This document shows positions 1-64,000 of a DNA stretch of 64,000 nt, in pieces. The first letter of the stretch is position 1. Every line of letters starts with the position of its first letter. The position numbers and the translations under genes are program-made. The stretch comes from Bactericera cockerelli (taxonomy: Eukaryota > Arthropoda > Insecta > Hemiptera > Triozidae). Below the pieces are notes generated by a model. That model was not told the DNA's origin and searched no databases. It saw only the letters and a list, made by a program, of their open reading frames with translations. The stretch covers positions 12,278,872 through 12,342,871 of the forward strand of contig CM044959.1 in the NCBI GenBank assembly GCA_024516035.1, written 5' to 3'.

Positions 1-32
1 TCTTATTTGATTCCAAAGAGTGGAGCATTTTT

Positions 33-360
33 ATTATTATCTGTCCTGGTTGCAGGGTTTTCAGTGAAACCCTTACAATTAACACTGCGACCTAATTAGA
101 TCTATTGTGACCAGTTGATTCTGTTTGATTTCAACGTCCTGATTAGAGATAGTCAGGACGGGGGTTTTACCCTCCATTCGCTGGAAATCGTACCAGCTAC
201 CCACATTAACCTCACCCAGCCTGGGTAGGGCTAGAAATGCCAGCCTCACGTGTTCGGAAGGGACAGAATTTTCTTCGAAAAGTCTGCCCCAACCGGGAGT
301 CGAACTCGAGACTTCTGGACCACGGGCAGTAGTCACAACCATTACGCCACGGAGGCTGGC
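33..360 (-). repeat. SINE-1 copy, near full length
   Basis: tRNA-headed SINE read on the minus strand. The head (about 295-357) has an A-box-like TGGCGTAATGG and a B-box-like GAGTTCGACTCCC. The body contains the GAGGTTAATGTGGGTAGC block shared with SINE-6, and it ends in TTGTAAGGGTTTCACTG followed by ATAATAAT. Other copies in this window show the same layout, which defines the family. Confidence 0.8.
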
Positions 361-419
361 AAGAGTGGAGCATGAAACGTTCTGAAACAAAATGTTGCGC
401 TCAATGGGATACCGCTTTG

Positions 420-602
420 AGGCGGTAGCCTGGTGATTCAGGTAGCGTAGGAATCCGGTTCCAATCCCATCCAATGCATGAATGTCCCTCATTTATTTGA
501 GTTAGTGACCATATAATAATAAGACTCTGAGGGTTAGGTGGTAGACAATGCATTGAGCATTAACCTCACCTGGTGGTTACCTTCCACTAAAGAGTGCTAT
601 AG
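420..602 (+). repeat. SINE-2 copy
   Basis: tRNA-like head with an imperfect B-box (GGTTCCAATCCC), then the family body: ATTTGAGTTAGTGACCA, AAGACTCTGAGGG, GGTAGACAATGC and TTACCTTCCACTAAAGAGTG. It abuts the 5' end of the SINE-1 copy, so the two insertions are adjacent in opposite directions. Confidence 0.75.
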
Positions 603-609
603 ATTTTTT

Positions 610-665
610 TTTTAATTTGAGTTTAACCGCTTTCAACTGCATGGTCATATCACGACGGGTATGAG
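610..665 (-). repeat. SINE-6 fragment
   Basis: The 3' end of the SINE-6 family: a poly-T (poly-A on the minus strand) followed by the tail block with CTTTCAACTGCATGGTCAT. Truncated shortly after the ACGACGGG block. Confidence 0.6.
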
Positions 666-1254
666 ATTTTTAACCCCGCAGTAAAGAGACTTAAACAACT
701 GATGGCATAATGGGACTCTTTAGTTTGGATAAAAGTAAGACGTTTTCGAATACCTATTAACTGTGCTGCCACTTTGTGGTTTGTAACCACAAAACTACGA
801 TTTAGTGAATAAAATGTTTTCTGAGGCCATTTTAAAATTAAAAGAATTGTTTCATGCATCATTATTTTTTTCTCTTTTTTCCTAACAAAATTAGTCCCTT
901 GAATAATTTTTCAGGAAAGTTTTTCAATGGAAATGGTTCAATTTAGTCAAGTAGTGTCTTAGAAAACGGAGGTGTCTAAAAATGGTGGTTCAATAGGGTG
1001 CATTCTTTTCATTTAATTTTACATTGGTGTACATTAGATCGGTGGTCGGAGTTCGAATCCCACCTAATGCATGTTTTTTTTTTAATATTTGATGATTTGA
1101 CCCTATGATAAAAATGGCGCACAAAACAACTGCTGGATTGTAGGGCCTTACATGTCCTATTCGGGCAGTACAAATCAGGCCTATTATTACTATTATTATC
1201 TACAAGTAGTATACTTATCCATATTTCGTCTATGGTTATGTTGGAAATCCACGT
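666..1254. other. Intergenic, no gene seen
   Basis: AT-rich sequence without a convincing exon. A SINE-2 head remnant (TTCGAATCCCACCTAATGCA) lies around 1050-1070. Nothing else recognised. Confidence 0.5.
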
Positions 1255-1395
1255 TCTGCTGGCCCTACTCAGGCTGGACGAGGTTAATTTGAGTAGCTGC
1301 TTTGTTTGGCCTGTGAATGGTGGGTAAAACCCCTGTCGTGATGTGACCGTGTAGTTGAAAGTGACGTTAAACCCAAATAAACACAAATCACCGTG
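1255..1395 (+). repeat. SINE-6 copy
   Basis: Contains the shared core GAGGTTAAT, the CCTGTCGTGATGTGACC block and the AGTTGAAAGTGACGTTAAAC tail. The 5' part is missing. Confidence 0.65.
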
Positions 1396-1539
1396 TCTGG
1401 TGATGTAAGGAGCTTCCAGGTACACAGAAGAGGGCATAATATTTTTTTTAATAATGTTTATGTACATTATACACTTCGTGTATAGTGTGTATACACTGTA
1501 TACTCAGGGTATACTGGGTAAGATATATTTTCGAACGTG

Positions 1540-1870
1540 GTTATAAGAGAAACTTGGATAAAAGAGAAACCTGGATATAAGAGAAACCTGGATATGAGTG
1601 AAACCTGCATATATTAAGAGACCCGTGAACTTTACCTCTGTTTAAGGGGAAAATAACCTCTTTAAAAGAGAAACCTGGATATAAGAGACCGATTTCCAGG
1701 TGAACTTTACCTCTGCATAAGGGAAATTAACCTCTTTAAAAAAGAAACCTGGATATAAGAGACCGATTTCCAGGTGGACTTTACCTCTGTATAAGGGAAA
1801 ATAACCTCTTTAAAAGAGAAACCTGGATATAAGAGAAAAAAATTCCGGTCTCTTGAGTTCTCTTACGTCC
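1540..1870 (+). repeat. Minisatellite of AACCTGGATATAAGAGA-type units
   Basis: About four imperfect units of ~70-75 bp. Each holds AAACCTGGATATAAGAGA, a GATTTCCAGGT block, CTTTACCTCTG and TAACCTCTTTAAAA. The repeated motif resembles the terminal inverted repeat of the short element at 22729-22853 and pogo/Tigger-type TIRs in general, so the array probably grew from a transposon end. Confidence 0.7.
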
Positions 1871-1904
1871 AGGTTCGACTTTAGGACTGTACTTGGGTAG
1901 GTCA

Positions 1905-2040
1905 CCGACCTCGGTAGCTCAATCAATAAAGCGGCGTACTCGTAACCTGAGAGTCGGTGGTTCGAGTCTCAAGTATGGCAAACATTTAGTAAGACGCATT
2001 TGAGCATATCAGGATTGTGATTAACACAAATATCATAACA
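1905..2040 (+). repeat. SINE-4 (tRNA-Thr-like head)
   Basis: tRNA-like block with an A-box (TAGCTCAATCAATAAAGCGG), an anticodon-like ACTCGTAACC (CGT, Thr-like) and a B-box GGTTCGAGTCTC, ending in TATGGCAAACATTTAGTA. The second copy at 2533 shares the sequence beyond the tRNA part, so this is a SINE rather than a tRNA gene. Confidence 0.65.
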
Positions 2041-2532
2041 CATCGGGGTAAGTTCTTTGGTTTTTGCTTTGGTAAGTTAAATGTGATGTCAGCTTTCGTA
2101 ACTGCCCGTGACTGCGCGGTCATCTAGCGGGCTTGCATTGTGGAAACTTGGGCTTCGATTCGAGACAGAAAAGAAATATTTTGCTTGGTAGAAAATACTA
2201 GAAGTTTGGTGCTTTGCATGAGTCATTTTTTTTTTTCTTTTCTTTTCTTCTTTTTTTCTTCTCAAAAATAATTAGTAAACTAAATTGCGATTGGAGTTAT
2301 GAATGTGTCGATAATCATACCATGCTGGTATTTTAAATTACTAATATCTAAATGGAATGATTATATAAATATTTTTTATTGTTCAATAATAAAAAATTAA
2401 AGAAAAATACGAAGAAAAAAAATGTAAAAAGAACATTTTGTATAAAAAAAAATAAAAAAAATATATGTACGAAATAACTACTACCTGTGAAACACTCATC
2501 TTTTTTTTCTTTTTCTTTTTAAAGTGTAGACT

Positions 2533-2660
2533 TACCGACCTCAGTAGCTCAATTGATAAAGCGAGGGACTCGTAACCCGGAGGCCGCTGCAGCGCGCTGG
2601 TTCGAGTCCCAAGAATGGCAAATATTTAGTAGGACGAGTTTGACTTATTGTGATTTTCAC
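2533..2660 (+). repeat. SINE-4, second copy
   Basis: Same tRNA-like head as the copy at 1905, with an 8-10-base insertion in the variable-loop region (GCCGCTGCAGCGCGC, itself a small palindrome). It is followed by the same AATATTTAGTAGGACGAGTT body. Confidence 0.65.
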
Positions 2661-3184
2661 GAATTAACTTTTTTAAACTTAAATTAAACTTAGTGACGAC
2701 AAGTTTCAGGCCTTGTTAAAGTGCTTTACGAGAGAAAAAAAAATACTTTTTCGATCTGTAGACCTCCCCAATGCAAGCCACGTCTAGATGACCGCGACTT
2801 ACGCTTTGATATTTCCTCTCATGTTCCATTGTTGCAGACGATTCATATGGAATTTCTTTCGTCTCGAATTCGAGCATATCAATATAAACAATGCTCTGAG
2901 TCGCACGTCCAAAGATTACTTTAATAAGTCGTATCGGAGGAAAGTTTCGTACGTGTGAGCAATGTGCGATCCTCGACACAAGAAACGAAAAGTCTGCTTC
3001 CTCGCCTATTACATGACATAGTATTGCGACATTTCTCGCGGATGGAACACCGATAAATTTTCAACGGCCTCAGTAATTCTTTAACCCGTTAGAGCATTTC
3101 ATTATTAGGTACGTTGGTTTTGTAAACTTTTCTATTTCTCTCGCTTGTTAAAATTGTGTACCGTCACACTGGTAGAGTTGTTTT
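2661..3184. other. Intergenic, no gene seen
   Basis: Higher GC around 2715-3060 with overlapping short open frames on both strands, but no splice context or family match that I recognise. Confidence 0.4.
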
Positions 3185-3186
3185 GT

Positions 3187-3400
3187 CCCGGTAGCTCAGT
3201 GGTAAACGCGGCACTCTTTGAATCCAAAGGTTCCAGGGGTCGTGGGTTCGAAACCCACCTGGGACATGACATTTATCCTCACATTTGGGATTTTTACCAC
3301 ATAATAATATGTCTTTGGCTTACTGCTGGGATAATGGGACTTTAATAGTCCTAATCCGGGCAGTATAAAATAAGGCGATATTAATATTTTTATTACTGTC
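3187..3400 (+). repeat. SINE-3 copy
   Basis: tRNA-derived head (GTCCCGGTAGCTCAGTGG A-box; GGTTCGAAACCCACC B-box) followed by the family body: GACATGACATTTATCC, CACATAATAATATGTCTT, TACTGCTGG.ATAATGGGAC and TATAAAATAAGGCGATATTA. It ends in an ATT-type microsatellite. This is the best defined SINE family here, with six clear copies. Confidence 0.85.
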
Positions 3401-4515
3401 AGTAAAAAGGTACACTTTTCTCATTTTGTACTTGTAATACTTACCGAGGAGTATTATTCTGAAATAAGGAGCGCCAGAACCAACCAACCAACCTCTACCA
3501 GGAGGAAGAAGTTGAACAATGCCAACCCCAAGTAGAGTCGGGAAAAGGCAGAGGGAAGGAAGAGGAGGAATACTTTTTTTTTGGCATTGGTTGGCAAGGC
3601 CATTCCATACAGCCATGGAGGAATACTTCCGAGCATCTATTGTATCAAGTTTTTGGGCTCTCATTTCATATCCGACCTTGTCTCTCTCTCTCTCTCTCCT
3701 TTGTACACATTTTCCTACACTATGTTCTTGATATGTGGTCAAGCGTTCAAGATTTTCATTTTTTTTTTTCTCTCTCTCTCTCTGTATATCACCAATAATT
3801 TGTATCAAATTTGTCTTGTCCGTACATTTTTTATACAGTGTGGTTTTTTTTTTTTTTTTTTTTAATTTGTCACCCAGTTAAAAAATCGAGAACCGTTTGA
3901 AATTCAAGAAAACACAAAATCACATATTTTTAGGGTCTTAATTTCCATAAAAAATCATTGTTAAAATAATTATTTGTATTGTACATATGTCCATTTATAT
4001 CTAATAAAGAGTTGAATAATAATAATAATAACACTATCAGGGGTCGCACCAGGCGGGTCAATTTTGAAATCTTAAATAGAACTACCCATATTGTGATACA
4101 ACTGATACATATTTGAGAAGCCCATTATTTTTTTAGTTCATTACAACAAATGTGAGATTTCTACTTTAAACAGGCCCGGAGTTATGAGTTCACAAGGTTG
4201 AATATTGAGTGCTTGAGTGGAAGAGCTCACATGTGAGAACCCTGCCACTTTTAAGAGAGCCAAAAAGTAATAATATTTTCTGCACTTTAATTTAATGTTT
4301 TTTTATTGAATACTAGCCGTTTGTCCGTGCTTTGCAACGGGACTAAATTTCAAATTTACTAAGGCATGGCCATACTGCTGGACAGCAATGCCTTTTTGAA
4401 CTTTTTATAATTTTTCTGGACAAAGCGATAATGGTTTTGGGGGGGTCAATTCTGAGACATTTTTCGCTATCTCTTACCGTTTTGGCTAAACAACTCCGGA
4501 CAAACAAACATTTTT
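3401..4515. other. Intergenic, CT microsatellites and LINE tail remnant
   Basis: Runs of CT repeats at about 3680-3700 and 3770-3782, long T tracts, and a LINE-tail remnant (AATAAAGAGTTGAATAATAA) near 4003-4030. No exon found. Confidence 0.45.
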
Positions 4516-4517
4516 AA

Positions 4518-4814
4518 AGCGCGCGATTAGCTCAGTGGTTAAGCACTCGCTTGCCATGCGGAAGGTCCCGGGTTCGAACCCCCGCGCCGACAAAAATTTG
4601 TATTCTTAATTTGGTTACATTTGTTTGTAAGGGATACCTTCCGGTGCGCTCGTGTTGACCCAGCACCTAATTGGGAAGTATTGTGTCACTTCTCGCCCAT
4701 CAGAGGGGAGGCATACTACGGGATGGGCAGGCTACAACACAGACCACAAGCGTCTACAGTAGCTCCTGTTTCATGGCTACGAAATAAAAACGGCTGTGAA
4801 AACACTCATCTTTA

Positions 4815-4849
<35 letters not shown>

Positions 4850-4850
4850 A
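4518..4850 (+). repeat. SINE-5 copy (tRNA-Gly-like head)
   Basis: The head has TTAGCTCAGTGGTTAAGCA, an anticodon-like TTGCCATGCGG (GCC, Gly-like) and a B-box GGGTTCGAACCCC. The body contains CCTTCCGGTGCGCTCGTG, GGCATACTACGGGATGGGC and a terminal AATAAA followed by poly-A. A reverse copy is at 36590-36852. Confidence 0.8.
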
Positions 4851-4889
4851 TAGGTAGGTAGTCCTTTTTTTCTGTTTTATATATAGAGA

Positions 4890-5025
4890 TGATTCAAGGG
4901 CTTGGTTCTGGGGGTCCTTGTCAATTATTAGCCTCCTTGTAAAGACAGTGGTAGAAGTGCTGAGTCATTCCTCCACTGTCTGGCTACCATCGTTCACGAT
5001 GACGCCACCCTATGATGATGATTGA
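4890..5025 (-). repeat. Dispersed repeat D1
   Basis: The block with TCATCGTGAACGATGGTAGC and ACAGTGG, read on the minus strand. Other copies are at 28530-28650, 38263-38405 and 43020-43165. It ends near a (CAT)n tract. Family unknown, possibly a SINE body. Confidence 0.65.
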
Positions 5026-5543
5026 ATATAAAGTTAATTAAGAAAGCGTCCTATCCAAATACAAATATTAAATCAAGATACAAAACAATATTTAATTTTA
5101 ATAAAACATTTAATTGTGTCGTTCAAGTAAGATACTTTAGAACTCACTATTATCATTGGTTCTTTTTAGAGCATTTTGCATGCCTTTTTTGACTGTTACC
5201 GGGGTAACTTTTCCAATCTTTGCTGGAATATTGTTTATTGATCTCCTCTAATGTAATTGTTTATTGATGTAGACTTGTCGCCCCACAGGAAGAAGTCAGG
5301 AGTTTTCAGAACGTTTTCGTAAATAATAAATTGTCCGTCGACACGTCGTCTTTTAACCATGCTTCGGTTGTTTTCCCAAAGTAATTATTTACGTTTGACT
5401 GTCTTGAAATTGTGTAGAGTACAGATAAAATCTTCCAAGCTTTGTAACTTAAACCAGAAAATCATTTTTCAACAATATTATTGTATAACAAAGATATGAT
5501 TTTTTTTTAAATAGAAAAGGTACTTATGACAACCCTGCATATC
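5026..5543. other. Intergenic or XPR1 intron
   Basis: AT-rich sequence upstream of the XPR1 terminal exon, presumably in its last intron. No earlier XPR1 exon was found in the window. Confidence 0.4.
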
Positions 5544-5546
5544 TTA

Positions 5547-5675
5547 GGGCGGAATTAATAGACAACATCAATAACTTAAGTCGTTGGTAAGTGTCGGTTT
5601 TCCCTATCTTACACAGTACGCAATCCGTGACTTAGCGCCACAGAGGTATTACAAAAACGTCTATTAATTCCGCCC
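5547..5675. mobile_element. Harbinger-like MITE, copy 1
   Basis: 129-bp element with terminal inverted repeats GGGCGGAATTAATAGAC / GTCTATTAATTCCGCCC and TTA on both flanks (5544-5546, 5676-5678). A 3-bp TWA target duplication is the usual signature of PIF/Harbinger elements. Copies 2 and 3 are at 31889 and 33253. Confidence 0.75.
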
Positions 5676-5772
5676 TTAGTATCTTACATCTCATTTTTTC
5701 AATTTTGCTTAACAACCTGCCTGAATTAATAATAATCATTATCTCATTCATGTTCGTCGTGCCCCGATGCAG

Positions 5773-6037
5773 GCGGTTCGTGTGGAACTTCTTCCGTCTG
5801 GAGAACGAGCACCTGAACAATTGCGGTAAATTCCGAGCCGTCCGCGACATTTCGGTTGCACCCATCAACTCGTCCGATCAGGAGAAGATCGTCCGAATGA
5901 TGGACGACCAAGACGGGGTGGTGAATCGCCGCAAGCGGAAGATTCCGAGCAAGCCGTCGAAAGAAGACAAGCGACACCTGTTGTTGCAGGCCGCTCTGCC
6001 CGCCGGGGACGGGTCTCTGCAGACGCTGTCTGAGTAG
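5773..6037 (+). CDS. XPR1: XPR1-like phosphate exporter, last coding exon
   Basis: C-terminal 87 residues plus stop of an XPR1/SYG1-type inorganic phosphate exporter, a multi-pass plasma-membrane protein with SPX and EXS domains. The exon follows an acceptor at 5771-5772 (CCCCGATGCAG). It encodes the end of the EXS domain, with [20 protein letters not shown] and AVRDISVAP, which are hallmarks of XPR1. A polar tail follows (basic [12 protein letters not shown] near the middle) and then the stop TAG at 6035-6037. The SPX domain and transmembrane exons must lie upstream, outside the window. GC content is far above the flanks, as expected for a real exon. Its last codons are repeated downstream (see 6016-6560). 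In vertebrates the protein also serves as a gammaretrovirus receptor; nothing here bears on that. Confidence 0.93.
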
Positions 6038-6560
6038 CGGGTTTTTTAACAACTTGAGTGCCATGAGATCCCAAATGGGTACTCATGAAACTTCACTTCA
6101 GTGCCAAGCTGAAAAATGACAGTCCGTGACCACCGTGCCATGACATTTTTTTTTTTTCTGATCGATCTGAAACTTTGAGACTGTGTTTCTAGAGCATCTT
6201 AGATGAATGTTACCTATAAATAAGACCTGAATTGTGTGAGACCCCATATGGGTACTCATGGCCTGGTGGAACAGTTTTTTTTATGAATAAAACATCTTCT
6301 GAGAAACCAAATGGGGTCTCACTTTGAGTGTTTTCAGGCTAGATTGAGATCCCACATGGGTACTCATGGCATTGAAGTGAAGTTCTCAAAAAACAGTCTG
6401 GCACTCAAGTTGTTAATTAAGGATTTCCCTGTGCTTTTTCAAGTAAGGATTTCTCTGCAGACGCTATCTGAGTAGCGGTTTTTGAAGTAAATATTTCCCT
6501 GTGCTTTTTCAAGTAAGGATTTCTCTGCAGATGCTGTCTGAGTAGCGGGTTTTTAAGTAA
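6016..6560 (+). repeat. Tandem repeat of the XPR1 stop-codon segment
   Basis: The block CTGCAGACGCTGTCTGAGTA, which covers the last XPR1 codons and stop, occurs three times: 6017 onward in the gene, about 6456 and about 6525. Each is followed by CGGGTTTTT and an AAGTAAGGATTTCCCTGTG-type stretch, a period of roughly 68 bp. The first unit is split by the element at 6050-6412; removing that element with one TTAA restores a clean unit. Confidence 0.85.
6050..6412. mobile_element. MITE with TTAA target duplication, in XPR1 3' UTR
   Basis: 363-bp element bounded by inverted repeats CAACTTGAGTGCCATGAGAT at the left and the complementary GGCACTCAAGTTG at the right. TTAA lies on both sides (6046-6049, 6413-6416). 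TTAA duplication suggests a piggyBac-type transposase mobilised it. Inside are three copies of a GAGATCCCAnATGGGTACTC near-palindrome (about 6065, 6239 and 6347). It starts nine bases after the XPR1 stop codon. Confidence 0.8.
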
Positions 6561-6830
6561 GAATTTCCATGTGTTTTTTCAAGTAAGAATTTCCCTGTGC
6601 TTTTTTCAGTAAGGATTTCCCTGCCGACTTTTGAAAAGGTTTTTTTTACGTACGGATACTTTTGTTATGACTTTTTTGGAAAATCTAACTCGCATTTTTC
6701 AAGTAAGGATTTCCCTCTGATTTTTCAAGTAAAGATTTCCCTGTGATTTTTCAAGTAAGGATTTCCCTCTGATTTTTCAAGTATAGATTTCCCTGTGATT
6801 TTTTAAGAAGGTCTTTTTACGTACATAAAA
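6561..6830 (+). repeat. Minisatellite in XPR1 3' flank
   Basis: Further imperfect copies of a ~25-27-bp unit, TTTTTCAAGTAAGGATTTCC plus CTGTG or CTCTG. It continues the AAGTAAGGATTTCCC part of the repeat that contains the XPR1 stop. Confidence 0.75.
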
Positions 6831-7132
6831 AACTACGTTAGTACCTTTTCGGAGTACCTACCTCCTACATTTTCGGAATACCTATTTACGAGTACATACC
6901 CAACTAGTACTTTTTTCGTGGATTTCTTTTCAGACTCTAAGAAATAATAATATTGTTTGTTATGCATTAAAAAACATCATAGGAGTAGGCTCTGAGAATA
7001 TTTTTTGGTTCTAGAGGCACTTAATTGTATAGTATATTTTTTAAATGATACTTATTTCTAAGTGAGTTCCCCGCAGACATACTGGGAGTTCGTCCATAAT
7101 TTTCCATCTAAGGATATGCAGCCCATTGTTAA

Positions 7133-7417
7133 CCCATTGCCTACCAAGCCATTTTTATGAAACTTGCCTTGGGGACCAAGGGTATTTTCCTCAAAATCAC
7201 CTGTCTAGCAAATGTGCAACACGCGGTCCCCCAGACAAAAAAACCATATTTCCTTGTCACTAGGGACCGTGTATAGCATATGTGCTAGACAAATTGTCTT
7301 GCATATATTCTATACATGGTACCCTAGAAAGTTCAAACGTGTCTAGCACATATGCAACCCCGGTACCCCAGGCAATACCAGTATCTTGCAAATGTGCTAC
7401 CCATGGTAGGCAATGGG
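7133..7417. mobile_element. piggyBac-like MITE with TTAA target duplication
   Basis: 285-bp element with inverted repeats CCCATTGCCTACC / GGTAGGCAATGGG flanked by TTAA at 7129-7132 and 7418-7421. Inside are several GCAAATGTGC and GCATATGTGC blocks followed by GGTACC or GGGACC motifs, which may be internal subrepeats. No coding capacity. Confidence 0.82.
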
Positions 7418-8689
7418 TTAACGAGATGGATTACTTAGCTAAGTGTTTCATACTCATTGTAGACAAGTGATTTCACACTCACGTTCACTGCATAATTTCT
7501 TTATTTTCCTTATTATAAGCCGCTCAAGTCTTGTAAAAGTCTCCATGAAAAAACAATGCTGATTTTAGGTTCTGGGGATCCTAAAACGTGTTTTGGCACT
7601 GAAAACTTACCATCGAATTATTTTTGGATGGTATATATTTTTTTCTTATTACTTAAGAGTTTCCCTCTTTTCCATTATTTTTCTAATGTAAAAATCATGG
7701 TTTTAGTTTTTATTACTACATGGAGTTAAATAGGAGAATTGTCTTAGCACTGGCGGAAGACTTTTGAGCGGCAATTTATTTCTGAACTTCCCCCGCTTCA
7801 GAAAGCCAATGTAGAGATGTATATTTTCCGTATATTATTTTATTACTTACTCTCATGTATTCGATGCATACCAGTTGGTATTTAATTGCAAATTAGCATA
7901 CACTCCAACAATATTTTTGAGATTTTATTATTAAAATTTATTATGAAATAACTACAGGTTATAGAGTTGATTTAGAAATATAGATATCCCTTTTTATGCA
8001 GTTTAATATTTCTAAGATAAAACAGTTCTTCAAACTCCCTACTAAGAGGAAGCATGCCTCTCTGAGGCTCGAACTGTTGCCCCATTAGATTGGCTAAATA
8101 CTGTGTTAAATTTGTCTTTTTCTTACTTTCTTAAAGTTATGTGACTGATGTTATGTGATGAACATTACCAGGTGATAACTAGCAACCGTAGACTTTTTCG
8201 TACAGATATCTATCTCTATTCATTCATACTACCAATATTTTTTAGTTCAACTATAAATTTCAATTAGATTAATTTTTTACCCAAGTATTTGTTTATTTTA
8301 CAGTAGAAAATGTCTGGCTTGTCGCGTAAGCCAGACATTTTCAAGCCAGACATTTTAAACAATAGTATGTGTGTAGCGTTAGAAACCCCATTGATAGCAC
8401 TAGTTCCGTAGATTTAACCCCACAATTCCCTTATAACCCCACCCACTTTTCCATTGCAATGTTCCCAAATGTATTCTATGCACGTTCCAATATTTTTATA
8501 GTCTTAACTGTCGAATTTCTCCTCTGATTTTGTAATATTGCAATTAATTATTTGATACCCTCCCTGTACTGCCCGAATCTGACTTATAAGGCCATTCATT
8601 TATATCTAATGTCAGAGAGAATCATTCTTCCAGAAAGAAAAACAGGAACTATTTTTTTTATGGTTAATGACTGAGTGAGGTTAATGTGG
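7418..8689. other. Intergenic, no gene seen
   Basis: AT-rich sequence without recognisable exons. A perfect hairpin lies at 8308-8343, described separately. Confidence 0.45.
8308..8362. repeat. Perfect hairpin with extra arm copy
   Basis: AAAATGTCTGGCTT, a 7-base loop, then AAGCCAGACATTTT; the right arm is repeated once more (CAAGCCAGACATTTT). Probably a transposon end or fold-back remnant. Confidence 0.7.
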
Positions 8690-8775
8690 GTAGCTGGTAC
8701 GATTCCTAGCGAATGGAGGGTAAAACCACCGTGTTGACTACTTCAAATCAGGACGTTAAAACCAAATACTATTAG
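8675..8775 (+). repeat. SINE-1 3' fragment
   Basis: The block from GAGGTTAATGTGGGTAGCTG to AGGACGTTAAAACCAAATA, without the tRNA head. Confidence 0.65.
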
Positions 8776-9815
8776 AGGTCGCTGCGATAATTGGTGCTTC
8801 TGTGATATCTATATATAAATGAGAAATATGGGCAGGTTTTGTGGTAATTAATAAAATTTTCCCCATTTTATTCTATAATTTTATCACATAGCAATTATAA
8901 TACCTACTCTCAAAAAAAAAGAAGAAAAAAATAGGGGTCTTTTTGGTTTTATTTGGGCAGTACATATAAATTACAAGACGTTTCTTGATATTTTCATTAC
9001 AAGATCTTTTCTACCTTTTAATTCCACCCATTATCCAAAAGAATTAGTTATAGGCCTTTTTTACGTTAGTTTTAGAAACACAGTGATATAGAGGATAGTT
9101 TTTTTTAGCAGATAAGACAGAATACACTTCAATCAAGTTTTTTCATTTAATTTATTTCGAAACATGTTCTTTTTAGATTTGCCATTTTTTCAGTGTCAAA
9201 CGTTCATTTTTGTATAAAAAATAAGACATTGTTCAATACATTTAGATTTAATATTTTTTTCCCCTGCAGAATTTAGAATGCTGTAGAAGAAAAACCACAA
9301 TTTCACGTACATATATTATATTACAGAAAAAGCCCTTTGAACTTTTCTGTATTTAATGTACCTACATATTGTAATTAATTAATATAAAATATTCTTGTTA
9401 TAATATTATGGTGCTTTTATAGCTACAGCCTTATTCCAACCTTGTTGAAAATTAATTCCTAAAGTAGTGTTCAAAGAACATGGTAATTTCTTTTTTAGTT
9501 TTGTATATTTAATTTAATTTATAGTATAATTTAAAAAAAGGTACTACTTGAATCTTGTAATGTTGAGAGTAAAGGAATAATCACAAAATTTAGTTCCGAT
9601 TTAGTATTTTTAAGACTTAATTTCAAGACTTAGTCAAAGAAAATTGCATTATTTTCATTGTACGTATACTTACAACTATACATTGCCGCCTTTTGTACCT
9701 AATTTATTAAGTTCAGTTCCAAATCAGTTTGTCGTGTGCGTAATTTGTAACTTGTTTCCTCATAGTGATAAAGATTGCCTTGATATAATTTATTATTTCC
9801 CTTTTTTTTCGTCTG
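8776..9815. other. Intergenic, no gene seen
   Basis: Very AT-rich; only short chance reading frames. Nothing recognised. Confidence 0.45.
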
Positions 9816-9995
9816 TCCCGGTAGCTCAGTGGCCAAGGCGTCTGACTGGTAATCCAGAGGTTGCAGGTTCAAAACCCAGCCATGACAAGTTATCCTCCCA
9901 TTTGGGATTCTGACCACCTAATAATAAGTCTTGGGCTTACTGCCGGAATAATGGGACTCATTAGTCCTAATCGGGCGGTATAAATAAGGCGATTA
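9816..9995 (+). repeat. SINE-3 copy
   Basis: Head GTCCCGGTAGCTCAGTGG with B-box GGTTCAAAACCC, body with CACCTAATAATAAGTCTT and GGGCGGTATAAATAAGGCGA. Slightly diverged. Confidence 0.8.
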
Positions 9996-11389
9996 CTATG
10001 TTATTTCTCATATTGTGCATGAATATTTTCTTGAATTATGTGCCGAGATATTTGTAAAATGTTAACTTTTTGACTTTCCATTTCTTCTAAGGCATGGAAA
10101 CTATTGTGATTTTTAACCGAACACTGAGGGAGCGAAGCGACCTCACAGTGTTCTCGGGTACTGGACATTCTGGACAATTTGGATACAGACGTTTGTTTTT
10201 CTGTCTGTTCCGCAATAACTCTCGACCAGATTTTTCAATTTTTTTGAAATTTAGTATACATGTTCATTGGGGTCCTAAAATTTTATAATTTTTGGGCCTA
10301 AAAAGGCCATTCGGGGTCAAATGGGGGCCGTTTTGGTGAAAATTGAAAACGATTTTTCTGTTTTTATTGAAACAAGCAAGGCTCTTGAAATTTTGTAGTC
10401 GTTGAGGAAATATATTTGAGTTCAGTAGTAAATTTTGGTGATTCTGAAAGCTAAGGGGGCCGCTTTGTGATAAAAATTCAAAAAGGGCCGATTGATATTT
10501 TTTAATTAAAACCTATCGAGTGTGGTATTGAATGAAAGGTCTCGATGTCCTCATGCTTGATTGAGCATTTATAATGAGATAGTTGAATCTGTGTGAGGTT
10601 TACATTTCACAGAACTAATAGTACCTTACATTGAATAGAGAAAAACAATAAAAAATGCTTTTTTTAACTGATATAACAATAACAATAATTTATTTTCATA
10701 TAAGTGAACACAAGGTATGGTAAAATCGTGATTATGATGTAAGAAATCTAGGATTTATTGCTTCATGATAATTGTTTTTAATCAAGCAGTTGTCCTTTTA
10801 TTTATCCAAATAACCATTGATTATAACAAAGAAGATATTGTGATAAAAATGTTAGATGAAAGATATATTTGTAGTTTTTCATGTAAATACTAAATTCATT
10901 ATGTAATTTTTTAGTCAAGTTGATTCGACTCTGACCAGAGATGAAATTAAATAGTATATTTTATCTATGTAATAAATTGCGCTGTTTTAATTCACGTCTT
11001 AGTACCTTTACAGTTTGTACTAGCTGTTTAGAACCTAGACACTAGATCAGGGTGTCCTCCTTTTACTAGCTCTACTAGTAAATCAGTATCTCATGTAATA
11101 TATGTATAGTATATATATGTAAAAAAACTGAGTTTATGGGATACAATAGAAGTTGTAGTTATCCTCAGTCATGACACATGCATGAGAGAATACATGGACT
11201 TAATGGAGAATAGTCGTCTATCTCTAATGTTGGTTCACAGATGATAAAAAAATAGGTACACAAAAAGGTTTTTTTACTAACAAATTAATATTTTTTGATG
11301 AATAGTAAAATGAACAAATGCATTTATTTAATGAAGTGTAAATGTGTTTCTTTGTTATCACAAGTTTTGGTAGGAATACAAGGCTTTTA
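9996..11389. other. Intergenic with a possible old transposon (10120-10640)
   Basis: Around 10123-10155, ACACTGAGG and CCTCACAGTGT can pair as a hairpin. It is followed by low-complexity, T-rich text with CAATTTTTTTGAAATTTAGT and CCGTTTTGG blocks, typical of decayed non-coding mobile elements. No gene found. Confidence 0.35.
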
Positions 11390-11391
11390 TA

Positions 11392-12449
11392 CAGGGTGAT
11401 TCAGAAAAGTACCGTCAAACGTTAACCACATATTCTATGAGCTAGTTAAGGAGGGGTCAACTCTATAAAAGAAAGTGCGCAAATGTCTCCTAACGGAGGT
11501 ACACGCCCCTTAAGGTGTTTTTAAACAATCGAAATTTTCATTTTACGGCTTACCTATTTGGGATATCGCAATGTTGTAAAAAAATCACTCTCAATACTAG
11601 ATAGCACCTTTCTTTTGGCACAAAATTTAACACCATTCCAATGTCAGGGGCGGTCTCAGGAGGGTCAGATGGTAGAAAAAAGGGTCTAACTTTTTAGTCG
11701 TTGCTTGTAATTGAATTTGGTTTTCACCCTATTAAAACGTCTGTCATTGTCTACAAAAATGTTCTGAATAATTTTTTTCTCAAACCAATACAAACGCTTG
11801 AAAATTGAAATTGAAGATTTTAAAACCGCATTAAGTTTTGAAACCTATGCAACTAGCATACAATTTTAGAACAAGAATTTTCAGCCAATTCATTATTTAA
11901 CGAAGAAATACACCTGGAATATTTGAACGTGTTCGTCAATCTTTTCGAAGGCGTATGGAGGTCTGCATTGAAGCCAGAGGAGCCCATGTGGAACATTTGC
12001 TGTAAATCTTATTTCGGCTTAAGCCCTTCAATTTAGATTTTCAAGCGTTTGTGTTGGTGTGAGAAAAAAATTATTCAGAACATTTTTGTAGACAATGACA
12101 GACGTTTTAATAGGGTGAAAACCAAATTCAGTTACAAGCAACGACTAAAAAGTTAGAACCTTTTTCTACCATCTGACCCTCCTGAGACCGCCCCTGACAT
12201 TGGAATGGTGTTAAATTTTGTGCCAAAAGAAAGGTGCTATCTAGTATTGAGAGTGATTTTTTTACCACATCGCGATATCCCCAATAGGTAAGCCGTAAAA
12301 TGAAAATTTCGATTGTTTAAAAACACCTTAAGGGGCGTGTACCTCCGTTAGGAGGCATTTGCGCACTTTCTTTTATAGAGTTGACTCCTCCTTAACTAGA
12401 CCATAGAGTATGTGGTTAACGTTTGACGGTACTTTTCTGAATCACCCTG
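11392..12449. mobile_element. Fold-back derivative of a mariner-like element
   Basis: Begins CAGGGTGATTCAGAAAAGTA and ends with the complement, with TA on both sides (11390-11391, 12450-12451). The terminal inverted repeats are very long: about 11392-11820 pairs with 12026-12449 almost base for base. Between them is a ~205-bp spacer holding the last codons of a transposase. A TA duplication with CAGGGTG ends fits the Tc1/mariner superfamily. The transcript would form a >400-bp hairpin. Confidence 0.88.
11900..12005 (+). pseudogene. Transposase C-terminus inside the fold-back element
   Basis: The frame ending at TAA 12003-12005 reads TPGIFERVRQSFRRRMEVCI and then EARGAHVEHLL. This is the characteristic end of insect mariner-like transposases (RV-x-x-F-x-x-R...CIE..G.H.EHLL). 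All catalytic parts are missing, so it is a relic that shows the parent family. Confidence 0.75.
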
Positions 12450-12479
12450 TATATTTAAAACAGTCTAGTAATCTATTAT

Positions 12480-12668
12480 TTTGGGTATAGCCCCATCGCT
12501 GGTCAATGCTCGTCAGAGCAGCATACTTATTATTTTTTTTCTCACGAGGTACGAGTGGACCCCGTAAAATCAAAAATACAAAAACCAACAAAAAATCTGA
12601 GTCTGCCGGTATTCGAACCCAGCAGGGCCTGCTTACAAGACGAGTGCGCTACCCGCCCGGACAAGATC
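12480..12668 (-). repeat. SINE-7 copy (tRNA-Thr-like head)
   Basis: Minus strand: GGGTAGCGCACTCGTCTTGT A-box region, then GGGTTCGAATACC B-box at about 12605-12620. The body includes GGGGTCCACTCGTACCTCGT and a tail near 12480. A body fragment (CTCACGAGGTATGAGTAGAG) is at about 16996. Confidence 0.6.
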
Positions 12669-14098
12669 ACTAAAAAACTAAATTGTTTTTTTTTTTAATG
12701 CATTATAAAATAAATAAGATATACTAAATCTGCTTAAAAAGCTTTCAACAAAATGTGTTCCATTAAAAATAGTATTTATGAGATCTCATAAGGAAATATA
12801 TTATGATTATTATGTGGTCAAAGTTTCAAATATATGAGAAAAAAATATGTATTGAGTAAGATCCGACCCCACACTACCTGGATTATCAGACTAGCACCTC
12901 ACTACACCACCAAAATAAAAATAAATAATCATAACTTTAGTATGCTAGAGGCTGCAACTGTGTAAACTAAATAATGTCTATTATATTACAGGATGCCCAA
13001 ACAATACTTTAAAAATAAATAAATAAAATAATACCCCCAGAATGCTTAAATCAAATAGTGCCTTAAATCAAATTTTTGGAAGGTCCCAGTGTAAATGGTA
13101 TACCCATCATCACAGTTTAAGTTATAGTGTTTAAAATAAACTAATAATGTCATTTTATTGACTTGGGACCAAATTATGAGACAAGATTAAATTTAAGATA
13201 ATGCAGACATGCCCTCAAAATCTGAGTTTCAACAAATCACAGCGCACTATAGCCCAGTCTGACTTATGTTAACTTTAATCCTGTTTTATAATGTGTGTCT
13301 GCGGCCATTTTGTGGCGTGCAGTTGAGGAACCTTTGAATAAAACTACATTAAGTAAACACAAACCCTTAAAATGAATGAATTAATTATGGAAATGAATTA
13401 CTAAACCAATTGTAAATTATTCTGGAACTTTCAAGGCCATCTAACTTAAAGTTGCTGTACATTGTAAACCTCTATATTCAGCATTTATGAAGTTCACAAA
13501 AGCTAAAAAGTAGGTAGTTACACTGTAATTCAAAATAGTTTTACTAAAGTAGTCTTCAAATTTCTTGTATCACATTAATTACCACTATAATAAATAATAA
13601 TTATTATCACATTAATTAACACTATTTCAATTAATATTATTATTAATTATTACAATTTTATATATAAAAAATACATTTCTTTTACAGTTACTTTATAAGT
13701 ACTGGTATTACTTTGAATTGTATTATTTATTCAAATTTATGCTAATAAAAATTACAAAACAAATACTAATTTTCATACCAGAATAATTAATAAGGTGTGT
13801 AGGTGGTTGTATAATTATTCTAAAAATATGTTGAAATAAAAAATACACCTCTGGTAAATTGTATTAATTAACTAAATGTACCTACCTATGCCAATAAAAA
13901 ATACAAAAAAAATATAATCATGTGTCACACTATATGACACATGATTGTTTTAGACACATGAACAAACTTGTTTTAGATAAATGGTTGTACCTATAGTTCT
14001 AAAAATATGTTTTAAAAAAATATGTTTAAATTGTATTTGTTAAAATGTATGCCAATAAAAATTAAAAAAAAAAACCAATTAAATAACAAAATTTAATA
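12669..14098. other. Intergenic, AT-rich, downstream of the zinc-finger gene
   Basis: No exon recognised. A SINE-2-like head remnant on the minus strand lies at about 12860-12910. A small palindrome, ATCATGTGTCA / TGACACATGAT, is at 13917-13945. ATTATT-type repeats are at 13580-13670. Confidence 0.45.
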
Positions 14099-16297
14099 TT
14101 AAAAGAAATAAGGTGTGTAAATAATTGTAGATGAAAGAGTGTGTATGTATTGCATATGATCATTTAAGATGCATAAATTCATGGTAGCAAAATAGCAATA
14201 ATCACATTTGAAAATAAAAGTGTCCCTATGCAGTTTGTAGATGTGATGAGCTAAATTTGAACTAAACTTAGAAGTATATGCCTTGCAAATATGACAGTTG
14301 AATTTTCTGTGGTTAATATTATTGGATATGGGTCTATAGTCAGTTTCCAAATCCAATTCTTGCATATAAGTCAATGCTGACTGATGGTTGTGTGAGTGTA
14401 GAAGATGGGCATTTTTATTCATATTAGATATATGACATATTTCACATTTACACATGGCAAAACTATCCCAATACCAAGCAGTAAGGGGTATTTTGGGTGT
14501 CTTGTTTAGTTCTAGACACAGATCTTCATGATCCTTCATTATATCCACACAATCTGATTTCATACCACAGCGGGCACAAATAAATTCATGGACTAATTTA
14601 ATATCACTTGTCTCATTTTTCACATTTTCATCAATACATTCAGATTTTTTTGGAAGATCATCTTTCTTCTTGAGCAGAAATTTTTTATTGGAGAAAGTTT
14701 TGGCTGTTTTTTCTAGGTTTTTTAAGCCCTTCTTCAATTCAGTAATGTGAGTTCTCAAGGTTTTTGTTCGATTTTTTCTGTTTCCAAATATTTCTTTCGT
14801 TTTTTTTTTCAGGGAATCCTCATTATTTTTCAGGACTTTGCTCTTAATTATATTATTTGATTTTCCAGTTTTGTATCTTCCTTTGCTTTTAAACTCCTTA
14901 TAGGAACCATTTTTGAGTGTCTCATTATTACTGAACTTTTCCGATTTCTGGCTAATATAATATTTCTTTTTTAACAAATTCTTACCATTGCTGTATTTGT
15001 TTTCACAAGTACTGATATGTTGTGTTGATGCATCTGCCTCTACAGCATATAATCCATCAATGTATCCATTGTTTTCATTATCTTCACTAAAACTTGAATA
15101 TTCAGGCATCTCTATTTTATTGATAGAAATTTGTTCATACTCGTGAAAAATAATTTCAGGAATGAGTAAGTTACATTCAATATTGGTTTCTTTTTTCACA
15201 TTTATTGTGTTTTGGGATAAAAAGCTAGCGGAAACATATTCTGTGGTCTCTATTTTAACATTTGATTTGGTATTAAGTGCATTTAATGTTGAAATACCAC
15301 AATTGTGTTTATTGTTAATTTTTCCTTTTATGGGACTGGCACTCAAAGTACCTACACAATAATGATCAAAGCCACCATAATTTAAATATATATCAGCATG
15401 ATATTTATTCCTTACATCACACCTTTCGAAAATTTTCTCCATGCATAAACTGAACATTATTTCTAAACTCCATTTCTGGGATCTTTTTGATTTCACAAGG
15501 TGTGATTTTGATTTGAAATGATTTCCAAGAACATTGATAATAGTACAATTATAAGAACAATCTGGGCACATGTAGATTCGCTCCTCTTGATTTGTGATAA
15601 GTGTGAGGATGACAAAGAAATGTTGTACTGGAGCTTCAAAATTAATTACTTTTTCAACTGGAGATTGAAATGTTGTAAATTGACAGTATGAGATTATTGA
15701 TTTACCTTCTGTTGGGAAAGACCTCATTATATCATTCACATTCACAGAATTTCTTTCAGAGACATTTTCTCTGTGAACTATTGTATTAAAATGATCCAGG
15801 AGATTGATATAGGCTGAAACTTTAAGCCCACAGTTCGTGCAGATAAAATCTTGGTCATTAGTTTGAACTTTTTTAATACTGTAATAAGAATGTTGTAAAA
15901 CATCCTCTAGCTTGTGAAACAAATGTTTTACAGGTCTACCTTTTTTCTTTTTTATTGAATCTTTTACAGGACTATCTCTTTCTATGTTTATTGCATTTTT
16001 TGAAGGTTTGCCTCTTTTTCTTTTTATTGAACTTTCTACAGGTTTATCTTTTTCTTCTATTTCTATTGCACTTTTTACAGGTTTATCTCTTTTGATTGTA
16101 TTTTTTACAGGCTTATCTCTTCCTTTTTTATCTGCATTTTTCTCCATACAATTTGTAATGATTGATTGCTGAATTGATTTCCAAGATTCTGGAATTTCAT
16201 TTGGGTCCAATTTTGACCTATTTCTAAAACTGTACCTAGTTTCTTTATAAGCTAACTTCTGGGATTGAGGTTTTGAGTCAATGTTAGAACAATCCAT
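14099..16297 (-). CDS. C2H2 zinc-finger protein, intronless, 732 codons
   Basis: Single open frame from ATG at 16297 to the stop at 14099-14101. Two N-terminal C2H2 fingers are near residues 153-175 (C-x2-C...H-x5-H) and 244-266. A second cluster lies in the last 165 residues, with C-x2-C pairs at about 574-577, 617-620, 668-671 and 698-701, the last two being well-formed fingers. Residues 58-126 hold about six copies of an 11-13-residue lysine-rich unit built on (K/R)xKPVK-xxI. The middle is Lys/Asn/Ser rich and low in complexity. It is likely a nuclear DNA- or RNA-binding protein; I do not recognise an orthologue. The absence of introns in so long a frame, surrounded by SINEs, could mean a retrogene or a single large exon of a bigger gene. 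No alternative start is better supported. Confidence 0.85.
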   Translation of the reverse strand: MDCSNIDSKPQSQKLAYKETRYSFRNRSKLDPNEIPESWKSIQQSIITNCMEKNADKKGRDKPVKNTIKRDKPVKSAIEIEEKDKPVESSIKRKRGKPSKNAINIERDSPVKDSIKKKKGRPVKHLFHKLEDVLQHSYYSIKKVQTNDQDFICTNCGLKVSAYINLLDHFNTIVHRENVSERNSVNVNDIMRSFPTEGKSIISYCQFTTFQSPVEKVINFEAPVQHFFVILTLITNQEERIYMCPDCSYNCTIINVLGNHFKSKSHLVKSKRSQKWSLEIMFSLCMEKIFERCDVRNKYHADIYLNYGGFDHYCVGTLSASPIKGKINNKHNCGISTLNALNTKSNVKIETTEYVSASFLSQNTINVKKETNIECNLLIPEIIFHEYEQISINKIEMPEYSSFSEDNENNGYIDGLYAVEADASTQHISTCENKYSNGKNLLKKKYYISQKSEKFSNNETLKNGSYKEFKSKGRYKTGKSNNIIKSKVLKNNEDSLKKKTKEIFGNRKNRTKTLRTHITELKKGLKNLEKTAKTFSNKKFLLKKKDDLPKKSECIDENVKNETSDIKLVHEFICARCGMKSDCVDIMKDHEDLCLELNKTPKIPLTAWYWDSFAMCKCEICHISNMNKNAHLLHSHNHQSALTYMQELDLETDYRPISNNINHRKFNCHICKAYTSKFSSNLAHHIYKLHRDTFIFKCDYCYFATMNLCILNDHMQYIHTLSSTIIYTPYFF

Positions 16298-16349
16298 CAG
16301 CTCTATGGTAACTTCAAATTTGGCACATGAGTTATTCTGTAATATGAAA

Positions 16350-16692
16350 GAGAAGTATGTATTACTATTATCTGACCTGGTTGCAGCGTTTTTAGTGAAA
16401 CCCTTACAATTAACACTGCGTCCTAATTAGATTTATTATTCTAATTTATTCTATTTTGTTTTAACGTCCTGATTGAGATAGATAGTCAGGATGAAACCCC
16501 CATCCTTCATTTGCTGAGAATTGTACCAGCTACCCACATTAACCTCACCCAGCCTGGGTAGGATTGGACATGCCAGCCTCAAGTGTTTGGAGGGAACAGA
16601 ATTTTCTTTGAAAAATCTGCCTAATCGGGTATCAAACTTGGGATCTCTGTACTATGAGCAGTAGTATCAACTGTCTCACCACGGAGACTGGA
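16350..16692 (-). repeat. SINE-1 copy
   Basis: Full-length copy 5' of the zinc-finger gene. The tail (TGACCTGGTTGCAGCG...) is at 16370 and the head at about 16630-16690. It is more diverged than the copy at 33-360; the B-box reads AAGTTTGATACCC. Confidence 0.75.
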
Positions 16693-17204
16693 AGAGAAGT
16701 ATTACAATTATCAATTTTATATTTTTAATGAGCTGTGATATGAAATTATTACATTAATGGAATTACCAAGTACTGACTTAGATAATTGTTTGTGATTATA
16801 GTCCATTATCAACTAATAAGAATGTAGATTAAATAATAAATGTGTTTCTTTGTGCTATTAAGTTATTATAACACAAACTTAGTTGGTAGTGCAGATTTAT
16901 AGGACTTCTTGGTAGCTTTAATATCCTAATACATATCTCATTTCCCCTAATTCCACACTGGTTACTGCTAACATCAAAGCAAGTTCTCATTTTTTCTCAC
17001 GAGGTATGAGTAGAGTACAGAGTTGAAAAATTAAGTCGAAGAATATACATTACTCAAAGAGTATATTGTTGCTTAAAAAACTACACCACCTAGGTAAGTC
17101 ACATGAAATAAAATACAAAATATTTTTTTTTACAAAAACACACAATAATTTCTTCTGATTTTTAATATTAGAAATTACTCAGAAGTAAAATGAGTTTTAT
17201 GTAG
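16693..17204. other. Intergenic, no gene seen
   Basis: AT-rich. Contains a SINE-7 body fragment near 16990-17040. Nothing else recognised. Confidence 0.4.
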
Positions 17205-17512
17205 GGTTTCAGAGGAAACCCTCCCTACAATAAAATTAACACTGTGACGTAATGAGATCTATTGTGACTTCTATTTGGTTTTCCTGATTTGAGGATGGGG
17301 GTTTTAACCTCCATTTGCAATCAACCAGCTACACACATTAACCTCACCCAGCCTGGGTTGGGCTGGAAATGCCAGCCCAACCCCATTTCCGAACATATTT
17401 GAAAAGAACAGATTTTTTTATGTAGAAGAATGTGCCCAACCTGGATTCAAACTGAAGACATCTGGACCACCAACAGTAAGTCACAACTGTTACACCATGG
17501 AGGCTGGAAGTG
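17205..17512 (-). repeat. SINE-1 copy, diverged
   Basis: Body with CAGCTACACACATTAACCTC and head around 17450-17510 (GAGGCTGG...). The AACACTGTGACGTAATGAGA tail block is at about 17240. Several substitutions, so an old copy. Confidence 0.72.
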
Positions 17513-18327
17513 TGACAAAATTCTATAAGGTAACACTTGAGGTTATTTTGTGAACAAACAGGACAATTCTCCAAAATCTACAAACCCAACTAGGACTCTT
17601 AATTCTAGAGAGTAGAGATATAAAATAATGTCAACTACTCACAGGTCTAGTCTTACCTTAATGGTTTGGACCAGTTGCTCAAGTTGTAATGTGCCTTGAG
17701 CTTGTAGGTACCTTCAAGTATTTGTTCACTCTTTTTTCATAAAAGAAGCCATTAACAGTCCCTCTGATGAATGCAGTAAGAAATGGGCAAATATTGAACA
17801 TTTTATTTTTTATAATATTTATTAATTACAGACTTTATTCTGTACAGAACAAGAATCTACAAGATGTTCTTCAAATCTTCACTCCACAGTGGTCAAGAAA
17901 TCATATTTATCAATTATTTAAACTCCCGCGTCAAAGTTAGATTGTATTGAAAAGATTCGTTTACAACAAACGTCTTTTTCACTTCCCCATTTTGCATGTT
18001 ACCAAATTTTCTTGTGGTGTAAAATGAGGAAGTAAAATAGAGTTATCAGTCAGCTGTTACAAAATGCCAAGCACAAAATGAAATCATCTGACAAAAAAAT
18101 GCTCGAGTGGGAACAGGGGAAGAGAGAGGAGGCAGATTAGATTCATTATCAGTAATCAATACTTTATCACATTTCTCGTTATCAGAAGAGATCAGGTTCT
18201 AATAGGTACCTACAATAGATTGGGAGGAGGCCTCTGATTACTCAACACTGATCTCTGTTGATGACTGTCACAGTTATAAGTCAGTGACTGTTCCACTCTG
18301 TAGTTCTTGGTAGTTGCTAACTTGCTA
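17513..18327. other. Intergenic, upstream of RhoGAP gene
   Basis: No exon recognised. It may hold regulatory sequence of the RhoGAP gene displaced by the insertion at 18336. Confidence 0.35.
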
Positions 18328-18335
18328 GTTCATTT

Positions 18336-20456
18336 TAGAGTTGCCGCGATTAGTTCAAATCTCGATAATCGATTATCGATTAATCGGACTCGTTGGTAAT
18401 CGATTAATCGATTAATCGACACTCAAATAATCGATTAATCGATTATTTGAAGATTATCTGAAATTAACCAAAAATTGACTTTGACTAATTTTTACTTTTT
18501 TTTTTGTCGCGACGACATATTATTTTTATTTCATATTATCATTTCTCATATCTTTTCCTTTAATTAGATACTAATTGAGCCAATTTTGACCTCTACTGGA
18601 TCTACAGTATGTCTCAGAAGTCCTAGCGGAGGCCCTGTAACTTTTGAACGGATGGGAATTTTGAAATTCTGTTTTTTTCTAGACATAGGAAAAGGCCCAT
18701 GGCAAATCTGATGGTGATGTTAAAATTCAGGTTCGACACCCGGAAGTGACATTTTTTGATAAAAAATGCCCATTTCTCTCGAAATTTAAATGAGAAGGTA
18801 TACTTTGGGTTTCATATTATCAATCTAGCGGATTCTAGCGGCCATAACAGGTAATTATACAAAGTTTCATTTTTCTGCCATAATCAGGGGCGGAGCTATG
18901 TAGGCTGAAAGTTGAAAAACCAGGTACCTCATTGATTGACCAATTAGGACCTATTGCACTAAAAATTGGTTTTAAAAGTATAGAAGAAGTGTATTTGAAG
19001 TAACAAAACAATGAAAACACTAATATCTGTATCACCATTCAATCAGTGGCGGAGTAAAAAAATAACCAGATTTTAATTTTTTTCCAACTTGAAGCTTCGG
19101 TCTCCAAGTTGGTAGTCGACAACACTACATTGCACTTACCTTTCATCAGCGATGGAAATTAATTTTTTTTTTAATTTATTTAAAATTGTTATTAAATTTT
19201 ATTTTTCTGGCCATCATTTTCTTTTGTTTCTTATGATAATAATAATGAAGCTCTTATTCACATTTAGCATATTTTTTCTTCTCACCATGACAATTCTTAA
19301 GAGTCGAACCGGATTCATACGGAAACATATTGATATTTTTTCATTAAGTCAACGAACTCAGAAGCTTGTAAAATGAAAAGTAATACTTTCTTACTTTATT
19401 ACCTACTCGTACATGGTAAATATTTTAGTTGTGATATTTGTGCAGTAGGTAAACTTGAAATCATAATCTTCAACATAATGATTTTTTACTCCGACACTGA
19501 TTGAAGGGTGATACATATTGGCGTTTTCATTGTTTTAGTGCTTAAAAGAACGATTTTAAAAAACATTTTGTGAGCAATAGATCCCACATTGCCAATCAAT
19601 GTGGTATCTGATTTTTCAACTTTCAGCCTCCATCGCTCCGCCCCTGATTGTGGCAGAAAAATGAAACTTTGTATAATTACCTGTTATGGCCGTTAGATTG
19701 ATAATATGAAACCCAAAGTATACCTTCTTATTTAAATTTCGAGAGAAATGGCCATTTTTTATCAAAAAATGTCACTTTCGGGTGTCGAACCTGAATTTTA
19801 ACATCACCATCAGATTTGCCATGGGCCTTTTCCTATGTCTAGAAAAAAACAGAATTTCAAAATTCCCAGCAGTTCAAAAGTTACAAGGCCTCCGCTAGGA
19901 CTTCTGAGACATACTGTATAGTCTGAAAAAAAAAAAAAATACCAATTTTTTCACCTAACTAGATTTTATTAATATTTTTTTTCTTTTTATATAGTTTGTC
20001 ACGACGGCATAAATTTTATCAATTTAAAAAACAAGTTGTCATAGTTTGACATGTTGAATGTCACAGGTTGAATAAAAAAAACAACGACCAATTGACAATG
20101 ACAGAATTGAGAATGACACTTTTAGTTTTTAAAATTTTAATGTTAGGTTATTTAAAAAATGCCGTGATTTCCGCCTTTTATAACCAGTAACCAGTGTTGC
20201 CAGAAAAAATTAAAAAAAATCCCCCAATTTTTACTTTTTTTTCCCCCAATCCCAAGGTGCTTGCTAGATCTAGATAACTATAAGTACTATAATATATATT
20301 AACTAGATAGTAGATAGTCCAAAATAATCGATTAATCGACATGAAAATAATCGATTAATCGATTATCTGACTAGTCACTAATCGTTAATCGATTATCAAA
20401 TAATCGATTATTAATAATCGATTAATCGATTAGTTCGATTAATCGCGGCAACTCTA
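18336..20456. mobile_element. 2.1-kb hAT-like fold-back transposon
   Basis: Terminal inverted repeats TAGAGTTGCCGCGATTAGTT / TAATCGCGGCAACTCTA, flanked by an exact 8-bp duplication GTTCATTT (18328-18335 and 20457-20464). An 8-bp duplication and a TAGAG end fit the hAT superfamily. The ends carry clusters of ATCGATTAATCGATTA. Inside, about 18600-19060 is an inverted copy of about 19480-19925. No transposase frame remains. It sits 222 bp upstream of the RhoGAP start codon. Confidence 0.9.
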
Positions 20457-20677
20457 GTTCATTTGTATTTTATATCTACTGTTGAAGTTGGTGTGAAAGT
20501 GTCAAAATTTGTTTACAAGTTTCACACTATTGTGTAGGCTAAAGTTTTTGATTTTTTATGTTAATTAAGGTTGGGTTTACCAATACCAGTTTAATACCTT
20601 TCCCAGACCTAGAATCTGTGTGTTTTGTGAATGGCTATGTATACTTGATCTCAGCTCCATGAAATCAACTGTGTAAA

Positions 20678-20735
20678 ATGGACACAGGCTATCAGAATCA
20701 ACCTACTAATTTTCCAGCTATCAAAAACATAATTT
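20678..20735 (+). CDS. ARHGAP1: RhoGAP gene, coding exon 1
   Basis: Starts ATGGACACAGGC and encodes 19 residues ([19 protein letters not shown]) plus one base. Donor GTAAGT at 20736. The start is chosen because it is the first ATG in frame with exon 2, preceded by an in-frame stop (TAA at 20675-20677). Confidence 0.75.
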
Positions 20736-23700
20736 GTAAGTAACTTTTTAGTGCCAATCTACTTTGAAACTTATAACTTTACAATACCAGTCAATAAAAA
20801 TGTTACTTAGTTTCTGATTGCTGAATAAAAGTTTTATTATGCTTTGAATTTTATGATGTACATGTTTAGAAACAAAACATCCCAAACATATTTAGGCATT
20901 TCTTATATCTGATTGGATAAAACAGTAACATATTTGTCCAAAAATAATCAAGTCTCCAAGCTGTTTTGAGGGTGTAGCTATCTGGCTTGTATCCATGGTG
21001 ACCCGGGTTCAATTCCCAGCAGTACAGAAAATGTATGTTGAATAGGTTTGTATGTACGTTGGAAAAAATAATTATTGAATGCTGAACATTACAATAAAGA
21101 GAAATTAAATAAAAGGTTTTGGTTTTTAACTATGGATTTTTATTAATTATTTTACAAGACTTATTCTTGTTACTTTTTCAGGTTCTAATAATGATGAAGA
21201 AACCCCATACCCAAGCTTGTCAGATTTTCATGACTATGAGCCCAACTTGGAGTTTGATGATTCAGAGCTCCAAGCATCTATGAATGGAGGTGAGTTTCTG
21301 TTGTTTCTAGAACAACAGAAATTTTTGAGAAAAAATATATTGAGTAATCTTGAATTTTTTGCTTTATACTTTTCTATACTCTCCTCTTGCATCCCTGTTA
21401 CAAAAAATTACTACTGCCCTTGGTCCAGAGATCCTGAGTTTGATGCCGGGTTTGGCAAAATTTTCTAACAAAAAATTCTGTTACCTCCAAGGTAAAAGAA
21501 ATGTTAACAAAAATGTTCTAGCCCAGCCAAACTGGATTAAATTAATGTGTGGAGCTGGTATGATTCCCAGTGAGTGGAGGAAAAAACCCTTGTCATGAGT
21601 TTATTCAGGTAGTTAAAAACCAAATCTCATTAACTTTATCCTTCTAAGTTGACACAACTATAAACAATAAAGGTGCACAGTATAGACTAAGAGTTATATT
21701 GTTACAGAGATATGATGAAGAAAAAAAAGCCAATTGAACTTTTTGAGAACTGGTGTATTTAATGTGCCATCATATTGGCTTCAAGTATACCTATTTTATT
21801 AAAGTAAATAAGGTAGGTAACAATTTTATAAATGGATGAAATTTCTATGAAACATCTTTGCCGTGAATTATAATTGTTAAAAAATTTAATTTTTGCTCAT
21901 CAAATGATTATAATAAGTCTTTACTATTTTTTTTTTTTTTTTTCTAGATGCTGAGGAAATCAAAGTGTTTGAAACACCAGTTCCGTTTGATTATCTGGAG
22001 TCCCCAGTATCAGATGGAACTATTGAAGAAAACTTTGAAGAAGAATTGATCAATGCTCCCATGGGTCAGCTAGACAGCTTGGCCGCAAACTGTACAGATG
22101 ATGAGCTAAAGGATGAGGAGGACTTTTCAGACGTGGCTTCCTATGGAATTGTAGATGTAGTAGGAGACGATATGTTTGGGAGAAAACTTATTGTGTTGTC
22201 TGCTTGCAAGCTACCTCCTAACAAAGAGTTGGACCATGGTAGATTGTTAGGGTAAGGATAAAATAATTTCAATTCCAGTTAAAAAGTTAGATTTGTTCAT
22301 TTGGGCCAATGCTAAGATTTTATCTATTGTTTTTGATCTGCTGGTCCTGAGCCAATTGCTGCCATCCATGGTTTAAATGGCCATCCTCTGTGGTAGTCTG
22401 GTTGACATTAAACATGGAGAACACCAGTGTCTCACCAGAGTACTGTAAACAGAAAATAGACCAGCCAACCCTAACAGGCCATACTATCTTGCAGTTTCCG
22501 AAGGGTTTAATGGCTTATGAAATAGCCCAAGTTGACACAATGGTTGATCACACATAGAAATATGTGGTTTAAGACAAACCAAGTTCAATTTAATATGTCA
22601 TGAGACCATCACTCCCCCCAGCTGTAGCCAAGCTAGCTACAACAACAACAGTATTACTATAAATATTGTTTTTATTATTCCAGTTATCTACGTGCTAGGC
22701 AAACTTTCTTCTTAGTAGTATAACAGTCAAACCCAGCTATAAGAGAACTGAGGTGACCGGAATTTTTGCCCCTATATCTGTTTCTCTTATAAAAGCTCCG
22801 TTATAGAAGCTAAAGTTGACCTGAAAATTGTTCTCCTATATCCAGGTTTGACTGTATTATATCCAGTCTGTCCCAGTAGCTCAGTGGTAAAGGCAGCACT
22901 CTGTGAATCCAAAGATTCCAGAGGTCGTGGGTTTGAAACCCAGTCGGGACATGACATGTTATCCTTCCATTTGGGATTTTTACCACATAATAATATGTCT
23001 TGGGCTTACTGCTGGAATAATGGGACGTTAATAGTCCTAATCAGGCAGTGTAAATAAGGCGATATTATTATTATTATTTCAGCTATCTCACCTACGTGCT
23101 GGACAAGTTTGTAGAGCAGGACTACAGTCTGGTCTACTTCCACTACGGCCTGACCAGCAAGAACAAGCCCTCTCTCTCCTGGCTTTGGTCTGCGTATCGC
23201 GCTTTCGACCGCAAGTACAAGAAAAACCTGAAAGCTCTCTATCTGGTTCATCCGACTGGTTTCATCCGGGTCGTGCTGCAGATATTCAAGGCGGCTATCA
23301 GTGCCAAGTTTGGAAGGAAGATGATCTATATTAATTATTTGCATGAGCTCAAGTCTCATCTCAACCTGGACCAACTATGCATTCCCGACCCCGTGATAGA
23401 GTGAGTAGTTACTTACTTCCTGTGTCCATGTGTAATGTCATAATGGTGGAAGTATACAGGTATTGAACCCTTTGGACGCCCAGAACCAGCATTCTAGGCT
23501 CCTTCTGTATTCAGTGTGTCAGTAGTGTATGTGTATTGTGTTTAATTAATTATGCTCTTAAAATTGAGTTAAAAAAAATTATTCAGAAATTTAACTTTTT
23601 TTAATTTGGGTTTAACGTCGCTTTCAACTGCACGGTCATATCCATTCGCGGGAATCTCACAAACCTCTGCTACCCACATTAACCTCACCCAGCCCTGGTT

Positions 23701-26700
23701 GGGCCGGAATGCCAGCATCACGAAGTCTTCAGCTCGCTGCACGTTGCTAAACTTCGGTGATCCTACGAAAACCGATGCATTTAACGCGCCATCGACTCTG
23801 GCTAAGTTTAACTTTGATTTAATTCCTCTACCTATGTCCCCAGACATGACGAAAGACTGACCGCCAAGCTAAGCAAGAGTTCCGTGCCTCCCGCATTCAG
23901 TTCAAGCATTAGCAACCTTACCTACTCCCCGACTCAGCAATTCGGAGTGTCCCTGCAGCATATTAAGGAGAGCAATGGGGGTGATGTTGTGGCCCCCATT
24001 GTGAGGCAATGTGTCGAATATCTGAGCCAACCCGATGGTAAGTTGAAAAAAACTAACCACTATTCTTATTATGCTAAAGTCTGCCAGTTATTATTATTAT
24101 CTGACCTTGTTGCAGGGTTTTCATTGAAACCCTTACAATTAACACTGCGACCTAATTAGATCTATTGTGACCAGTTGATTCTATTTGGTTTCCTCATTTA
24201 CATAGATAGTCTGGACGGGGGTTTTACCCTCCCTTCGCTGGGAATCGTATCAGCTACCCACATTAAGCTTACCCAGCCTGGGTAGGTCCGGAAATGCCAG
24301 CCTCACGTGTTTAAAGGGAACAGAATTTTTGTCGAAAAAGTCTGCTCCAACCGGGAATCGAACTCGGGATCTCTGGACTATGGGCAGTAGTCATAACCAT
24401 TATGCCACAGAGGCTGGCTCTTCAATTTGGAGTGTTCCTGCAGCATATTAAGGAGAGGAATGGGGTTAATGTTGTGGCCCCCATTGTGAGGCAATTTGTC
24501 GAATATCTGAGCCAACCCGATGGTGAGTTGAAAAAGAAACCAATCTATTCTTATTAATGCGAAAGTCTGTCACCTATTACTCAATTCAGTTTCTCCGTAC
24601 TGGTACGTTCTAGAAAACTAGAAATTTGGTAGGTGCCTTTTATGCTCAAGAGGGTAATTTTGTACCTAGCCTTGTGAAATACAGGGTGCGGCGCGGTTAT
24701 GTCCCATTTTGAATCGCCCAGTGTGAAGCCGCACTTCTAATTAGACAAGTTTGAACAAAGTTAGAAGATGCACAAACTACTAATTTTTTCGATTCAATTT
24801 AGCTCAGTTGTCAAAATGATTTTATCAAAGCAACAGAAAGCTTATTGCGTGGAGAGTTATTTTGAGATTTGTTTAAGAGGTGACCTTCCTTGGCCAGCGC
24901 GATCCCCGGATTTAGCTCCCTGTGATTTTTTCTTGTGGGGTTACCTCAAATCGAAAGTTTACAATGATCTTCCAAGAACACTTGAAGAGTTAAAACACAA
25001 CATTCGCCGTGAAATAGGCGGTATACCTGTCGCAATGTTGGAAAAAGTAGAGCGAAACTTTAGAAATCGCCTTCAGCAGTGTGTCGACAATGACGGTCGT
25101 CATTTGAATGGAGTACTCTTCAAAACTAGATAAAATCAAACCTTACATATTTGTAAATGATAATTCAACAACAAGCATCAGGTAAGACTGACAGCCTTTT
25201 TTTAATCGAATATTCAAAAGGGGACATAACCGCGCCGCACCCTGATTACAGGCTTGCAATGTATAAACTGAGGGCTGGCGCATTCTATTTCCGGGTTCAA
25301 AACTCAGCTGGGACATGACAAGTTATCCTCCAATTTGGGATTTTTAATAATACGTCTTTGCTTTACTTCTGAAATAATGGAACTTAAGGGTTGGGTGGAA
25401 GAGATTGCCACAGGCAATAACCCCGTCCTTTAGGTAGGACATTAACTTCATTCTCTTTTTTTTGTTCTTGTATCTCTGCCTAATCTTTTTGTTTTTCTTT
25501 ACAATTTCATTGTATTTTATTGTATATATTTATTGTTCTACCTAATAAAGCTTACTATAATAATAATAATAATATCGCCTTATTAATACTGCCCGATTAG
25601 GACTATTAAGTCCCATTATTCCAGCAGTAAGCTCAAGACGTATTATTATGTGGTAAAAATTACAAATGAGAGGATAACATATCATGTCCCAGCTGGGTTT
25701 CGAACCCACGACCTCTGGAATCTTTGGATTCACAGAGTGCCGCCTTTACCACTGAGCTACCGGGACAGATAATAATGGGACAGATAATATTATAATCATA
25801 ATAATATAATGTTCCTTATCGGGCGGTATAAATAAAATGATATTATTATTACATACTGTCATCATCATCATCAAACACAACTATTATTATTCTATTGTTG
25901 GATAAAAATCTCCTCTATTTGTTTCCACACACTTCTTTTATTACTTTTATTATTATTATTATACAACTCTTTATTAGATACAAAAGGACATTATGTACAT
26001 ACAAATAGGTAATAATTTTAACAGTGAAAAAATGAAAAAAAAAAAAAAACAATATATACAATAAAAATGAAAAAGAATAGAAAATATTTGAAAACATATG
26101 TCCTAACTAAAGGGCGGGGTTATTGCCTATGGCAATCTCTTCCACCCAACCAACACCTGTCGTCATCATCATCATCATCAAACACAACTATTATTATTCA
26201 ATTGTTGGATAAAATTAAGGGTTGGGTGAAAGAGATTGCCATAGGCAATAACCCCGCCCTTTAGTTAGGACATATATGTATATATTTTATTTATTTTTTT
26301 CTTGTTTATATTATTAATACTGTCAATTTTATATTTAATTTTTACCATTGTTTGTCTGTATACATATATGTTCTGCTAATAAAGAGTTTCTAAAAAAAAA
26401 AAAAAAAATTATCCTCTATTTGTTTCCACACACTTCTTTTATTACTTTGTACGGATGCCTCTTTTTCCCTCAGCTCTGGAGACGGAAGGTCTCTTCCGGA
26501 GGTCCGCCAACGTGACTCTGGTGCGCCAGTGCCAGACGGCTTGCAACGCGGGCCAGCCCATCCTCTTCCACAACGACATCCATCTGGCCGCCGTGCTGCT
26601 CAAGACTTTCCTGCGGGAGCTGGACGAGCCGCTGCTCACGTACGACCTGTACGACGGTGAGTCATCTTTCTAAGGTTATTAATTTCGTGTCCGTAAGATA

Positions 26701-28333
26701 GGGTTGGGTGGAAGAGATTGCTATAGGCATTAACACCACCCTTTAAATTGGACAAAATAATGTGTATAAATATATTTGTAATGATTGTAGCGTAATGTTT
26801 GTGACTACTGCCCGTAGTCCAGAGATCCCGAGTTCGATCCCCGGTCGGAGCAGATTTTTCACAGAAAATTCTGTTCCCTCCGTACATGTAAGACTGGCAT
26901 TTCCGGCCCTACCCAGGCTGGGCGAGGTTAATGTGCGAGACTTTCCTGCGGGAGCTGGACGAGCCTTTACTCACGTACGACCTGTACGACGGTGAGTCAT
27001 AATAATAATAATAACACTCTTTAGTGGAAGGTAACCACCAGGCGAGGGCAATGCTCAAAACATTTTCTACCACTTGACCCGTAGAGTCTTATTAGACTCT
27101 AACCAAAGACTCATGTTTCCAGTAGCATTTTAATATATACAGGTTGTGATGACTTTTGTCGAACGATAGATATACGTAGGCACTCGGAAGTATCCTATAT
27201 ATATCTACCCCCCTCCCCCTACTGTAGCCATGCTGGTCACAACAACAATATTAATAATAACAACACTTTTTAGTGGAAAGTAACTACCAGGCGAGGGTAA
27301 TGCTCAAAGCATTTTCTACCACCTAGCCCTCAGGGTCCTATTATCATGTGGTCACAAACTCAAATTAATGAGTAAAATTCATGCACTGGGTGGGATTCAA
27401 ACCAACGGATCCCTGCGCTATCTGAATTACCTGTTTATACTGATGAAAACAGAGAGGTTTGTTGATGACATGGATATTCAGAACTATTACCTGCTGATGA
27501 GAGCAAATAAGCTCGAAACAGCTGTTCAGGTATGTTCTGATATTCATGTACAATGTACATCTAGTACAACTTCGCACTTTTCTGTTTTTACTGATTATAC
27601 TGATACTGATAATGAAATAATCTTATTCCCCACACATAGACCTAAAGAAGTTTATTAATGATATTACAATACAATACTTACCCGACAAGTAATTTAGCAA
27701 AAAAACAGGGCCCAACCAACAGTTGGCACCGTGGACACACTGAGTGGAGGCTACGTGCTCTCCTACATGAAGCGCACGACGCAGCCACACAGTGGGTCCA
27801 CGCAAACAAATTAGATTAAGCTGAACATTGTCCAGCAGTCGACTCGGTGATCTATTTGAAAATTTTGATCACAACTATTTATTACGTAAAAAAAAAAAGA
27901 ATGAAACACCGTGTCGACTGCTGGATAAATTTTTTTAGATAAGGACCAGTCTGTGAATGTATGTAATACATTGTATACATGTAAAGTTATAATTGAAACA
28001 AAGAATTGAATGTTAAAAAAAATGTTATTCCCCAGAGATCCTCCGTTCCCGACGCTGAACCGTGACGAGCGCTCCCGCTACGTGAAGATCCTCATCCTGG
28101 AGAAGCTGCCCTCCGACAACTACACGCTGCTCAAGCATCTGGTGACCTTCCTCAGTCAGGTGGAGGACCGGTCCGACCTGAACAAGATGACCTGGAACAA
28201 CCTGGCCGTCGTGTTCGCCCCTAACCTGATCTGGGCGCCCGTCAACAGTCAATTGTCCCCTGAGCGCATCTCGCCCATCAACTCTTTCGTGAATTTCATG
28301 TTCAACAATTGGGCACTCGATATTCATTATTAG
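20678..28333 (+). CDS. ARHGAP1: RhoGAP with Sec14/BCH domain (ARHGAP1 / RhoGAP68F family)
   Basis: Complete gene. Coding exons: 20678-20735, 21182-21289, 21948-22251, 23083-23400, 23844-24037, 26474-26656, 28038-28333. All introns are GT-AG and the phases join to 486 residues plus stop, close to the length I recall for fly RhoGAP68F. An acidic N-terminus (residues 1-117) is followed by a CRAL-TRIO/BCH lipid-binding fold (~118-265) and a RhoGAP domain (~298-480). In the GAP domain, EGLFRRSA places the arginine finger at R336, and [10 protein letters not shown] gives the conserved Asn (~443). It should speed GTP hydrolysis on Cdc42/Rho at membranes. The last exon uses the second of two overlapping AGs (28036-28037); this keeps frame and gives the same spacing between DLY and the LPxxNY motif as human ARHGAP1, so no missing microexon is needed. 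Introns are packed with SINEs, LINE ends and duplicated exon pieces. Confidence 0.93.
21182..21289 (+). CDS. ARHGAP1: RhoGAP gene, coding exon 2
   Basis: Acceptor TTTTTCAG, donor GTGAGT. Encodes an acidic, unstructured stretch with [19 protein letters not shown]. Confidence 0.82.
21405..21625 (+). repeat. SINE-1 copy in RhoGAP intron 2
   Basis: Head remnant CTGCCCTTGGTCCAGAGATC, core GGAGCTGGTATGATTCCCAG, 3' block GTTAAAAACCAAAT. Old and diverged. Confidence 0.68.
21948..22251 (+). CDS. ARHGAP1: RhoGAP gene, coding exon 3
   Basis: Long T tract and CTAG acceptor, donor GTAAGG. The acidic linker is followed by the start of the Sec14-like domain, with [18 protein letters not shown]. Confidence 0.9.
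22380..22650 (+). repeat. Dispersed repeat D2 in RhoGAP intron 3
   Basis: Contains CACACATAGAAATATGTGGT and ends CAGCTGTAGCCAAGCTAGCT followed by ACAACAACA. A minus-strand copy with the same 3' end is at about 43630-43745 and a tail piece is near 27220. SINE-like with an (AAC)n tail. Confidence 0.6.
22672..22713 (+). pseudogene. Degenerate copy of exon 4 start with its acceptor
   Basis: TTATTATTCCAGTTATCTAC then GTGCTAGGCAA matches the true exon 4 edge at 23071-23106 (TTATTATTTCAGCTATCTCA...GTGCTGGACAA), with a 4-base deletion and point changes. Between the two copies lie the pogo-like element and the SINE-3. Confidence 0.65.
22728..22854. mobile_element. Short pogo/Tigger-like element
   Basis: About 127 bp with inverted ends ACAGTCAAACCCAGCTATAA / TCCAGGTTTGACTGT, flanked by TA-rich sequence. 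The interior has CTCTTATAAAAGCTCCGTTA-type text related to the minisatellite at 1540-1870. Confidence 0.6.
22868..23078 (+). repeat. SINE-3 copy abutting exon 4
   Basis: Complete SINE-3 (GTCCCAGTAGCTCAGTGG head, GTGTAAATAAGGCGATATTA 3' end). Its ATT tail runs directly into the exon 4 polypyrimidine tract and acceptor, so the insertion may supply part of the splice signal. Confidence 0.85.
23083..23400 (+). CDS. ARHGAP1: RhoGAP gene, coding exon 4
   Basis: Acceptor immediately after the SINE-3 tail, donor GTGAGT. Core of the CRAL-TRIO/BCH domain: [47 protein letters not shown] short degenerate copy of its 5' end lies at 22672-22713. Confidence 0.93.
23590..23722 (-). repeat. SINE-6 copy in RhoGAP intron 4
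   Basis: Tail block TTTAACGTCGCTTTCAACTG followed by the AATCTCACAAACCTCTGCTA and core ATTAACCTCACCCAGCC blocks. Confidence 0.7.
23844..24037 (+). CDS. ARHGAP1: RhoGAP gene, coding exon 5
   Basis: Acceptor TGTCCCCAG, donor GTAAGT. Linker plus the start of the RhoGAP domain ([11 protein letters not shown]..., [14 protein letters not shown]). A second, mutated copy of its 3' part is at 24422-24540. Confidence 0.92.
24085..24420 (-). repeat. SINE-1 copy in RhoGAP intron 5
   Basis: Nearly full-length, tail at 24085-24160, head at about 24350-24418. It lies exactly between exon 5 with its flank and the second copy of that region. Confidence 0.82.
24422..24580 (+). pseudogene. Duplicate of exon 5 3' half plus donor and intron
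   Basis: Repeats exon 5 from CAATTCGGAGTGT through the donor and on into the intron (TATTCTTATTA...AAAGTCTGTCA). Codon changes make some residues differ (e.g. [11 protein letters not shown] for [10 protein letters not shown]) and the donor is GTGAGT instead of GTAAGT. No own acceptor beyond a SINE-derived CCACAG is seen, so probably not used. Confidence 0.8.
24682..25244 (+). mobile_element. Internally deleted mariner-like transposon
   Basis: 563-bp element with inverted ends CAGGGTGCGGCGCGGTTATG / CATAACCGCGCCGCACCCTG in RhoGAP intron 5. It carries a shrunken transposase frame. TA precedes the left end; the right flank is ATTA. Confidence 0.88.
24816..25133 (+). pseudogene. Transposase with in-frame internal deletion
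   Basis: ATG at 24816 opens a 105-codon frame. The transposase N-terminus ([18 protein letters not shown]) runs directly into the C-terminal third ([20 protein letters not shown], then [14 protein letters not shown]). The helix-turn-helix region and the first two catalytic aspartates are missing; the D of PDLAPCD remains. It cannot cut DNA, but the clean frame is noteworthy. Confidence 0.85.
25290..25385 (+). repeat. SINE-3 fragment
   Basis: Starts in the B-box region (GGGTTCAAAACTCAGC), then GACATGACAAGTTATCCTCC and the TAATACGTCTT block. It is truncated and followed directly by a LINE tail. Confidence 0.65.
25386..25570 (+). repeat. LINE 3' end (tail family)
   Basis: AAGGGTTGGGTGGAAGAGAT, GCAATAACCCCGTCCTTTAG, then a T-rich UTR and CTAATAAAGCTTACTATAAT ending in (AAT)n. 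The same tail follows the coding remnant at 45756-46046, which identifies it as a non-LTR retrotransposon 3' UTR. Confidence 0.7.
25571..25770 (-). repeat. SINE-3 copy, minus strand
   Basis: Complete copy; the head at 25680-25768 has GGTTTCGAACCCACGACC read in reverse. Inserted in RhoGAP intron 5. Confidence 0.85.
25945..26152 (-). repeat. LINE 3' end, minus strand
   Basis: TACAACTCTTTATTAGATAC through CAATCTCTTCCACCCAACC. Flanked by copies of the same intron sequence (25858-25945 versus 26160-26213 plus 26411-26447). Confidence 0.75.
26214..26408 (+). repeat. LINE 3' end, plus strand
   Basis: TTAAGGGTTGGGTGAAAGAG through CTAATAAAGAGTTTCTAAAA and poly-A. Inserted inside the second copy of the duplicated intron segment, therefore younger than the minus-strand insertion. 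Confidence 0.78.
26474..26656 (+). CDS. ARHGAP1: RhoGAP gene, coding exon 6 (arginine finger)
   Basis: Acceptor CCCTCAG, donor GTGAGT. Encodes [19 protein letters not shown] with the catalytic arginine, through [15 protein letters not shown]. The last ~53 bases plus the donor are duplicated at 26939-27000. Confidence 0.93.
26700..26937 (+). repeat. LINE tail fragment plus truncated SINE-1
   Basis: 26700-26760 is LINE tail text (GGGTTGGGTGGAAGAGATTG). 26785-26937 is a SINE-1 head and core (CGTAATGTTTGTGACTACTG; GTTCGATCCCCGGTC) that stops inside GGCGAGGTTAATGTG, where the exon 6 duplicate begins. Confidence 0.75.
26939..27000 (+). pseudogene. Duplicate of exon 6 3' end with donor site
   Basis: GACTTTCCTGCGGGAGCTGG through GACGGTGAGTCAT repeats 26604-26665. 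The main differences are synonymous (CCGCTGCTC versus CCTTTACTC, both Pro-Leu-Leu). No acceptor precedes it. Confidence 0.85.
27001..27430 (-). repeat. Two SINE-2 copies in RhoGAP intron 6
   Basis: 27001-27115 is a 3' half only. 27240-27430 is nearly complete, with B-box GGTTTGAATCCCACCCAGTG in reverse. The head of the second stops at GGTAATTCAG, where the ribozyme element starts. Confidence 0.75.
27431..27605 (+). mobile_element. Single hammerhead-ribozyme element (retrozyme-like)
   Basis: One ~151-bp unit plus the start of a second (CTGTTTATACTGATG at 27431; TCTGTTTTTACTGATTATAC at 27581). It corresponds unit for unit to the tandem array at 37945-38263. No open frame of note. Related known elements are non-autonomous retrozymes and the terminal repeats of Penelope-like retroelements, both of which carry hammerheads. 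Confidence 0.75.
27472..27545 (+). ncRNA. Hammerhead ribozyme (type I)
   Basis: Core CTGATGA at 27494-27500, stem II GAGC-AAATAA-GCTC at 27501-27514, GAAA at 27515-27518, then ACAGCTGT at 27518-27525 (minimal palindromic stem III, 2 bp in a monomer, 4 bp in a dimer). The predicted cut follows U27526 (GUU). Stem I pairs ACCTG (27489-27493) with CAGGT (27527-27531) and CAGAAC (27479-27484) with GTTCTG (27534-27539), leaving the internal loops used for tertiary contacts in natural type I hammerheads. Every invariant core base is present. GUU in place of GUC should slow cleavage but is permitted. Confidence 0.88.
28038..28333 (+). CDS. ARHGAP1: RhoGAP gene, last coding exon
   Basis: Rest of the RhoGAP domain ([38 protein letters not shown]), ending DIHY and TAG. 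The terminal ~70 bp is repeated twice more directly downstream. Confidence 0.93.
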
Positions 28334-28475
28334 AGCGGGGGTCGCCCATCAACTCTTTCGTGTATTTCATGTTCAACAATTGGCACTCGATATTCATTAT
28401 TTAGAAGGGGGGGCAACTCTTTCGTGTATTTCATGTTCAACAATTGGCACTCGATATTTATTATTTAGAGGGGGG
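28271..28475 (+). repeat. Tandem triplication of the last RhoGAP codons
   Basis: The block CATCAACTCTTTCGTGAATT ... GATATTCATTATTAG (in the gene) recurs at 28345-28402 and 28413-28468, each followed by a G run. Copies 2 and 3 have lost one G (ATTGGCACTC for ATTGGGCACTC), which would shift the frame; they lie in the 3' UTR. Confidence 0.9.
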
Positions 28476-28529
28476 TTTTTTTTACATCTACATCCGTTTA
28501 GTTTTGCCTTCGGCTTAACATACATCATC

Positions 28530-28650
28530 ATAGGGTGGCGTCATCGTGAACGATGGTAGCCAGACAGTGGAGGAATGACTCATCACTTCTACCACTGTCT
28601 TTACAAGGAGGCTAATAATTGACAAGGGCCCCAGAACCAAGCCAATATAG
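28530..28650 (+). repeat. Dispersed repeat D1
   Basis: TCATCGTGAACGATGGTAGC through ACAAGGAGGCTAATAATTGA. Preceded by CATCATCAT. It lies in the 3' flank of the RhoGAP gene. Confidence 0.7.
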
Positions 28651-28869
28651 CCGATACACCGTCTGATTCCGTTGGCCGCGGTGTGTATATTTAACAATGC
28701 ACCATGGTATTGCATTTTCAATCGAACTTTATTTACAGTAAATTCAAAACAATACTAAATATTTACAATTTTGAGTTCTTAGAAGAAATTGTTAGCACTA
28801 AGCTGACGCGTTGTTGCTATTTTTTTGCTGACCGCGGTACAAAATGTATTTATAATTTTTTCAAGGTCA

Positions 28870-28945
28870 CTTTTTTGGGGTTTAACGTCGCTTTCAACTG
28901 CATGGTCATATCACGACGGGGGTGTTATCCTCCACTTACAACTGA
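28870..28945 (-). repeat. SINE-6 3' fragment
   Basis: TTTAACGTCGCTTTCAACTG and CATATCACGACGGGGGTG blocks only. Confidence 0.65.
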
Positions 28946-30235
28946 GTAATTAAATCATTATTTTTTAATAAATCAATTAAATCATTAATTAAATTGTAAA
29001 TCCCATTTTAAAACATTATAATGTGAGATTTATGGACTTTTTAAAGTGTTTTAAAAGGGACTCGTTAGTCTACACCGGCAGTAGAACTACCGCCTGCGGT
29101 CTTGTAGTCAGTTTCTAAAAAAATATACTCACTGATTTTATTCTAATTGGATTTGAAATCTTGTACCAAAATTGGTCATAACAGAAAGATAAGTAGGGTC
29201 AGGTCAATTCATGAAATTGTATAGATTTTTCATTAAAACATATTTCCAAATAATGCTACTGATGTTTGTACAAAGATTGTTTAATTTTAGACTAGATTTG
29301 TGCGATTTGAATGGTGCCCCAAATGAAACATTTCTTGCAAATTAATTTTAACCAAGAACAAATAGAGATGACTAGAAAATAATTTTTTTGATATAAATTA
29401 AAAGGTAAAATAATAATAATGTACAAAAAGTTTGTAAGAAAGAGGTATGAAGTCCATCCACATAACATCTGATTTGTGAACCACTAAAATAAATAATTAA
29501 TTTAAAAAATAAAATTGGGCACCATTTCAATTTCACAACAAATATTTTAATCTGTGTAATGTTTAAAACTTTTCAATTGAACTAATTTTCATGTTTACCA
29601 TTTTTGTATAATTTTCTTCAATTCTAACCAAAGATTTATGTTTCCAGTAGCGTCATATACAGGGTGTGCCGACTTTTGTGTCACCCTGTATGTGAGTAGT
29701 AACGATAGAATAACGACGAAGTGTGATTCATGTTTGTTGTCTTTCACGAGACGTCACGCAAAGTGGGACAATTTTTCGTGAGGTCGAGTGTACATGTATT
29801 TATCTTTTAATAGCTATTTTATTGTCATGTTAATCTATTTTACCTATATATTTTTTCTGGAAGGCATTGTCAAGATTTGAAATTCAAAGTAAAATAATTA
29901 CGTACAATTTAAAAAAGAAAGAAAAAAAAAAAAAAAATGAAAACTAACAGGAAGTAAATGACGTTTTTGGAAACATTAATGATTTATCAACAACAACAAA
30001 AACTGCTGGGCCAAAAAGATTTATTTTTCAGACTATTAAGTCTGTGATTGTAATTACCTACGGAGTAGAGGCCAAGTAACATGATCATTAATGTGTACTT
30101 GGCCTGTAGATACCTTCAAAAGATATCGTTTTAAAAAAATAAAATAAAAAAGTGGAGAAACTAAAGGCGAGATTAAAACTAGCATCTTGGTTTTATGTTC
30201 AGTCATAATTAGGCAAGATATTTCCTGATTATTCT
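28946..30235. other. Intergenic, no gene seen
   Basis: AT-rich. At 29653-29691, ATACAGGGTG and TCACCCTGTAT face each other with only ~18 bp between them. This looks like both ends of a Tc1/mariner-type element after near-total internal deletion. Its left flank (TCTAACCAAAGA...CATATACAGG) also resembles 27108-27150. Confidence 0.45.
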
Positions 30236-30430
30236 GTCCGGTAGCTCATTGGTAAAGGCGGCACTCTGTGAATCCAGAGGTCGCGGGTTCGAAACCCAGC
30301 CGGGACATGACAAGTTTTCCCCCATTTGGAATTTTATCACTTAATAATACGTCTTGGCTTACTGCTGGAATAATGGGACTTAATAGTCCTAATCGGCCAG
30401 TATAAATAAGGCGATATTATTATTATTAGT
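30236..30430 (+). repeat. SINE-3 copy
   Basis: GTAGCTCATTGGTAAAGGCG head, GGGTTCGAAACCCAGC B-box, CAGTATAAATAAGGCGATAT end with (ATT)n. Confidence 0.82.
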
Positions 30431-30892
30431 CTTAATCGGATTTAATCAAGACAATGCCCCTAATGAATGTTTAATTTTACCGTGTGTTTTCGTAGGTGCA
30501 AGCAATTTTTTTCTGTATACCCGTGCCCAACGTATCACCAGCTCCGAGCATGGATAGAAAATAATTGGCATGAGTCTTCTTGGGATTGGGATCGAATCTC
30601 TCTGTGTTTGATATCCTGGTAGTTTACTCAGCGAATACACATAAAAAGCTTGTCACTAGGTCCTTATTTAGGAGATCCTTGTCATGAATATTCTTTCTTT
30701 ATTCATCATTGTAAGTGAATTCTTTTATTTCTAAATTCTTCACACCATTCTTTATTCCTAAATTGATCATTCTATGTGAGTATTTGTGAGTCTATGAGAT
30801 TAAAAAAAAAAAAAAAATCCCCCTGTTCTCTTTGATTACTCAGGGACTCTTTAGTCCAGTTCGGATAGTAGAAATAAAGTATAAAAGTATAT

Positions 30893-31112
30893 ACACTAGA
30901 AGTCAAGTGGTTAACGCGCTAGTCTAGTAATCCAGGTAGCGTAGGGATCCGTTGGTTTGAATCCTACCCAGTGCATAATTTTTTCTTCATTAATTTGAGT
31001 TTGTCACCACAAAATGATAAGACTCTGAGGGCTACTTGGTAGAAAATGCTTTAAGCATTAACCTCGCCTGGTAGTTACCTTTCACTAAAGTGTTGTTTAT
31101 TATTATTATACT
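30893..31112 (+). repeat. SINE-2 copy, full length
   Basis: ACTAGAAGTCAAGTGGTTAA (A-box region), GTTGGTTTGAATCCTACCCA (B-box), body AAGACTCTGAGGGCTACTTG and 3' end TACCTTTCACTAAAGTGTTG with (ATT)n. Confidence 0.8.
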
Positions 31113-31885
31113 TTGCTTGCATCTACGTCTGAATAACCCAGGCTGTCTCTGAGACATTTTTGATACTAGTGAACTCGAGAGATTAGGTTATGATATTTTA
31201 ATTTCTACCTACATAAAATGTTTATTTTCTTAACAATTTTACTAGTTGTATTATTATATTTTCTAATATTTGCTCCATTTTCTTTTAAATCGTAAATTAT
31301 TTTCAAAATCAACCTCAACTTTTTTTGTAACACGTCATACTCGTAAAACCCCTTGTATGACTCATTGTTCTAGTTTTTCTCTTCACTCATTTCCATTACG
31401 TGTAGGGCGTTTCTATTATTGTCTTAGAGATTCTCTTGGATCAGTGAACCTTATGTCGATAAGAATATCATTTTAACAAGGACAGAGACCGGAATCGTGT
31501 TGATTGAGTTGGCATAATGATTAAAAATTGTGTCGTCAATTTAATGAGTAAATTTCAGTCGTTAATTTAATCAGTGAATTTGCGTAATTATTCAATGAGT
31601 AAATTTGAGTTGTTATTTTAATTACTAAATTTGCGTGGTTATTTAACGATGCAATAACTACTTTTGTTTGTACAGCTCTTGTGTATAAAACATAAATGTA
31701 GCAAAGCAATCACTGTTCTGTTTTGAGAGTCTATAAGTATAAGGGCTGAACTATAAAACAGGATTACAACAAAGATAAGCTAAGCCTTCCCTGTCGGATT
31801 GTGATGATGCGCTGTGATTGGTTGAAACTCCAACTTGAGGGACAGTCTTCTTCTCTATTGAAATCCTATTTTATAATTCGGACCT
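31113..31885. other. Intergenic, no gene seen
   Basis: AT-rich. Imperfect repeats of TTTAATGAGTAAATTTGAGT-type text occur at about 31530-31640. No exon found. Confidence 0.4.
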
Positions 31886-31888
31886 TAA

Positions 31889-32009
31889 GGGCGAAATTAA
31901 TAGACAAATTCTATATCACAAGTCATTGCTAAGCGTCGGTTTTCCCTATCTTACACATCCGTGACTTAGCGCCACAGAAGTATTACAAAAGTGTCTATTA
32001 ATTCCGCCC
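31889..32009. mobile_element. Harbinger-like MITE, copy 2
   Basis: 121 bp, inverted ends GGGCGAAATTAATAGAC / GTCTATTAATTCCGCCC, TAA on both flanks. About 8 bp shorter than copy 1 inside. Confidence 0.75.
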
Positions 32010-32173
32010 TAAGAGTCGTATGCTACCCTCTTAATGTCCGTGGCCAAATTTTATTTCCTTTCTCCGATGAAATATAGGTACAACATTGAATGCAAAAATG
32101 CAAACATCATGCAAAAAATATGAAGAAATTACAAAGAGATAGTTTCAGCAACAAGATTATTATGTGATATACA

Positions 32174-33073
32174 AAAAAAACGCTTGCATACGAGTCTGCA
32201 ACCATTGGGACATTTTCATCTTTACTATTCAAGGTCCAAAACCCAACTGACCAAATTTCGTATTGTGCGCATGACACATACCTTCTCTCTTCTCTCCCTC
32301 TACAATTCAATACTTCGCCATTGTGCGCATGACACACACTTTCCCTCTTCTCTCCCTTTACAATTCAATATTTCGTTACATAATATCGTTACATAATATC
32401 GTTACATAATTTCGTCACATAATTTTGGTTATGTGCCAGAGCAAAGACATGAAAATGTCAAAATCATCAGTAGTCTTCTTTTTTCTGATCTATTTTTCAA
32501 TGGGAAAAATTATCCTATATATCTGAAATTACATTTTCTTAGAAATATGGATTTTGCGCGAAAGAAACCAAAAAAAAAAATCATTACGTCAGCAAAGTCT
32601 ACATTCTACATTCCAAAATCACCGAATATATTGATCATATAAGAAAACATGGTTTGGTGGAAGAGCTCACTCCAGTGAAAATCCTACCATTAAAAAGAAA
32701 GCCTTTAAAGAAACAATCCATTGAATTTTGCAGAGGAGTCGGTGAACTCATTGACGTGAAATTAAACCTAAAGGTAGATGCAAATACGAGCAGAGACTTT
32801 TGACATTTTCATGTCTTTGCTCTGGCACATAACCAAAATTATGTGACGAAATTATGTAACGAAATTATGTAACGAAATATTGAATTGTAAAGGGAGAGAA
32901 GAGGGAAAGTGTGTGTCATGCGCACAATGGCGAAGTATTGAATTGTAGAGGTAGAGAAGAGAGAAGGTATGTGTCATGCGCACAATACGAAATTTGGTCA
33001 GTTGGGTTTTGGACCTTGAATAGTAAAGATGAAAATGTCCCAATGGTTGCAGACTCGTATGCAAGCGTTTTTT
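32174..33073. mobile_element. Long inverted-repeat (fold-back) element
   Basis: Arm 32174-32463 is the near-exact inverse of 32798-33073. It includes TGTGCGCATGACACA blocks and three (CGTTACATAATAT) subrepeats. The 334-bp spacer has a frame at about 32650-32775 reading HGLVEELTPVKILPLKRKPL then KKQSIEFCRGVGELIDV. It does not look like random translation but I do not recognise it. No clear target duplication was found. Confidence 0.8.
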
Positions 33074-33074
33074 T

Positions 33075-33200
33075 AAACAAAAATTTAACATCGCTTTCAA
33101 CTGCATGGTCATATCAGTTGTCACCGTGGCAGAGTGAGTTAGCGCGCTAGGCATTGTACGCATGGTGACCTGGGTTCGATTCCAAGCGGGGCAGGAATTT
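33075..33200 (+). repeat. SINE-6 tail piece (minus) and tRNA-like SINE head
   Basis: 33085-33118 is the SINE-6 tail (CGCTTTCAACTGCATGGTCA). 33117-33195 has GTGGCAGAGTGAGTTAGCGC and GGGTTCGATTCCAAGC, another tRNA-like head; a related head lies at about 20975-21030. Confidence 0.5.
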
Positions 33201-33252
33201 TTTATCACAATCACTTCTCCAAAACTAAATGGAAGTTTTTCGAAATGATTAA

Positions 33253-33381
33253 GGGCGAAATTAATAGACAAAATCGATAACTTAAGACATTGCTTAGTAT
33301 CGGGTTTCCCTATCTTAGACAACACGCAATCTTAGGTTTACCGCCACAGAGGTATTACAGAAACGTCTATTAATTCCGCCC
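33253..33381. mobile_element. Harbinger-like MITE, copy 3
   Basis: 129 bp with the same ends as copies 1 and 2. The flanks are TAA on the left and TTA on the right, a one-base mismatch in the target duplication. Confidence 0.72.
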
Positions 33382-33894
33382 TTAGTAATGTGATGACCAG
33401 AACCTTTTTATATCGATCTCATCTCCAAAACTAAATGGAAGTTTTTCTAAATGGTTTAGTTTATATCACAACTTCTGAATGTACCCATATCTGCGGACAT
33501 TAGTGAGTCCTATTCAGAGACAGATAAAAAATTCTGTCTAGGTTAATGTAACTAGAACATGCAAAAATATTGACCATTTAAATCTTTTTCAATGATATTT
33601 TTTAAGTAGAAGAGATGTTTTATTTATGCATTTTGATGTTGAGAGTAGAATTATATATTTCATCAGAAAATCATTTACCTATTCATTAGAGATTTATAAT
33701 TTTTTTATATACTCAATATTTAAAATGAAATTAATGTAATAAAAAAATATTATACCATCTAATATCTAAACAAAATAAATTAATACAGAAACTCAATATT
33801 TAGCAATGTCTTTGATTATTTTCATCCAAATAGATAGAATAATTATTCTAAAATTAATAGATTTTTATGTTAATACTCAAAGGTTTGTTCTCAT
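33382..33894. other. Intergenic, no gene seen
   Basis: A piece of the preceding flank (ATCTCATCTCCAAAACTAAATGG-like, compare 33220-33235 and 33415-33440) is repeated on both sides of MITE copy 3. Otherwise plain AT-rich DNA. Confidence 0.45.
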
Positions 33895-34050
33895 AAGGTT
33901 TGGCCCAACCCAGGCTGGCTCAGGTTAATGTGGGTAGCAGGTTTGTGAATTTCCTGCGAATGGAGGATACCACCCCCGTCGTGATATGACCAATTGACCA
34001 TGCAGTTGAAAGCGACGTTAAAACCCAAATTAAAAAAAAAAAAATAGACC
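33895..34050 (+). repeat. SINE-6 copy with poly-A
   Basis: Core CAGGTTAATGTGGGTAGCAG, tail GTTGAAAGCGACGTTAAAAC followed by CCAAATT and poly-A. This is the best 3' end of the family here. Confidence 0.75.
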
Positions 34051-34324
34051 ATCTCAAAACTAAGTAGCAGTCAGATCATTATTATCAGATGCTCTTGGTA
34101 TAAACAGGAAACATATCAAATTTAGGAAACAGGAAATAATATTGACTTGTGTTTGTATAAAAATATACGAGAGGAAAAATTCGAGCCTTCACCATTCCTA
34201 CAACTGGCCTGTAGCACAGCTACGTGAAGTTGGCTGACCACCAAAAGCGATTTCGTTGCTACTTGGATGAACGTTTTGTCACATAGCTCTGTCACACTCT
34301 AACATTTATTTATTTTTTTTTTTA

Positions 34325-34442
34325 ACAGTTTATTAATTTGGGTATTTAACGGTCTAATCCCTGGAAACTCACAAACCAGCCACCCAAATTAAGCTCACCC
34401 GGCCTGGGTTGGTTCTGGAATAGCCAGCATCAGGAGGGTTCA
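34325..34442 (-). repeat. SINE-6 copy, minus strand
   Basis: ATTAATTTGGGTATTTAACG and AGCTCACCCGGCCTGGGTTG blocks; diverged. Confidence 0.6.
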
Positions 34443-34984
34443 AATTTAAAAAAAAAACCATTCGATTAATATGTAAATATGAAAGACAAAAAAAAAAAAA
34501 ATTGGTAAACCTGGTATATGAAATGCTTCCCTAATCCCCGGTTTTCAGATTGTATTTTGAGTTGTTTTTTCAAAAAACGATCGCAGGAAACTCATCCCGG
34601 TCATCAGACAGAATATCTACCCTGATTAGGGCACAGTTAAAACACTGTGAGTATTTATGAACAGAAAACGCCGTCCGAGCAATGTCACAAGCAGGATTTC
34701 CTGGCCAATGCCAATATTACTGGCCAATACTTGGCTTGAGACATTGCTTGGACAAAATTCTCTGTTATACGGTTGTTATGGTACTTAGAGGTAACTGAAA
34801 TGTGGTGTGTTACAGGCGAAATTTTTAAAAATAGAAGACTTTGGTTTTTTTTTTTTTAAAGATATTTAATAATGTATTTTCTTGCCTTTGGAAAAAAACA
34901 TCTAGACATTTTCATATATGTAATTGTGGGCATTTTCTGGACATTCCCAGATGTATGGACAATTGGACACCCTGCAAGGTTTTT

Positions 34985-35085
34985 AAGCCTAGCGCCGATG
35001 GCGAATGTTTTCTCTTTCCCTGACTGAAGTTACGCAACGCCCAGCGAGGTTAGAACATGGATGGGGGTCCTGCAATACCTAGAGA
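34985..35085 (+). repeat. 5S-rRNA-like sequence (possible SINE3-type head)
   Basis: GACTGAAGTTACGCAACGCC, GAGGTTAGAACATGGATGGG and GTCCTGCAATACC line up with the internal promoter and 3' half of 5S rRNA (AAGTTAAGCAACG, GGTCAGTACTTGGATGGG, CCTGGGAATACC). The 5' part (GCCTAGCGCC...GAATG) is weaker. Either a decayed 5S pseudogene or the head of a 5S-derived SINE3 element. Confidence 0.6.
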
Positions 35086-35219
35086 TGTTCAAGTGATATT
35101 TTACCAAGATACACAGTGGCATAAAAAAACAGGTCTTATGTACGACAGTTGAATGGGTAAATGTTACATACTTAACTACATCAGAACATCTAGCATGAAG
35201 ACAGTACACTAGTCCTATC

Positions 35220-35597
35220 TAGAGATGGGTAGGAGTAATTAATTACTTTACTCATGAAGTACCAGTTCTTATTATAGAGTAATCAATTACATGAAAAAGG
35301 TAATTGCATTAGAAAGCTTGGTTATGTTACTGCGTACTTCGTATTATAATGGTACAAGAACCAATTATTTTACTCGTACTCGTTAGATACCTAGATAGTA
35401 ACTGGGTTGTGCTCGTTTTGACTCGGCTAACTTCGTAAGTCGTACCTCTCCTCCTCTCTTATCCGAATCCATTTACATCTGCTCTCAGAACCTCAAAAAC
35501 CAAGTACAAAAGTAATTGGGTAAATTACTCGGTACTTTTATGCAATTGATTACTGAAGTACCAGTTCTACGAAATACTCGGTATTACCCATCTCTAG
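35220..35597. mobile_element. hAT-like MITE
   Basis: 378 bp, inverted ends TAGAGATGGGTA / TACCCATCTCTA, with further inverted similarity inward (GAGTAATTAATTAC..., AAGTACCAGTTCT). Candidate 8-bp flanks GTCCTATC / GTCTAATT are only partly alike, so the superfamily call rests on the end sequence. Confidence 0.62.
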
Positions 35598-35677
35598 TCT
35601 AATTTCTAGCACTTTATATTTACATTCATTTCCATAGTATTTACAATGTTGCTGGCGTCCTCAGCACAGAACCCGTT

Positions 35678-35768
35678 TCAGTGAACAATTTGTGATAGTG
35701 GTTCGGCTCGTAAACTTGTTAGGTCTAATCTTGAGTCCACAGCTTCGTCTAACTCTCCCACTACAACT
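35678..35768 (-). CDS. LSM8: LSM8 coding exon 4 (last)
   Basis: Acceptor TTGTTTCAG. Codes VVVGELDEAVDSRLDLTSLR and AEPLSQIVH, then stop at 35678-35680. Confidence 0.93.
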
Positions 35769-38700
35769 CTGAAACAATTGACACATAGTTGAAGTTCAAC
35801 TAATAGGCAGCATTGATGGATGACACATTTAATAATAAAAATAAAAAAAAATGGAATAACCATGTGCAATTTTACTTCCGAGAAATTTCTAATATTAGAA
35901 ATCGGAAGTATTGTGTTCGTTTTTGTAAAAAAATATTTTTTTGCTCCGATTTCAATTTTTTTCATATTTCTGGACGTTTCATAACCTCCTGAGCAAATTT
36001 GGTTTTGTGTCCGTCTGTCGGTCTGTCTGTTAAAACGATTCCTTGTAACGCGCAAATCTCGGAAACTACTCGACCGATTTGATGAAATTTTGCACACATC
36101 TAGGAGACATTCTGTAGATGGTCCCATTTTAAATTCATCGAATTCGTACTAGCGGCTCTGGGAGAAAGAGACCATGCGCCTGACCACTAACTTTTTACTT
36201 AAATGCATATATCTCGTGAACGGTACACCCGATTTTGATGAAATTTTGTATGTATATGCATATTATTGTTTTACACAGGCTTTTTATATTTTCTTTTTAA
36301 TTAATTATAATTTGACTCTGATATTTAAGAAAATCCGAAATTTTGGACAATAAAGTCAAAAAATAAGAACCACCACTTGCCAATACAGAATTTTTTGTAG
36401 AATAAAATGTAGAAAACGGTTTTCTACCATATAAAACAAATTTGAAGAAAATCAGTTTAGCCGTTTCGGAGATACAAGTAATTTAGTATAAAAACTCAAA
36501 ATTCGCACGTGGACACAATGTGAAACAATCACGAGGAAGTATTGTGTCCATAATTGGCAGTGTTTTTTTCTTTTCTTTTAAGATACACTTTCACGGCCTT
36601 CTTTATTTCATAGCTATGAATCAGGAGCTACAGTAGACGCTTGTGGTATGTGTTTTAGCCTGCCCATTCCATAATATGCATCCCTTCTGAAGGGCAAGAA
36701 GTGACACAATACTTCCCATTTAGGTGCTGGGTCAACACGAGCGCACCGGAAGGTATCCCTTACAAACAACTTTTACCAAAATTTGAATACATTTTTTTTG
36801 CCTGCACGGGGGTTGGAACCCGGAACCTTCCGCATGGCAAGCAAGTGCTTAACAATTTTACTTTTTTAATTAGAAATAATAATACTTCTTTAATGAGTCA
36901 TATTAGGTATGTAAAATATAATTAGGTTTTAGAAAAACAACAAAAATATTCTTAACTCAAGTTTATTGGTATTATAATATTTGAAACATTAGAGGCTTTA
37001 TGTCCTGTGAGAATAGGAAGTATCAAAGCCATCAAATAACAATATTTTTATTCTTATTGTTTGTGACAACCAGGACTTGAAAACTAAATCTCTAGACTTG
37101 GACTTTATGTTATTAATAATATTGCCTTTTTACACTGCCCAATTGGGATAAAAAGGTTCCATTATTCCAGCAGTAAGCCCAAGACATATTATTACGAGGT
37201 CAAAATCCCAAATGGAAAGATAATCATGCCCTGGCTTGGTTTTGGATCTGCAACTTCTGGATTACTAGACTGACTGAGTTACCAGGACAGACTTTATTAT
37301 CTATCAAGATATATTCTACTCACATATTGTCACCACGGATTATATGAAGTCCCAGTACAACCTGTTCCACCCCTGAGGTAGGACTGTAGACTCTCTCGTG
37401 ACTGTCATCCAGAATTACATTGATGGTCTGGTCAAAACCTTTCAGAGTACCCTGGAATAAATAAACGAAAAGTTAAGACTGATGTTAATCATGAGAAATA
37501 ATTGAGACATATGATGGATTTTAACACAGTCTGTTACCTAAGGAAATAATAAGACTATGGACTTGTCCCTCTGCAGGAAACTAACAAGAACAATCCCTTA
37601 AACAGCCTAGCTAGCTGGCCAATTCCTAAAGTGTTGAAACAGGTAAAGAAAGCTCAGTACTCAGATAAATTAAATAATACCAAAAAAAATTTATGGCCAT
37701 TAAGGTTCTAACTATAAAATTAAGAGGAGCACATGAAGGAAAATAATGGAAATTTTCTTCTTCTTTCACTTTGCCTTTTCCCAAACCTACTTTGGTTTGG
37801 CAGTCAAATTTACCCATGGTTGATCTTGTTTGGTTCTGGCAATCCTACTTATACATTTTGTGGATGCCCTTCTTTACACTGTTAAGGATGCTAATGATTT
37901 ATGTTATTGTATGTTGACCTGACCGGGCTGGTACTTTATTCCCTCATCATCAGTATCAGTTATATAAACAGAAAAGTGAGAAGTTGTACTAGATGTACAT
38001 GTATATCAGAACATACCTGGACAGCTGTTTCGAGCTTATTTGCTCTCATCAGCAGGTAATAGTTCTGAATATCCATGCCATCAACTAACCTCTCTATTTT
38101 TATCAGTATAAACAGAAAAGTGAGAAGTTGTACTAGATGTACATGAATATCAGAACATATCTGGACAGCTGTTTCGAGCTTATTTGCTCTCATCAGCAGG
38201 TAATAGTTCTGAATATCCATGCCATCAACTAACCTCTCTATTTTTATTAGTATAAACAGAAAAGCGTCATCGTGAACGATGGTAGCCAGACATTGGAGTA
38301 ATGACTCAGCACTTCTACCACTGTCTATACAAGGAGGCTAATAATTGACCAGGGCCCCCAGAACCGAGCCAATGCTGGTCTACTCCCTGTTTATAGTCCC
38401 CCACTGAGGGACTTTAAAACAGGGAGTAGACCCCCTGTTTAAAGTCCCTCAGTGAAATAAATTATTGACAAAGACAAAACAACAAATGATAGTGAGGTGA
38501 CTGGTGAGCCATTTTTCTTCTTCAATATTCATTAGTAAGGTAGGTTTTAAAATGTATTTCTTAAAACAAAAATGTATACTAACCACAAAGTTTCTTCCAT
38601 CTGCTGTAATAATTGAGACAACTCCTGAGTATTCAACTGTAGTTAAGAATAAACCAAACCAGAATGAAATTCAAACCAGCAAAAAGTTATATGTATTAAA

Positions 38701-39828
38701 GAATGGGTTATAAATATTTGTAATAGATACACTTCAGTACCCCTGTTCTTGCACCAATCCCATCAATTAAATAGGAAGTAAAAGGTTTTTTTTATTGCCC
38801 ATCAGACTACAGGATGGATGATCTACAACACAGACAAAAACTGGTCTATATACAAACATCTTAATAATAATAACTGGGTGGGATTCAAACCAACGGATCC
38901 CTATGCTACCTGGATTACCAGACTAGCATGTTAACCTCTTGACAACCATCTTAGTAGCATTTATGCATGACTTCCATCGACTCCTTAGATTTGAACAAAC
39001 CTATGTAGGTGCATCTAGTTCATGATGACAGCTAGATAAGTGTTCAAGGACTTTCTACTAATCACAGCACACCATACAACAAGAAAATAATAAGTAATAC
39101 AGGGCCTGCCATAGATTATGAAACATTTTGAAATGCCTATATTTTCAAAACTAAAGCTTCAAAATGAAATTTTCTTTAATGGAGTGTGAGAAAAGAGAAT
39201 GCCATTAATTATAATACTCACCATTTACGTTTTGGAAATTATATTATGAAGATGTTGACTTTAATGCAGAGTGCATGAACTCGGAGCTCAGAAGTTCTCT
39301 CAAGTTACACATCATGTTTACCAACATGTATTCAAGAATAGCATTTTTCACTTCTTTAACTTTTTGGTATTTAACCAAACCAAGAATACAAGAAAACAAT
39401 GATATCCCCAAAGACATTGCAGTAAACATGATGCACAGCTCAAGAGAAGTTTGAATTCATATATTTTGCATCAAGATTAATGTGATCTTCAAAACGTGAA
39501 TATTGGTGTATATAACTAAAAAGTTGAAAAACACCACTTTAATATAATAGAATATAGATAGATAGAAAACATGAATTGGTGAGAATTACAATAAATAGTT
39601 TTTTTTTTTTTTAGCATTCCATCAAAGAAAAATTCATTTTGAAATTTCAGTTGTGAAAATATAGGCATATTAAAATAGTTCATGATCAATTGCAGATGCT
39701 CAATATAGTTTGGTAACTTTTCACTTAATTAAATATTTTATATTGACAATTTAAAATACCCTCCATGATACTTTTAATGCACATCTATAAAGGATACGGT
39801 TAACATAGCTTTCCAGACCAGCTGCCAT
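35678..39828 (-). CDS. LSM8: U6 snRNA-associated Sm-like protein LSm8
   Basis: Complete gene on the minus strand. Coding exons: 39828-39798, 38624-38584, 37451-37324, 35768-35678. They join in frame to 96 residues, the same length as human LSm8. LSm8 makes the nuclear LSm2-8 ring that binds the 3' oligo-U of U6 snRNA and acts in splicing. The N-terminus is MAAGLESYVNR. Sm1 is VVSIITADGRNFVGTLKGFD, continuing QTINVILD; Sm2 is VVLGLHIIRGDN. The tail is LDEAVDSRLDLTSLRAEP followed by LSQIVH. The exon 2 acceptor is ACTCAG at 38625-38626; the earlier CTACAG would add residues not found in the family. Donors are GTATCC (unusual), GTTAGT and GTGAGT. Introns hold hammerhead repeats, SINEs and a 0.7-kb element. 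Confidence 0.94.
35870..36545. mobile_element. Non-coding transposon T1, copy in LSM8 intron 3
   Basis: About 670 bp. One end carries a hairpin, ACTTCCGAGAAATTTCTAAT / ATTAGAAATCGGAAGT, and the other end reads GAAGTATTGTGTCCATAATT. The interior includes TTGTAACGCGCAAATCTCGG and CGTGAACGGTACACCCGATT. A full inverse copy is at 49735-50430 and a fragment at 55270-55490. A terminal hairpin without inverted repeats recalls Helitrons, but TC/CTRR ends are not evident. Confidence 0.75.
36590..36852 (-). repeat. SINE-5 copy in LSM8 intron 3
   Basis: Minus-strand match to 4518-4815: AGCTACAGTAGACGCTTGTG, GGGTCAACACGAGCGCACCG, head with GGAACCCGGAACCTTCCGCA. Confidence 0.8.
37118..37295 (-). repeat. 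SINE-3 copy in LSM8 intron 3
   Basis: Diverged minus-strand copy (TTCCATTATTCCAGCAGTAA, CCAAGACATATTATTACGAG; head TGACTGAGTTACCAGGACAG). Confidence 0.72.
37324..37451 (-). CDS. LSM8: LSM8 coding exon 3
   Basis: Acceptor TTATTCCAG, donor GTGAGT. Codes GTLKGFDQTINVILDD through LGLHIIRGDN: the end of Sm1 and most of Sm2. Confidence 0.93.
38005..38072 (-). ncRNA. Hammerhead ribozyme, array unit a
   Basis: Minus strand: core CTGATGA (38052-38046), stem II GAGC-AAATAA-GCTC, GAAA, palindrome ACAGCTGT, then C; the predicted cut (GUC) is between 38020 and 38019. Stem I pairs ACCTG with CAGGT and CAGAAC (complement of 38062-38067) with GTTCTG (complement of 38007-38012). All core bases are intact. 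Confidence 0.9.
38149..38216 (-). ncRNA. Hammerhead ribozyme, array unit b
   Basis: Same motif 144 bp away: core at 38196-38190, cut site between 38164 and 38163. One stem I base differs (CAGAT for CAGGT), giving a C-A mismatch near the cut, so activity may be reduced. With unit a, self-cleavage would release a 144-nt monomer. Confidence 0.88.
38263..38462 (+). repeat. Dispersed repeat D1 with hairpin end
   Basis: TCATCGTGAACGATGGTAGC through GCCAATGCTGGTCTACTCCC. At 38376-38432, GGTCTACTCCCTGTTTATAG faces TTTAAAACAGGGAGTAGACC, a ~25-bp stem, followed by another CCCTGTTTAAAGTCCCTCAG copy. Confidence 0.72.
38584..38624 (-). CDS. LSM8: LSM8 coding exon 2 (41 bp)
   Basis: Very small exon giving the R and VVSIITADGRNFV of the Sm1 motif. 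Acceptor ACTCAG, donor GTTAGT. Tandem hammerheads lie in the following intron. Confidence 0.88.
38870..38945 (-). repeat. SINE-2 head fragment
   Basis: ACTGGGTGGGATTCAAACCA and TACCTGGATTACCAGACTAG; only the tRNA-like head is present. Confidence 0.6.
39798..39828 (-). CDS. LSM8: LSM8 coding exon 1
   Basis: ATG at 39828; codes MAAGLESYVN plus one base. The donor reads GTATCC, weaker than the GTAAGT norm, but it is the only one that fits both frame and family alignment. Confidence 0.85.
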
Positions 39829-40208
39829 TTTGCTAATTAATGTGCTGTTGATAAAATTTAGTTTTCTTTCAGTCTAGAAGGAATCCAACGGTTTTTTAGA
39901 CCTGAAACAGAGAAACAATACATAGAGAATTAATTGAAGAGCATCACAAAAATCACATTGAGAGGGATATAATATAACCTAAAGAAGAATTCTAGCCTTC
40001 AGAAATGCCTTTATCCTCCGACATTTCCAATGAGTTGATAACACTCCATAAAACTACTTCATTACCCATTGAGTGAAATTAAACTAAAGTCAATATTATT
40101 TTACTGAATTCTAGAATGAATTTTTTTACATATATACAGAATTTATAGAATTGAATGAAAAATTATTGTTTAGAAAATGTGCAATAATATTGCTCAAAAA
40201 TCACACTC

Positions 40209-40518
40209 TTAAAGGAAAATAATGAATTGGAATGGATTGTTTCTACATTTATTTTGTCTTATATTTTCCATCTCCAAACTATGATTTTCAATTTTATTTT
40301 CCCTTTCCAACTCATTATTTTCCTTCAAAAGTCTTATTTCTAGAAGCAATTTTTCTTCTTGGAGCTCATGCTCTCTTTTTCTCATCTTGTATTCATCTTC
40401 TTTTAATTGTAAGTCTCTTCTCGTAAGGTTTACAAGCTCCTGTAATACTCCCTCTGAACTTCAATTACAGATTGCCCATCCTGTAAGTTCTCTTGAAGTA
40501 GTGCAGTGGAACTAGGAC
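40209..40518 (-). CDS. Candidate terminal exon of a coiled-coil protein
   Basis: Minus strand, after a pyrimidine-rich acceptor (GTACCTATGCTTTTACAG at 40519 onward). The frame ending at 40209-40211 encodes a heptad-rich stretch: LVNLTRRDLQLKEDEYKMRK, REHELQEEKLLLEIRLLKEN, then NELERENKIEN. This is clearly a coiled coil. The first ~100 bases are open in a different frame (LLQENLQDGQSVIEVQREYY), so either a nearer acceptor (TATTACAG before GAGCTTGTAAAC) is used or there is a frameshift. It could be the C-terminal part of a Myb/MADF-type transposon-derived protein, a guess from the charge pattern only. It ends 380 bp before the LSM8 start on the same strand. Confidence 0.5.
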
Positions 40519-40854
40519 CTGTAAAAGCATAGGTACAACAATCATACCTGCAGGTGACTGATACCATGATTAAATCATTGAACTTACCCTTGGGTAATAA
40601 GAGTAAAAGATAGTTGGCGCAAGAATGGGTGATTGATTTTGATAAAATAGTGTTGAAAAGTAATCACTGGAAAACTGGATAAATAATAAATACAGAGGTT
40701 TTGGTTTGACGTTTCGTGAGTACTTTTCCGTTTTTCTTTGAAAAAAAAAAATATAACGCCGCTGCAAGTTTCGATTTCGAAATAATTTTGAATAATTCGC
40801 GCGGTATCAAACTAGGATGTCGGAAAATATGGAAGGAAGAGTGAGTCGCGGTCA

Positions 40855-40960
40855 GAGGTGCGTTTCTTCGATGGTGCAAACCTTCAATGGTGCTCGATTT
40901 GCTAACTTCACACATGTCTGCTATTTTTAATCAATTTCAGGATAGATAGTACAAATGTTG
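40855..40960 (-). other. Duplicated segment, possible first exon or promoter
   Basis: Minus strand: ATATCCCACAA ... TATCCTGAAATTGATTAAAA, then ATG (40915) reading MCEVSKSSTIEGLHHRR. The same ~100 bp, including the short frame, is found on the + strand at 56880-57015. It could be a first exon, a CpG-poor promoter or a mobile element end; I cannot tell. Confidence 0.45.
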
Positions 40961-41313
40961 TGGGATATCTTCTTGTGGGATATTTTAATATCAGTAATCA
41001 GTTTTCTAATGTCCGCTGTGCTAATACTGCTAATGTCCAATTATCCATTCATGCATTCCAAATTCCAAATTGCACTACAAACTTGTTTTGTATTTCCAAA
41101 TAATTATCCATTACCCAACTTAAATGTGAAATGTAATGAGTAATGACTTTCTCTTCTTGAGATCTTTTGCTTTTGACGATTCTACATTCAACGAGGGGCT
41201 GTTTTTTTCCTGTTTAGGCTTTTTCTTTAGCTACCTATATTTGATTATTCTGGGCTCTTAAATTTCAAGTGACCTGCAGCATTCACTGTGGTTTGTTCAA
41301 TAAAAGGTGAGTT

Positions 41314-41499
41314 CCCTCTAAATTGAGGAATCTATCTTACTTGTGGTAACACAATTCATACTTATCTACATAAATTGTGGGGAAATTTCAAGTACTCTTC
41401 TTACAGCCCTCTAAATTGAGGAATCTATCTTACTTGTGGTAACACAATTCATACTTATCTACATAAATTGTGGGGAAATTTCAAGTACTCTTCTTACAG
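41314..41499. repeat. 93-bp perfect tandem duplication
   Basis: CCCTCTAAATTGAGGAATCT ... ACTCTTCTTACAG occurs at 41314-41406 and again at 41407-41499 with essentially no difference: a very recent duplication or an assembly artefact. Confidence 0.9.
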
Positions 41500-42796
41500 C
41501 CTTATGATTAGTTCAGACAACAAGCTTAATACTACAATTTCTGGTAAATCTGAGTTATATTTTACCAGTTTAACAGCTTGATTCACCTGCACAAACTGTA
41601 AAATATCACTCCAAAGTGTGTTTCCGAGGTAGTTTTGTCTATTCTTAATTAGTTCCTCAGAACCTTGATGTAACCATAACAAATATCAATAAAAGTTCTC
41701 AGAGTTGACCACTCTTACGATGGGATCGAATATGTTCCTATCTGAGAACATATTCTGGACCTATTCTCATGAAACTTAAACAAAATGCTAAGAATGATCT
41801 GAAAAAATTAAATTTGCCTTAATAATTTGAATGCCCAAGAAACATTATGTGGTCAAAATCCCATTCAGAATATTATTTGTCATGGATTTCCTACCAGACC
41901 TCTGGATGAAAATAGAGATGTTGTGTTTTGTTAAGCTTAATTAGAATAGCTTGGGTGATGATCTTATTAGCTAAGGTCTATCAAAAAATAGTGCAAAGTT
42001 AAACTACTTTACTTTTGGTGTCCAAGATGGTTGTGTCATGGTGGTGGAAGGATTGATTAACCCCAGTAGCCAAACCCAGAAGTCACTAGATTTATAAGGG
42101 AAAAGGCAAGGGAGATATAAATAGAAGCTAGTATTGATTCACATTTTAAATTAGTGTATTATGTATGTATCTACATACATATGTACATACATAAATGTAC
42201 ATTTTTCATATCTTACAAAGTTTCCTTATAGTGTACATTGTTCTCTATAAGTGATACACATCAGATATAGAGAACTTGTTCCTTATAGCCGATATATCAG
42301 TATTATAGTGAAAATCGGCTTTTAGAAACAAATCTGTCCGGTCCTTTGAAGTTTGTTATTAACAATTTCTACCACTAAATTGAAATTAAAAGGACAGAAG
42401 TGACATTTTGAATTATAATAATTTTAAGTTACTAGGGATGAAATTATTATGAAAAAAAAAATACTTACAATAGCATTACTATAGTGCTTTATTTAGACTG
42501 TCAGTGCAACACAGGTAGTCCCATTATGCCAACAGTTTAACATAGCACAAATTCAATTTAACAAGAAGACTTCTTTACATTAATTTATTTCAAGTGTTCC
42601 AAGGTTCAAAGATTTTTTTTATGGAACAAAATGTTCAACAGGAACAAGGTACTAATACAAGTCTAAAAAATCTTAACAAAAATGGTCCTAGATCTTCAAT
42701 TCTGACCTTTAACTTGATTTTATTGATGAATTTTGAATAAATCTCAAATCAAAATAACAAAATTGTTTATTTTAAATTTAAACTAATGGATGAATG
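41500..42796. other. Intergenic or intronic, no repeat recognised
   Basis: Low-complexity AT-rich DNA. A palindromic ACATACATATGTACATACAT stretch is at about 42170-42190. At 42220-42320, TATAG-rich text resembles the pogo-like motif of 22728-22854. Confidence 0.4.
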
Positions 42797-42901
42797 CATT
42801 TTATTTTCAGATAAGGATCAACATAATCTACTCTCAGGTTGGAAAATGTCACTGTCTCTATCTCCACACCACATTGAATATGACTACTATGAGACCAGAG
42901 A
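42797..42901 (+). CDS. Candidate internal exon, gene unknown
   Basis: The T-rich tract TGCATTTTATTTTCAG ends at 42810, so the coding part most likely starts at 42811. It has a GTATGT donor after GAGACCAGAGACA. In the open phase it reads DKDQHNLLSGWKMSLSLSPH then HIEYDYYETRD. Codon use and splice sites look real, but I cannot assign a family. It could belong with the candidate terminal exon at 51378. Confidence 0.4.
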
Positions 42902-43019
42902 CAGTATGTGTGCAACAGTGTTTTTTTTAATTTATTTGACAAATGGTCTTGACATATAATTATGAATGACCTGTTAGATATAAAAAAATTAAGAAATAAT
43001 TAGATATTAAATTATCATC

Positions 43020-43165
43020 ATAGAGTGGTGTCATGGTGAACAATGGTAGCCAGACAGTGGAGGAATGACTCAGCAGTTCTACCACTGTCTTTACAAGGAG
43101 GCTAATAATTGACAAGGGCTCTCAAAACCAAGCCAATGCTGGTCTACTCTCTGTTTATATTCCCC
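43020..43165 (+). repeat. Dispersed repeat D1
   Basis: TGGTGAACAATGGTAGCCAG through ACTCTCTGTTTATATTCCCC; diverged copy. Confidence 0.68.
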
Positions 43166-43517
43166 CAGCCAGAAGTAAATATCAAGGGGAAAAAAATGAT
43201 TTTATGACTATTCAAATTTACTAGGTATGTTATTGTTATCTTTGTATTGAAAAAATATGTATTAATTTCTTGTTAAGTAACATATTATTTAAAATAATCT
43301 TAATATTCTTGTACATTATATAAAAAAATTCCATACTAAATCTTTTATGATTATTTGAAATTGTTTTTGTTAATTTCTTTTAACCCTATGGGTAAAACAT
43401 TACATGATTAGCTCCATTAAATTGAATACTCTTTTCATATAACGCTGTGGATTCTGGTTCAATTGTTAGTGTATTTATGTTGTTATATCTAAATCTTGTT
43501 TTATATGTATATCCAGC

Positions 43518-43519
<2 letters not shown>

Positions 43520-43555
<36 letters not shown>
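43520..43555. repeat. Poly-T tract
   Basis: About 34 uninterrupted T residues; a retroelement poly-A on the minus strand or a slippage tract. Length is unreliable in assemblies. Confidence 0.7.
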
Positions 43556-43556
<1 letters not shown>

Positions 43557-43624
43557 GAATGTCTAGTATGTATAAAATTGGAAGCATTACTATGTTACGC
43601 ATTCATTCACTCAATCATATTTTA

Positions 43625-43750
43625 CTAGTTGTTGTTGTAGGGAGCTTGGCTACTGCTGGGCCACTCAAGGTGCTACTCTATTCCACTTCAGTTAAAAATT
43701 TGGATCATTCTAAAGCACATATTTCTATGTGCAATCACCCACAGTAAGAT
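43625..43750 (-). repeat. Dispersed repeat D2, minus strand
   Basis: TTGTTGTTGTAGGGAGCTTG at the (AAC)n end and ACATATTTCTATGTGCAATC; matches the D2 copy at 22380-22650. Confidence 0.6.
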
Positions 43751-44424
43751 CTTGACCATTTTCTTTATAAGCTACTAGCCACATTGCAACTAGGCCTGCG
43801 GCGCGTGCGCGCGTGGCATTCACTGCATTTTGCTGTTGTAAAAATACAGGTAACATATATGGTTAATTCAATGAAAAATAATATTTTTTAACTTTCATAA
43901 ATAATTTATATGTATTTGTTATTGTGAAATTAATACAGTACCTGCTTGTTCCATGTCTCAATTGCACTTCTCTTTTGTTTTTATTGGTTTTTAAACTTTT
44001 TTGTATTAGTTTCTGTGACTGAGAAGGCTTGTATGCTTTCTGACATGGGTTTGATTCCTAGTGTAGTAAGTTTTTTTTTCTGCTCTTTACTTGGATGATC
44101 AGGATCCACTCATACACTTTGAGTAGTTGTACAAGTTGTGTTGTATAGGAACAGAATCAGAATAGGAAAAGTTGTGGCATTTCAAGCTAGCAATGAGTTA
44201 CCAGGCAAATAATGTTAAAGGATTTTTAAAATGCCAGGCTACTCCCTAAAGTTGTGATATAACAACTCATAGAATTACCACATCTGTACATCTTCTGCAC
44301 TTTAAATAGAAAAATAAAAACAAATGTAACAAAAATACCAGGTTGTAACAGAAATACTTCTACTTCTGAACAAATTAAATTAATAGGAAAAATATTTTAA
44401 TTTATTTATTTTTCAACTGGCATG

Positions 44425-44638
44425 TTAATATCACGAAGGGCGTTTTACCCTCAATTCGCTGGGAATCGCACCAGCTACCCACATTAACCTCACCCAGCCT
44501 GGGTAGGGCCGGAAAATTTAGCCTCACGTGTTTGGAGGGAACAGAATTTTCTTCGACAAGTCTGCTCCAACAGGGGATCGAACTCGGGATCTCTGGACTA
44601 CGGGCAGTAGTCACAACCATTACGCCACGGAGGCTGGG
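44425..44638 (-). repeat. SINE-1 copy (head and core)
   Basis: Good match to 24235-24420: TACCCACATTAACCTCACCC core and head with GATCGAACTCGGGATCTCTG. One of the least decayed heads. Confidence 0.8.
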
Positions 44639-44754
44639 AATGCGGTAGTTAATTGAAAAATAAAAATTATTCGTGACACACGATTAAAACTGTCGTGGTA
44701 TATTGGAAAAATTAAAACAGAGAAAAACGTGTGTGTATCACATATTGAATTTTG

Positions 44755-44880
44755 CAGCCATGAAATAACTATGCTCCGCTACTTTTGGACGTATGTGGTC
44801 TGTGTTTAGCCTATTATCCACCCCGTAGTATATGCTTCCATTGCCCATTCCGTAGTATACCTCGCCACTCCAAAATTTGG
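44755..44880 (-). repeat. SINE-5 3' fragment, rearranged
   Basis: GGACGTATGTGGTCTGTGTT and CCCATTCCGTAGTATACCTC blocks, with one block partly repeated. Confidence 0.55.
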
Positions 44881-45013
44881 TGACTAGCTCAATTTTATTT
44901 ACTTCCAAGCTCTTTATTAAAATATAAACCTTTTCACAAAAGTTTGATAGAGTTCATTTTAGTTTAACGTGGTTGCAATGAACAACCCCACCCCATTGTA
45001 CATTGTTGTGGCC

Positions 45014-45212
45014 AGCTTGACGCAACTATAGGATCATAGATTTAAGAAAATAGATATCGCACAGTTGACACAAAAGTGAAGTCGATTTTGAGAGAGAGAT
45101 TGAGAGCACTCTAGTGAACATTTTGGGCGCTATAAGGGCAAAACATTGGAAATTTTACATTGGTTCTTATGGAAAAACCCGACCCTTTGTAGTTTCCGCA
45201 TTTATTAATTTT
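45014..45212. mobile_element. Left arm of an outer inverted repeat
   Basis: ATAGATATCGCACAGTTGAC through AACCCGACCCTTTGTAGTTT is the inverse of 48434-48612. Together the arms enclose the LINE end, the THAP fold-back and the mariner copy. Confidence 0.8.
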
Positions 45213-45225
45213 ATAATAATAATAA

Positions 45226-45312
45226 TAACAACTCTTTATTGACAAGAATAATATTGACAAAGGGCGTGATTATTGCCTGAGGCAATCTCTGCCATCAAAC
45301 CCATACGGTTAC
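45226..45312 (-). repeat. LINE tail fragment
   Basis: ACAACTCTTTATTGACAAGA and GATTATTGCCTGAGGCAATC; short copy of the LINE 3' end. Confidence 0.6.
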
Positions 45313-45361
45313 CACTTATTTGATATCAAGAAGTAAAGTGTTACTGATATTCCATAATTTA

Positions 45362-46052
45362 TTTATTTATTTAGAAACTCTTTATTAGCAGAACATATAT
45401 ACAGACAAACAATGGTAAAAATTAAATATAAAATTGACAGTATTAATAATATAAACAAGAAAAAACAAATAAAATATATACATATGTCCTAACTAAAGGG
45501 CGGGGTTATTGCCTATGGCAATCTCTTCCACCCAACCCTTAAAGTTTAAAAAAAAAAGTATCTCTTCCACCCAACCCTTAAAGTTTTTAAAAAAAAATGT
45601 ATAAATATAGGTATATATATATAAAAGAGAGAATATAATATATTATATCCGGGTGAGGAAACAGAAGATGAAAAAAAGGAGGACAAGAAAATAAGGAGAA
45701 AGAAGAAAAGAAGGAAGAGGAAGAAAAGAAGGAAGAAGGAGCCAGTACTCAATTTTCAAACCGATTTGAAATGTTCAATCAGTAAACGCCTAAAGAAAGA
45801 CATGCGTTCACAGACCCTAACCTCATGGGGAAGTGAGTTCCACAACCTAGCACCTTGTACAGCAAATGAGCCAGAGAAGAAATTAGTCCTGTGTATTGGA
45901 ATCGTAAGAAGAGCAGCATCCTCAGATCTGGTGTTATGAGAATGCTGAGACAGTGATGAAAACTTTGATGCTAAGTAAAGAGGATTTTGTGTGTTCAATA
46001 CCCGCCACAATAACAAAAGAATATGAATGTCACGCCGTTCTTGCATAGTAAA
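45362..46052 (-). mobile_element. 5'-truncated non-LTR retrotransposon (LINE)
   Basis: Minus-strand LINE 3' end: coding remnant 46046-45756, then a GA-rich UTR, the shared tail (GGGTTGGGTGGAAGAGATTG, AATAACCCCGCCCTTTAG) and a terminal (TAAA)n at 45362-45375. It links the many tail fragments in this window to a LINE. Confidence 0.8.
45756..46046 (-). pseudogene. LINE reverse-transcriptase protein, C-terminal remnant
   Basis: 96-codon frame reading RRDIHILLLLWRVLNTQNP, HNTRSEDAALLTIPIHRTN and FSGSFAVQGARLWNSLPHEV. The HNTRS...IPxxRT...SF.V.G.RLWNSLP pattern is the standard end of ORF2 in CR1/Jockey/L2-like LINEs. The polymerase active site is not included (5' truncation). Confidence 0.8.
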
Positions 46053-46143
46053 CCAATTTACTTACTTACTTACTCAATTTTCTTTTCTCTCTATAATTTT
46101 ACGCGAGTTTATTTTTTTAAACCTCCACTTTCTAATCTTCAAG

Positions 46144-46209
46144 ATGGTAAACTTTTGCTGCGCTTATGGCTGTACCAACCGATATAATAACAATTCTGAA
46201 ATACACTAA
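46144..46209 (+). pseudogene. Inverted copy of the THAP exon, broken
   Basis: Reads MVNFCCAYGCTNRYNNNSEI, H, stop. Compared with 47066-46996 an ~18-bp deletion removes the end of the exon and the donor. Confidence 0.65.
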
Positions 46210-46995
46210 CATTCTAGTATTTTTGTTTATTGCCAAGGAAACACAATAAATTGAACTTAATTTACCTTTCAATGTATTTTAATCATAGTTTGGGGTATCA
46301 AATAGTCATAAAACGATTTATAAGCATAATAATATCCAGAAACTATCTTGTTAGAGGATTTTAAGCACCCTCTGGAGTGGTATGAATGTCTTTTTCCATT
46401 GTAAAGGTCTCAGCTAGTATAATAATGGAGTATATACTTCGTTAAATACCGTGAACTGATAACAATAGCTGATAGTGATAAAAATAAAACGTAAAAATCA
46501 GTTTCAATTGCTAATTATTTCGAAAAAATATCTAAAAAGAGAGGCTTAAGCATTTGGCAATATTTCAACAATGAAAATATTAAACGACAAAAAAAAAGTG
46601 TGAAAGGCGTAGAAAAGACCACATAACCGAATTTGTTTCGAGAAGTTTTCATAAAATTGTATGGTTTGATCATAGATTTAAAAAAATAGATAAACAACTC
46701 CCTATGTTCCCTGTGTAAATCCATCTGAAGCCGGGCTTCAGTTGTATTTACAGCGTTGCCGTGAATCTGTAAGGGCAAAAAAAACACAATTCCCTTTCAT
46801 TGCAATGTAATTTTAGCGATTTTCTTCTTCGATTACTGATCGAACCATACAACTTTATGAAAACTTTTCGAAACGAATTCGGTTATGTGGTCTTTTCGGT
46901 TACGCATGATTAAAATACATTGAAAGATAAATTTAGTTCAATTTATTGTGTTTCCTTGGGAATAACAAAAATACTAGAATGTTAAGACTACTTAC

Positions 46996-47066
46996 TTGTG
47001 GAAGTGTATTTCAGAATTCTTATTATATCGGTTGGTACAGCCATACGCGCAGCAAAAGTTTACCAT
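46996..47066 (-). CDS. THAP-domain first exon (transposon-derived)
   Basis: ATG at 47066 encodes MVNFCCAYGCTNRYNKNSEI then HFH, followed by a consensus donor GTAAGT (46995-46990). The C-x4-C start of the THAP zinc finger and the HFH just before the donor are intact. The rest of the finger (C and H ligands, AVPTIF) should be on a later exon, which I cannot find. The inverted copy at 46144-46209 (+) has lost the donor by a small deletion and ends at a stop. Confidence 0.65.
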
Positions 47067-47144
47067 ATTAAAGATTAGAAAGTGCAGATTTAAAAAAATA
47101 AACTCGAGTAAAATTATAGAGAGAAAAGAAAATTACGTAGGTAC

Positions 47145-48419
47145 ATCAATAAGTACCCGTGTTTAGGGACATGTTACATCATTGGTGAAACTTGTTGATA
47201 CTTGTTGATGGAACGACATCTCAAATGACCACATCCAAAGTTTGAAACTGATTACTCTCTTAGTTTTCATTTATCGGTCACTTGAAGTTGTTGTGTTGCG
47301 TATAGTTGAGTGATATGGAAAAAGAACAGTACCGAGCAGTTATTCGATTCCTTTTTTTGGACGGGAAAAAATGTGATGATATAAAATTAAAGTTAGATGC
47401 TGTGTACGGGAGCTCTTCACCTTCTATGATCACTGTTCGCTTTTGGTTTAATGAATTTAAACGAGGGCGCACAAGCATTTTTGACGAGGAGCGCCCAGGA
47501 CGCCCAGAAGACGTGTGTACCGAGGAAGTCGTGGAAAAAGTGCATGATATGATTCTCAAAGATCGCCGAACAAAAGTGCGTGAAGTAGCTGAGAGTGTGG
47601 GCATTTCATATGGAACTGTTTTTAAAATCCTTCATGATAAGCTGGGCATGAGAAAACTATCGGCGCGATGGGTGCCGCGATTGCTCACAATTGACAACAA
47701 ACGAATTCGGCTGAATTGTTCAAAGGCTAGTTTAGAACTCTTCAATCGCAATCCAGATGATTTTTTGCGTCGAGTTGTGACCGTTGATGAAACCTGGATA
47801 CATCACTATACCCCAGAAACCAAACAGCAGTCAAAAGAATGGACTTTCGTTGGAGAATCTGCCCCAAAGAAGGCGAAATCGGTCCAATCGGCCGGAAAAG
47901 TCATGGCTACCGTTTTTTGGGATGCAAAGGGAATTATTCTTATTGACTTCTTGGAAAAAGGAAAAACAATAACTGCTGCATATTATAGTGAGTTATTGAC
48001 ACGATTTGATGCAAAATTGAAGGAGACACGCCCCCATTTGGCGAGAAAGAAAGTCTTGTTTCACCATGACAATGCACCAGCTCACTCATCTGGAATTGTT
48101 GCTGCTAAAATCCATCAACTTGGATACGAATTATTGCCACACCCACCTTACTCACCTGACCTAGCCCCCTGCGATTATTTTTTGTTTCCTAACTTGAAAG
48201 TTTGGCTCGGTGGAAAGAGGTTCAGCTCAAATGATGACGTCATAAGCCAGACAAAGGGCTATTTTGAGGAGTTCGAAGGGAGCTACTTTTTGGAAGGGCT
48301 AAAAAAGTGGCAGGATCGCTGGAAGAAGTGTGTAGCCTTGAAAGGAGACTACGTCGAAAAATAGAACCCAAAAATGTAAGTATCTCGCACTCTTTTTTCA
48401 AACACGGGTACTTCTTGAT
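47145..48419 (+). mobile_element. mariner transposon
   Basis: Inverted ends ATCAATAAGTACCCGTGTTT (47145) and the inverse of ATCAAGAAGTACCCGTGTTT (ends 48419) surround the transposase. A TA duplication is not clear at the right end, so the outermost bases are uncertain by 1-3 bp. It lies inside the THAP/outer inverted-repeat complex and is probably the youngest insertion there. Confidence 0.82.
47314..48364 (+). CDS. mariner transposase, apparently intact
   Basis: Unbroken frame from MEKEQYRAVIRFLF to DYVEK. ATG at 47314 gives about 349 residues, typical of mariner (about 345-350). The N-terminal half has two helix-turn-helix segments (FWFNEFKRGRTSIFDEERPG RPE linker; VREVAESVGISYGTVFKIL). 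The catalytic triad is present: D in VTVDETWIHHYTPETK, D in LFHHDNAPAHSS, and D in [13 protein letters not shown] 34 residues after the second, i.e. DD34[12 protein letters not shown] and the WVPRLLT-like motif (WVPRLLTIDNKR) are conserved. It cuts and pastes its own element at TA sites. The promoter is unknown. The host flanks are themselves repeats. Confidence 0.93.
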
Positions 48420-48433
48420 CCGCCCTCGTAATA

Positions 48434-48612
48434 AATTCGGAAACTACGAAAGGGTCGGGTTTTTCCATAAGAACCAATGTAAAATTTCCAATGTTTTGCC
48501 CTTATAGCGCCCAAAATGCTCACCAGAGTGCTCTCAATCTCTCTCTCAAAATCAACTTCACTTTTGTGTCAACTGTGCGATATCTATTTTCTAAATCTAA
48601 GGCTGGTATGCA
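48434..48612. mobile_element. Right arm of the outer inverted repeat
   Basis: AAACTACGAAAGGGTCGGGT through GTGCGATATCTATTTTCTAA, inverse of 45014-45212. Confidence 0.8.
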
Positions 48613-48826
48613 GAGACGATTTTGTAATCCCTATAGGGTTCACTGTAGGTTGGTCCCGAGCTTGCTATAGGGAATACTTCGACCTTGACAATTATTTATT
48701 AAAGAAACATGCGTTGCACATGCGTACAGTCGCTTCAAACAAACGTCTCTGCATAACAATTTCAGCTGAAGGGACAAATGACCCAGGCATCCCTACAGTG
48801 AGGACTCTGCATACCACCCTATGGGT
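48604..48826. mobile_element. Small MITE inside the right arm
   Basis: Inverted ends GGTATGCAGAGAC / ACTCTGCATACC, followed inward by CCCTATAGGGTTCACTGTAG and CCCTACAGTGAGGA. It splits the arm from its continuation at 48829-48950, which in turn is an inverse copy of 46726-46848. Confidence 0.65.
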
Positions 48827-48950
48827 TTGATCAGTAATCAAAGAAGAAAATCGTTAAAATTACCTTGCAAGCATAGGGAATTGTGGTTTTTGCCCTTACA
48901 GGTTCACGGCAACACTGTAAACACAACTGAAGCCGGAACTACACAAAATG

Positions 48951-49703
48951 GCCAGTTTTCTGAGACTGGATCAATCTTATGAAATTTACTTGTTCTCCAT
49001 GGTTTCATTTCTAAGGATAATAGCTCCGTGAAACTGGCTGCGCCACTTCAAACACAAAATTTGGTGGTAGTATTCAATATACGTAATTACTTATTTTCAG
49101 GATAATATAATTATCAATATGTACCTATAGAGAAAAAATATGAGCTTTTACAAAGGCCGCTATAAATCATATTTATTTAAATTAGCCTTGCCACACTTCA
49201 CTCACGAATTTTGGCAGATATTATTTCCGTGGTCGAGTGTTCTAGTACATTCTGTGCTTACACGCACGTTGCATAATGATAAGAATTCCAAATGGAAGGA
49301 TAACTTCTCATGTCCTGCAAACTTTGAACCTGCAAACTCTAGGCCTGACCTATATAAATTAGACTGGATGGTCACAATAGTAAATTTATGACCACTATAC
49401 ATTTTCCTCAATACCAGTAGAATTTATGAAAGACATTTTTTATCGATTTCGAAGAGAATTTATTACTATTAAATAAACTGGTGTGACACCAAACGACTTT
49501 CCTTATGCCTTAAAAATAAATAAAATTCCGCCCACTGGTGACTGAACGGTAACGTACAAAATATAAATATCAAATCAAATTCATAATCCAGCACCTCAAT
49601 GTCATTGGATTTGATGTGTCACAACACCCATAAAAATCATAAAGTTAGTCTAAGCAGGGACACTCTCTCTCAAAATACCGGTAAATTGGAACCACCAATT
49701 TAT

Positions 49704-49734
<31 letters not shown>
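48951..49734. other. Intergenic, one SINE-3 remnant
   Basis: A decayed SINE-3-like stretch (CCAAATGGAAGGATAACTTC, then TCATGTCCTGCAAAC) lies on the minus strand at about 49285-49370. A poly-A of ~27 bases is at 49710. No gene found. Confidence 0.4.
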
Positions 49735-50432
49735 CACTGCCAATTATGGACACAATACTTCCTCGTGATTGCTTCACATTGTAAACACGTGCCAATTTTG
49801 AGATTTTATAGAAAATTACTTGTATCTCCAAAACGGCTCAACTGATTTTCTTCAAATTTGTTTTATATGGTAAAATATTGTTTTTTCTACATTTTAAATT
49901 CTACAATAAATTCTGTATCGGCAAGTCGTGGTCCTTATTTTTTTACTTTTTTGTCCAAAATTTCGGATTTTCTTAAATATCAGAGTCGAATTATAATTAA
50001 TTTAAAAATAAATACAAATAACCTATGTAAAACAATAATATGCATATTCTTACAAAATTTCATAGAAATCGGGTGTACCGTTCACGAGATATAAGCGTTT
50101 AAGTAAAAAGTTAGTGGTCAGGCGCATGGTCTTTTTCACCCAGAACCGCTTGTATGAATTCGATGAATTTAAAATGGGACCATCTACAGAATGTCTCCTA
50201 GATGTGTGTAAATTTTCATCAAAATCCGTTGAGTAGTTTCCGAGATTTGCGCGTTACAAGGAATCGTTTTAACAGACCGACAGACGGACACAAAACCAAA
50301 TTTACTCAGTAGGTTATGAAACGTCCAGAAATATGAAAAAAATTGAAATTGAAGCAAAAAAATATTTTTTTTTACATAAACGAACACAATACTTCCGATT
50401 TCTAATATTAGAAATTTATCGGAAGTAAAATG
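49735..50432. mobile_element. Non-coding transposon T1, full copy
   Basis: Inverse of 35870-36545: starts ACTGCCAATTATGGACACAA and ends in the hairpin ACTTCCGATTTCTAATATTA / TAGAAATTTATCGGAAGT. High similarity along the whole length, so both copies are complete. Confidence 0.78.
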
Positions 50433-51377
50433 CTGTATCCTCTGCCAAATTCAAGTCTCTAGCTTCTACCGTACTGGAGATATTCAGATATCTTGAATGT
50501 TTACAGACACACACACACACACACGGACCAATGGCTGCTGAAACTTTGGATTTAGTCTCTGGGAACCCTAAAACGTTTTTTGGCACAGAAAATTTATTTT
50601 AGGTATCGAAAATTTTGGATGATTCCATTACTTTCCTTAAATATTATAGGACAAGGAAAGTACAAAATACAGGGTATTCCTTAGCTTTGAGGTTTTAGTT
50701 TTATTGAAAAAAAAAAAAAAAAATAAGTCACACCACACGACTTTCCTTATCACTCGAAAAGAGGTCAAATTCTACTGCTGATGGTTAGTGGTGACACAAA
50801 CGGTAACATATACATGTTACCGTATATATAGCTAAAAATCAATGTCAAATTCATAATCAGCACCTCAAAATCATCAGATTTTAATAAGTCACAACTTCCT
50901 TCTAGGTGAATCATAAAAAAGTTAGTCCAAGCGGGTCTCCCATAGTACCGCTATATTGTACAGATTCCAAAAAGTTCAAGATAAAAAAAAAAAAAATAAG
51001 ATCTGAGTAAATCCCTATTACTTTTTCATTCCAAGGAAAAGTTGTTCTCTAACTTTTTTATATCTTTAACCAGTCCAAAGGAAAGGTCCTTGCGGCCCTT
51101 TTTTTCAACCAAAAGTTCGTGGTACCTACGTGTGGTGTTTAGAAAATCTTACTGTTGTCGAGATAGAAAATCGTGTTTATAGATAGACAGACTCACGGAC
51201 CAATGGACAAAAAAAACAACTTTTTTGGTATCCTGAGGCTGTGAATGCTCTGTCATCCAGAAATGTGAAAACTGGGTAGGTCAAATTTTCGACGAATACA
51301 ACACTTTCCTTATTATAGGATAAGGAAAGTAAAAATCCACATTTTCAGTCATAGTGAATTTTCTGTTTTCTTCCCAG
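50433..51377. other. AT-rich DNA with internal repeats
   Basis: Two similar stretches (about 49485-49700 and 50720-50960: ACTTTCCTTATGCC.., GGTGACACAAACGGTAACAT, CAAATTCATAATCAGCACCT) form a direct repeat around T1, another case of repeated flanks around an insertion. (CA)n at 50507-50523. No exon seen except at 51378. Confidence 0.45.
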
Positions 51378-51463
51378 CCATCATGAATCTTCCTGATAAC
51401 GAAGCCAAAGTCCTGGATGAACTGCCAGTTGATAAGGATTACTTTGTAAAAAAGCTGATATGA
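51378..51463 (+). CDS. Candidate terminal exon, gene unknown
   Basis: Good acceptor TTTTCTGTTTTCTTCCCAG, then an open phase reading MNLPDNEAKVLDELPVDKDY and FVKKLI before TGA at 51461-51463. Charged composition and codon use look genuine. I do not recognise the family; the upstream exons, if any, may include 42811-42901. Confidence 0.45.
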
Positions 51464-52274
51464 TCACACAACATTCTATTACAAGTGTGGGAGTTTTTTT
51501 ACAAGGAATTTTGTGAGGGAGTTTTTTTATGACACGACCCAGACGGCACAGAAAGTGTTTAAAAAGATTTTAAAAACACTTATTTTGACAAGATTCAAAC
51601 ATTTTATAAAGCTTATTTTGACAAGGCTTAACATTTTAGAAACACTTCTGTAAGCTTACTACTTCCTCCCCCTGAGCATTTTATTAAGCTTATTTTTACA
51701 AGGTTTTGGAAATTGCATACCTACTTAATAATTAAGGGGCTCCATATTGAATTTCATACCGCCGCCATTGCCCGGGAAAATTTGAAAATTGTGATTTCAC
51801 AGGTAGGGCCAGGAAATTTTTAAAATTAATTTGGATTTGATGAAAAATATACTTTTTCAAGGCAATTTGGTCTACAATGATGAAAAGCTGTTGATGAAAT
51901 GCTAACATTAATAAATAAGAAGACAATTTGTGTTTTTCAGTTTTATATTTTTCCATTTACATGGTAAAAGAATTGAAAGCAAAAATATGTAACAAACAAA
52001 AACATGAAACAAACAGAATATAATACATAGAATCAGCAGATAAATTAAGCCTAGTGGACTTAATTAATCTAAATCTATTATACATATAGGTAATTAAGAG
52101 AGAGATATGCTGAAATGCCATCTTCCTGCCCAGCAGCAGGCTGCCCAAAGACAAAGAATACCAGAACAGAAGTTGAGATTATTGAAGATGAAATTAGGAA
52201 ATAGAACCCAGAGAGAATTTTGACTATAACATGGCATTCGTAGAAAAAGAACAGTCTTCCAGAATTTTTTTTTT

Positions 52275-52600
52275 GTTTGTTCAAGTGGGTTTAACCTCAA
52301 TTGCATAGTCATATCATGACCGAGGTTTTACCCTCATTTGCAGGAAACTCACAAACCTGTTACCCACATTAAGCTCACTGAGCCTGGGTTGGGCCATTTT
52401 ATTCTGAATTTACTGGGAATAGTACCAGGTAGCCACATTGACCTCACCCAGCCTGATAAACGCTGTGTATTGTATACCCATGCCAGCTTCATATTTTCAA
52501 AAGAAGGAGAATTATCTGTTTCACAACAACAAAAATGAACCAAAATCTTTGTATTACGGGCAGTAGTCAAATCCTTAATAATGCAAGCTACTGTTTTAAA
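52275..52600 (-). repeat. SINE-6 and SINE-1 pieces fused
   Basis: 52285-52395 is SINE-6 (GTTTTACCCTCATTTGCAGG, ATTAAGCTCACTGAGCCTGG). 52400-52580 continues as a SINE-1-like copy with CACATTGACCTCACCCAGCC and a head ending TTACGGGCAGTAGTCAAATC. The junction falls at the block the two families share. Confidence 0.6.
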
Positions 52601-52734
52601 AGTTAAAATTAATGAACACATTATAGTAAAAAATGTACTTATTACAAGTAAAAAACTGTCTAAATTTGCAACACTTAATACTTCTTCTTAACTTACAATA
52701 TTTTTTTTTATGTCATAGCTGGTTGAAGATCCAT

Positions 52735-53090
52735 AAAAAACCCCTGTCCTGATTTGAGATAGTGAGGATGGGAATTTCATTCTGAATTTAATGGGAACAG
52801 TACCAGCTACCCACATTCACCTCACTCAGCCTGAGTAGGGCTAGATAAACCAGCCTCACATTTTCAGAGAACAGATTTATTTATTTTAAAAAAATGGGGG
52901 TTGTATACTGAATTTACTGGGAATAGTACCAGCTACCCACATTAACCTCACTTAGCCTGATAAGGGCTAGAAATGCCTTATTTTCAAAGGGAACAGAATT
53001 TGCTGTTTGAAAGAAGAAAAAAACTGTAAATTGAACACAGGATCTTTTGATTATGGAACAGTGTAGTCAAATCTTCAATAATGTGAACCT
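52735..53090 (-). repeat. SINE-1 copies, one nested or tandem
   Basis: Two cores (CAGCTACCCACATTCACCTC near 52805 and CAGCTACCCACATTAACCTC near 52930) precede a single head at about 53040-53085. Partial tandem duplication of a diverged SINE-1. Confidence 0.6.
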
Positions 53091-54384
53091 ATTAAAAAGC
53101 CTTTAGCTAGTCAGTTCTCTGTTTATAGTTGTTTAGCAAAACACTGGTCTTCTCCCTGTTTAAAATCCCCCAGTCAGACACCTGTTAAGAGTGTGATTCT
53201 GATTAAGTGGAATATCTGGAACAGGTTAATCTCCAGCATTTCCACATACATATCCTGGTTTGACTATAAAACAATGTAAGATATTGTTTAGCTATTGCTT
53301 ACCCCACTAATTGGAGTGTAAAACTCCCTTATGATTAATGCATGGAAATTGGTACACTTTAGAACAGTAAACTTTTTAAAGTAGAGAAAAATTTCTTTTT
53401 AGTTACACCCTAAAACTGTGATGAAGGAACTTTAGAAGAGTCAACTTGTTGGACTTTTATCAGAAATTGTTAGATATAATTACATATTGTTAAATCATCA
53501 ATAAAATGTGTAGTCACTTTCACTTATCCGGTGTTGGGTTCAATATGTTTGAGGAGGGAGGCAGCTTGAATAGGTTTCTTCAGATTGAAGCTATGTTGGA
53601 TTGGATGCACAATACATGTAAACAGGTGGAAAATATCATGTGGATTTCCTCCATAGATCATATTTTAAATGCTAGGATCCAGTTTAAAAAGATATTATGT
53701 TTGCAGACATATTGACCATCCTGACCTCAGTTGGTCAAAAATTGTTCATGCTCTCTAAGGTAAAAGTTTGTAAAGAGCTCCAGAATTCAGTCAGAGCATT
53801 GGATCACTAAAAACAGAACTATTTTAAGTTACAATACTAATATAACTAATAACTTAAAAGTGTTTTGCGACTTGATAAACTTTTCAGTTATTTAATTTCA
53901 AAAATTCAATATGGAGTCCACAGACCATTGATGAAGAGAGACATATTGCATACACAGTCACACATTTATTTTTTAAGGCGTTTTCTCTATTCCGATGTCT
54001 TGCGAAAAAAAAATATTAAAAAACTTATAAAAGATTGCGGAAACCTTTCCAAAGTGTTTATAAACCTTGCCTAAGTAAGTTTTCCGCAAACTTATTATTT
54101 CATACTTTTTTATACTTTTTTAAATCTTGTGAAGTAAAGGTTATTTTTACAAGGAAAAATCCATACTTTTTTTATACTTTTTAAACCTTGTGAAGTAAAG
54201 CTTATTTTTACAAGGAAAATTCAGAGTCTATAAAGCTTGTGTAACCTTTTGTGCCGTCTGGGGAGTGTCGGAAAATAATAGGTTTACTTAATTGGGTTTG
54301 CTTATTATAATAAGTTTACTGCTAACTATTCTCATTACAGACAACTATTAAGACGGCTAGATTTGGGTGAAAAAAGCACAACTT

Positions 54385-54535
54385 TTTGGTGGGGTTATTG
54401 CCAAACCTTTAGTTAGGACATAATGTATATATTTATTTATTTATTTTAACTTTTTCTTATATTGTATATTAATTTGTAATTACCTGTGTTGAATATATGT
54501 CCTTAAATAAAATGTAAAATAATAACAATAATAAC
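54385..54535 (+). repeat. LINE 3' tail fragment
   Basis: GGGGTTATTGCCAAACCTTT ... AGTTAGGACATAATGTATAT ending TAAATAAAATGTAAAATAAT. Confidence 0.6.
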
Positions 54536-54589
54536 CTTTTAAAAAATGGACATTTTGAAAAGTTAAAAATCTGTTTTACGTGCACTAGT

Positions 54590-54800
54590 AGTCAAGTGCT
54601 TAACACACTAGTCTGGTAATCCTGCTAGCATAATGATCCATTGGTTCGAATCCCACCCAGTGCATGAGTTTTCCCTCATTAATTTGAGTTTTTGACCACA
54701 TAATAATAATAAGACTATCAGGGTTAGGTGGTAGAAAATGCTTTGAGCATTAACCTTGCCTGGTGGTTACCTTCCACTAACGAGTGTTATATTATTTTTA
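54590..54800 (+). repeat. SINE-2 copy, full length
   Basis: ACTAGTAGTCAAGTGCTTAA, ATTGGTTCGAATCCCACCCA, AAGACTATCAGGGTTAGGTG, TACCTTCCACTAACGAGTGT with (ATT)n. Confidence 0.82.
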
Positions 54801-55269
54801 TTATTGTTTAAAGATGACATAATTCAGATAGAATAATTATACAAATACATGAGAGGACATTTAGACATTATAAAATACACACATGAATACATTTTACAAG
54901 TACACTTTTCAACAATGTTACAAATCAAAAATCTCTTATAATTAATTGTGCAAGCTTTTCAGGTTAGATAGTATACTAGCAACATTACCCCTCTAAATTG
55001 CAAGGGATATTCTCTGCCAAAGATGTTGAGCTGCCTTTCTATCCCCGGAAATATTCACAAGCAGGCTAGGTACATGGCTTCTACTTCATTTTGATAGTAG
55101 ATGCTGTCTCTTAGGAGTAAATGTAGTGAGAGATATGATGAATCTTTCCAAGCTTGGAGCAGGTTTGGTTGATCCATAACTGAAAAAAAATATATACTAT
55201 ATAAATATTTTTAAATAAAATAAACTGATGTGAATGCAAAATTTTGTTACAAATGAATAGCAACTTTGG

Positions 55270-55495
55270 TTTTGTGTCCATCTGTTAACTGCATTCCTTA
55301 TAATGTGCAAATTTCTGAAACTCCTAAACAAATTTGAATTATTACTAAACAAATTTGAAGAGAATTGGTTGAGAACTTTTGTAGATACAAGTCATTTAGT
55401 AACAATCATAAAAACAATAATAAAAGTTGAAAATTATGATTATCATTCACAAGGAAGTATTGTGTCCATAATGAATTGGCAGTGCATTTTTCTCT
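55270..55495. mobile_element. Transposon T1 fragment
   Basis: GCATTCCTTATAATGTGCAA through GGAAGTATTGTGTCCATAAT; an internally deleted T1 copy retaining the GTGTCCATAATT end. Confidence 0.6.
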
Positions 55496-56047
55496 TTTTG
55501 ACTTAAGTTAGTCTACCCTGTAAATTGCCTAAAATAATTGAACAAGAGAATTGCAAAAATTGTCAAAACTGTACCATACTTATAGGTTCCTATTGATATA
55601 AACTTGTTTTGTTTAACAGCGTTTTTAGTAAGTTGTGGTTTGCATTGTAGTAAACCCCCATTAGCACATACAATAATGTATGCCTACAAAAAAAACTGTG
55701 TTTCACATGGATCGAAGTCAGAGGTACTTTTTATAATATTCTGTGACAATGAACTAGCTTTAATGTGATACACACTTAATTATTGTGATATTTTTTATTA
55801 TAATTAATGCCTTAGCTAAGTCTAAATGATAAAATATAGCAAACAATTCATAAGGTTTGACCCCTAGTAAAAATATGTAAAAAAAAAAATACAAAACAAC
55901 TTTTCTAAAATATGTTTATATTGAATTATTGTTTATTTTAACTTTCTCATTTCTTAGAGCATATTAAACTAATAATTAATTGATCAACAGTATATATTTA
56001 GGGCTAAATAATCCACAGCTGACACCGTTTCTTCTTTTCTACTTCAG
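55496..56047. other. Intergenic, nothing recognised
   Basis: AT-rich sequence without repeats shared elsewhere in the window that I could see. Confidence 0.4.
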
Positions 56048-56128
56048 CTGGACAATATGTTTTCATCAGATTTGAATGTCATGGGGATCTTTTGTGACCT
56101 TTCTAAAGCCTTCAAGTGTGTTGTGTGA
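56048..56128 (+). pseudogene. LINE reverse-transcriptase fragment
   Basis: Reads LDNMFSSDLNVMGIFCDLSK then AFKCVV and stop. GIFxDLSKAFxCV is the motif A region of non-LTR reverse transcriptases (the first catalytic Asp is in CDLSKAF). Both ends are lost; dead copy. Confidence 0.75.
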
Positions 56129-56249
56129 TAGTTGAAAGGGAGATTATGAGAGTGTGAGTGCTTTCTGGAATGAAGGCTTGATCTTAGACAAAAATCAATA
56201 GTAGCGGCTGAATAAATCCTGTGACATCACATCTGTACCAGAAATACCA

Positions 56250-56335
56250 GATTACCTGTATAGATGGTAGAAAATGCTTTGAGCATTAACCTTGCCTAAT
56301 GGTTATACCTTCTACTAAAATGTGTTATTATTATT
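56250..56335 (+). repeat. SINE-2 3' fragment
   Basis: GGTAGAAAATGCTTTGAGCA and TTCTACTAAAATGTGTTATT with (ATT)n. Confidence 0.6.
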
Positions 56336-57894
56336 ATAATAGATTCAGAGAGTCTGAGTTATAACACTAGATCTGTCAATATTACTTGTCAGAAGTAAAT
56401 ATGTTTTTGAATTTAAAATCATATTCTAAATCAATGGTTTTGGATTCAGTTCTTTAAAAAAGTACAAGCTAAATGTGTCCAAAATCTTGCTCAATTTAGC
56501 CTTTAAAAGTTCAGGTGACTGTTTCAAAAAGAGTTATGTTTATTATTCATTCAAATAACAGTGGAATCTTTTGAGTTCATTATTTATAAGTACAAGGTTT
56601 GCTTTTCAGGAATTGACGTTCAAAGTTCAAAAATACCTTCTACTGGACAAAAGTTATAGTACATTTAAGCTAAACTAGACTAAAAAAATTGAAGTTCTGA
56701 AAGAAAATGCTATTATTGCTCTGTGACTTACTCTTTCTCATCTTCCTGTAGTGATATGTGTTTGTTGAGATCTGTACAATCTACAATAATTATTTGAATA
56801 AAACCAAGTTCAAGAGGAGATACAAATTTACTGAACAAACAAAACACTCGATAATGTAAGGGAATTGAATTAAATAAAATATCCCACAACAAGGGATGAA
56901 GGGATTGTAAATTTCTAATCAGAAATTTGTACTAACTATCCTGAAATTGATTAAAAATAGCAGACATGTGTGAAGTTAGCAAATCGAGCACCATTGAAGG
57001 TTTGCACCATCGAAGACACGCACCATTAAAACCGACCCGGAAGAGTATTGAATAAGTGAAACATGAATTTGAAAAGATGCCATTTTGGTTCATTATGTTT
57101 CTATAGGATAGGTACTTCTGTGGGCGTAAGTACGGGCAGAAAATGGTAATCGTTTTTTTTTACTTTCTGGAAAATCAGTAACGATAATAGATGAGAAACC
57201 ACACAACTTAAAATAATTGTGCTTCTCAATGACATTACAAGAATTGATACTCATACTCCCATGGGCGTAAGAGGTTTTTTCACATTATGGATCAAAAACG
57301 GTGAAATTAACCTTCAAGTTCTCAAAGATTCCATTCGTATTCTCAACTTACACCTCTTCAACCAATAATCAATTTTAAAAATTCTCCAAATTATCCATCT
57401 ACCTACTTGATATTTCCAATAAATTGGGATAGTAGAAGTATATCGTCAACTAAAGTTATAAAATAAAAGATAAACCATACATCAAGACTACAACATTAAG
57501 AAAACCGGACTGTATAGTCAAGGGACGGATACGTCTCACGGTCGAGCCTGCTCTCTCTCTCTCTAATCAAATTCATTCACTACTCAAGAACATTGAATCG
57601 TTAATCTTGTAGGTGTAAGAGCGGATTGGCTTAGTTCATTCGATATAACATTATTTCCCTTTAATTATTGGATTTTTTGTGGGCGTTATATCATGGGCGT
57701 ATCACCCGTTTAAATTTTTTAGCTTCAATATAGTTAACTTGCAACATAAATCTTTCATGTCAACCTCCTCGAATATCGCGATCTTTTACGAAGAAGTGCG
57801 AACGTTTACGAATGTACTTTTCAGTCCAAATATGGGTGAGGGGTGAGGAAGCAGATGTGCCGTGGGCTGAGGGGCTGCTCTTGACCTGTATGAA
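56336..57894. other. Intergenic, contains inverse copy of 40855-40960
   Basis: 56880-57015 repeats the ATATCCCACAA...MCEVSKSSTIEGLHHRR segment in the opposite orientation; the short frame starts at 56962. Elsewhere no gene was found. The motif TGGGCGTA recurs several times between 57120 and 57700. Confidence 0.45.
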
Positions 57895-60800
57895 TCCACC
57901 TACAACGTTTCTACCTACAAGATTTTTTTAGGGTTTTTTTGTTTCACATCCTACTTACAATATTTAGGGTTTTTAGTTTCAAAATTATATCGGCCATGCC
58001 CGAGGCAAACTATTCGTTGTACACACATAGGGTCTTTCTTATTGTTATAATCATATACCTAGGTATATCATATGCTAATTTCAACAAAGTTGTAGGTGTC
58101 ATTTTCGTGATATAGCCGTTTGAATATAAAAAGTTCAAAAAAAATATTCTAATTATACATAAAGGCACTGCCCGAGACAAACTCTACGTTGTACACACAT
58201 AGGGTCTTTTTGAATGTACTAGACACATACCAAGCCATCTAATATGGTAATTTCAACAAAGTTGTAGGTGTCATTTTTGAGATATTGCTTGTTGAATTCC
58301 TACCTACAATAATTATTGTTTTTAGATTCGAAATGTTATCGGCACTGCCCGAGGCAAAATGTCCAGTGTACACATATAGGGTCTTTTTTATTGTACTGAA
58401 CACATACTGAGACACATAATGTGGCAATTTGAGCAGATTTATAGGTGTCATTTTTGAGATATAGCCGGTTGAATATAAAAAAAATCAGAAAAATTACTCT
58501 AATTAAACTTAAAGTCACTGCCCGAGACAAACTCTTCGTTGTACACACATAGGGTCTTTTTTAATGTTATAAACATATACCTAGGTATATTAAATGCTAA
58601 TTTCAAAAAGTTGTAGGTGTCATTTTCGAGATATAGCCGTTTGAATATAAAAAGTTCAAAAAAAATATTCCAATTATACATAAAGGCACTGCCCGAGACA
58701 AACTCTACGTTGTACACACATAGGGTCTTTTTGAATGTGCTAGACACATACCAAGCCATCTAATATGGTAATTTCAACAAAGTTGTAGGTGTCATTTTTG
58801 AGATATTGCTTGTTGAATTCCTACCTACAATAATTAGTGTTTATAGATTCGAAATGTTATCGGCACTGCCCGAGGCAAAATGTCCAGTGTACACATATAG
58901 GGTCTTTTTAATTGTACTTAACACATACTGAGACACATAATGTGGCAATTTAAGAAGATTTGTAGGTGTCATTTTTGAGATATAGCCGGTTGAATAAAAA
59001 AAAGTTCAGAAAAATTACTCTAATTATATTTAAAGGCACTGCCCGAGACAAACTCTTCGTTGTACACACAGAGGGTCTTTTTTAATGTTATAATCATATA
59101 CCTAGGTATATTATATGCTAATTTCAACAAAGTTGTAGGTGTCATTTTCGAGATATAGCCGTTTGAACATAAAAATTCAAAAAATTTATTCTAATTCTAC
59201 ATAAAGGCACTGCCCGAGACAAACTCTTCGTTGTACACACATAGGGTCTTTTTGAATGTACTAGACACATAATAAGCCATCTAATATGGTAATTTAAACA
59301 AAGTTGTAGGTGTCATTTTTGAGATATTGCTTGTTGAATTCCTACCTACAATAATTAGTGTTTATAGATTCGAAATGTTATCGGCACTGCCCGAGGCAAA
59401 ATGTCCAGTGTACACATAGGGTCTTTTTAATTGTACTTAACACATACTGAGACACATAATGTGGCAATTTAAGCAGATTTGTAGGTGTCATTTTTGAGAT
59501 ATAGCCGGTTGAATAAAAAAAAGTTCAGAAAAATTACTCTAATTATATTTAAAGGCACTGCCCGAGACAAACTCTTCGTTGTACACACAGAGGGTCTTTT
59601 TTAATGTTATAATCATATCCTAGGTATATTATATGACAATTTTAACAAATTTGTAGGTGTCATTTTCGAGATATAGCCGGTTGAATAGAAAAAGTTTAGA
59701 AAAAATACTCTAATTATACCTAAAGGCACTGCCCAAGACAAACTCTTTGTTGTACACACATAGGGTCTTTTATAATGTTATAAGCATATACCTAGGTATA
59801 TCAAATGCTAATTTCAACAAAGTTGTAGGTGTCATTTTCGTGATATAGCCGTTTGAATATAAAAAGTTCAAAAAAAAATATTCTAATTATACATAAAGGC
59901 ACTGCCCGAGACAAACTCTTCGTTGTACACACATAGGGTCTTTTTGAATGTACTAGACACATACCAAGCCATCTAATATGGTAAGTTCAACAAAGTTGTA
60001 GGTGTCATTTTTGAGATATTACTTGTTGAATTCCTACCTACAATATTTAGTGTTTTTAGATTCGAAATGTTATCGGCACTGCCCAAGGCAAAATGTCCAG
60101 TGTACACATATAGGGTCTTTTTTATTGTACTTAACACATACTGAGACACATAATGTGGCAATTTAAGCAGATTTGTAGGTGTCATTTTTGAGATATAGCC
60201 GGTTGAATATAAAAAAAATCAGAAAAATTACTCTAATTAAACTTAAAGACACTGCCCGAGACAAACTCTTCGTTGTACACACAGAGGGTCTTTTTTAATG
60301 TTATAATCATATACCTAGGTATATTATATGCTAATTTCAACAAAGTTGTAGGTGTCATTTTCGAGATATAGCCGTTTGAACATAAAAATTCAAAAAATTT
60401 ATTCTAATTCTACATAAAGGCACTGCCCGAGACAAACTCTTCGTTGTACACACATAGGGTCTTTTGAATGTACTAGACACATAATAAGCCATCTAATATG
60501 GTAATTTAACAAAGTTGTAGGTGTCATTTTTGAGATATTGCTTGTTGAATTCCTACCTACAATAATTAGTGTTTATAGATTCGAAATGTTATCGGCACTG
60601 CCAAGGCAAAATGTCCAGTGTACACATATAGGGTCTTTTTTATTGTACTTAACACATACTGAGAACATAATGTGGCAATTTAAGCAGATTTGTAGGTGTC
60701 ATTTTCGAGATATGGCCGTTTGAACATAAAAAGTTCAAAAAAATTATTCTAATATAATCATATACCTAGGTATTTATATGCTAATTTCAACAAAGTTGTA

Positions 60801-63800
60801 GGCGTCATTTTTGAGATATAGCCGGTTGAATAAAAAAAAGTTCAGAAAAATTACTCTAATTATACTTAAAGGCACTGCCCGAGACAAACTCTTCGTTGTA
60901 CACACATAGGGTCTTTATTAATGTTATAAGCATATACCTAGGTATATTATATGCTAATTTCAACAAAATTGTAGTCGTTATTTTTGAGATATAGCCGGTT
61001 GAATAGAAAAAAGTTAAGAAAAATACTCTAATTATACTTAAAGGCACTGCCCGAGACAAACTCTTCGTTGTACACACATAGGGTCTTTTTTAATGTTATA
61101 ATCATATACCTAGGTATATTATATGCTAATTTCAACAAAGTTGTAGGCGTCATTTTTGAGATATAGCCGTTGAATAGAAAAAAGTTAAGAAAAAATACTC
61201 TTATTATACTTAAAGGCACTGCCCGAGACAAACTCTTCGTTGTACAAACATAGGGTCTTCTTTAATGTTTATAATCATATACCTAGGTATATCATATGCT
61301 AATTTCAACAAAGTTGTAGGTGTCATTTTCGTGATATAGCCGTTTTGAATATAAAAAGTTCAAAAAAATATTCTAATTATACATAAAGGCACTGCCCGAG
61401 ACAAACTCTTCGTTGTACACACATAGGGTCTTTTTGAATGTACTAGACACATACCAAGCCATCTAATATGGTAATTTCAACAAAGTTGTAGGTGTCATTT
61501 TTGAGATATTACTTGTTGAATTCCTACCTACAATATTTAGTGATTTTTAGATTCGAAATGTTATCGGCACTGCCCGAGGCAAAATGTCCAGTGTACACAT
61601 ATAGGGTCTTTTTTATTGTACTGAACACATACTGAGACACATAATGTGGCAATTTGAGCAGATTTATAGGTGTCATTTTTGAGATATAGCCGGTTGAATA
61701 TAAAAAAAATCAGAAAAATTACTCTAATTAAACTTAAAGACACTACCCGAGACAAACTCTTCGTTGTACACACATAGGGTCTTTTTTAATGTTATAAACA
61801 TATACCTAGGTATATCAAATGCTAATTTCAACAAAGTTGTAGGTGTCATTTTCGTGATATAGCCGTTCGAATATAAAAAGTTCAAAAAAAATATTCTAAT
61901 TATACATAAAGGCACTGCCCGAGACAAACTCTTCGTTGTACACACATAGGGTCTTTTTGAATGTACTAGACACATACCAAGCCATCTAATATGGTAAGTT
62001 CAACAAAGTTGTAGGTGTCATTTTTGAGATATTACTTGTTGAATTCCTACCTACAATATTTAGTGTTTTTAGATTCGAAATGTTATCGGCACTGCCCAAG
62101 GCAAAATGTCCAGTGTACACATATAGGGTCTTTTTTATTGTACTTAACACATACTGAGACACATAATGTGGCAATTTAAGCAGATTTGTAGGTGTCATTT
62201 TTGAGATATAGCCGGTTGAATAAAAAAAAGTTCAGAAAAATTACTCTAATTTTACTTAAAGGCACTGCCCGAGACAAATTCTTCGTTGTACACACATAGG
62301 GTCTTTTCCAATGTTATAAGCATATACCTAGGTATATTATATGCTAATTTCAACAAAGTTGTAGGCGTCATTTTTGAGATATAGCCGGTTGAATAGAAAA
62401 AAGTTTAGAAAAAATACTCTAATTATACTTAAAGGCACTGCCCAAGACAAACTCTTTGTTGTACACACATAGGGTCTTTTATAATGTTATAAGCATATAC
62501 CTAGGTATATCAAATGCTAATTTCAACAAAGTTGTAGGTGTCATTTTCGTGATATAGCCGTTTGAATATAAAAAGTTCAAAAAAAATTTCTAATTATACA
62601 TAAAGGCACTGCCCGAGACAAACTCTACGTTGTACACACATAGGGTCTTTTTGAATGTACTAGACACATACCAAGCCATCTAATATGGTAATTTCAACAA
62701 AGTTGTAGGTGTCATTTTTGAGATATTGCTTGTTGAATTCCTACCTACAATAATTATTGTTTTTAGATTCGAAATGTTATCGGCACTGCCCGAGGCAAAA
62801 TGTCCAGTGTACACATATAGGGTCTTTTTTATTGTACTGAACACATACTGAGACACATAATGTGGCAATTTGAGCAGATTTATAGGTGTCATTTTTGAGA
62901 TATAGCCGGTTGAATATAAAAAAAAATCAGAAAAATTACTCTAATTAAACTTAAAGTCACTGCCCGAGACAAACTCTTCGTTGTACACACATAGGGTCTT
63001 TTTTAATGTTATAAACATATACCTAGGTATATTAAATGCTAATTTCAAAAAAGTTGTAGGTGTCATTTTCGAGATATAGCCGTTTGAATATAAAAAGTTC
63101 AAAAAAAATATTCCAATTATACATAAAGGCACTGCCCGAGACAAACTCTACGTTGTACACACATAGGGTCTTTTTGAATGTGCTAGACACATACCAAGCC
63201 ATCTAATATGGTAATTTCAACAAAGTTGTAGGTGTCATTTTTGAGATATTGCTTGTTGAATTCCTACCTACAATAATTAGTGTTTATAGATTCGAAATGT
63301 TATCGGCACTGCCCGAGGCAAAATGTCCAGTGTACACATATAGGGTCTTTTTAATTGTACTTAACACATACTGAGACACATAATGTGGCAATTTAAGAAG
63401 ATTTGTAGGTGTCATTTTTGAGATATAGCCGGTTGAATAAAAAAAAGTTCAGAAAAATTACTCTAATTATATTTAAAGGCACTGCCCGAGACAAACTCTT
63501 CGTTGTACACACAGAGGGTCTTTTTTAATGTTATAATCATATACCTAGGTATATTATATGCTAATTTCAACAAAGTTGTAGGTGTCATTTTCGAGATATA
63601 GCCGTTTGAACATAAAAATTCAAAAAATTTATTCTAATTCTACATAAAGGCACTGCCCGAGACAAACTCTTCGTTGTACACACATAGGGTCTTTTTGAAT
63701 GTACTAGACACATAATAAGCCATCTAATATGGTAATTTAAACAAAGTTGTAGGTGTCATTTTTGAGATATTGCTTGTTGAATTCCTACCTACAATAATTA

Positions 63801-64000
63801 GTGTTTATAGATTCGAAATGTTATCGGCACTGCCCGAGGCAAAATGTCCAGTGTACACATATAGGGTCTTTTTAATTGTACTTAACACATACTGAGACAC
63901 ATAATGTGGCAATTTAAGCAGATTTGTAGGTGTCATTTTTGAGATATAGCCGGTTGAATAAAAAAAAGTTCAGAAAAATTACTCTAATTATATTTAAAGG
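57895..64000. repeat. Satellite array with three-monomer higher-order repeat
   Basis: Monomers all begin near GCACTGCCCGAG and share GTTGTAGGTGTCATTTTTGA and GAGATATAGCCG. Start positions 58165, 58342, 58515, 58686, 58863, 59036, 59207 give steps of 177, 173, 171, 177, 173, 171, so one higher-order unit is ~521 bp (types B, C, A). Type A holds a 16-base palindrome ATATACCTAGGTATAT. The array starts as a degenerate monomer at about 57895 and runs off the window. Irregular parts: several type A monomers in a row at 60780-61290, a truncated monomer near 60720-60790, and a long exact repeat (58165 onward equals 62606 onward, shift 4441 bp). The short minus-strand reading frames in it are not genes. 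Confidence 0.95.

Follow-up and report, generated by a model that had tools for sequence, protein, structure and literature searches.

A dispersed 144-bp element of the psyllid Bactericera cockerelli that carries a type I hammerhead, and a possible role of ribozyme cutting in setting its insertion 5′ ends

Intron 2 of LSM8 in Bactericera cockerelli contains a short tandem array with two hammerhead motifs, which raises the question of whether a self-cleaving RNA helps to produce the copies of the element that carries it. The window that we analysed is the whole 64,000-nt stretch of contig CM044959.1 (assembly GCA_024516035.1, positions 12,278,872 to 12,342,871, forward strand). The first-pass annotation had described two minus-strand hammerheads spaced exactly 144 bp apart. 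A structural descriptor and Tandem Repeats Finder recovered both the cores and the tandem, which consists of 2.1 copies of a 144-bp unit with 98% matches; pairwise comparison of units A and B revealed differences at 3/144 positions. Both units have CUGAUGA, a 4-bp stem II (GAGC-AAAUAA-GCUC), GAAA and GUC. The cut sites proposed earlier (38020/38019 and 38164/38163) coincide with C17 at 38020 and 38164, as predicted from the sequence. Stem I pairing had been claimed for both units. The stem table upheld it for unit B, in which the 6-bp inner stem I is intact and there is no U at position 17, but not for unit A, in which the inner stem is broken after 3 bp, at the fourth pair, by a G-to-A change. 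The placement in LSM8 intron 2 was also correct: the bracketing exons and the splice model put the array on the same strand as the gene, in sense orientation.

Table 1. Coordinates of the hammerhead-bearing insertions and their host genes in the 64-kb window
Feature	Position	Strand	Basis
Putative retroposon insertion in LSM8 intron 2: 14-nt leading piece (38264-38251) followed by 144-bp units A and B	37963..38264	-	Tandem Repeats Finder, direct repeats, nhmmer
Hammerhead A, type I; C3 38196, C17 38164, predicted cut 38164/38163	38143..38213	-	RF02275 31.8 bits, structural descriptor
Hammerhead B, type I; C3 38052, C17 38020, predicted cut 38020/38019	37999..38069	-	RF02275 34.1 bits, structural descriptor
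3′ tail of the LSM8-intron insertion (TA-ACTGATACTGATGATGA), outside the unit	37944..37962	-	ACTGATACTGAT recurrence, genomic tails
LSM8 exon 1 (donor GTATCCTTT)	39798..39828	-	tblastn, splice model
LSM8 exon 2	38584..38624	-	tblastn, splice model
LSM8 intron 2, 1,132 nt, carrying the array in sense orientation	38583-37452	-	splice model
LSM8 exon 3	37324..37451	-	tblastn, splice model
LSM8 exon 4, to last codon	35681..35768	-	tblastn, splice model
Second, independent insertion: one 151-bp unit (with a 7-nt insertion) and a short 5′ part, 159 nt	27431..27589	+	blastn, alignment, nhmmer
Hammerhead C, type I; C3 27494, position 17 is U at 27526	27477..27547	+	RF02275 31.8 bits, descriptor
3′ tail of the second insertion (ACTGATTATACTGATACTGATAATGA)	27590..27615	+	sequence comparison
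Open frame with RhoGAP-domain exon, 5′ of the second insertion	26383..26670	+	PF00620, 3.2e-13
Open frame with later RhoGAP-domain exon	28010..28330	+	PF00620, 8.1e-16

Conceptual splicing of LSM8 gave a protein of 96 aa, identical to LSm8 of Diaphorina citri at 94/96 residues and to that of Cyamophila willieti at 92/96. A mollusc or Helitron origin, considered at an earlier stage, was dropped once the LSm8 search returned psyllids. The second insertion sits between RhoGAP-domain exons, i.e., in a RhoGAP intron, and is likewise in sense orientation; sense orientation in 2/2 window insertions is by itself uninformative. The insertions measure 301 nt (LSM8 array) and 159 nt, their 5′ flanks are other dispersed repeats, and the only two occurrences of ACTGATACTGAT in the window lie immediately 3′ of them. 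The unit copy in the RhoGAP intron, the third of the window, with its tail (27431-27615, plus strand), is absent from the first-pass annotation. A zinc-finger-like frame elsewhere in the window (14102-16426) had no homologue at E 0.001.

Chance origin of the window hammerheads is excluded, because a structural scan found 3 of them in the 64 kb as compared with a mean of 0.035 (maximum 1) in 200 dinucleotide shuffles. All three copies have the type I layout: CUGAUGA, stem II, GAAA, stem III, UH and stem I, with the open end at stem I. Rfam at gathering scores returned no hammerhead in the whole window, a tRNA being the sole match. At relaxed thresholds, RF02275 (Hammerhead_HH9) matched unit B with 34.1 bits (E 9.3e-7) and unit A with 31.8 bits (E 5e-6), below its gathering score of 52. 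Genome-wide, RF00163 gave at least 54 matches, and 51 of the 54 listed lie over its 34-bit cut-off, a lower bound since 74 of 85,613 candidates were scored; they include two loci of the 144-bp-unit family (L112 and L122). The unit has a GC content of 0.35-0.36, and no Pfam family scored above cut-off in open frames over the units. We rejected the unit as coding sequence: it has one endless sense frame, yet so do 187/5,000 shuffles; the frame in copy C is broken by the 7-nt insertion, and Pfam matches fell under their cut-offs.

Stem III is an 8-nt palindrome, ACAGCUGU. The prior proposal of a type I ribozyme whose small palindromic stem III makes it act best as a dimer agrees with the predicted folding. 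The tandem RNA folded as a double hammerhead with a shared 8-bp stem III has a calculated energy of −90.7 kcal/mol, versus −80.0 for two single hammerheads and −93.5 for the unconstrained fold, so that the double form would be favoured by 10.7 kcal/mol over two single ones in folding without tertiary contacts. In the three window copies, the single-hammerhead fold lies 6.0-9.3 kcal/mol above the free fold.

A genome-wide search for such units, suggested by the first-pass annotation, was performed on 565,017,811 bases in 1,032 contigs, and revealed the 144-bp element at thousands of places. The exact 34-nt core occurs at 1,620 places. When up to 3 mismatches are allowed, a non-core 30-mer (unit positions 114-143) occurs at 7,896 places and a 30-mer within the ribozyme (positions 58-87) at 4,765; the reversed control of each gave 0. 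The exact pattern had no match in viral contigs or prokaryote genomes. To sample copies regardless of the ribozyme, we picked 80 core-blind loci through the far-end 30-mer, all on one contig (C1). Whole or partial unit matches numbered one at 60/80 loci, two at 15/80, three at 2/80, and none at 3/80.

The 5′ ends of the copies vary, with insertion lengths from 36 to 430 nt. Nearly all 3′ junctions fall at one point, CTGTTTATACTGAT, beyond which come ACTGAT, TATACTGAT and words of that kind in runs of differing length; across the sampled loci the unit ends at TTTATACTGAT and an ACTGAT-rich tail of varying length follows. Such a tail lies directly 3′ of the unit in 67/77 core-blind insertions, and an altered tail was recognized by eye in at least 6 of the remaining 10 (L039, L042, L066, L072, L091 and L093). 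Flanks are mostly unrelated: among 102 contiguous insertions, both flanks are common to the two members in 10 pairs and a single flank in 4. Target-site duplications of at least 5 nt were seen in 7/74 insertions (duplicate loci retained) versus 3.84 expected from re-pairing of flanks, and no clear duplication was found in the genomic set or at the window insertions. A fixed, tailed 3′ end with unrelated flanks characterizes target-primed reverse transcription, as in LINEs and SINEs. On these grounds we read the sampled copies as products of target-primed retroposition and not as a satellite. They resemble a non-autonomous, SINE-like retroposon whose 144-bp unit includes a type I hammerhead. 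No tRNA match was found in the element by Rfam.

After removal of 6 duplicates, the core was intact in 37/46 units. The first-pass annotation had named neutral decay of the core, without compensatory change, as a contrary expectation. The outcome was mixed: variation in the core (11/598 cells) was about half that elsewhere (172/4554), but 1,189/20,000 random position sets (~6%) matched or undercut it.

We then compared insertion lengths with the predicted cut. Unit position 1 was set at CTGATTAAAA, and the ribozyme cut falls between positions 87 and 88. Lengths run as far as the unit's last TTTAT; on this scale a cut-derived template predicts 56, 200, 344 nt, etc. The pool (n=102) consisted of 74 contiguous core-blind insertions, 26 core-selected ones (L001, L002, L004, L005, L006, L008 and L129-L148) and the 2 window insertions; every genome locus in the pool is on contig C1. 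The core-selected loci are blind to insertions shorter than ~90 nt and the core-blind sample to copies shorter than ~36 nt. Left out were L003 and L007 (overlaps), the three core-blind loci without matches, and three with non-contiguous units. Removal of 14 insertions with a common flank (13 from genome-locus pairs, and the window array) reduced the pool to 88. The window array has only a dispersed repeat in common with its partner, L135.

Among these 88, 16 insertions measured ≤57 nt, 12 measured 58-130, 26 measured 131-160, 14 measured 161-180, 12 measured 181-200, 4 measured 201-220, none measured 221-240 and 4 exceeded 240. Lengths of 131-200 nt account for 52/88, and 84/88 are ≤211 nt (~1.5 units). 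The best single length edge is at 211 (208-213 within two log units) versus the predicted 200, i.e., 8-13 nt beyond it, and a random edge would land ≤11 nt from the prediction 14% of the time. In three of the four insertions of 201-220 nt (L047, L064, L073 and L095), the excess is a small number of matching bases on the 5′ side of the cut; in L095, whose 5′ end maps to unit position 91, it consists of extra internal bases. Only two insertions (L093 and L136) have their 5′ end exactly at position 88, the first base past the cut. The 5′ ends are most frequent at unit positions 96-119, about 10-30 nt downstream of the cut and not at it. On the second turn of the unit, with 30 nt considered on each side of the cut, the two sides held 19 versus 4 ends (p 0.0013). 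On the first turn, where the view covers 21 nt on one side versus 30 nt on the opposite side, they held 16 versus 5 (p 0.0012), a weak test because any 5′-truncating process favours short copies.

The fixed, tailed 3′ ends and the fall-off in length near the cut together indicate linear templates. The points at which copies start suggest that the RNA's own cut may help to produce the jumping copies. Reading from sequence, we take as the simplest account, and as somewhat more likely than not (probability roughly 0.55), that linear ribozyme-cut RNAs, either at present or in a founder, supplied the 5′ ends of the insertions. Intronic copies would be transcribed along with the host gene, and two units in one transcript would pair through the palindrome into a double hammerhead that is cut 3′ of C17. 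Starting at the ACTGAT tail, a reverse transcriptase from another element would copy the resulting linear RNA up to the ribozyme cut at its 5′ end, giving insertions of up to ~56 + 144k nt. Alternatively, the founder alone may have been ribozyme-cut, with descendants keeping its 5′ edge without further cutting. The more specific proposal, that the hammerhead itself sets the 5′ end of the mobile RNA through self-cutting of read-through transcripts of at least two units and copying of the freed RNA in a ladder of ~56 + 144k nt, is tentative, and we would place it a little short of an even chance.

The release of 144-nt monomers that could circularise, inferred in the first-pass annotation, is not supported as the main route: most sampled copies are single, with a fixed and tailed 3′ end, and insertion lengths drop near the cut. 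We consider it improbable that the element moves as a classical metazoan non-LTR retrozyme, in which 144-nt monomers are ligated by a host ligase and the circles serve as template for reverse transcription. The type I hammerhead, the low GC content and the tandem copies in the window fit such a route, and circles are known for coral, mussel and axolotl retrozymes (PMC7229834). The predicted circle fold is also unusually stable (−40.7 versus a mean of −23.1 kcal/mol; 0/500 shuffles as low), and reverse transcription starts internal to the cut monomer, as expected of a circle or of internal initiation. However, a circular template would offer no end at the cut site, whereas insertion lengths drop there; the sampled copies are mostly not multimers; and the common tail lies outside the unit, though slippage on ACTGAT could create one. 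Linear ribozyme-cut templates have another competitor that dispenses with the ribozyme: a SINE master of ~200 nt may start near the cut by accident, or reverse transcription may stall at stem I (positions 88-112). The peak of 5′ ends at 96-119, which lies within the 3′ arm of stem I or next to it and not at 88, is what stalling or a chance master would give; source copies of ~1.4 units would make copies >200 nt rare without any cutting, and the conservation of the core is weakly above background. Pure stalling predicts similar pass shares at both hammerheads, yet 49/65 core-blind insertions extend past the first and 8/21 pooled ones reaching 180 nt past the second, a purely descriptive comparison of differently chosen loci. 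A chance master would make the agreement between length edge and cut accidental. We regard an irrelevant ribozyme as unlikely.

Two further explanations concern the array itself. If satellite DNA or unequal crossing-over had built the tandem, the hammerhead would be a fossil; tandem 144-bp units are consistent with this, and hammerhead satellites are known in Dolichopoda (PMC2837043) and newts (PMC7229834). The copies, however, are dispersed, mostly single and fixed and tailed at the 3′ end, with mostly unrelated flanks, and 37/46 cores are intact. The end structure largely refutes a satellite origin, to which we give very little credence. Conserved intronic hammerheads exist in amniotes, and an intronic ribozyme could have been recruited in the same way to regulate LSM8; the array lies in sense in intron 2 and its top Rfam match is HH9. 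Against this, the element recurs at thousands of further sites, dispersed repeats of other kinds lie 5′ of both window insertions, and the HH9 match, at 34.1 bits, falls short of the gathering score of 52. We consider recruitment for LSM8 regulation very improbable.

Animal retrozymes carry type I hammerheads in repeats of 150-450 bp (Cervera and de la Pena 2020, PMC7229834). The remark in the first-pass annotation that the unit is small for a retrozyme holds, 144 bp being just under the range given in that source. As described there, metazoan non-LTR retrozymes resemble the psyllid element in that a short noncoding repeat of low GC content, sometimes tandem and present in many copies, carries the type I hammerhead; the psyllid element differs in its mostly single units, its fixed and tailed 3′ end, and the length fall-off near the cut. 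Target-site duplications of retrozymes, where present, are >4 bp. The retrozyme literature, in the parts drawn on here, models movement via circles. In the psyllid, the starts and stops of reverse transcription are preserved in thousands of copies, and the link between ribozyme cutting and mobility can be tested from genome sequence.

The Sm-alpha element of Schistosoma mansoni is a SINE-like repeat. It resembles the psyllid element in that such a repeat contains a hammerhead. All SmPoMuc genes are reported to have an intronic hammerhead (PMC2576457). A tRNA is described for the schistosome repeats (PMC4918200, as far as that account is used here), whereas the psyllid element has no tRNA match. 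We found no report of a psyllid hammerhead element among the matches listed in the literature searched, which covered few subscription papers; the combination of a hammerhead with a SINE-like end structure was not found there for psyllids, and the schistosome repeats come nearest to it.

HDV-like ribozymes release L1Tc-type and R2 RNAs from co-transcripts (PMC4035085, PMC12192640). In R2 and trypanosomatid L1Tc/ingi, as reported in these sources, the RNA of the element is cut out of a co-transcript with the host by a self-cleaving ribozyme, as we propose for the psyllid element. Those ribozymes are HDV-like and belong to autonomous elements and their SINEs, whereas the psyllid element has a hammerhead, is tiny and non-autonomous, and probably needs two copies. 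If the proposal is true, it would be a hammerhead, non-autonomous counterpart of the R2/L1Tc ribozymes, in an insect and at thousands of loci.

A Penelope-like element resembles the psyllid element in bearing a hammerhead and in an internal initiation of reverse transcription that determines where insertions end; its own hammerhead is dispensable for insertion in vitro (PMC11167929). The psyllid element, unlike Penelope-like elements, has no coding capacity. That study is the only example we met of a map of insertion ends against reverse-transcription starts. The genome contains Penelope-like frames (25 GIY-YIG matches). When 20 of these 25 loci were scanned with ~1.5 kb on each side, the descriptor found no hammerhead besides one copy of the 144-bp unit (L010), and Penelope elements were set aside as the source of the unit.

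Helix III is stable in most invertebrate motifs (PMC7761336, in the part considered here); the psyllid stem III, unlike these, is weak and palindromic. Amphibian hammerhead motifs act best as dimers (PMC7229834). Newt satellite 2 and axolotl HHR_Amex1 share with the psyllid motif a weak helix III, closed by a palindromic tetraloop, and predicted dimer action; amphibian retrozymes are otherwise unlike it, being vertebrate elements with 330-350-bp units, and a tailed 3′ end is not described in the portions of that source cited here (PMC7229834). The psyllid element thus appears to be an invertebrate case of a weak palindromic stem III favouring dimer action.

The genome contains two further hammerhead families with a palindromic stem III, ACGAUCGU and ACUAGU. 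Of 20 loci taken around 20 of the 54 listed RF00163 matches, 13 had descriptor hammerheads, all palindromic and falling into the three families. The other 7 are decayed members by eye, with the palindrome kept in 5 and lost in L114 and L121. As to compensatory stem changes, none was seen within the 144-bp-unit family (family 1), but between the three families stems I-III differ with pairing preserved. In family 2, comparison of L111 with L110 revealed a paired change in stem I from GCC/GGC to GUC/GAC.

The Bactericera cockerelli genome (G000) contains further hammerhead families. An array of the second family occupies G000:C7:17218609-17234923, the first 9.9 kb of which is locus L109; its hammerheads are spaced ~705-720, 1,500 and 2,260 bp apart, and their stem III is ACGAUCGU. 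Relatives of this family were found as single copies at L110, L111, L115, L117 and L118. The third family, whose stem III is the 6-nt palindrome ACUAGU, was found at L116, L119, L120, L123 and L125. Loci L009-L028 of the same genome carry Penelope-like GIY-YIG frames, several of which are open across 837-838 aa; some lie a few kb apart, in direct or opposite orientation. These frames are candidate mobilisers.

The 144-nt unit of the LSM8 intron 2 array has a length divisible by 3 and one endless sense frame; such a frame was also obtained in 187 of 5,000 shuffles of the unit. The array adjoins a palindrome-rich dispersed repeat. The junction, at 38265, falls short of the point where the relatives of this repeat lose mutual resemblance, and a piece of the repeat is also present at L135, a locus with a family-1 (144-bp element) insertion. 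The donor and pre-acceptor sequences of LSM8 intron 1 resemble those of a U12-type intron.

Features of the window
Feature	Position	Strand	Remark
Two 144-nt units	37963-38250	-	
Palindrome-rich repeat	38265-38455		relatives at 43030-43167, 4899-5005, 28538-28646
LSM8 intron 1 donor	39797-39788	-	GTATCCTTT
Shortly upstream of LSM8 intron 1 acceptor	38649-38625	-	TTCTTAAC
RhoGAP exon 3′ end and donor site	26604-26665	+	repeated at 26939-27000 (+)
775-codon open frame	14102-16426	-	C2H2-like motifs by eye
Mariner-type transposase frame	47306-48361	+	uninterrupted
173-bp satellite	57949-64000		long array, extends to window end

The repeated RhoGAP segment lies 335 bp downstream of the original. 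The 775-codon frame was without homologue in a protein search at E 0.001, and no Pfam family exceeded its cut-off. The mariner-type frame has 99% identity to an unnamed database protein.
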